A DNA stretch of 64,000 nt from Datnioides undecimradiatus (Eukaryota > Chordata > Actinopteri > Lobotiformes > Datnioididae): assembly GCA_008933995.1 (NCBI GenBank), contig WARS01000013.1, forward strand, positions 984,721 to 1,048,720, read 5' to 3'. The notes below the pieces were generated by a model that did no database searches, was not told the DNA's origin, and saw only the letters and a program-made list of their open reading frames with translations. Both the position numbers and the translations under genes were made by a program. Position 1 is the first letter of the stretch; each line of letters opens with the position of its first letter. Shown here piece by piece: positions 1-64,000 of this stretch.

Positions 1-21
1 CGGAAAAGGACAAACTTGCAC

Positions 22-1148
22 TCACACTTCACCAAAATTGGTGTGGCCTGTCTCCTTGGCATGCTCCCGAGCTTCCTTTTGTCCCACCAGGCCCGTCTGA
101 CACACCATGCAGCGCAATGCGAAGCGGTTAACGTCTGTAAACTGCCGCTTGCGGCGTGCCTCGTCTGCCAGCTCGAGGGCCTGGGCCAGGATTACGTCAT
201 CGGTGGTGGAGAAGATAGTTTGGGGTGGTGCGTCAGAGCCAGGTGTTTCTTTCTGCAGAGGGTCATAGTGGATGCCGTCGTAGATGAGCAGCACACGCTT
301 GTGGTAGCCAGCATCCTCGCCAAAGCGATCCACTCGGACAGTCTGAGTGTCCACCACACAGATCTCACACTGGTAAAACTTGGACAGGATGGACACCTCG
401 ATGGCTCCTCCCCAGGTATCGTCACGTCTTATCCAGGAGCAGTACTCCTCGTTGGTCTTTCCCAGCACCGCTTCCGAGTAAGCCGCTGGGTCACTCGACA
501 CAATCTGGGCGATGAGGCCTCGCATCTCTGGGGCACAGGCAGGGTCGTATACCCCACCCTCCACCACATAATACACACTGGTGAAGAGGCAGGAGTTATC
601 AGCTGGGACCACTCGACGTGCCAGCACGGGTGAGGCTTCCAGGCGCGGTACTTTAGTCACAGTGGGATGATCCTGAGGCTTTGGCTTGTTCTTTTCTTCC
701 TCGACAATGAGTGTGTCTCCTGTAGAGGCAGCACAGTTCAGACTTCTGAGTTCCAGTGTGGGGAAAAAAAATCTAGTTTGTTGTTTGTAGCTGTCAGTTG
801 TTAAATAAATGCCTTGCATAGATTTGAAAAAAATGTTACTGTTGTATACTGACATGAGGTAACTATTAAATCATTCACAGAAACAATAAACGGTGCATTT
901 TGTTTTTGTTGCGTCCGTACTTTGGATGTTTGAGGCCTACCTGATTTGATGGGGTAGTCCTTGAGGTGAGCGTCTCCGTTTCGAAGATCAAGGCTGGAGG
1001 GAGGATAACCAACCATGATTTTCTGCACGTCACAGGGGATACCTGTCAGCTCCTCCACCTTACTCTTCAGCTCTTGCACACAGGACTGATGAGTCAGGCC
1101 CTGCATTATGTGGCTCCCATTTTTGGTCTTACAGCGAAGCCGCAACAT
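22..1148 (-). CDS. yod1: YOD1, ubiquitin thioesterase OTU1 (2 coding exons, 301 aa)
   Basis: Two coding exons join in frame. Exon 1 is 941-1148 (ATG at 1148, donor GTAGGC) and exon 2 is 22-719 (acceptor CTACAG, TGA at 22-24), giving 906 bp or 301 aa. Residues 1-70 form the UBX-like N-terminal domain that in this family binds p97/VCP. The OTU cysteine protease domain follows, with the catalytic motif PADNSCLF (Cys about 113) and a catalytic His about 220 in GIHYDPL. The C-terminus carries a C2H2 zinc finger (Cys273, Cys276, His289, His295). Family knowledge: YOD1 trims ubiquitin chains on p97 clients during ER-associated degradation in the cytosol. The ATG is close behind a likely 3' splice site (TTGCAG, exon from 1153), so a 5' noncoding exon lies upstream. 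All key residues are intact. The 3' UTR runs off the window start. Confidence 0.96.
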
Positions 1149-1153
1149 TGTGC

Positions 1154-3835
1154 CTGCAACATGTGACAGGATATCAGCAACGCAGGAGGTCTTTGGTATG
1201 AATTTTGCTCATGCACAAAGACTTTTGTTGTACATAGATCATATAAGCTTTCAAGAGGGCACATTCTGATCTCAGTTACTAAAGAATAAAGGCTGACTGA
1301 TGTGAGGCCTGAGAAGGATACTCGAATTAGAAGAGAAAATATAGAGACCATCAGTGTGGCAGCTGACTTAATGAATTCTTGAGCTGGAATGAGAATTACA
1401 TTTCCATGTCGACAGTGCACTAATAAGACTATGCACAGCTGCTCAGATGGCTGCTTTATTGCAAAATTAACTTTAGCAAAGAATGCATTTCAAAATATTA
1501 TGACAACCATTTCTTGCATTATGTAGCAAAAAAGAATGGCTTACATATCGCTGCATGGCAGGAAAACATATGTGTGATAAGCAAAAATAAGCCAAAACAT
1601 CTGTCTGGCTCTACTAAAGAACACTAAGTGACGTTTGCTACTGAGATTTGTTCAGGCTAATGACTATTAAAACCTCAGCAGGACTCAAATTACATTCATA
1701 TCCAGTCATAATCTTGTTTCTGCTGCCGTCACTCTGGTACTGAACAGTAATAAGCACCGCCATTTTTAAAAAAATACATTTTGACGATGAGATTTTCTTC
1801 AAAACAAACCTGTTATTTATTCTGGTGACTCACACAAATGAGACTTTTTGTGTTGTAAAGATAATGAATTAATTGATAATTTAATGATAACAAAACATTA
1901 GCAGAGAGTAAATGCTCTCTATGATGTTCAGTGACTACACACATCACTATAAATGGCACTGGTTACTGTAGCTTTATAAACACGACTGAAGCAGATGACA
2001 AATGTTGCTTTGCCCACTGAACAGACTAGAACAGTGAGGAATGCCATTCTGTGTATTCTCTGCAGTAAGAAAGGTGCAGAGTGAAGTCAAGTGAAATAGA
2101 AGAAGTCAGACATGAGCAACCAGGCTGCTCAGGCCACAAACAGGTGTTCACACACAGACTGAGCCAGTCTACATGTGAAAATTCATTCATTCACTCATCT
2201 GCCAAATGGGTTTGAACTGAAGAATTAAAAAATGCTTCTCATGGCAAACATCAATACATACAATTAATTTAGACCAATTAATCACAAAGGATGACATTAG
2301 TTTGATAACCCTACAAGTTAAAGCCCCATGGTGTGTGAGTCACCTAAATAAAGGTTTGTATATAGTAACTAAGTAGGTACACGGAAATGATAGAACAAGA
2401 AAAGTCTATTTGTAACATATATATAAATAGACGATATCTAGCCTTATATGAAATTATTAATTTAATACTGATATATTGCTCAGCCCTACAAGGAGTTATA
2501 TTGGTGAATTATACTGAGTGACCTTACCAGTTTTGTTATGATTATGATGGAATATAAATTAGTGGCCTGTTCATTGCTATGAGTAGTTACATATTTCTGT
2601 AGCGCAACGGATTCTAGATACATTTTCCAACTTCTCGTCTCAACAGTTGCTACAGAAACGTGAGACATCTGGTTCCTGTTGGCCCAAATGTAAACAAAAG
2701 GCTGTGCATCATTTAAACTTCCTGTAGATTCTCTAATATTGACGTATGTGAGGAACAGCCCTGTTTTAAAAGAGGCTTTAAACCAAAAACAAAATGCGTA
2801 TTCTAACAGATGGGGCTCCTTCCTTCGCCCAGAATGAGTGGCAACCATCTAAAAAGCAGTCATAGTGTCTGGTTTCCATCTTTGTGTGGGTCTAGGAATG
2901 GAAACACAACCACTTTATATTGCAAATAGACTGTCTTATGATTGGCTATATTGGAGCAGCCATGTTTGAATACCAATAAAAGCACAAAGCAAGAGCTGAA
3001 AGTGGAAACAAACAAACACAAACAGTGATGAGGTAAGAGGCAAAAACAGGGCCAACAAACATGAAGCACGACAACACATACAAATACACAATAAGTCCCA
3101 TGGCTGACATTACGTTAAACAGTTTAAAGGGTTAGCCCCCCCCTACTGTTACCTCTAATACAACTAGTCCTTCACTGAAAATGCTGCCTGCACGAGCTGG
3201 TTCCTGGAATCAGAACATCTTGATGTCGCTGGCATTTAACGTTAGCTTAGTTAGCTCGCAGCATAGCTGCTTCATCATCTACATTAGCTCGCATCGGCTA
3301 AGTGTATTTATGAGGCAATGCGCGGCCAGCATACTGTCGGATATGCTGGATGTTATAATACCGCTTTCTAAACGGACCCGGCTTGACAATTAAAGTGCTG
3401 ATGAGCAGCGGCAGCGAAGCGAAACACATGACAGCGGCACTGCTTTGTGTTATTGTCTTTGTTCTGTCAGTTAACACCGACGGCTCGACTCGACAGCGGG
3501 TCAAACAGCTACTGAACTAAGCTGCAAGACAAACGCAGCACCGTGGGGAGCAGCTTGTCGTGTAATTCTTACAACAGTCACAACCACATATCCCGGGAGT
3601 GTTTAAAGGAAACACAGCTTCCTCCACAGACTCATTGACAAACGTTAACGTTAGCTAGCATATATCATATGCCAACTTTAGCATGCTAACATGTCCCCTG
3701 ACTTAGCGTTAGCTGGACAGTTCTTTCTAACACTTAAACTTCTGTAAATTTGGCAACGGGCTAACTGACATATGTACACACGACAGGGTAAAGTGACATG
3801 GTAACCCAGTAAGTTATTGTGTTTTTTTTACCTAC
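1154..3835. other. Probable yod1 5' intron, no gene seen
   Basis: This is AT-rich sequence without a recognisable coding exon on either strand. Short open frames here show no family resemblance and no supporting splice signals. It most likely is the first intron of yod1 between the candidate noncoding exon and the coding exon. Confidence 0.4.
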
Positions 3836-3960
3836 CGTTGACTGCAGCCCTGCCTCAAACAATAAACATCCAGTGAGAGACTGATGAGTAAAACGTCACT
3901 TTACGTTCCTTTGACATCATGACGCTCTCAGTCAAAAGCGACGCTCGTACCGTAAATTCC
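3836..3960 (-). other. yod1: Candidate 5' noncoding exon/promoter of yod1
   Basis: A minus-strand donor (ACG|GTAGGT) ends a possible exon at 3836. It would splice over about 2.7 kb to the acceptor at 1154-1155 just before the yod1 ATG. The upstream end is not defined by sequence, and 3960 is a guess. The surrounding stretch (about 3300-3980) has more CpG than its flanks, as expected of a promoter. This is inference from splice motifs and position only. Confidence 0.35.
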
Positions 3961-6870
3961 ATAGCTGAAGTGAAACCAGGTTCTGTTTCTCGTGGAAATC
4001 TCATTCAAAATCCCATTGACACGTGAATCTACGCCAAAGAATAAATATCCTGTCTTGGAGCAACAGTAAATGCATATGCTTAGATAAAAAAGTGTATATT
4101 TATATCTTTTTTAAAAAACAAAAAACAAAAAACAGCTCTGAAGTAAAAAAACAAAAACAAAAACAAAACACCAAACAAACAAAAAAGAAAAATTGAACAT
4201 TTTCATGTTAAAGTTTTCATTCATTCTTGTCATGGAGAAGTGCCCCCCCAATTGAATATCAAGCAACACAGATTATGTTTCACTGAGTTCTTTAATGGTG
4301 ATGGAATATTTTTGCATTAAACAAGGAACAATCAAATGAAGTTTACACCAAAGAAAATACTTGAGTCGTAACAGACTTGAAACGCTCCAATGTGCTTCAG
4401 ACATCAATGTGTGTCTTCTACATTTCTATGGAAAAAACCCCATGTCAGTTCAAAATTGACATTTACATCCGCTAAGAAGGCACAAGTAGGCTGTTCTGTA
4501 GCACGGCTAAAACTTATCTCAGTCAAACATTACTTTGTCAATGAAATGAAACCTGTGCTACTGTCTGTCGTCAAGCAGTAGAGATACATTTGCATGAAGC
4601 ACTTAAAACCAATTCAAACCAATGTATGATAGCATGAACACAAGAGTGAAGAAACAGCTAACATACAATCAACATGGTACGTTGTTGTTTTCTGGAATAC
4701 ACAGGCGAGAAGAGCAATTGATTAACAGATGACTGATTAGGACTGAGTGTTCATTGTGACCGATAACAGCAGCAGATACAGTTGGTATGTGAATGGCAGC
4801 CGGTGACAGGAGTCTTTATGATGCTGCTGGTGTACAGTATGTCCAGCAATGTGGTGTTATTTTCTGACAATACATAAAACATACAATGCTTTCAAAAACA
4901 CAGTGCTGTCACTTTCTCCAGATTACACACGTGAATGTCCTCTTCAATCTAAACCAAATCAGCAACATAAGACATCACGGGTGACGGCTTCTTGGATGAG
5001 AATCGCAGACTGCAGAGTGGAAGTATGGCCGATGAGTGGATTTGTATTATAAAAATATTTTTACAGCATCTACTGTTCGACATGTTGTACTTGCGCTAGC
5101 GAAAAAGTGGTTTTCATCATAATGATGCATAACTTGTTTTGTTTACATTCGGTGGAGCGTACAGAGGGGCTAATTCTACAAACATCAGTAAGGCATTGTA
5201 GTATTTAACAATACAGTATGCTCTTTTGCGTTGATTGGCTGATTTTGGTGCACATGCAGAAGTGTCTATGATAGCCCACTATAGACAAGGCTGTCGGTTC
5301 AAAGCTTCAGCATGCAGAGTTAAGTTAAACAGAGAGGTTGAGATTAAAAAAAAAAAAGTTGTTTGACTTCATCCTCCGTTTAATGCGACCATCACGTCCA
5401 AACACGTGGTTAGTGCCATGAAGAAAGAGGCTTTCGTCTTCACTCAGAAGCGGACACAGCCACTAGTTTCTTCGGGGCTGTCAAAGTCGATTCCTTCGCA
5501 CAGGGACTCCTTCAAGAAAAAGAAAATGTCACTGACTTTCACGAATTAATGCCTCACAGCAGCAAATCCTATTTGAGGAGACTAATAGCTTCCCAGCGGG
5601 GCAGGCGTCTTAAGTTCCTCTTTGAAAAACGAGGTCATCGTGTGAAGTGTGGTAGCCCCATCAGTGGAGAGACTCTTCTTTAGCATGTTCTCAAGACATT
5701 ATTAATATTTAATCACATTCTGACCCCATGTATGATCAGCTCCAAATCATGATACATGTCATTTTCTACAACAATAAGGAAATCAATGCTCAGATACCCC
5801 TGGGTTTCTTCAGTTCTATAGAAATACAGTTTAGACAGTAGCTGCTTTCATTTTTCCATTTGGAAATATATTTAGGTGTCAAACAGAATTATTAATTATT
5901 AATTATCAAATAGTTTTATTGAATTCGATATCATTATTGCCACCATTTATTAACCTACCAAAGAATATAAGCCTGATAGTGTCTTGATAAGGTGGCTGAC
6001 ATGAAACAAAGCTAACAGCAGCTTTTGTTCCAATTAAAGAGCAAAGGTGATGGAAGGTTAGAGAAACCCAACGACCGAAAACCATAAAATGACACCACTG
6101 TGACAACGTATTGGCATGGGTTACAGTGACTTGTGTTGAATCATGGGAAAGAAAATGAAGGGTTGGTTACATGTAATGAGTCTCCGGAATACTCACAGAC
6201 AGCCGTTTCCTATCCGAGGCTGTAAGACAGGTTTGAAGAAAGTGGAGAAAGAGAGAGATAGAAATGTGGAGAAGGGCTGAAGCACTGTACCCACAAGGCA
6301 AGGCCAACAAATACACAACACGTACAAATATGAATATGCATTTTTTTTTACATTTCAATGTTTGTTTCTAAGTTGTCGTTTATGTATGATGTTAATTTTC
6401 TTAAATCGCTCTCAGATTTGCTCAGATAAATGTATAAAAATGGACTCATCACTGTAGAATGATGGTTATATATGATCTTGCGAATAATGCGTTAATTATC
6501 CTTCATAACAATATATATTAAAAGATGTCTTTCATGTTTGGGTGTCTTTTGTGTCTCATAAAGGCTAACCAATGAGGAGCTTTCCTCAGCAGAAAGTAGG
6601 CATGCTGTTCTGCATATTCAAGCTGGAGACAGCCCAGTGGGAGAGCAGAGGTCATGCAAGACAAACACCTGACTTTGGAAACAGACAAGCACCACATTAA
6701 AAGAGGAGAGCAACCCATTCAAGATCCAAGACATGCCCTGAGAGAGAGAGACAGACAGAGAAGATGGAGTCCATGAACGCCATTTTCAACACACTAAATC
6801 ATCGAGAGGATCCAAAACGGAGGCGGGGGGATGCCAAACAGAGGGTTACACCGTGGTGGGAGGTGACTGA
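3961..6870. other. Intergenic / pfkfb2 3' UTR stretch
   Basis: No coding exon is recognised between the yod1 promoter candidate and the pfkfb2 stop codon. An A-rich simple tract with AAACA-type units occupies about 4106-4190. Minus-strand AATAAA motifs occur at 5946-5951 and 5915-5920 and could end the pfkfb2 transcript about 0.95 kb past the stop. Choice of poly(A) site cannot be decided from sequence alone. Confidence 0.4.
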
Positions 6871-13668
<6,798 letters not shown>

Positions 13669-13722
13669 GTTGAAATCAGCGCTCTCTCGCTCACTTTCTC
13701 AGAAGAGCATTGTCCAAGCTGA

Positions 13723-14290
13723 TCTGAAACAGAGGAGTCGGCACACACGCAGCTCCCATTCACCTCAGAACTGAACAGAATCTTGCGCACAGAGCTTGGG
13801 TTTTTCTAAAAATATGTTATGGATATGGCTTTGTGTATCCCTGGTAACATCCGAGGATGCTACCAGAGGAATCACGGGTAAAGATGAAAGGCGCTGCCAC
13901 ATCATCTGCTGGGAAGAATGCGCTTGGCTGAGCGCACTGTATTTAGAAAAGCCGCATCTGAGCGAGGCAAGCAGTCTCTGACCGGGGTGACTGAGTTCAT
14001 GCGACACTCGATCACACATGAAATTTGTAACATAATCCACACCAAACGTGTCCCGCACTCGACTCGAACAGCATTTATTCGTTGTTTTTTTTTTTTTTTT
14101 TACCTGATCGGTTTGCAAATGAGGAGTCCTGGTAGTCAGAAGCGCCACTGCAGACGCCGCTACGCACCTTCGGTACAGATCTCACCAGCTGCCGGACCGA
14201 GAGTCTGCGCCCGCCGCTGCGGCCGGAGGAGCCAGTCTGGTCGGCCTGTCCTTGGTGCTGAGGTGCCTCCTCGGCCGGCTGGTGTCCTTC
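13723..14290 (-). other. pfkfb2: pfkfb2 5' noncoding exon and promoter region
   Basis: The first coding exon extends back to an acceptor (GTTTCAG) and starts at 13723. Upstream, a minus-strand donor CAG|GTAAAA ends a GC- and CpG-rich exon at 14104, leaving a 380-bp intron at 13724-14103. The transcription start is not resolved, and the CpG-rich part runs to about 14290. The donor is immediately followed by a 17-base A run (T run on plus, 14085-14101). Confidence 0.55.
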
Positions 14291-14459
14291 CAAGCCGGAG
14301 GTGTGCCTCTACGTCATATTCTTTCTCTCCTACCGTAACGTTGTTAATAGATCTACGTCAAACGCACAGCCCATTATCTCTGATTCTCTCTGCAGAGGAT
14401 CAGGTGCACTCCAGCGCGTGAAGAACAAAACCGATGCCAGCATCCATGGATGAAAAACA

Positions 14460-15247
14460 TTTATTCACCTCTATCAAACGTCCTCTTTATAACTACACCC
14501 ATTTTGCATAGTTTTTATTCAACAGTGGTCCTCAATACAAAAGGCAGAGTGGTCAGAGTCATGACTTACAGGTACCATCACAAGTTTAAGCGCTGAAATT
14601 GAACCCCAAATAAATAAAACCCACATACAGTCACAATATTTCCTCCTTAAATAGTACAAAAGATTGACAGTTGGATCAGATGAAAATCCACTGAATACAG
14701 TTGGTCACCCTTTTGATTTGATGGAGTTTGATATAGATAGCACAGAGCTTGTTTTACGGTTAATTGTACTAATGGACTGATAAGTAAGACCAGAAGATAA
14801 GACTAAAACTATCTGCACCTTCCTTTACCCCATTTACATTTTCACTTCATGTCCACACATCTGCTCCAGACACATGGAGAAATCGGGATGCCACAGAAGC
14901 CTGAAATGACCTCAGACGATAGCTGACAGCTATATATAAGCACATACCGAGGAACATTCAAGGTCAGAGGTCAGGCACTGGGTTAGCGGTGCGGCCGATG
15001 GAAACTGCGTGTTGCTACGCCAGCTGAGGTGCCGGAGATGGTGTGCGAGCGATTGTCAGAGCATCTCAGGCTTGTGAATGACAGATGAAACTCAGGAGAG
15101 AAGTTTCAGTTGGAAGGCACAGACAATGACGACACTGTCAGTAGGTTTGCACTTTTTTTTGTTGTTGTTGATGAGAGAACGCCTGCGGCAGACAGGGGGA
15201 GTCTCTGGTCTCCAGTGTCCGACTGTCAGTGGTTTGCTGCTTTCACA
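14460..15247 (-). other. phtf1: Probable phtf1 3' UTR with poly(A) signals
   Basis: Minus-strand AATAAA hexamers lie at 14514-14519 and 14460-14465, about 0.7-0.8 kb past the phtf1 stop. No coding exon is seen between. If the distal signal is used, phtf1 ends within roughly 150-200 bases of the pfkfb2 promoter region. Confidence 0.45.
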
Positions 15248-23869
<8,622 letters not shown>

Positions 23870-24330
23870 TGCGATCAGATGTTGGAGGCGGCGGAGTCGC
23901 AGTCAGGTCATTTCACAGGGAGCTCAGGAAAGAGACACGACTGGATCACAGCCCCAGACCGGTTCACTGACAAAACACAGGAACACGTTAAAACCAAGGA
24001 AAACAGCACACCCGACAACAACTGTAATGAGAGGTTAAACTGAAACCTGAACACGAACTGCTGCGGAGTACTTCAGTTATGAAGCAACAACCAGAAAAAT
24101 TATAAACGCTAGCTTAACATTAAACCCCCGTTAGCACGAGGCTAACGCAACTCACCTTAGATGAAGCAGTAATGGTCGCTTTGCCACAAGCTGGAGGATA
24201 CCTTCAGTACTCATCACAAACTAGTGTGATGCAGCGTAGTGGAATACTTTGTCATCAGTTTCAGGGGTGTCGCAGTGTCTTGTTCTCAGGCTGAGCTAAC
24301 AAACTTAGCTACACGCCGCACGGCTGCTGC
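23870..24330 (-). other. phtf1: phtf1 5' noncoding exons and promoter candidate
   Basis: A minus-strand donor CTAAG|GTGAGT ends an upstream exon at 24156. A good acceptor (TTTTGTCAG) opens the ATG exon at 23966, so a 189-bp intron fits at 23967-24155. The upstream exon end is uncertain (about 24330). The ATG context TCGCAATGG is a good initiation site. Confidence 0.5.
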
Positions 24331-25998
24331 CACTTTTCGACGCATTTAATAACTTTTATTCATTTTTCTTTTGTACCCACATGTCCAGTGACGGAGGCGT
24401 TTGTTACACACACTGTGTACTTTGCTAACTTCGCTGTTGTTGGGAACCTACTTGCTCTTGTTTAACATTTGGCTCAGTCTTCCGCTTCCCTTTTCCGGGG
24501 TTTGTTGTAGTATGTTGGAAATCCTAACCCCACAGTACGATCTGTCAGGCAGAGAGCTAGCGCTGTCAGGTTGCGTCCAGACTCATTTCTGTTGTTGTGA
24601 TTGACAGAAAACGAACTTCTACTATTGTCTTAAACCGTAAATCTAAAGTTTTTGTGATCCAAATGTTGACAAAAACATTTTACTGGTCAAGAGACTGTGA
24701 TGGTAGCGGTAAAGTGTTTCCTGGACGGTGTTTAAAAGGGAAAATTTAACCCAAATCTAATATCCCTTAAGTTATTCCTAACGTTTCAGCGAATCAGAGC
24801 GCAGATGGAGAGAGAGAGTGAGAGAGAGACTTGAGGATAATGACCGAGACCACAAATAACCGTAACCTTAATTATTAACTATTATATGATACTATATCCT
24901 CACCATTCTTCTATTCAGATTTGTGACTGTAGCCAAGATATACTGCCACTCCTATACAATCCTAAACATCAGTTTCCACATTTCTAATATGAATTCTTAG
25001 GCGTGCCTCTGGCTAGGTCCCTGCAAAATTGCCTGAATGCTATTTGAATGCTGCATTTCCCGCCATGCTCAGAATATAATTCTGGAGGCTAGAAGAAGGA
25101 ACACCTTGTTAGGGGCAGTTCTCCTTTTTCTCACCATATTCTTTGCACACATGAAGCACCCACCAGCATGAAGTTGTTCTGGAGAGATGTTAAAAAGTGA
25201 TGTCACATACTCAGACACCCTCTCAGCAGTGACGGGCTCTGTGCCTTGGTCCAGTACTGACTGTCGGTGCTGTCAGTACTGCTTTGGTCACCCTCTGGTT
25301 CCTAAGCCAAGTGCCTACAGACTAAGCAACTGCCACCCAAAACACTACAAAGCTGATTGTTTGAATGTATGTTTGCGCCCTACACAGTCCTATTTAAGGA
25401 TTTAAAAACTATCTAAACCAAACTTTAAAAACAAACCACGTGACATTTACATGAACTTGTGCCATATAACCGCCCTCTCAGGACAATAAATCCTTCAAAT
25501 AACCTGAGACAATGTCGAGGACACGACCGTGGCGGCTACAGCCCTGCTCACACTGCTTTTGTATGACCACCAACAGTTCAAAACCAAAAGACAATCATTT
25601 AATGACCACAAAAACGGAAACGTGAAACAGCAAATCATCGTAACTAAGAAGGTGAAGTGAGTGGATTTAGGCAAATTGTTTTGATGAATAACTTGACAAA
25701 TTGATGCAGGTGAATTTACTAATTAACAAGCTTTAATTGCTTCAGCTCATGTCAGTGATGCAAATGAGGATTTTCCTCTGCCTGAAAAATTTAGATTTAT
25801 GATTGTGATTAAAATACATGTATAACAGCATATATAAGAGAACATATATATATATGCAGTCTAGGAGTACTTTCAAAAGTGTCCATTGTTTAGCTAAATG
25901 ACTGTTATCTGTGCAGCAGTGTTCAAAATGGTAAGGACTGGGAGGACAACTCTGCTGTCTTGCAGGTACGTCAACAGCCTGTCAAGATAGAGAAGCAG
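24331..25998. other. Intergenic, phtf1-ora1; nothing recognised
   Basis: No coding exon, RNA gene or clear repeat is seen in this stretch, which is mostly AT-rich. It holds the ora1 3' flank and the region upstream of the phtf1 promoter. Confidence 0.5.
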
Positions 25999-26940
25999 TC
26001 ATTTGTCACTGGACTCCTGATTGTCCGCTGACGGTTGGTCTTGCTCAGCTGCACACGCGATCTTCGCCTTGACCTTCTTGTTGGAGGAAATGATAAAGTA
26101 GGGGCTGAGAGAGGCGTAGCAGGAGGAGAAGAACACCCTCATATCAGCCACCACTGGCGACACCTTCGCCACAGTCAGCATGTAGATCCAGATCACGTTA
26201 TCAATCCCGAAGAAGACCACGTACAGAACCACCAAGGTGATGACTGTTTTGGCCGCCCTGGTCTCTGCTCCACCACCCTGAGAGCGACGGATCCCTCTCA
26301 CCTGGCGGCTGTGGCGGTGTAGAAGCAGCAGGATGTAACCGCTTGAGCCTACCATCAGAGCGACAAAAGCAAAATCCCTCCCAGAGACAGCCACCCCATT
26401 GATCACATAGGACAGGCTGTCTCTGAAGTCCACATGACAGAAGCCGAGGTTGAGGGTGAAGGCAGGAACGGTGCCATTACGTGGAGCCATGGAGAAGAAA
26501 GGGGCTGCGATGCAAATGGCCATGTTGAGGAGCCACAGTCCTGCGAAGGTTGGGAGGACCAGGGAGGGAAGTGCAGGCTTCAACCTGGACAAACGGGGCC
26601 CAGCGGGGGCGATGGTCACTGCCTGAAACACACTGAGCATGCAGGTGATGCACACTGACAAAGCCCGGCCGATGCGATAGGCGTAGATCACCACCTTACA
26701 GCCAGGATCATTCAGCAGGTCTTTCAGCCCAAACACAGTCATAGTCTGTGGGACGCAGCGAGTCAGTAGCAGCAGCAGGTTGGCGAATGCCAGGTGGCAG
26801 AGGATCATGTCCACAGGAAGGAGCTTGGGCTCGGTGTAAATGATGTGGGCGTACGCCAGCAGCACCACGGTGTTCCCCAGGATGCCCATACCTGTTTGCA
26901 AGAGGAAGGAGACCCCTTTGATGGTCACACACAGATCCAT
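25999..26940 (-). CDS. ora1: Olfactory receptor class A (V1R-like) receptor, probably ORA1 (313 aa)
   Basis: This is a single coding exon, ATG 26940 to TGA 25999-26001. It is a seven-transmembrane GPCR of the fish ORA/V1R family. TM1 has GILGN (Asn23). TM2 has LPVDMILCHLAFANLLLL. The TM3 end has MLSVFQAVTIAP, a V1R hallmark in place of DRY. The intracellular loop has LLHRHSRQVRGI. TM6 and TM7 have FGIDNVIW and CYASLSPYFIISSNKKV. The disulfide cysteines (DPGCK and GFCHV) and an extracellular-loop N-glycosylation site (NGT) are present. Family role: Gi/Go-type odorant reception in olfactory sensory neurons; zebrafish ORA1 is reported to detect 4-hydroxyphenylacetic acid. The frame stays open 6 codons upstream without an ATG, across a likely acceptor, so this Met is the start. 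Assignment to ORA1 rests on the MDLCVTIKG start and the head-to-head partner. The family is certain; the member is not. Confidence 0.9.
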   Translation of the reverse strand: MDLCVTIKGVSFLLQTGMGILGNTVVLLAYAHIIYTEPKLLPVDMILCHLAFANLLLLLTRCVPQTMTVFGLKDLLNDPGCKVVIYAYRIGRALSVCITCMLSVFQAVTIAPAGPRLSRLKPALPSLVLPTFAGLWLLNMAICIAAPFFSMAPRNGTVPAFTLNLGFCHVDFRDSLSYVINGVAVSGRDFAFVALMVGSSGYILLLLHRHSRQVRGIRRSQGGGAETRAAKTVITLVVLYVVFFGIDNVIWIYMLTVAKVSPVVADMRVFFSSCYASLSPYFIISSNKKVKAKIACAAEQDQPSADNQESSDK

Positions 26941-27200
26941 GACAACCAAGGCCTGCAAGTGTCATGATTTGCAAAGAAGACAGAGAATCAAATGTTATAA
27001 AAACACTGCGCACAGGAAACAAAGTTTGCTTTCATCAACTTTAACAGAAACCTAATATAACAAGGCAGCCTGAATAAACCAGGTCATCGATAAGATGACT
27101 CTCACTGAAAATGATACTCACCTGCAAAGTTGCAGATTAAAAGTAGATTCAGTTGTGCATGAACTGTTTAATAGACTGTTTAATTACAATTTATAGTCTT
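26941..27200 (-). other. ora1: Candidate 5' noncoding exon and short intron of ora1
   Basis: A consensus donor CAG|GTGAGT ends an exon at 27122. An acceptor (ACTTGCAG) opens the coding exon at 26952, 12 bases before the ATG. The implied intron is 169 bp (26953-27121). The 5' end of the exon is not known. The pyrimidine tract is moderate. Confidence 0.45.
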
Positions 27201-30200
27201 CGATGCCCCTGAAGATCATTGGCCAACATCAAAGTGTTCAGCCCACAGTTTTGCAAAGTAATGCAACAAAATAAATCTGACTCCGATGGTCTCAGAAGGC
27301 AAACACCGCAAAGGGAATACAGTACCACCGAGGGATACACTAGTTTTTTTCAGATCTGTCTTTAAACAATACTCAGGTATGAACACTGAAACGGTTCCTT
27401 CTCCCTCTGTTCACACTGGTTGTGAGGAAATCCGTACCTGCCATGTTTCCAATGGAGGCGTTGGAGGACAAAATCCACCAGCCAGCTCCGTGCAGAAATG
27501 TATTCCAAGGTTTATTTGAAGTTAGTGTGAGGCTTCAGCAGTCTGAGACAGACAAATCACGTCTGTCTCTTCCAAAGTTACAGACTCTTTAGTGTGAAAG
27601 TCACTCTTTGTGTTTCCCAGGACATGTTCCTTTTCTGCGCTGCTGCAGAGGGATAATAACTCAACGGGGGAATTTAGTACTAAAAAGGCTCGAGAAGATC
27701 TCCACTTGGCTCCATAACTCAGACTGCTGAGGCATCATATTCATTTAAGATAAACTTTGGAATATATTTTTAGACAGAACAAACACTTTGGGTCTTGCTT
27801 TTGTTCTTATGCACAAGAGGAAAGTTTGAAACATGCAAAATCTGTTTGGATGTAAATACGGGCATGTGACAATTGCTGAAATTCATCCTTTCAGTTTTAA
27901 TGTGACATCCTAATCTCCACCTTGACAATAAATGAAGAAATAAATATGAGCGCAGCTGGAAATGAGAGTTTTTCTTCACTTTCTGGTTTGGAATCAGATT
28001 CAGGAGCACAAGCATGATATCAAACTGTAAATCTGTAATCGACCTCTGTCTTTAATATGAATGCAGGTGCTCGGGGCTGTACATCAGCGCAGCACTCTAC
28101 GTTAGTTTTAGTCTTTACTGTTGGGAAAAAGCATCATAAAAAGTAATTGGGCTGCTTCAGGTCATATGAATAACATATGTGTAAATGTATGTTTTCCAAA
28201 CTTGAGTAGTATTCTCCCGTGCTTAAAAACTACACGTCAGTTGTCTGCATGTCAATCCTCTGACATATTATAACTCTATGTCCCAGTGGATTTAAAGAAA
28301 TAGACTTAAAGGACCCCTGAAGGGACAACAGAGTGCAGTTATTGTTGATGCAGAAGCAGCCTGATGATACTTTGAATGAGCCATCAAGAGGCTTTTACAT
28401 GCACAGCTGCTGAGTTGGTCTGTGCTCTTTCCGCCCTCATGTCCTGGGAGCGTGTTAAAAGGCACAGAGGAGCGAGACAATTAGCAGTATAACAATGCAT
28501 GTTTGCACTAATTGGGGGCGCAGTGACAATCAGCTGTTATTCATTTATGTTCTTAACCGCTCGACACTGACATACGCTACAAGTGAAGTCTGTAATTCGC
28601 TTTCCAGAAGTATCCACTTACACTGTGGATAGTTGAAGTGTCCTGCAGTGGAAGCGCTCTAACCTCTTGTTCAGATCTAAATGGCTGCTTTCTCAGTTGC
28701 AAACTTCAGGCTGGCTCTGTGCACAGAAACAGTGCTGTCTGAGTCGCTGGCAGTCTCCCGGGAGCGGGCTTTGGAATAAAGCATCATCAGATGTGTTATT
28801 TCCCCGTGTGTGTATGTGTGTTTTTTTTCACATGTTTACATGTTCAGAGAGCTAATTAAAATGGCAAGTTCAAGCATGTCCTCCTCTGGGGACTGCATCA
28901 CGTACAGTACACCGCTCTGCATGTTTAAAAAAAACCCAAGCTTTTCCTCCCCTGACATCAGATTTTTTTTTTTGGCTGATGTAAATTGTTTTTCCCATTG
29001 CACTAATTCAATCTTAATCTTACATGAAATATCATTTGACCTATAAACAATACATAATGTATGGTAAAATATGGAATTGGAATCAGACATTTTTTTTATC
29101 TACGTGATGAAACATATGTCGACATGTCATGCTGTGTTTTCTTTATGGCATGCCTTTATCGATAAACTAATATCAGTTAATGATTTTACATATATAACAA
29201 AATATTTTCTATAATGTGACTTTTTATACTGTTGATTTCACTTTTTAAGATGTTTTGACATAGAAACAATAGCGTTAAACACACAATTCATTCACTGTCC
29301 TCCCTTTTTTACTATTGCGTGCGTTGTAATATCTAGAATCAGGTCACTTCTCAAGTGTATAAGTTAGTTGTTTGCGTACAAACAAAATTAATGCCACTTT
29401 TTAACCTTCTGCACCTTTAAGTAAGCTGGTGAGGGCATCAGCTTTGGTTGGTGAGGAGGGAATATTCAGTGCACCCCTCACTATGCCAGTTAATCTGTCC
29501 CACAGCAAAAATGTGGTTTAAGAGGCTTTTGGCTTAGCAGTCTCCTGTCTGATATTGATGGGCCTTAGACTTTTTATTTGCATTTAACAGGAGGGGAGCA
29601 ACACTGACCTCCCATGACCTTGGATTTTCACTTGACTCCGTGTCTATAGCGCTCACACTTTCTTTCTCCTCTTAGATAAATCTTTAATGTTCACTTGAAA
29701 ACCATAAAGTGAGCTTCGACATATATTTTCCGCTGTCTGAGTGCCTCCGACTCTCACATCACATCTATAGAGATCGTTAATAAGGTTTTGGTGTGTGAGG
29801 TTTTTCCCTAGATGTATCATTTTAAACTTTAAAATGCTTCAAAATATAAATGCAACGTCGTGGAGAAAGAAGTTCAAATCTCTATTAATTCAATTTCCCC
29901 ATTTTAAGTAAAAGTCCTGCATTAAAGTGTCACTCAAGTAAACGCATGTGATAAAACATTAGCATGATGAACTGAAAAGGAAAAGCCCCCAGTGAAGCAA
30001 AAGCATTATATTGCTATTGAAGATATTACATTAGATTAAGGTTACTTGATGCGTTCATATCATGTATCAAATTACTGTTGCAGTTGATTAATATGAATCT
30101 AATCGTGACTGCTTTATATAGTTTTGGGTATAATGCATTATATTTTAGAGAATAATCATATATTCTGTATTTAAAGCTGGGATTTGTGAAGTAACAAGTA

Positions 30201-31107
30201 ATCACTTAAATGATTTTAGTCATGCTCCCTTTGAAACGTTGTAGAGTAGAGACTTAAACTAAAAGATGGAAACACTAAGGTCAAGTACAAGTGCGTTACA
30301 TTTTCACAGTGAGTAAATGTACTTAGTTACATTCCACAACTAAAATTAAGTATTAATAAACCGAAGTCGACATTACAGTACCTGAGGACTTCTAATATGG
30401 ATATAATAAGGTTATTTTATGTGGAACTAATCTCATTAATGGTCATATTGTAGTCTTTTCTCCTTTCATTTAGGTGGAGGACATGGCTCATCATGCACTT
30501 GGGCTTAATATTCATTACCCAGTCCCTGCGGTGGGACATGCAGCAGTTAAATCATGCAGCCCACCCACACTAATTTGCCCTTACCACATCCTCACGGTTT
30601 GAGTTTGATTCCGTTTTAAGAACTTTTATTGCTGCGAATGAAAAACACGTTCATAAATTGGACACTCTGTCACACCGTGCAAATGGAACTGTGGGCGATC
30701 GATCATGTGGGCTGAGTGGAACGTCCTCTGGCTTTTACTTTGTTTCAACTTTCTCCACTGGAGGACACTGTGGTGTTGATGTTTGACAAACCAACACACA
30801 ATAGGTCCATTTAACAGGTGGCGGCTTTTCAGATTAATTGCAGGAATGAAAAATACAAAATAAACGTGATGGGTCTTGTAAGGAGATCCAAATATAGGAC
30901 CAGTAATTAGAAATGGTATTCAATAGTCTCCATGTGGTAAAACAGTGACACTGAGAAATCGTTTTAATCTTTTTTCAGTATAAACTCGAGGCTAATAGAT
31001 ATTATCTCCTCATTAACAGCAATTTCTCTGACCACTGGTTAGATCTTTGTACCGTCTAAATGAATCCAAACACAGCTCTCCCTGTTATCTTGTCGCTCTG
31101 AAATCCA
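27201..31107. promoter_or_regulatory. Shared intergenic region between divergent ORA genes
   Basis: About 4 kb separates the 5' exons of the two receptors, and it must hold both promoters. I see no coding exon. The block 30470-30620 has a GTCCC-N6-GGGAC inverted repeat (30522-30537) and looks less repeat-like than its surroundings. AT-rich runs occur at 29040-29270 and 29860-30180. Any shared control is inference. Confidence 0.4.
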
Positions 31108-31424
31108 GTGAGGGGACAGAGGCAGTCATCTGAATTGATCTCAAGTAATTGGAGGCCAAGGGGAGAGCAGTCAATGGACCATGAAAAACAGATCCAACAG
31201 CCGCTACCTGTTTGCAACTATAAGAACACAAACACCCCAACTACTTCAGGAGAGAGGGATCAGGGACAAGGTCCACTTCAGACCTTGTTATCTTTGACTG
31301 CTTTCAGGTAAGGGTGTAAATGATTGTTCTGATGAATGCTACCTATTGATTGATATGTGGAAACCTGAGAAATGTGGTGTATTTAATAGGTAAAATTGCC
31401 TTGTGCTCTTTTCTTTTCCTGCAG
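31108..31424 (+). other. ora2: Candidate 5' noncoding exon and short intron of ora2
   Basis: A donor TTTCAG|GTAAGG ends an exon at 31307. A strong acceptor (CTTTTCTTTTCCTGCAG) ends at 31424, two bases before the ATG. The implied intron is 117 bp (31308-31424). The exon start is not defined; 31108 is only a lower bound used here. Confidence 0.55.
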
Positions 31425-31426
31425 GA

Positions 31427-32377
31427 ATGTCATCAGACGAGTTTGTCCGTGGGATGCTCTATCTGTCCCTCACCGTTATAGGGGTCCCGGGTAATGCTGC
31501 TGTCATCCTGGCATTCCTCCTCTTGCTGTACCAGGAGAACCAGCTCCTCCCAGCTGATGCCATTGTCTTGCACCTGGCCTGTGTCAACCTGCTGGTGGTG
31601 GGCGTTCGCTGTCTGCTAGAGACCCTGGCCTCCTTCCGCCTGTCTAATGTCTTTGGAGACGTAGGCTGTAAGTCTGTGATATTTGTCTACAGAACATCCC
31701 GTTCCCTCTCCATCTGGCTCACTTTCGTCCTGAGTGCCTACCAGTGCCTGAGCATCGCCCCTCCCGGATCACACTTTGCCTCCGTCCGCACTGTGGTAGC
31801 TCAATACTTGGGCTTTGTGTTCCTCTTCTTGTGGCTTGTCAACACCTGCATGAGCTCAGCACCCATCCTCTTCTCCTTCGGCAGACAGAACGACTCCAGC
31901 CTGACAGACCACGGCATCAATGTAGAATTCTGCTATGTTCAATTTCCCTCAAAGCTGTCCAAGGAGGCAAACGGGGCAGCTCAGGTGGGGAGAGATGTGG
32001 TGCCCATGGCCCTCATGACTCTAGCCAGTCTGATCATCCTGGTCTTCCTTTACAAACACAGCCAACAGGTGAAGGGGCTTCGCAGCAGCAGCGGTGGTGG
32101 GGCCGAGCAACGAGCTGCCAAAGCTGTGGTTGCACTTGTGACCTTGTATGTGGTCCTCTATGGGGTGGATAACGGGCTCTGGGTGTACACTCTCACCGTG
32201 AAGAAGACCATGAGCTCCTCGCTGTTCTCTGATCTGCGTATATTCTTCTCCTCACTCTATGCGGCCCTGAGCCCCGTGGTCATCATTGCCTCGAACAGGA
32301 AGGTGAATGGCAGACTGAGGTGTGCGGTGAGGGAGAGGCCTATTCAGGAGAAAGCCACAAGTCTTTCTACTATATGA
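31427..32377 (+). CDS. ora2: Olfactory receptor class A (V1R-like) receptor, probably ORA2 (316 aa)
   Basis: This is a single coding exon from ATG 31427 to TGA 32375-32377. The open frame extends 8 codons upstream only through a splice acceptor, so those residues are not coding. It is a seven-transmembrane V1R-like GPCR. TM1 has GVPGNAAVI. TM2 has LLPADAIVLHLACVNLLVV. TM3 has FVLSAYQCLSIAPPGS. The TM5/loop has YKHSQQVKGLR. TM6 has YGVDNGLW and TM7 has YAALSPVVIIASNRKV. Paired cysteines (DVGCKS, EFCYVQ) and an NDS glycosylation site lie at the positions used in ORA1. It shares with its neighbour the GGGAE-RAAK-V segment before TM6. Expected role: chemosensory receptor in olfactory neurons. It is divergent from ora1 and about 4.5 kb from it, the arrangement known for the teleost ora1-ora2 pair. 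Only the member number is uncertain. Confidence 0.9.
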   Translation: MSSDEFVRGMLYLSLTVIGVPGNAAVILAFLLLLYQENQLLPADAIVLHLACVNLLVVGVRCLLETLASFRLSNVFGDVGCKSVIFVYRTSRSLSIWLTFVLSAYQCLSIAPPGSHFASVRTVVAQYLGFVFLFLWLVNTCMSSAPILFSFGRQNDSSLTDHGINVEFCYVQFPSKLSKEANGAAQVGRDVVPMALMTLASLIILVFLYKHSQQVKGLRSSSGGGAEQRAAKAVVALVTLYVVLYGVDNGLWVYTLTVKKTMSSSLFSDLRIFFSSLYAALSPVVIIASNRKVNGRLRCAVRERPIQEKATSLSTI

Positions 32378-33576
32378 GGACTGCTGGGACGGCTGATGAC
32401 TCACAGGGTGGCAGAGGAAGCCAAGATGATGGGGACAGAAATTTTCTAAAGCCTGGGTCATGTATGGGTCAGCCTGTCTTTGTCCATGTCTGCTCTGTGA
32501 ACGATATTCCAGGAGACACTTTTCTTTCCTCTGGATGTGGTTTTGAGCGGTTGTGAATTCACAATAATGATGTTTTTCCTAATATTTATGAAATATCGTG
32601 CTTGTGAGACTTTACACATATGTTGTGAAATAGGTGATGAGGGTTTGGCACCTGTAGCTCTGGATGAGATGCTGTAACCGAGGTCAGGGGGAACCTATCG
32701 TCTCACTGTCTATAATTAAGGAAGAAAACTGTCATAACAACCCTGTTACTCAATACAGGCCTGCATGAATCCCTGTTGATCTGGCGCTACGTTGCTTTGT
32801 TTGTTTATTCGTTATGTTCCCTCCATCTTAATTGGATGGGAGAATTATAGCCGGGTGACTCAGTAGCTGTCAAATGACTTCCAGCTGCCCATTTAGCTAT
32901 AATTAAAGCTTTGAATAGAATCTGGTAAATGTCCCGTGCTAATGAGGCAGGTTAATTGTCCCACAGTGAATTGGTTAAAAACCTGATGGGAAAACTATAT
33001 TCTTTAGAAAAATAAGGATGAAAAAGATGTTCATTACTCAGTACTACTCGATACAATGCTGACAATGTGCTGCATGTCTGACTTCTTTGGGTTTAGTTAT
33101 AAGACGAGGAGACTTTAGGGGCACAAAGCTACTTCTTGGCACGAGCCTCTCAGAGTTTGCTGTGGATGTGGCAAACGTGGGAATTTAGGAGTCATTATGT
33201 AATTGCCATGTCGTATAGAAGCAAGGGCAGAAAGACAGGGTGAGGACATAACAACCTCTGTGAGTGACAGTCCAAAAGACATAAAGTGGGGCTGCCAGCA
33301 CTCTGTGATCCTGCAATAACTCTAAAGTGCAATCAGTGCAGCGCTACTCAACTGCTGTCGCAATGCAGGTGGGGAGGAAGAGGAGAAGTCCTCTTTCTGT
33401 GCTTGTGCAGAACTGTTGCATTCACCAGCAAGTTGACATCAAAGGATATTAAAGGCCATACAGTAATGTTGATCTTTTGTCAGCGAGCAACATTCACTTT
33501 AATAGTAAAAGCCCGAACCATTAAAACCCTGCGAAAAGTGACTATTTTTTAGAAAGCCCCCTCCAGATGACAAGTT
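32378..33576. other. ora2-mir-205 interval with a CNE-like block
   Basis: No coding exon is recognised. It holds the ora2 3' UTR (an ATTAAA near 32902 is one possible signal). A block at about 32820-33000 is rich in AATT/TAATT homeodomain-type sites and free of repeats, and looks like a conserved noncoding element. Conservation was not tested. Confidence 0.4.
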
Positions 33577-33658
33577 CCATGTGTCTTACTCTTCACACCA
33601 CTGAAATCTGATTGACACTTTACACAGACTCCGGTGGAATGAAGGATAGAATACATGG
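33577..33658 (-). ncRNA. mir205: microRNA miR-205 precursor
   Basis: The minus strand holds a complete hairpin. The 5' arm (33625-33646) equals the mature vertebrate miR-205 over all 22 nt, starting TCCTTCATTCCACCGGAGTC. The 3' arm (33587-33608) reads GATTTCAGTGGTGTGAAGAG, close to miR-205-3p. The outer stem pairs CCATGT (33658 inward) with ACATGG (33577 inward), and the loop region matches the family's spacing. miR-205 is an epithelial microRNA that in mammals represses ZEB1/ZEB2 and is transcribed from MIR205HG under p63 control. It is convergent with ora2, 1.2 kb past the ora2 stop. The primary transcript must start at a higher coordinate, and I cannot place its promoter. Confidence 0.97.
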
Positions 33659-35736
33659 ATGGTTTCATTAGAGCGGCGAGCGCGCTGGCGCCTCCAGTGA
33701 GGAATCACCGGGAATGAAGTCGTTGACACCGCTGATTTCCCTTCGACAGTTTCAGTGATGTCATTCTCTCTTTTTCTGTCGGCAAAGAAGTGGCAGATTA
33801 GTTAAAAGGAACAAATACATGAAAAACAGGTTCCATTCATGCGTACGTTCATGTCACTTTCTGTGTGTGTGTGTGTGTGTGAGAGTGTGTGTGAAAGGTG
33901 TGCCGGGCAGGCCTCTCCCAGCACAAGACAGGACCTGTTTTCACTGTTTTCCATCCTTCTGGAGTCTTTTGAGCCCAGTGAAGGCAGGGTGTTGTTAAAC
34001 ATGTAGAGACCAAACCCATACAAATGTAACCCTCTATTAATGCCTCTCTCTCAAATCACCAACCATTGTCGCGTTTCCCCTGCAAACCGTCATTCTGCAG
34101 CTAAAACAGAACTTGCAAATAGCTGATAAATGTATTCTGTTGTCATCTGTTTAACCTCCAGCTACACCTGATCTGCTTAACAAGGTGAAATACACAAACT
34201 ACCAAGAGAAATAACACAACAAAGCACCCGTGTCTGACTTTTTCCGACAAAATAAAGCTACAAGCACTAACTTTTGTGTTTTTTTGTCTATAAATAGACA
34301 AGGCGCACAGCACAAACCTGTCAAAAGACACACATGAATAAAGCTGTCAACTTGTCCAGAAGGGTCGGTTAAATGAAGCCGAAGCGTTGCAGTAAATCCC
34401 TCCAGCCGATCAACCCCTGCAGTGCCTGATGTCAGTCTGTTTACCTGCACCAGGTACAGGCATTTTTGTCCCCCGTGTCCACCAATGGCAACGCAGCAGC
34501 AGGTTTAAACCTCGCCCCTTTTCTGCCTTGCAGCCAGTCCACACCCTAATCTGGCCCTCCTTTTTTTTTTTTTAAAAACCCAACCCTCTCCTCCCCCGCA
34601 GAAAACTTTTCAAATTACACAAACATCAGAATCAGCAGCGGTAATCACGATGTAAATGTGTGGAAATTTGTGTCGGCGGGGGCAAATGGACAGCTAATAT
34701 GGTCAAACACGCAAACAGTGTCGACAAGCGTAATTAATCAATTCATCAGCCTCAAAAATGTAATTCTCAATAAACTGATAATGACATGAGAGCATCTGGA
34801 AATCATCATTAACCTGTTTACATCTAAATAATCAACTACACACAGTAACCTTGAACGTTCTTCTGGATATTAATCCCATAAACATCTTCTCTCTGATGTT
34901 TTTTTCCAGTGGAGAGTAGTTCCGGCTGACTATAGCAGCTGGAAACTTTAGGGCTTATTATTGTGGTGAAAATGTAATAAACACATCCTGCGGTACTTTC
35001 AAAACCCAAATTTTATGGAAATGACAGACGTAATAAGCCCTTTTTATGTTTGCTGATACCGTCTTTGCCTTTCCTTCAAAGGGATGTTTCTTTAGGCGTG
35101 TTGTTTAGAGGATTTATTCCCTGTTTGAGTGAAGCTACTGGTGGAGAATGGTGGAGAATGCCATAGAAAAACTACTTTTAAGTGAATCAACTCATTTAAT
35201 TTTGTCTGAAGCAGGTAGAGCCAGAGGTTTTAATTCAGTGCGGGGCCCATTTAGGTGTCTCCTCTGGACACAAATATAGGAAATATTTAAATTATGTGAA
35301 ACCACTGTGCTCTAAACTCTCCCTGGGAATACCTGCTGAAAGGTGACACGAGTTTAACATGATTTATATTTTAGCTTTTGCACTCTTAAGTTACAGAGTT
35401 GTACGTGTGTGACCCATTTCCATGCATCCACCCAGTTTAACTGATTCCCTCAGACAGAGAACAAACACATTCGTGCCTCAGCTTGCCTGGAATGCTGCGC
35501 TGCACGTCAGCAAGGAGCTCTGTATCCAAGATGGTGAGAAGGAGTTTCACAGAGTTAGGAGGAAAGCTTGGCCTCTTCTGTCCCAATGCGTCCAACGAGT
35601 ACTTCTTGATTTACACTGACAAGCACCTATTTTGTTGAAAAGGCGGAGATCCAGGTTTAATATCCCCCAAAATCTGCAGATTCTTGGATTTAACAGTTGA
35701 CTTTATACTTCTACCAACATGATTTTACAACACAAG
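33659..35736. promoter_or_regulatory. Upstream flank of mir-205, possible host transcript/enhancer region
   Basis: No coding exon is seen. A GT microsatellite lies at about 33861-33895. A T13-type run lies at about 34561-34573. A repeat-free AT-rich block (about 34617-34840) has TAATTAATCAATTCATCA-type homeodomain sites. The miR-205 primary transcript should cross this stretch on the minus strand. This is inference from position. Confidence 0.35.
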
Positions 35737-36130
35737 GAGGAGTTTGACATTTTGGGAAATGTAGCATATTCATTTCCAACAGTTAGATGAGAAGATCGAT
35801 ATTACTGTCTCGCTTTACTGCGTTAGCGGGAGCCAGATGGGAAAACAGCACGCCTTACTCTGTACAAACAAATCTCTAAAGCTCGCTAATTAAAACATTA
35901 CATCTTGTTTGTTTGATCTGTGCAAAGACTGAAGTGTGAAAAAGACATGTAGGGATTTTACAGGTAGTTATTTTGGACATGACCAGGCCGGTTGTTGGCC
36001 CCTGTTTCCAGTGTTTGTGCTAAGCTAGGCTAACTGGCCACTGGCTGTTCACATGTACTGTATGGACACAAGAGTGGTATTGATCTTTCCATCGAAGACA
36101 GGAAACACACTTTTGTTCCAAATGGTAACC
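35737..36130 (+). mobile_element. MITE-like palindromic element, copy 3
   Basis: It opens GAGTTTGACATTTTGGGAAA, has a TTAGATGAGAAGATCGATAT subterminal motif, then a GCTAAGCTAGGCTAACTGGC core, and a degraded inverse end. This is the best-preserved copy of the family in the window. No ORF is present. Confidence 0.7.
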
Positions 36131-36410
36131 TTTTCTTATATTAAATTCAATGTACAATAGGTGTAGCTAATAGAGAGGCTACAAGACAAAGTCAAAATGC
36201 TCTCAAAAGACAAAAATTAGAAATGCAGTTTGAATAAAGATACATTTCGTATCTGTCCAACTCAGTACGAGCAGTGAAACTACTACTCTGCCATTACAAT
36301 GCCTGCATAATCTGTGACAGGGAAGCTGATCAGCAGATTACGCCCATTTCCAGTGTGCCAGTGAGGACATGGACCATAGTGAAAGAGGGTGGGGGTGGGG
36401 CTCGAGGCTC

Positions 36411-36443
36411 AAAGGCCCCGGGGCAGCAGCTTGCTGCAACTCC
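36411..36443 (+). repeat. Short GC-rich repeat, copy A
   Basis: The 19-mer AAAGGCCCCGGGGCAGCAG recurs exactly at 38601-38619, with similar following bases (GCTG/GATGCT..AACTC). It lies in otherwise AT-rich noncoding DNA. Confidence 0.85.
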
Positions 36444-37639
36444 ACCACTCTCAGCTAAGATATGCACTGCTGTGCTGAGACTTGAAATACATTCAAGATG
36501 CACTGCACCCCATCCCGCAGTGAATACGGAGAAGAAAAAAAAAGAGAAAATAAGAGGAAGGAGCGGAAAAAAAGGTGGGGTTGCTGCGTTAGTAGAAGAA
36601 AACATGGAAATGTTGTCATATGAACTTCTGAGAAACAACTGAATATTAATAATCTTTCACCAGAAAGATGGCAGTCACAGTTTGAACTGGCTGAACTGAA
36701 AGCTTAAACCTGCCCTGACGAGAACCAGGTATCAGTATGTGCCGTGCCAGTGTTCTTTAAATATACGGCTTTTCATTTATTACTCAGGGGCGAATTAGCT
36801 TTTCTTTTATCTTTATTCAGGTAGTCTCGCTGAGATCAAGATCTCTTTATAAAGAGAGAAGTACATTTCAAGGGAGAAATAAATGTATATGAGGGAAGAA
36901 CGGGCTTCAGTGACATGACAGTTTGCAGAGATTTATCCTTTGATGAGCCAATCCAGTATGCCCCAGGGACGTTGATTCATGCTGAATTGCTGTGTGAATG
37001 TATAAACCCAGGACCCAGATTTTAATCTCTTTAAATGATAGCAGTTAAAAGGCAGCTAACACACTGGGGCTCAAACTCGGGGTGTGAATGCTCAATTTAA
37101 CTCCAGGAGCTGTGTCTGCTGTAGCCTGTGCACTTCATTTCTTTACTGTGAATGAGAAATGCCTAAGAAAATAAACCGAATGCAAAACTGGCTGCAAAAT
37201 GTCAGCGACATCCCCAAAATATCACACAACACTGTGACATTCAGGTTCCGTCACACAAATGAACGACATATATTAAATCTTGTATATGAATTACTTTGCC
37301 TGGTGCTGATTTTGAATTATGCAGTGTGATTACATAAAAAAATGTGTTATTGCATTTCATATTTGTGGAAGCTTGAATGCTGTGTGTGTGTGTGTGATGT
37401 TGTTGCTGCAGATGCAGACGCTAGACCCAGTATCTGAGCTCTTTGGGGGATATACAGCACACACTACACCTGTGAGGTAACTTTGAAATCAACTCAACAG
37501 TCACAAGTATAGATTTTTCTCTTTCTTCCTGTAGCAAGAGTTGTTATGGAGCACAGTTGAGCGTTCACTCATAAGTCTGTAGGCTCCGCCATGCTCTCAG
37601 TCGCTGTGGCCTTCTACGAAGCTAAAGATGTTGCAACCT

Positions 37640-37994
37640 TTAGAAAGAGCTGGTCTAGTTGTTTCTTGTAAGACTTAGAACAGAAGATTGATGTCAGTCT
37701 TATGTCTGCCCTTTAACCAACACTGCCAGCAGCTTGTTTGCATAGCTTAGCATAAAGGCTGGAGACATTAGGAGAACAGTAAGCTTGGCTCAGTCCATCA
37801 ATAACACCACCTATCTGCACCTCTGCAGCTCATAGTCAGTCTCCCAGTTTGCTGCTTCTAGTGTGTGCGCCGAGCTAAGCTATGCTAACTGGCTGTGGCT
37901 TCATTAAACCATTCGCCTACAGTGGAATTGATCAATTCAGCCGACTCTCTGCAACCAGCTTACTTCCCAAAATGTATGACTGCTCCTTTAAAGG
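37640..37994 (+). mobile_element. MITE-like palindromic element, copy 4
   Basis: It has the core GCTTAGCATAAAGGCTGG and the later GAGCTAAGCTATGCTAACTG, and ends CTTCCCAAAATGTATGACTG then CTCCTTTAAAG. The start border is decayed and approximate. Confidence 0.6.
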
Positions 37995-38600
37995 TAACTG
38001 CCTGACGTAGTTGTCTCCAGAATGCTGCTCATTCACAAATATTTTGATCACTTAATCGTTTTAAATTGGTTCTAAATCAAGCAGGAGACACAACAACGGC
38101 CTTTCATCGAAAAGTAACGTAACCATCTTCATGTCAAATCCACACTGCAGCTATAACTAGGATCCTGCCCTTTATCTCTCCCATCATCCCCCCCTAAATG
38201 CCACAAAGGTGGAATTTTCCACGAGCTGCTTCCCTCTGTTTGCTGTGGAATGCAGGCAAGATGGAGCAAGCCTGCAGAGTACGGTATCTCAGCAGAAACA
38301 GTATGTTGAGGTGCTTAGCTTGTGCCCAACATGTCCAGCTACTTAACTCTCCCTTCAAGCTATTACCTAAAACGTAGCTCAGGTCTGTAGTGTTGCTAGT
38401 TGCCAGTGTTGCTGGATCCTGCAGAGCCTCAGGTTATGACCAGTAATCTCCCCCATCTGCATCCTCTGATTACCTCCACTATCCTGTTCATATAGCCCGA
38501 ATGTCGATATCATTTATTTTGCTCAGTAGTTGGATGCATTAAGTAATTTCATGTTTTTCATTTTATCAATATGTTTGTGCGCCTTCAGTGACTCTCTCAA

Positions 38601-38634
38601 AAAGGCCCCGGGGCAGCAGGATGCTTTAACTCAA
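38601..38634 (+). repeat. Short GC-rich repeat, copy B
   Basis: Exact 19-base match to 36411-36429, about 2.2 kb away in the same orientation. The matching tract continues weakly for about 15 bases. Confidence 0.85.
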
Positions 38635-39779
38635 CTCTAAATCCAGAGCTGTTGCAGACATTTATGACCGCTCTATTAAACAGTCGTAGATTGCTATCTG
38701 TGCCTCAGAGCAACAGACCTTGTAAAGTTATACAACGTGGGCATGTGCTGACATAACAACCACACATATTTCATCTTGCCACTACCACCCTTCACACAGG
38801 TGAAGGAAGAGCAGGATAATGTGTGGAGAGAATGACGAGAACATCGCGCCTCTTTGGAGCCAGGGTTACTGTACTTTACGGAGCACTTAAATGTATCACA
38901 CGGCTCTTCACTATTCATGGGATGTATATAAGATGACAAATTGCCCCAAGTGGGGAGTTGTTGGCATGTGATGATGAGGAGCATTACTCCAACACACTAT
39001 GAAAAATTGAGTCTCCTTGTGCTTTTTCAGAGTAAGTGGTGTCACTCCACCCACTTAGAGCTGAATAATAGATCTGATGGATCCTCTGTGTATCATACTG
39101 CTGCTGTCAGGGTAATTACAAAAGACACGAGTGGAGCACTCACACAGCCCTGTCAGGGTTTCACACCGACTTGGAGGCTGAGATGATTTTTCTGGTCTTG
39201 CTGAGATGGATCGCCTCACAATTTAAAGACACAGCCACTGGTTTTGCTACAGCTGCCGCACTGTGCTCTAAATCCCAAAACGTCGCAGCAGCTCACTCTG
39301 GACTTTTGTGCTGAGTTTTGAAAACATTGTTTGTGAGCCTGGAGGACATTTTGGGGAGTTTGGTTTGCTGCAGGGTGCTCAGGCAAATCAGGCAGTATTT
39401 GGAAATGGGGGAGAAAAGAGTGCCACCTGTTGATTCTTTGTGGTAGTACAATAAAGGGGCAACTTGAATAGAGCTGGTCACAATATGTTTGTCACAATAT
39501 GACAAACATATCTAGTTAATATCTATGGGTGAATGTGTTCCACTGTTATGCATTATAAGACTCTTGTAAAACAAAAACTTCCATGAAAGGAAGTCTGAGA
39601 GAATCACATAGCCCTGCACTCTGTCAATCACTTTTTATTTCCTGTTGAACAACAGATTTTACCCTATGGTGTTTCACAGGATGATTCTACTGAATTACAA
39701 TAAGCAAGGACAAATAAGGGAAGCTAAATTTTGAGCAGTTATCAATGAACTAATGAGGAAAGAATGAGGCTTTGAATAG

Positions 39780-39930
39780 CCTCCAAACTCCCCAGATCCC
39801 AGTCTGATCGAGCATCCGTGGGATTTGCCTTAACGGGTCCAGTCCACAAAGGCATGAAGGCCCCACCTCGTAATCCATGTGACTCAAAGTATCTGCCACA
39901 AATAGCCTGATGCCTCAGGGGATCAGAGTC
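39780..39930 (+). pseudogene. Tc1/mariner-like transposase C-terminal fossil
   Basis: Frame from 39780 reads PPNSPDPSLIEHPWDLP then stop. After a frameshift it reads KAPPRNPCDSK. This follows the Tc1-family block 'PPNSPDLNPIEHLWD...APPRNLQDLK' around the third catalytic acidic residue. It is short and clearly decayed, with no terminal repeats recognised. Confidence 0.65.
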
Positions 39931-41704
39931 AAGCCTGGTGAATTAACAGTTAGTTTTCATTTATTCCAAAGTTTATGCTCCTTAATATAAAGTGTACCTA
40001 AATTAGTGGTGCTTAGTTTTATCCCTAAACAAAATAAACTTTACATGCATGGCTGGATTTGCTTGTTTTGGGGGTAACAAATTGCTGTTGGGCCCCTGCT
40101 GCCTCTGAGTCCCTATCATGTACAGTGTACACAACACACTATAGATGGAAGCTTCATTATATTTTGTACCAGAGAGCTACACAGAAACCATCCAGTACGC
40201 CTGTTCTACCTGGACCCTGGTTTTGTATAAACTACTCTTGAGGTAATTTCATGAAACCTATTTTAGTACAGAAATAAGTGATCATGAGTAGATTTACAAC
40301 TTTTTATTGTAGGTTTGTCCGCAGCTCGTTTGGAAGTAATGCGATTTAAAAAAGCAACTGACGCACAGAGAGCTCTTGGAAACTATGATTTTCTTTGGGT
40401 TGATTTTGGAATTGAATGTCTATATTTCCTTGTACAAGGCATATATTCATAATGAAGGCCAGAACAGTGAAGCAGCTCAAAATTCATATAACAAGATTCA
40501 TGTTTTGGATTTGTCTAATTTTGAGGAAAAGCTGTGGCTGCATTAACGGGGCCCAACTTACAGAACTTTCCTCCTCCATAATATAGAGTACACCCTCAAA
40601 GTTGTTTAAGCTTTTGGAAGAATCTTTACATATTAAGTTGTTTCTCTGTCACATCTCTACTTTTGTGACAGGCAGCCTCCGTCTAATACTGGTCCCAACT
40701 GGACGCCTAATTGGTCTCCCTCACCAAACAAGTGCTAAAACACTTCTAATCAAGCTTTGCCAGCCTTGTCGCCGACACACTTCGGTGACCATTGAGTAAC
40801 AACATTGTCAAGTCAAAAAGACAAACATTAGAGAAGCGCGTACTGATAGGACTCAGGAGCTGTTTGAGCAATTTCACTTCAGCATTGAACTGATGAATGT
40901 GATTCAATCATGTTTATGTCATTATATGTGATTGTATCACTCTATTAAGCCTGCCTCTCATTACATATACACACCTGGATTGTCATAAAATCATGTACAG
41001 CACACGGACCTGCTTGTAGGAACGTTTGATGTATTAAAAAGCCACGATCCTCCCTGTACCCCAACCAAGGTGATTTTATAATATTAGAAAATAACACAAA
41101 TAAGAGGACAGCTGAAGAGCAGAGTTATGGTTGCATTCATGATAATCAGGATATTTTTGGTAAGTGGGCACTAGTTCTCTGTCACAGGTTTTGTAGAACT
41201 CTCAATGCACTGAATAATGTATTGACTCATTTGTCTGGAAGAGCGCCTCAGTAAGCCATGCGATCAATGGCACAGCAGCAGTGCCAGATTAGCCTTTGTA
41301 GAACTGCCAGTTTTTATTTCTTTGATGCACAGTCTTGTCTGTCATAGCATCAGAAAACTCCTCTGATGATAATTTATGAATTCATGTCCCGGGAGCGAGA
41401 TGATAGTCAAGCAGGCGTTGGTCAGCAGTGGTGTCTTCATTCTTATTTTCACCAGTGCAAGAGGAAAATCCATTGTGTGTGCAGGAATACAATGCTACAT
41501 GATGAACAATACACTGCTAATCTGTCATTGCAGGTTTGTGAGATCCTCGAGATTTGTAAAATGTAGCATGATGCTTATTTCTCTCAAGCAAACATGATGT
41601 AACCACAGTGGTCATTTTGAGAGGAAGGAAGTGAAAAAAGGAATTAAACATGAATAAAATATGAAGCAGATGATTTGTTTGATTAGTAGACAGTTTATAG
41701 ACAT

Positions 41705-41930
41705 GCTAGTGTCTCTGTAAGCCTGAACAATTGTGCTTTGAGCTAAATGCTAACTTCAGGATACTAACAAGCTCACAGTGAAATTGCTTATATGCTGATG
41801 TTTAGCAGGTAGCTAAATGGGTGCCATGCTTATTTTTGTGGTTTGGCTTGTTAGCATGTTAACATTTGCCAATTGGCACTGACCACAAAGCAGAACTAGA
41901 AGAAAAGTCACCAAAGTTACAATCCATCTT
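41705..41930 (+). mobile_element. Fish interspersed repeat ('GCTAAATGCTAA' family), forward copy
   Basis: It contains TTTGAGCTAAATGCTAACTT, GATGTTTAGCAGGTAGCTAA and TTGTTAGCATGTTAACATTT, a repeat arrangement common in percomorph genomes. A related copy in opposite orientation is at 44440-44745. No ORF is present. Confidence 0.55.
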
Positions 41931-43828
41931 GAGTGGAATGTGAAATACTTTATTCACTTATTGGCAATCTATCAGATCTATCACAGATCACTGTATACCA
42001 GTATCACTGTGTATGGAATGCTATAAACTCAGAGATAAAGTCAAATTTTATCCACTTAAAAACACTAGCATTCATCAAAGTTGCCTGGCCTTCAAGAAAA
42101 ATGTTCATACATAGGCTTTTAAATGGTCTTAAAGTAAAGAAGTCACCGACTGTAGCACTTGAAATTGTCAAACCAAACAGTTTTGGGAAACCCAGATGTT
42201 GAGCGCCCACTGGAGAGCTCCACCATGAACTACATACCCTCAAAGGCACAACAGAAATGCTGAAGTGACCTAAACTCGCTAGCAGTTGGTATAACAATGT
42301 CACTTCTGTGCAACATACAGCCTTGTTTCATGAGTTCAACCAAGGAATGTTCATTTCCACCTGGACAAATCACCACACACTTGCATAATTCAAGGTTCCT
42401 ATTGTGCTGGATGGGAACCAAATCTAAAGGAGCAGTTAAAAAGTCCCTGCACCATAAGAACTGCGACTGCTGCATGAAAAGTTCCTCCAGTCTGAAAACT
42501 ATTGATGCAATAAATTTCTGTGTTTTTAAACCTGGACCACATTTTTCCCTCTAAATGGTGTCCAGATAACTACTGCAGACAGCTATGTTAGGAATTGGTT
42601 CAGTACTGAGCCAAACAAGCTATAATGTACCATAGAGGGTAATTGCACCCAGTGTGCGTCCACTAAAAGTGCTCATTTTTGCCACTGACGTACTCTGATT
42701 GTTGTTTAAACTGTGCGACTAACACTACATAACTGTAGCTACAACTATTTTTGAGGTCAGGTGTTTACAGCTGTTCTCTTAAAACACTTCCAGTACCTTC
42801 ACTTTCACTTCACTGGTACGGCATTAATATAGATACAGCAGTGTTGACCTTCGGACGGATACAGGTGTCGCAAGAGAATACAAGAACCTATCCATCTCAC
42901 TTAACTGAAATCAATAAACCTAGAAATAAGCGCTACAGATAATTACACAGCAGTAATTGTTGTCTCTATTTTTATTAGAAGTAGCAACAGCATTTCCTAG
43001 TTTATTATTATTCATAGCGCCACCTGTTTTCCTCAGACCAGACACTTAGTTTCCAAATTTCTGTGAAGAAATCACCACCTGGTTTTGGAAACAAGAGAGA
43101 AGACAGATGCATGTTCAGTGAAGAGGTGAGGTGAAATTGTCATAATTTAATCATAAGTTCAGTCTTGCTTCGTGCAAACATGTAACTACAGCAAGGGCTT
43201 GTATTAGGGTGGAAGAGGGGTAGTAGTAAACGTTAGGAGAAATGAAGTGGGTTTATTTATTCATCTAGTCTATAATGGAGACATGAAAGGAGGAGCAGAA
43301 TGTACCTGCTGGCAATCAACATGTAATTCATAGCAGTACGTTCAAGTAAAAAGTGTGTATGTCTGTTTAAACTGGCTTGTAGAGCAGCTGCGCAATGGCA
43401 CCAAGATCAAAATACAAGCCCTGGTCTACTTATTCGTTCCCTCCAATGACCAACCTCTCTTTAGTCTTCAACACACACAAACATACACACACACACATCT
43501 GGTCCATTTATGTGGATGGTGTGAGACCCTTTCACCTCAAGCTCCCCGCTGTACCTCTGCACCCCTATGGCCCTTCAAGGTACACTCATTAACAGTAGAG
43601 GGCATTGGACACATCACCTCATCACCTCCCCACAGGACCACAGCCCTCCACCTGACCTTGGAAAACGTCCAAGCCAGCAGCGCATCAGATCTCAGGAGGG
43701 GAGAGAGGTTCGGGTTATGGGATGAAGGTCAGCATACTGCAGCTTACTGCATGCTGAAGAGCTCTGCTGCTTTGGAGGCAGGAGGCTTTTTTTAACGGTT
43801 TCTCTCTTTCTACCTCTGATGGAAAAAC

Positions 43829-44240
43829 GTGATCTCTGAGGATACATCCTCGCAAACATTTTGTATTCTTTTCCGGCTTTGGTTTCAACCCAGGTTCATA
43901 ATTGATGGCTTATTTATGAGACATCATCAGAAATGCAATGTGACATTGACTGTTTTCCCTGGAAATGCTCCTACATATAGATCATACAGCAGGGCTACCA
44001 TTCACCGACACTTTCATCTGAAAATACGATCCTGCTTTCGCGAAACACTGAGTAGGCGGAGGCAGAGAAAGAAAAGTCCATTAATAAGGAGTCTAATGTG
44101 GAATCGACCAGTGGGTCTTTTAATGATTACTAGCCGTTCATTGATCAAGCACTCCAAGACGGGAACAAAGAGCGCTTTGAGGGGGGACGAGCTCTCTGCT
44201 CCTGCCTCTACTTCACAAATCAGTAATCAAACCTTTGAAA
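43829..44240. promoter_or_regulatory. CNE-like block
   Basis: This block is non-repetitive, moderately GC, and contains clustered homeodomain-like sites (CCATTAATAAGG, TTTTAATGATTACTAG, TTCATTGATCAAG). The long open frame across it on plus has no recognisable domain. It is listed as a candidate conserved element, not a gene. Confidence 0.3.
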
Positions 44241-44439
44241 CTCAGCCGTCTGTTCTTGGTTTAAAAAACAGTCAAAGGCTCATCCACCATGCTGTATAAA
44301 ACTTCAGCCAATGATATCACTTCCATTCGGAGACAGAATTTTCATTCAGATAATCCACCGGCAAATGTTGGACACATTTTTCTTTTTATTTACTTAACTG
44401 CTAAGTACTTATTTGCCAGCAGCCTGGCTTCAGGGCTGG

Positions 44440-44745
44440 TTGGTCTCCATCTTTGGTTCACATTGATATATCTCAGGAACTGTCAGATATTATCATTGCC
44501 ATGATATTTAGTTCACATGATCATGGTCCTGAGAGGATGGCTCCTACTTACTGCTGATTGCAGATTCCCCTACTGTGTCCATTTGTTAAGTTTATGTCCA
44601 AATTTCAGTGAAAATAATGACTAATAATGATAATTAGCAAATATTAAATGCAGACGAGCTAAACCAAGATGAAGAACATGCCTGCTAAACGCCAGCATGT
44701 TTGCATGCTGAGGTTTATATGTAGTGACTGTAACTGTGTTAATGC
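44440..44745 (-). mobile_element. Fish interspersed repeat, reverse copy
   Basis: It contains CCTGCTAAACGCCAGCATGT and TTTGCATGCTGAGGTTTATA, the reverse complement of the layout at 41705. The flank has the ATATCTCAGGAACTGTCAGA type segment often seen with this family. Confidence 0.5.
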
Positions 44746-45580
44746 CACTGGCATACTTTTAGTCATGTTCACGTTCAGGGTTTTCCCTTAAGCTGCTCGA
44801 ATCAAAATTCATACATTAGACACGGAAGGTGCCGCTTGTTGTGATAAACTCAGAATGATCAGCTGACCCTGCTGTTTCCCACAGATCTGCAGTGTTTAGA
44901 TCTCACAGCCTGCAACTTTAAAGTGTTGGCTTCACTTTGAGCTGCAGCAGCAGTTCACAAACCAACTGTGTGCCACCTGCCAGCACCAAACAGACAAACA
45001 GACACCAACTACAGCCAGGCACTTGCCTTTGGGGATAGTGGGCGCCGAAAAAAGAGCCGGGCCAAACAGAGGGCAAAGGTTGGATTTACATCTATCAGCT
45101 CCATGTCTAGCTCCATGTGAACCACCCCTTCTGAGCAATCATTGTAAGCTGGGAAGTCTGTTAAAGACCTGTCTTTAGTTGTCACAAAGGTAATGTTATT
45201 GCCCCTGCATTATCAGACTATGTATGGCTAAAAAGCTAATTTTGTACATTGCACGAGTCACCAAGAAAAATGAGAATTCAATAGGAGACCATGACTGCGT
45301 GTGTCAAAGAATGTATTCCTGCAGCACAAACAGGGCAGCTATTGATTGGAATGCATGAGTCTCCCGGATTCTTGTTTGGTCTGGCGCCAAAATGTGTTTT
45401 GCCATTGCGTTTGTCTGCCAGTGCGCCCCCTCCTCTGACCTCTGGATTTGTTGTTTTGCCGCTCCGATATTGTTTTTCTCAAAATAATGCTTCACAGTTT
45501 GAAAAGAAAGCAAGCAGCAGGAAAATAACCTGCCAAATTGACATAATTTTGTTATTTTCCTCTCGGGAGTACGACCAAGG

Positions 45581-45652
45581 TTAAGACACACCGGGGCGAG
45601 AAACACACTTTTAGTGTCCACAGACAATGTTGTATTCCCGCCGCTGTCTTAA
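45581..45652. repeat. Nested inverted repeat
   Basis: TTAAGACA at 45581-45588 pairs with TGTCTTAA at 45645-45652. The inner CACTTTTAGTG segment pairs on itself near 45606-45616. It could fold as a 72-nt hairpin with imperfect GC-rich middle pairing. Confidence 0.6.
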
Positions 45653-46499
45653 TTTGAGGAGATTTCCGATTCTGACGTTAGAGTCATATTGATGTTGTAG
45701 TGTGAAGGGATTTACAGATGTGGCCACTTTCATGAGCTCTAACCACCAACAGCGCCCTGATTTTTGCAGCGCTGCAGTTTTTTCACATCAAAAGGTCAAA
45801 AACTGCTAAGAAAGCATAATGGATTGCAGCACAGCACAAAAGTGACACCTGCCAAATTTGAATGTATATTCTCTGGTTTGTCTGCAATATGTCACATTTG
45901 CAATACATTACATTGTTCGGCGTCAGCCCTCTCTGAGAAAAACAAGCTGTTCCTTGCTACAGTGCATTATGAAAGGTTGCAAATGGGCTAATTTGCAGCT
46001 TTGACAGCACCAGCCTCAGCAAAGGCGGGTAGTAATAGGTTTTGAGGTGCCGCTTCAGCGACTGCTGTGATGGGAACGCTGTGGCTGAAAGTAGGCATAG
46101 GTCAGGCTTCTCTGGAAACTCTGACAAATTAAAAACAGAAAACCTTTGACATTTATCATGCTAGGAGTCTGCAAAGGTCATTGCCTGTACTTGCTGCTTT
46201 CATTTTCATTCCCCATCCCCTCTGGACATGTTTTGCTGTGATTGCTTATAGCCCGCTGGAGCTGCAGCAGGGGGAATCAGGAGCTTTGTGGTTTCAGTGA
46301 AATACTCACACGATGACAACATCTCTCATACAAGAAGCCATATATCTGATAAAGCGTAAACAGAGAGGTAAACGTATGGAGTCTCCCTGCTGCTGATCCC
46401 CTTACTCTTCTTATTTATCTACCCTCCAAGTGACGGGCCTGCTGTTAACGGGACTATCATGATGATGAGTTATCACATCAGTTTCATCAGGACGATATT

Positions 46500-46860
46500 T
46501 AAGCAAAGAGAGCGAACAACCACGGCCATGTAGTAACACACCAAAATTCATTTCTGATTTCCTCGTGATGCATCATTCCACACCATAAGCACCGGAAACT
46601 TGTAATCCCGCTGGACCATGACTGCCTCATTTAAATGTTAATATAATTCCCATCATTCATAATTTAGTGCACTCCCTGGCATTTTCCGTTCATCTCGTTA
46701 ATGCTATCTTATGTGACAAGCCAATTTACTGCTGGAGTTGACCAAATTGCTTTAGCATTGTAATGCTAACGCCATAATAAATCATTGACATACTGTCCCT
46801 CCTCAGGTAATAAAGCAAAATAATAGAAAGTTATACACGTTCACGGCGTAATCCATTTTC
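46500..46860. promoter_or_regulatory. CNE-like AT-rich block
   Basis: No repeat or ORF signal is present. It is dense in TTAATG, CATAATTTAG and GCCATAATAAATCATTGACA type sites resembling Hox/PBX or POU sites. Conservation is not tested. Confidence 0.3.
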
Positions 46861-48140
46861 ATTGATTTCCCTGGTGTTACACGCAGCATGAGGCTTCTGC
46901 TGTTAAGTCAGCCCGGAGAAACATTACATCTGAGGAATGTGACAGAGATTGGCCTTTTTTGCCCTCTCGTTGTCAGAGGTGGCATTAGCGGGGCTGAAAG
47001 CAGTGTGAGAGATGACACAAGCAGTGCCGCGAAGGCGAATCAGACAGATTATAGGTCTGAAGAGAGAGAGGAGAGGGAGCGGGGCCGGGCTTAATGCTGG
47101 TAGGTGTCATTTTGTGTGACCTTTGTGGGAATTACCACTGTGCATGACCCAGAGCATGTCTGCTTGTCACTGAGACAGTCTGGGGCTTCTGCTGCATTCA
47201 CCCGCCCCCACCCCACCCCCCACCATCCTCCCTCTGGCAGACACAGCGGCCCAACTCCTCCTGATGCCCGACTACCTTCCAATTGACCTGATCACGGCCA
47301 ATAACTCTAATAATCCCTAAGTCCTCATTAGCTCCCTCACACAACTTGAACTAAAATTTGAATTCTGCAGGCTCCCCGCGTGTCTGCGAGGTAGCTTAAC
47401 CTTTGATAATATGTCGGCACGTCTGAGCAGAGAAAACCCGGGATTAGTCGACTGGTGGAAGCTATTGTGGGAGAAAAGCAGCATCAGAAGTTGATCATCG
47501 TTTAGGCGGGGGAATATGAATGTGGATTCACCCAAGATGCAGGCAGTTGAAGCTTGAAATCCTGTGATTAAGACATGTAATCCTATGGTAATTGTAGAAT
47601 CTCTCGCTGGAACATACGTGCTATTTCAAACCAGGTACATCAAATCTGCTTTAAAGGATGAGTCCTCTGCTGTCTTTAAGTCAACAAATGCGATGAAAAC
47701 ACCAATATTATAAACATGTCCCACTTCTTGATTATGGATGAAGCTCTCAACCACCAGCTCACCAGCTTATACTGAATGTGCATGTTAAATCTAATAACAA
47801 ATATACTTTTTATACTTTGAACTTCAGCACAGGAGCAAAAAAAAGGTTTTCTCACACAGCAAATGTAACTCAGACTCTAGGAAAAACTGTAGGGAAAATG
47901 TGTGCTGGCTCTTCTTGAAGTAAACTGTACCCACGCTCATTGAAACAAATCAAAATACCATCAGGTTTAACACTGTGGCTGAACTGTAATGGCTTTCAGA
48001 ATACTAAAGCTGTCAGTGGCACAGAGGAAGAAGCTGCACCACATCAAACTTTTGGCTACGGAGGCTACTGGGATCGAGTCGTTGCTGGTTTTGTTGGTTC
48101 GGGTCTTTTAAGGGAAAACAGATTAACAGCGTCCCTCTCT

Positions 48141-48293
48141 GTTAAAGTAATAGTCCAACACTTTGTGAAATAAGCTTTGGCTCCTGGCTGGGAGTTAGAT
48201 TACCAGGTTGATGCAGCTCTCAGACATGAGAGTGGTATCAATTTTCTCATCTAAGTCTTTGCAAGAAAACAAGGAGTGTATTTCCCAAAGTGG
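48141..48293 (+). mobile_element. MITE-like palindromic element, copy 5 (shortened)
   Basis: It begins GTTAAAGTAATAGTCCAACA, then the CATGAGAGTGGTATCAATTT and TCTCATCTAAGTCTTTGCAA motifs, and ends GTATTTCCCAAAGTG. The middle found in the other copies is missing. Confidence 0.7.
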
Positions 48294-50069
48294 ATAATTT
48301 ATAAGCTGGAATATGTTGTATTAGCATGATATTAGCGGTGCATGAAACAGTTTGAAGAAATGATGTGTTTCTTTAGGACTTCTGCACCCACAGTAATAAC
48401 AAATCCTGAACAAAGACGATTTTGAAGCAATGGGGAACCATGATGGTGGTGAGGATTGAAGGGGGGGGGGGCTCTATTAATTCGTGCCACCGTGCAGGGC
48501 TATGACAAAACCAGCTTGAGCTGCAGCCGATGTGCTCAGTGGAAGCCACCGTCACATGCGAGCATAAAATCACTAAGCTTGCAAAGAACGAGGCGCAATT
48601 ACTTCAAGGTCCTAATTAAAACAAATTAAGTGAGACAGAGAAGGAGACACAGGGGGAGAGACAAAGAGGGAACAATGTTTGGAAGTTAAATTGTCATTTT
48701 CCTCCAAATAATGCCTGTAGACTCGCATCAATCCCAGGAAAAATCTTTGAAGAAACCCGACATAAATAAATTTTTTCCTCCCTCAACATGTTTCTCCCCG
48801 AGGAGGGTTTTCATATATTCATGACAGCACTGTGTCTATATTTTCTCCTCCCTTCACATCCCTGTCTGTATTTGATGTCCTCCACAATCCAGCCTTTGGA
48901 CACAGTGTGTTTTGAGAGCGAGATGAGAGGAAATGATTCATTCATCAGACGAGGCCCAGGATACAAATCCCAGCTGACCCGCTGATCAGATGGTTGATAT
49001 TGCAGCTCTTCCTCGGAGCAGGTGCCAGGCCACGCTTATTAGGGCTTTCAGTGGAGCGCGGTGCGCGGGTCATCATCTCTCCTGTAGCGGCTCTGTGTGA
49101 CGGCAAACACAAGCTAGCCTCACCTCGGAAAATGTGCACATCGCACAGCCTAATTCAAATGTCGAACCAGATAAGGAACAGCGGGGGTGATAGTATGATA
49201 TGAGGGCTGGACGGGCCTGTCAGAGCGGTAATTATTTTACTCCAAGAGGAAATATGGATTTTGCCTCAGGTGTGTGTTTTCTTGTTTCTGCGGGCATTCT
49301 CTGGGTGAATGTGTCACATCAGAACTTTGCAGAGGCAGATATATACTCATCAAAACTTTTGTGATTGCTTTGGACCGGCAATTTCAAAACACAGCGCAGA
49401 GGAAGATGACTGAGTGCAGCTGTCCGTGGTGCTGAAATTGACATACAAAGATGTGTGTGTGCGTCTCTGTGTGCGTGCGTGTTTGCTTTCCCCCCGTCTG
49501 AAGGTTTGACACCGGCAGACATTACATTGCATTTAATAAAATAATTATTCCAGCGCGGTTTTAGATAATAAAAGGCCGATCAACACGGTGTCCATCAGAA
49601 GGAAGCGGCCAATGAAAAGATGAAAGAGCTGCGCCAGGAGGCAGATGAAAAACCACCTGCAATCATGTTTTTGATGTATTTTTATTACTTTTTATGATCA
49701 AAACCATTGTTCACTCGAGACTCATCAGCATTTTTCCTCCCATTACTTTCTCAAGTGTTGTTTTCTCTAATTCCTGCTACACCTGCAGCACACGGGATGA
49801 GAGCCGCGCTTTGCCGGTCAGGTTATTCGGGTGCACTTCCTCACATCATGTGATTCATTTTCCCTGCTAATTAAAATTCCATTTGTCTAACTTGACGCCT
49901 CCCTCACATCAGAGCCTTTTATTTTTATTGTGATTAGCCGAGTGAGGGGATAACATGTTCATTAGACCTCATTTCGGCTCAGGCTTGTGAGTGAAAACTG
50001 GTTACACAGTGGTAACAGTTCCTGTCAGCACTGAAGGTAAGAGGAGAACAGCCATGTGTTTTGTGTGAA

Positions 50070-50357
50070 GGGAAGGTTGTTGTTGGTCCCTGGTTTGATT
50101 CTTGATCAGGTCCTTTCTGTGTTGAGCTTGCATGTTCTCTCCCTCTGGGTGCTCCGGCTTCCTCCCACCACCCGAAAGCATGCGTGGTGGGTGAAGTGGG
50201 AACTCTAAGTTGACTGTGGGAGAGAATGTGGGTGTGTTTGTTTGTTTGTCAGCCCAGCGACAGACTGGTGACCTGTCCTAGGTGTACCCTTAGTGTACCC
50301 ACCCCTGCGACTGTGAAAGGGATAAAGCGGTTACAGAAAGTGGATGGATGGATGGAT
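50070..50357 (+). mobile_element. SINE with (ATGG)n tail, copy A
   Basis: It contains GGTCCTTTCTGTGTTGAGCT, CAGCCCAGCGACAGACTGGT and a TGGATGGATGGATGG end. It is homologous along most of its length to 55356-55660. The head is decayed, but a GGTTTGATTCTTG B-box-like motif remains. Confidence 0.7.
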
Positions 50358-50870
50358 CTAATCTGCAAAGATGCTTTTAATTACGGGCACAAATATGAGC
50401 TAAATGCTAATACTCAGGTTCCATCTTATTTTAACCTGTGATTGCGCTGATCTGCATTAACTAGCATAGAATGCAAACTACAGCCAAGCTCATTAGGTTT
50501 GGACAAAAGGGAAGTTTGACTGATGATGGTGCTAAATGCAGAGTTAAGATCACTTTATATTAAGGAGCTGTTTCAGTTTAAGTATATTTTTTAATTATTT
50601 ATTTATTTTACATGCAAATGTTTGAAGCCAGTAACCTGATGCATTTTCCCAAATTCTGAAATCCATTTTGAGGTTTGTACTTTGGAATATATCTTTGTTA
50701 TGCTTCCTACACAGCACATATCAGAGGAAATACTCTACTTTACTGTACTGCATGCCTTTATTAGATGGTTTACTCATTTACTTCCCCAGAGCTGCTAACA
50801 CGGCTGTAGACTCTTGCTATGTGTCTGCACAGGAGGTGGAGTGGGAGCAGCACGTTAGGAGTAGCACGTT

Positions 50871-50933
<63 letters not shown>
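50871..50933. repeat. (AGC)21 trinucleotide repeat
   Basis: Sixty-three bases of pure AGC/CAG/GCA, flanked by GTAGCACGTT repeats. It gives poly-Ala, poly-Gln or poly-Ser frames that are artefacts of the repeat. No gene is recognised around it. Confidence 0.97.
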
Positions 50934-53900
50934 TTCAGTTCTCCATCTGTGTCTACACAGGATGTGTTCAGGCGCAGTACTGAGCCACAGCAAAGAAGTC
51001 ATTTGTGCTTTTGGCAGCATTCAGACCCTAACAGACAATCACTGCAGTTTTTCTCTGGGAATAAATTAAGAAAATAGACTTAGATCATGCTTCGGTTTCA
51101 TGCAACGGTTATGCAATGGTAAATAAACGATTAGTAAATCCAGACGAGGAAGCCAATTTTAAAGTTTAGAGAAGCTTGACCATTAAAAATCTGTGGCACG
51201 CTGTGAAAAAATACAGGGTGATGTGAATTTTAGAGCTGAAACCTTTGCTCTGCTTTAGCGGAGATAATAATTCTAACGATGAAACTAACACGACTCCTCA
51301 AATCCTTTCCAAAAACCAGGGATTGATGCTGAAGCACACTCTCCTCCTCTGCCTCGCTTCCTTTTATTTGCTCAACCACTGTGCAATGATTTCCTGTGCC
51401 AAGGTAGAGGCACCGCACATTAAACTCTATTCTGAGCACAGGCTTCATCCTCCCCGTGTATTGTGAAAGAATCCAATAATAAGGCTGAAAGTGAGAGAAA
51501 CCCTGCAGAGATCTAATCAGCGCCGCACATTGTACCGAGCCAGTGTCCAATGTGTGCTGGAGCCAGGCTCATCAGCGGCCATTTTCAGAAACCAATTTAA
51601 AAATTATCATCACTCGGGGTCTGTGGTGCATTCCTTATACTGCGAATTAAACCAAAATCTTCTTTGACGTTTGTGCTGAGGTTTCAATAGGCGACCGGCG
51701 GAACATCTGCATAGGAGCACTTCTGAGATCTCGCTGAGCTGGTGGTTAAACGCCAGCGACGGGCATTTTGTTCCTTCATTCGTGTCAGTCAGTCATTTCC
51801 TCTTTCAACGCTGCACCTCTGCCTCTTTTCTCTGACCACACCACGTCTCTCCGTCTTCGACTTAAGAGCCTCAGTTTTACATTTCGCCACATTAATTTGC
51901 AGCCCCAGGGAAGGTTTCAGTCTATTCCTGCTGAATATTTACACATGCAGTATCTTCCTCTGACAAGAAAATGCCAATTTACGTGGCGCACAAAAATTGC
52001 TTTCATCCAATAAGCCAGATGCAAATGAATTCCAGTAAAGAAGGTCAAACATATTCAAGATGTTCTAAGCCCTCTTTAATAAAAAGGGTCTGATGTTGGT
52101 CTAAATATGGAAGCGCTCTTAAAATATGATGCACACTGGCCTGGATGTGCATGAAGCACAGCCTGACTTTTCCGCTTCACAATATGGGATCACTGAAGTT
52201 CGCTTTAAATAAATAAAAATCACCTCACAGTAACCCCCCTCCCCCCACAAAATAAACAAGCGTGACACATTTCTACAGAACTCATGCATACACAGGGCTC
52301 GGATGTGTGCAGTGGGCAGGTTACCAGAGCGATTTGGCGCCAAGAGTGCATCCTGCTCCACAGGATACGGGGAAAACGCTGAGCGAGCTGATCGAGTTGT
52401 GTCCACCTGTTCGCGGAGGGAATGACCTCCAGGAACAGGTAGGCGTCCCAGCAGGGTGAGTTCATGCTCGAGCCAAGTGTGCAGGTTACGCACAGTCGAG
52501 TGATGAAGCCATCATCGCAGTGTGGAAAACTCAACCCGGACCCAAAATTTAATAAGAGGCGGAGACGTGTCAGGAAGGGAGATGGATAGAAAACACCACG
52601 AAACCTGGAAATGCGACGCACCATCTGGTATTTGTTGAAAACTCAGTCCTCTAGAGTAACTCAAACCTCCGATTCTGGCGGAAATTAGCTGAGCTGGTGA
52701 CAGAGTTTAGGTTTAAACCCAATCAATGAGAGCACGTTCCTTAACTTGGATCAGACACTGTTATGTTTGCAAACTCATTTGCTGGTCCTCATCCTTAAAC
52801 CTTGTCTTAATCTCCAAATACTATTTGAAACACGAACCCCATGTTGCTCCAAATGTGTTTCTCTATAGCAGCTTTGAAATGAGGGCTTACCAGCAAATCA
52901 ATGGCAATACCAGGCCCAGCTAGCTCTACAGCTAGCATATATCAGTCGGTGAGGATGTGACCTGTTGCCTGAGACCTGCAGCATCAGCATCAGTCATCAG
53001 AGGTTTCTTATTTACCTTTGTGTTTCTTGTGAGGACTTTGTTTTATTTACAACTCAAAGACTTCCTTTTTTCCAAACAGCCGTGGTTATTTTGACAAAGA
53101 AGGTGCATCATTCTTCGAGCTGATGGGAGACAGTTGGAGATGAACTGAAGCAGGACAAAAGAAGACATGAAAAGGATCTGAAAACACGAGCACAGACTGG
53201 AAACAAAAGTGCCCTCAGAGTTTAGACGAGATTAATATCAGCTCAGCGTCGTTTCAAATCCATTCTGGTCTCCCACATCTGACTAGTTTTCTCAATATTT
53301 ACAGTATTGATTTGTTGCATTATAAGTGCTGGGATAAATAGGAAGCCACAAAATGTCAGTAAATGTCAGCTGATGAAAATGCATGACTGATGGGCGAACT
53401 GTGTGTTTTCATATCGCACTCACACACAATTGGCTCCCACTGTCTGCCTCTGCCTCCCTTCCTGCCACGGGATGCTGCATCCTGCAAAATACCTCCAGCG
53501 TCAATGAGGGTAATAAACTGATGATAAACACCGTGCTCGCATAAACAGATCAGAGAACTTCATTTACGCACTGTTGTAACCAAGGAAAGGGTCAATTTAG
53601 CTCAAATTCAATCAGCGGAGGAGGCGGGTTGTTAAGAAGAGTCAGAAAGGCGGAAATCTTTTGCCCTGTTTCGAGTCTGTCAAGAACTCGTGAATGAGGT
53701 CTGTGTCATTAGTTTGTAATTTGCGGTTTAATCTAATTTGTGACTTGAGCGAGGTGAACGCGAGCAGAGCACAGAGCTGTCAGAGTGCGATACCTGAGCT
53801 GTGTGGACTTGACACATCCTCTTTAAATAAGTTTCCTTTTTCACTTTACTACTTTGTTTCACCTTAAACAACACAGGCACTCAGTTCGTACTCAGCACTG

Positions 53901-55355
53901 ATGCTCTCATACTGATGGCATTACATCACACCGTGGGATGTTAACTTTATCGTCATGTTTCGATGTTATTACGATAGTTATTTTCCTTGTATTTAATAGT
54001 TTTATGATGGCACGGCTCTCTGCAGCTAACATTTTACGGCCTGCAAATTACAGCGTAGTTAATAATTAGATATTTTTTATTCTTTACTTCTTTACACAGT
54101 AGCCGACCAAAACAACAATGGAAGCAAACAATTCTGAGCGCTGATCAACAAGAGATGCAATATATATTTGTGCACTAATGTTATTGCTGTGCAGTATTCA
54201 GCTTATATACAGCATGTGGAATATTGATTGTACCTAATGTTTTTAATTGATCATTTGAAGTCATTTTATACGTTTGTATTGTGATATATAAGTCACTTAA
54301 TGAGCCAAATGACTGACTGCATCAGAACAGCATCTCCGGTTTATTATCATTAGTTGGTTTGTATTTTATTTGATCTACTTCGCTCACTTTTGATTGACTT
54401 TAATTCTTTTTTTTAAATGTTTTTTTAATGTCATTCCCATGAATTTCCTTGTATTGCATCTGGTTTGAAAAAGTGCTGTGCAATGAAATGGCGCAGCCTG
54501 CACACATGATATAAGTAACACACTTACAGGCTGACACTGTACACCAGAACTAAAGCAAGAGAAGAGAACGGGTGGTTAGAGGTTGAAGGAGTTACAACAC
54601 CGTGTTTACAAGGGAGGTGAAAATAAATAAGACTGTGAGTGTTTCTTAAACAGCCAATAATCTATTTCATAATTAGCAGGTACTGCCATATGACCTTGTT
54701 GCTAGGAAACAAGGCAGGATAATTGGAAAAATGGAGGAACTATGTTGACATACAACATTTATAGTGTCTGCATTTTAAGATTCTAATGAACCTAGAGAAC
54801 ACCTCGGGAAATTACACAGTTAAAACGCATATATGATTACATACAATAATATTGCATATTAGTGTCATATTAGTGTTTATATATAACAATATATATTGGT
54901 GTTGCTGGGGAATTCAACATTAGAGTCTGGGACAAAAGGTGTGCCCTAATGAGTGTAGCTCAAATGTGCAAATGTGTACATATGTTTGGATGATGTAAGA
55001 ACAAAGACATGTATTTATTTTTAAAATCTGGATGTAATTCTGGGGAATAGTGATGAAGTTGTGTGATTAATTTACAATTCATTTGAACAAAACTGACGAT
55101 AGAGAGGAGCCAAGGTGAACAATTACACAAGCACGTACCTTTAATGGATAAAACATAACCATGGAGACGAACTGACACATTCCCCACACCTACTGAGGAG
55201 CACAGCGTGAACTCTGCTGTGTGTACAGAACACTTAGTCTTTGCGTCAGGGCGGTCAGTACAAGAAGAACTACGAGAAGAGAGGTGCATCACCTACAGAC
55301 TACAGCATCAATTGTTTTGTCAATTATCTAACAGTTATTAAAGCTAAGTACAAAT

Positions 55356-55660
55356 AGCGGTTATCTTGGTGGTTAGGACTTCCCCTCACAGCCAGAAGGT
55401 CCCAGGTTCGATACTCGACCGGGTCCTTTCTGTGCTGAGTTTGCATGTTGTCTCTGTGTCTGTGCAAAAACATGCATGATGGGTGTCCTGGGAACTCTAA
55501 ACTGAGCATAGGAGTGGGTGTGATTGAGTTTGTTTGTCTATATGTGTCAGCCCAGCAACAGACTGGCAACCTGTCCTGGGTGGACTACTGGGATAGAATC
55601 CAGCACCCCCACGAACCCGAGAAGGGATGGAGCAGTTACAGACGATGGATGGATGGAAAT
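55356..55660 (+). mobile_element. SINE with (ATGG)n tail, copy B
   Basis: The 5' head is tRNA-like, with an A-box-like TGGTGGTTAGGA and a B-box-like GGTTCGATACTC. The body shares GGGTCCTTTCTGTGCTGAGT with copy A and ends GATGGATGGATGG. This supports a tRNA-derived SINE mobilised by an L2-type LINE tail. Confidence 0.75.
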
Positions 55661-58093
55661 ACAAATAGACCAGAGATACTACATGTAATGCTAAAATAAG
55701 AAACCCAACAGAAGCCACCGACCCCGATGCTCTGATGTATGTATGTGTGAGTTGATGCTCGTGTGTTTGCACATCGCTGGAGCGTGAATTTAGAGGGAAT
55801 TAAATGAATACAAATAATGAATTGCTCATCTCAATCTATCAAGTCAGTGTTGTTGAACAAAGAAATTAATTGATGCAACGAGACCGAGCTGAAGCGTCAC
55901 TGCTCGTGCCCTCGTGACAAATTTCCCATGGGAAATAACAAAAGGTACGGCGAGTTGTGAATGAACGTCGAAGAGGTGCGTTTGAAAAATCACAGCAAAC
56001 GGTTCCACAAAGCCAGATGAGTGCATCTTCAATTAAAAGCAGGTAATTCAAACTCTCTCTCTGTCTCTGGTTGACTCTTTACAACAAAAACCTCAAGATA
56101 CCGAGCTGAAAGACTGCAGACTTTACAGTGCCAGGCCATTTGCTGTGGTATATGTTATGCTGTGCTCTGCTGTGACTGTATGAATATCAGCTTTGTGATG
56201 CTCTGGTTGAAGCTCGGTCACAGAAGCGTGAGCCTGGACTTTAAGGGTCCTCGGCATCTGACACACTCTGTCTCTGGTTGTTGCTAAGTGTTGGATCAGG
56301 ACTGCAACGCTCTGTTTGACAGATATTATGTACGTTTTCCCAGGATTTGACACTTCTGACACTACTGTAGTTCAGGTACCAACTATATTTCTGTTGGCTA
56401 ATGAAACACACAGTGTATACATGGACAGATTATGAGACCATGGTCCCTGATATGTAAAAGCTCCCCTGCTACTTCCTAAGTGCACAAATTAGAAGAGACT
56501 GTCTCTATGCAGTCGCTTTGTGACTCCAAAGTCATAGTTTGTGTCTTTTGTGGTTGTGTTTTCTCTCTTCGTGGTACTTTTGTGTCTCTTTGTGTAAATC
56601 TTTTGTGTCTCTGTCGTGACATGACTGACTTTCACGGAGTAATGTTACCAGTCACTGCAAACAGACACTCACACCCCTGAGCCTGTGCCATGCAGGCCTA
56701 ATCAGATATCCATGAGAATGTAAGAAGTATAGTAGAGGTATAATGCATTCAGTTCCCTAATGAAGTTTATAGTGTTATTACAGTTCATGTCTGTAGTTCA
56801 AATAGGTTCCAAACCATATTGACAATGCCCTGTTGTTCTGTCTGTGAATGCAGGTTTCAAATTAAAACAGACTGTTACTTATCTCAGATATTTCAACGTT
56901 GACAACAAATCCCGTTAAAAGACCGAACTCACATGTTCTGCTTCACAGTCCTTTCTGACTTTGGTTACAAAGTCGATGAGCTTCAGTTTCATTTTTATCC
57001 TAAAAAGACCAAGAACCTCGTAAAAAAAGCTCCCAGGGCACTGTAGGTTTGAGAAAACGCCACTCACTGTGTTGAGTACACTGTGTTTTTGCTGGAGACT
57101 ATTTTTAGCTGTGGATTAATACACACATTTGTTGCTCCTGTGAGTGTTTACAGATGCAGGACGTTGTGTGTGTGTGTGATGGGCTCCAAGTAAACCACGG
57201 TGCCCCTGTTAATGGTAACGAAGGAACACGTCACCCGGTGAAGTGTTGTGGCTCAATGATGAGTTTTTGAAAAAAAAAATAAAAATGGAGCAATAAACAA
57301 TATCAGGCAGGTAAATTATACCAGCCACGTGAGCACGATATTAACACAAACACCAAGCATCAGTCTACACCAGGAAAATGTTTTTTTACTTTTCATTTGG
57401 CTGTTTCTCTGGACGACAGTGAAGTGACATTTCTATGAGAAGTCCAAACAGGAACAAATGACAAAAGGAAGGATAATTGTTTTGCAGCACAAGGCGCCTG
57501 TTGATGAATGTCTCATTATAATGTGGAGATGATGGATGGGAGGCGGATAAAACCTGGTGCTTATATGTGACGGTTTAGGCAAAATGAGGGATCTGAGGGC
57601 CTCTCAATCCTATTCTTTGCACGGTGAGGTGTAACGGTTCAGAGTGAAAGGTTTTAATGGCTTTCAGTTGTTATTATTCTGTGTTATGACAGCTTGATTG
57701 GGCCTGCGGTCTTCTTTCATTGCTGTTCCATTTGCATGCGCCTTCCACAGCTTTGTGTTGTTATGGTAATTTTTCATGAAGTAGATTGCATCTACCCGGC
57801 TGCTCCACTTGGGTCTGCGAGAGAAGCCCCGAGCAACAGCATAATAATCGTAATGAACACATCTCAGCTGTGTACGAGGTTAGAGTTCAGCTTTCATTGA
57901 GGTTTAAAGTTCATTTCAGAGGAGCGCTCGAGATAGCAGTCGAGTGGTTCCGACTGATCAGGTGCCCCTCCGGCTAGCGGAAGTGCCTCTCTGGTGTGAG
58001 ATTAAGGCAGAAATGAAGTGCGTCATTTACAGTGTAATTTCCCTATTGATAACCTAAGTTTGTAAGTGTCTCTGTCCTGGAAGAGGGATCTAT

Positions 58094-58117
58094 TCTTTCT
58101 TTCTTTCTTTCTTTCTT
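58094..58117. repeat. (TTTC)n microsatellite
   Basis: About six tandem TTTC units in noncoding DNA. Confidence 0.9.
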
Positions 58118-60768
58118 AAGTTGTCCAGGCTATTGTAATTTTAAGCAACAAAATAAATTGGCTTAATTTAAAACAAAGCCTGGACGTGTCCCATCAGGGT
58201 GTACCCTGGCAAAATATCAGAAAGGTCTCAAAACAAAAGGCACTCAAACACAGAAAGAACGGCTCTGATCTCGCTCTGTGTACTTTTGTACTTTTGGTGA
58301 GAAATGGGCATTAGCACAATTATTGTACATTAACCCAATTACTGATAGCAAAGATGACTGGTGCACGGGACAGCCTGTACTGTCACGAACACTACATCTT
58401 TCACCGTGAGCCCCTGAGATGGATTTTGTGGAAAACTGCTGTGTTGCTTTACTTCATGAAGTGACATAATGTGTTATGCTACAAAATACATATGAATGAC
58501 TTTAAGGATGACCTGACTAGAGCACGACCTGTACTTGTTTTTGGAGGCTGATACAAATATCAATAATTATTAGTCTGAGACTTAAAAAATAGATACGGAT
58601 ACATAATTATTATATTTTAACCCTCACACCACGTATTACTATGATCATGACTTCTCTGAGAGATCAGTTGTATCGAAGTTGCCATTCACTGATGTAGTAA
58701 AAAAATAGTAATTAATATAATAAAGGTCTGCATTAGAAGCAGATTGATCAGGAGAGAGGTTGATAAGCAATCAGTCTTGCTCTAGTGCTGATGCAGAGTC
58801 AAGTGTTATACATGAAGAATTAATAAATACACCGATGAAAAGTCTTTTTTAAAAACGTCCACTTTAAATTCCAGGTGCATCTTGGAAGATGTTAAAAGTA
58901 AATCAAGTGGTTTAATCACAACAGCTCTGTTTTCTCTATCCGCCGCAGTCTCATTCACACACTCTTCATTTGAGCTGCTGACCTGTGGCCCTTCCCACCG
59001 GTGAGTTTGTTTTCTCCAGAGTTTGAAACACACAAGCGCAGATCTTTAAGAAGCAGCCACACGAGCAGCTCAAGCACAGCGGCTTACAAACCAATTCACA
59101 ACTGTCCGCGAATTAGTCTTCAACAACTCCCTTCCACTCACAGCCTGCATCACAAGAGAAAACTGCTGTATATCATTATAACAAGGCTGGATCATCGGCT
59201 TAGCTTGGACGTTAGTGTAGCTCATATAATGCACATCATAATGTGCTGCTTCACTGGTGAATCTGGCGAAGAGATTCATATATAAATAAGGGTGGATTTC
59301 CAATTTAAAGCGTGGAGGGAATTTTCTGAATTGTAACAGGCAAATACTCATCATTACACATCTCTAAGAGTCAATTCAGAACGTTTCTGAAAAGCCTTTT
59401 TATTCTGAGCTTTTCTATTTTTCACTTTTCCCCTAAACTCAAACTGCAGTTTCCCTCCAGCCCTGTGTGCATCTTCTCACCTACTCCCAGCCATGTGAGT
59501 GTGCGTGCCTGCCTCAGGTGTGTGTTTCCGCGTGTGTTTGTATGTCTCCAGGCTCGTGTGTTTTGTGCTGTACAGAGTGTGTTTGTGTGTCTTTGTGTAC
59601 CAAGGCCTTGTGAACCCCAGCAACTGACGTGGGGCCAGTGAGGAGTAGTTGCCATCTGGCCAGCCCTGAGGGAGTCCACCGGCCACCCAGCGCTGCTCGG
59701 CCCTAACAGGTAGCCCGCCTGACATCTCCAACTCATCTCCAACCCACCAAACGGCAGATAATGAGGGGCAGACAGCTGGCCGTTGGACCCTGTGCAACTC
59801 CCCCTCTCCCCCTCCTCCTCCGCCAACACCAGGAAAACTGTCAGAAGTGCCGACTGAGCTTTTTCAGCAGCGTAAGCAGTTCTGTGGTCGTGGTGAGTTT
59901 CATCTGGACACATTGCTGACTGGCTGTGTGTCCTTCAAAGGCAGGGATATCCATGTATCATACGAGTCACCCTCATAGCTACATGTGCTTTGAACGTTTA
60001 CCTGAAGCGGAGAGCAAACACTCAACAAAACAAAGGCTCTGCATCACAGCTTTGTTGGACAGCTGTGTGGTTGCATCAGTCAGCCTACAGATGGCAGTGT
60101 TTCAAAGCAAACCCGGAGTGCACGCGGCTGATGCATTTATCTGGACTTAATGAGAACAAAATGCATATGGGTCCAGGGTGAAGACGGTCATGTTGCTGAC
60201 TTCATACAGTCTCAGATGGGCCTTACTGTGTGTATCAGTCTGACTGTGACTGGGCTGAACCAGCAGAGTCAGCTGCTGCAACATAGTGTCCTTCCACACT
60301 CCACCAAAGCACATCGCACACTCCCTACAGCAGAGGATGTCTTATAATACACAACAATAAACAAAACAAAACAACCCCCTCAACAATTTACTCACGTGGT
60401 AGGCATTCAGTATTCAAATACATGAAGATAGCAATCATTTGACAAATAGGCCTATTTTATCTACATCCTGGGTGCTGCTGATAACAGGCGGACCATATAG
60501 GGACACATTTAGAAAATAAATAAATAAAATGTATACATATATTACGAATGTGTGGAAAATATTATTATATATATATTATTATGTTATTTTTTTTCAACTG
60601 CCCTAATGTACAAATCCACAAAACACGAGCAGCGCTCAAGTTGTGCCAAAGGATGACGCGACGGAGGTTGGGTCTCAAAAGCGCACACTGTACGTGAGGT
60701 GCAAGTGAACTGATGGGTGACTTCATGTAGCACCGGCTTCCAGAGAGAGGTGGGAGAGAAGGAGGGAG

Positions 60769-60799
60769 GGGGAGAGAGAGAGAGAGAGGGAGAGAGAGT
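60769..60799. repeat. GA-rich simple repeat
   Basis: A run of GA with GGGA interruptions, just upstream of a CpG-richer stretch and the candidate exon ending at 61112. Confidence 0.85.
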
Positions 60800-60929
60800 A
60801 GTTCTGTGGCTGACTGTTACAGAAAATGATCAAGCCCTGAACGAGGTGGGAGGGTCACTTGATACCGGCTCCCTCTCAGCGGCTGACGGAGAGATGCTCA
60901 CTGCTGTCCAGATGACTTTACGGGCTGTG

Positions 60930-61112
60930 CGTCGCGGCGGCGTGTAGAACACACAAACCGGCATCATATCTCGCTGTATCTGGCGTCCACACACACACGC
61001 ACACGCATCCACTGGCTGACTGACTGACCGAGGCGCGGGACGTTGCCCCAAAAAATCCCGGCGAAGCAACCGGATGTGCGCTATTCATGAATGAATCTCC
61101 TCTTATTTCAAG
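60930..61112 (+). other. Candidate 5' noncoding exon of an unidentified plus-strand gene
   Basis: A CpG-enriched stretch ends in a strong donor TTTCAAG|GTGAGT (exon end 61112), downstream of GA-rich sequence. A short open frame begins at an ATG near 61088 and is cut by the donor. No matching acceptor or coding exon is found before 64000, so the gene, if real, continues outside. In human the genes flanking MIR205 are PLXNA2 and CAMK1G, but nothing here identifies either. Confidence 0.3.
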
Positions 61113-64000
61113 GTGAGTAGTCTATCCTTTCCTGTTTGCAGCTGGGCGGCAGCCTGTAGTGCAGCCCGGCACTGTGCATGGGGGTAAAGTTGGGTAGACT
61201 TTACGCGCCTCGGACGCAGTGAAAGACGCCCTGTGACATTCGGCTCGCAGAATCGAGCTGTGATATGAAACGTTTCGCGAGCAACCGATGATGAAACGCT
61301 TCCTCTGCCGGCCACCTGTAAGAACCATCAGAGGTGGACTGATGCTCTGAAGACAGAGCCACTGCAAATGCCTCAGCTTCAGTACCCCTCACAGACTGTA
61401 GGCTCAGTGAAAATGATTGCATTATGAGGAGGATGAATTCCACAAAGCCGGCTGTAGCAGCCTGCTTGTGCAGATTTAACCAGACCTCTTTACACAAATG
61501 GGTAATTCTGGCTGGTGCATCAGGTCAGTGGTCATCAGGAGAATACCAGAGTGAAGTATTTAGCCTGGAGATAGTCACTCCTCCACTGCTGCCCTGCCTC
61601 CTGCCTCCTGCAGCCGGAGTCTGTGCAGCCTTGGCAGCCTGGGCAGAGCACAAGCCACTGGGACGCTGATAAGGCTGGGCAGGCGCTGAGACGGTGCCTG
61701 AGCCTGAAAGAACTAAAGCACACACAGCTGTAGCACTGCCAACCTCAACAATGCTGTTGACCAAGTGCATCCTAGCCCCCTTCTCTGTGAGTGTTTGAGC
61801 TGTAGTAGAGGGGGTGAGGAGGGCTGGTTGTTGGATTCATGGCTCTTTGACTCTCACCCCTCATGCAAACCAGATGAAGCCCTCCTCTCTCTGTATACTC
61901 TTTCTGGTCCGGCTTATCTGGCCGGCCAGTTGGACTAGCTTTTATTCTCCTGGCCCCTCCAGAGCGGGTAAAGCCTCTCACGGAGAGAGAGAGAGAGACA
62001 GAGAGGGGGAGAGAGACTGGCTTCTCTCCTGGCGTGCTCATGCCAGTCATGCGCTCCAGCACTTTATCAGTTGCCTGCTAATTTTAGAATTTAAATGAAT
62101 CTCCACATTAGTTCTGTCTCTTTCTCTTTTGCTGCATAGTAATAATTGCAATAATTGAAGCAGAGGTTTAGGTTTAGGTTGTGATGATTGCTGTTCATCT
62201 AAGGAGTTATAGTGACCAATGCAAACTCCTGGACACCTCTGGTCTTACATATTGTGACTTTAAGATATCCTTGGTGTTACATCATTACAGTGGAATATGT
62301 TAAAGTGACCAATTTTATTTGACGTGTGTCTTTTCAGTACCAACGTTCTGCTAACTCAGGATAATCCACAGAGCTCACTGTGTGATCAGATTTCACAGGA
62401 ACTATACTTTTAAAGAAATCATGCTGATGAAATCTGAGGTCTGTGGATCAGCCAGTGCAACCCGATCACAGTTTGTGCATGGAGGGGTTGACGTTCGGCT
62501 CCTTTGACTCTGTTCTTTCATTCATGATTTTTCATTTTTCCACTCATTGTTTTAAGGCAGGGATGTGGGCAGATTAGTTTAATAGCCACAGGCTGCTCAA
62601 TTTACAGACAAGATGTTTTTTCTCATCTGGGTGAACCCATCAATTCAGAACATAGATTCTAAAAGAGCAAAACAACATGTTCAACTAAATGAAGCCTAAA
62701 ATGGGTTTCTGTCGGACTGTTCATTGATTTCAGTTTGCTGAGTGTAGCAGTTTTGAACATGAAGAGGTTGAAACTGCATTATTTTGGAGTCTTTTGACCC
62801 TCGAGACGATGGCCAACCAGCGTAGGTGAAGTAATTTAGAACATCTGTCTTTGTCATTTTCACCCACAAGCCAGGAGTTAAGTGTTATCTTCGCTCCTAC
62901 AGAGATGAATGAGCTACACTGCATGTTTGAAAAAAAAAGAAACTAGAAAAAGAAAAGAAGAAATCAGAGACACAACTCCATCACAGCTGCCAAAAACAGC
63001 GTTTGATTTAAATGTCCAGCGGTTCAAACCGTGACATTGATTTTGGTGTAATTTGAATATCAGGGAGCGCGATGTGGGTCAGGGGCAAAGGCGACGCGCG
63101 GCCGCTGCAATAGTACATCAGGCGAATTAGTGTATGTAACACAATTACACGGTGTGTGAGTGCGCAGCAGCTCTCTGTTACTACCCAGAGCTGGAGACCC
63201 CCCACCTCCAACCCTCACCTCCCCTCCCCCCGCTGCTACCCCCGTTGCCCACGGAGACACTGATTAAACACGACTGTTCAGATGCTACAGCCCGAGGAGG
63301 AAGAAGGAGGAGAGCCCCCAGTGTGTGTGCGTGTTTGCTTGTGTGTGCGTGTACTGTATGTGTGTGCATCTGTACGCATGCTCTTTTTTATACATGTGTG
63401 CATTTACAAGTGAGGCTTTACATAGGAGTGTATATATTAGACAGCAGCAGGGAGAGAGAGAGACACGAGAAGAGCAACACAGAGGTATGAAGAGGAAAGA
63501 AGGAAAGAAAGAGAGAAAACAAACTCCTGCAGATCAAACACGCCTGACATGCTGTTATTTCCACTCTTTTCTGTCCTTCATCTCCTTCATTTCAGTCTTA
63601 AAACTTCCCCTTGTTTCCATGTGTGATTCGGGCCTGGAGGGGAGGAGGATGCACATGTAGATAAAGGCAGAGAGTAGGGATGGTAGAGAGGAGAGAAAGA
63701 GGTGGGAAAGATGGCTGGAGTGAGAAAGAGTAATAAAGACAGGACTAGACAGGGAGAGAGGGAGAGAAAGCCAGAGAGGGGTGGCGGTGACAAACAGTGG
63801 AGGAGAGAAGTGAAAGGGAGGAGAGGTACAAGTGGAAAGCGTGCAGCTCACCTGCCAGATGGCAGCTTTGGCAGCACTCAGCATGCAGTGATGGCGGTTT
63901 TGCAATATGGCGCATCGCCTCCAGATTGTCACACCGTTGTTGATACAAACAGTGCAATAACTTTGCTGATGTGTGTGTTTTGCATGAATTTCTCTGGCAC
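61113..64000. other. Right end of window, no coding exon
   Basis: A GA/CT-rich tract occupies about 61980-62015 and another 63440-63830. A CpG-rich patch at 63060-63115 contains GACGCGCGGCCGCTGC. No open frame resembles a known protein. It could be the first intron of the gene suggested by the exon at 60930-61112. Confidence 0.4.

Follow-up and report, generated by a model that had tools for sequence, protein, structure and literature searches.

The closest described counterparts of the locus analysed here are the Rfam family mir-205 (RF00656), the human MIR205/MIR205HG locus and, with regard to its position opposite a coding gene, the microRNAs at RTL1. In the human gene order, PLXNA2 is the neighbour of MIR205HG, with CAMK1G/LAMB3 on the other side of mir-205. 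A review (PMC7667162) places human MIR205HG at 1q32.2 and describes MIR205 with CpG islands and p53/p63 elements upstream. Self-targeting antisense microRNAs have been described at RTL1 (PMC6805670). PMC8851675 counts PLXNA and CAMK1 among the families of a chromosome region that was duplicated, with no mention of mir-205, and PMC4159003 lists miR-205 in zebrafish regeneration only. For the olfactory receptor genes ora1 and ora2, PMC4728799 reports a head-to-head pair in most fish examined, including elephant shark and coelacanth, with further ora genes between the two in spotted gar and loss of the association in cod. The main text of that paper does not contain the term 'mir' (0 occurrences). 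One further paper reports that the ORA1/2 loci are not conserved among three teleosts. Within the open-licence literature we found no text naming both ora1 and mir-205, and nothing direct on mir-205 synteny or duplication.

Here, we describe a mir-205 hairpin in a 64,000-nucleotide stretch of DNA from Datnioides undecimradiatus (the window, C315 984721–1048720). The hairpin matches the RF00656 covariance model over its full length, has the family's 5p arm and shows no notable difference from the family; the Datnioides genome holds two copies. Like the human gene, it has the mature 5p sequence and a PLXNA2 neighbour, and unlike the human gene, it has its plxna2 coding start 38.7 kb away and a V1R/ORA pair adjoining it. 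As at RTL1, a microRNA gene lies opposite a neighbouring coding gene, but at RTL1 it is the imprinted mRNA itself to which the microRNAs run antisense, whereas any overlap of mir-205 with an ora2 mRNA is hypothetical.

Results

The mir-205 hairpin and its parts

Among the Rfam families, mir-205 was the only one to score above gathering in the 64-kb window: RF00656 matched the minus strand at 33654–33580 with 76 bits (E 4.2e-17, gathering score 55 bits), covering positions 1–75 of the 75-position model. The initial annotation had proposed a complete minus-strand miR-205 hairpin with an exact 22-nucleotide mature match, a near match to the star strand and a paired outer stem, and all of these were recovered (Table 1). 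The miR-205-5p 22-mer is present without a mismatch and equals the RF00656 family consensus; our query letters agree with the Rfam consensus line. An exact 22-mer is expected by chance 7e-9 times on both strands of the window if equal base frequencies are assumed, and searches of viral and prokaryote sequence collections with the same 22-mer gave 0 matches each, as expected. The star sequence used as query differs from the opposite arm at 4 of 21 positions and also fits two other window sites with 5 mismatches each; this match is weak by itself, and its weight comes from the placement opposite the 5p arm. The ends given for the 3p arm follow other species and are putative.

The minus strand from 33665 to 33570 was found to fold as proposed (−34.1 kcal/mol, z −4.84), with both arms and the basal stem paired and with none of 200 shuffled sequences folding equally well. 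The plus strand of 33570–33665 folds too (−31.1 kcal/mol, z −3.61, 1 of 200 shuffles as good) and reaches 39.1 bits with RF00656, under gathering; this plus-strand hairpin could conceivably give an antisense product, should ora2 transcription extend across it. The processing motifs of the precursor are not clean, in that C..C starts 21 bases after GTGTGAAG and the upstream UG is missing from its usual spot, as judged by eye. The window carries a genuine, well-conserved fish mir-205, an ordinary member of a known microRNA family.

Table 1 Features of the mir-205 locus, in window coordinates
Feature	Position	Strand	Basis or remark
mir-205 hairpin with paired basal stem	33577..33658	−	Rfam match, fold, arm comparison
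miR-205-5p, mature arm	33625..33646	−	exact match; 22/22 identical to second genomic copy
miR-205-3p (star) arm	33588..33608	−	match to star sequence, 4 mismatches of 21; 20/21 identical to second copy
Terminal loop between arms	33609..33624	−	diverged, 7/16 identical between copies
ATTAAA, possible ora2 poly(A) signal	33520..33525	+	about 50 nt before hairpin
V1R/ORA open frame, ora2	31394..32377, stop-to-stop	+	V1R profile; name inferred
V1R/ORA open frame, ora1	25999..26961, stop-to-stop	−	V1R profile; name inferred
Nearest genes on low-coordinate side			ora pair, phtf1/2, pfkfb, yod1
Gene-poor mir-205 to plxna2 interval	33659..64000, on to 72343 beyond window		ORF, Pfam and codon-usage scans

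A second mir-205 copy in the genome

A covariance search of the 581-Mb assembly gave two mir-205 loci above the Rfam cut-off, the window copy and one at C496:4742963–4743037 (82.7 bits); the other two rows of the search were the opposite strands of both loci, under the cut-off. Taken together, the two arms are identical between the copies at 42 of 43 positions (5p and 3p separately in Table 1), and the sides of the basal stem at 11 of 12 and 9 of 11, while the loop has diverged and the 200-nucleotide flanks agree at 40/200 and 48/200 positions without gaps (88/400), which is about the level of unrelated DNA. Since the arms stayed fixed while the loop and flanks drifted, this comparison suggests that the hairpin of the window locus is under selection.

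We compared the window by blastn with 200 kb around the second copy, which returned 34 rows at E values up to 1. The best row is the hairpin itself (33577–33659, E 1.1e-18), followed by 55465–55571 (E 2.9e-13), and the remainder, repeat-like rows aside, have E values of at least 1e-4. Both 55465–55571 and 50168–50352 are 72–81% similar to a place near 4838 kb on C496, 96 kb from the second mir-205, with 50168–50352 giving two matches that are weaker than that of 55465–55571; because one place on C496 takes matches from both segments, the similarity is probably that of a dispersed repeat rather than of a shared regulatory element. Over these 200 kb, convincing similarity was confined to the hairpin of about 83 bp, and no host-transcript exon or common enhancer was visible, in a comparison that is blind to an element retained at one locus only. 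Scanning 14 of 25 ten-kb stretches around both loci with cmscan detected the second mir-205 and one tRNA, and no other family above gathering.

Plexin genes beside both copies

On the high-coordinate side of the window hairpin, the next gene recognised is plexin-A2. Its first coding exon opens with a start codon at 72344 in window coordinates, 8.3 kb past the window end, and aligns with solved Plexin-A2 at 378 bits, against 269 for Plexin-A4 and 242 for Plexin-A1. None of the nine stop-to-stop ORFs of at least 120 aa between the hairpin and the window end matched a Pfam family above cut-off, nor did three shorter ORFs of the gene-poor stretch that were chosen by codon usage. A codon-usage scan from the hairpin to 72 kb found no convincing coding stretch; short exons may escape this score, which was trained on three frames and which some real pfkfb exons bring only to 9–11. 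Its top value between the hairpin and 72 kb is an AGC repeat (50873–50977), and a perfect (AGC)21 trinucleotide repeat occupies 50871–50933. One ORF of the gene-poor stretch resembled a plant elicitor peptide family at E 0.025, under cut-off, which we judged to be chance. The earlier view that the hairpin sits in otherwise gene-free DNA holds on the high-coordinate side and fails on the low-coordinate side, where an ora frame stops 1.2 kb away; the suggestion that mir-205 anchors the gene-poor region stands, this stretch being the mir-205 to plxna2 interval.

On C315, mir-205 (minus strand) lies at 1018 kb and the plexin (plus strand) begins at 1057 kb; on C496, plexin cytoplasmic exons (minus strand) lie at 4478–4502 kb and mir-205 (plus strand) at 4743 kb. 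The plexin and mir-205 are thus divergently oriented on either contig, and their order and relative orientation agree. The distance between them is 39 kb on C315 and up to 240 kb on C496, the latter measured from the cytoplasmic exons of that plexin.

About 15 plexin loci are present in the genome, and we compared six of them, taken from the seven best on one cytoplasmic exon; C471 was dropped because it nearly duplicates C472. In three cytoplasmic exons taken together, the C315 plexin is identical to the C496 plexin at 4478 kb in 171 of 185 residues, against 152–155 of 183–185 for the four other plexins, and an unrooted tree with 6 rows groups the C315 and C496 genes at a support of 99/98. 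The solved relatives listed for the C496 cytoplasmic exons include plexin-A1 and A3, with no A2 chain among them, which leaves this gene nameless by match; judged by the residues compared, the two are sister plexin-A2 genes. Each mir-205 copy has a linked plxna2 sister in matching orientation, so the best reading is that both copies stem from duplication of a single mir-205/plxna2 block. The block was probably duplicated in the teleost genome duplication, a date drawn from one species, and the event could conceivably be older than that, since the plexin tree covers 6 of about 15 loci, all of them from this species. Within the assembly, the C471 and C472 plexin matches have near-identical offsets and the same or nearly the same scores, as do those of C473 and C474, which suggests that C471 and C472 are haplotigs left in the assembly.

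The link of the window to human 1q32, which had been drawn from the hairpin, is borne out by plxna2 next to the window copy and its sister linked to the second, neighbours that make it stronger than the initial annotation could see. Orthology of the window mir-205 with the human 1q32.2 locus fits these data, which comprise one fish genome and the human gene order. Near the second mir-205, we also observed an slc26a9-like exon (87 bits, with SLC26A6 next at 61), exons of the haem transporter HRG, RasGEF exons whose nearest solved relative is Rap guanine nucleotide exchange factor 4, and integrin alpha exons (alpha-5 60 bits, alpha-V 58). On the human map, slc26a9 fits 1q32 while HRG, RasGEF and integrin alpha resemble 12q13, hinting at a chromosome join in the lineage at this neighbourhood.

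The ora pair and the low-coordinate neighbours

The two V1R frames score 202 and 141 bits against nearly the whole Pfam V1R profile; they are uninterrupted (320 and 327 aa, stop-to-stop), lie head to head on opposite strands and are 43% identical. We infer the names ora1 and ora2 from this pairing and from the V1R score, ora1 being the higher scorer. The stop codon of ora2 (32377) lies 1.2 kb from the hairpin, in agreement with the reported adjacency of mir-205 and the ora pair, and the two genes are arranged tail to tail, which is mildly interesting for a gene that is itself of a known kind. Of the remaining genes on this side, which in human has CAMK1G/LAMB3, yod1 was recognised by Pfam OTU1 domains, pfkfb by 6PF2K and His_Phos domains, and a phtf1 or phtf2 gene by PHTF1-2_N in two pieces (21291–21407 and 21984–22097).

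Searched against the whole genome, the 320-aa V1R frame matched three places, namely itself, its neighbour and a distant one, and none on C496. With the two ora frames as tblastn queries, the 200 kb surrounding the second mir-205 gave nothing at E up to 0.1. The adjacency of ora and mir-205 is found at one of the two mir-205 loci only. The distant V1R-like frame (C315:9004461–9005279, 342 aa, 25% identity) lies 8 Mb away on the same contig. When 13 pieces of window genes were searched by tblastn against the same 200 kb, a single hit was obtained (E 0.076, 16 residues), which was judged to be chance.

Promoter-type signals

Compared with the CpG islands upstream of human MIR205, the fish hairpin has no CpG-rich stretch, the observed/expected ratio over it being 0.56 and 0.60 in two 500-base windows against a background mean of 0.57. 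As to the upstream p53/p63 elements of the human gene, the nearest p63-like site in the fish lies 4.6 kb from the hairpin. Searching with a p53/p63 motif (at most 2 mismatches, spacer 0–1), we counted 2 p53/p63-like elements in 28–64 kb and 3 across the window and its flank (114 kb); around the second mir-205 there was 1 in 200 kb, and none within about 10 kb of the hairpin. By these raw counts, no clustering was seen at either hairpin. One of the 3 elements in 114 kb, with one mismatch, lies between the ora genes at 28862–28881.

Discussion

In our view, the window very likely carries a functional intergenic mir-205 gene, of which this teleost has kept two copies. The hairpin, the conservation of its arms, the second copy and the plxna2 linkage of both copies are directly established parts of this explanation. 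For the remainder, a pol II primary transcript would run along the minus strand towards lower coordinates, with plxna2 behind it, and would be cut by Drosha and then by Dicer; the 5p arm would be loaded into Argonaute and would repress seed-matched mRNAs in epithelia, as elsewhere. One ancestral mir-205/plxna2 block would have given rise to the two copies, probably via the teleost genome duplication, with the ora pair as a positional neighbour of the window copy only.

The lower Rfam score of the window copy (76 versus 82.7 bits) is what might be expected if it were a decaying duplicate while the second copy does the work, yet its arms have been kept at all but one position despite the drifted loop and flanks, and its fold is stable, which makes decay very improbable. 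The origin of the copies could also be sought in a small event, local or retro-type, that duplicated the hairpin instead of a block, in keeping with the finding that no convincing shared DNA extends past it. Neutral flanks would, however, be expected to lose their similarity over such times, and both copies have a plxna2 sister linked to them, oriented alike at the two loci, so that we give a small duplication very little credence.

The relation of mir-205 to the ora genes invites two readings that would add to a working mir-205 gene and not replace it. V1R/ORA genes mark sensory neurons. In one reading, which the initial annotation had raised as shared distal control, enhancers in the gene-poor stretch would drive mir-205 and ora1/ora2 in nasal tissue as a common regulatory domain, as their separation of 1.2 kb and the listing of miR-205 among 9 families enriched in the mouse olfactory system (PMC2204047) might suggest. 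The same paper confines the miR-205 signal in the mouse nose to non-neural respiratory epithelium, however, and the second mir-205 persists without a recognisable ora gene; no convincing element besides the hairpin is common to the two loci, although elements present at one locus escape this comparison, and the ORA1/2 loci are reported not to be conserved among three teleosts. Together, the mouse, locus and literature evidence, indirect for this fish, argues against shared activation, which we think most unlikely, and the ora genes look like positional neighbours of the window copy. A direct interaction of ora2 with mir-205 is conceivable only through convergent overlap: a long ora2 3' UTR crossing the hairpin would contain a perfect miR-205 site, and epithelial cells would silence leaky ora2 mRNA. 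The tail-to-tail arrangement, the RTL1 precedent and the lack of an AATAAA between the ora2 stop and the hairpin, where only ATTAAA occurs (32902, 33448 and 33520), speak for such a link; each of these three ATTAAA could nevertheless terminate the ora2 transcript ahead of the hairpin, and with the last at 33520, ora2 could end just before it. The 1199 nucleotides before the hairpin, moreover, contain no miR-205 seed site of 6, 7 or 8 bases; raw counts elsewhere were one 6-mer in the ora2 coding frame, and one 7mer-A1 and one further 6-mer in the 2 kb after ora1. Argonaute2 slicing is also reported to be impaired in most fish (PMC7765534). We therefore hold silencing of ora2 in cis to be a long shot, and it seems just as doubtful that, in fish that have kept ora2 and mir-205 side by side, the convergent pair helps to delimit sensory from non-sensory epithelium of the nose more sharply.

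A cis link to ora2, if proven, would matter more than the use of the hairpin as a landmark, unlikely as it is. As a landmark, mir-205 is firm, and it identifies the window's gene-poor half as part of the stretch that separates mir-205 from plxna2. With two mir-205 genes and matching plxna2 neighbours, this fish offers a natural experiment on the regulatory DNA kept by each copy.
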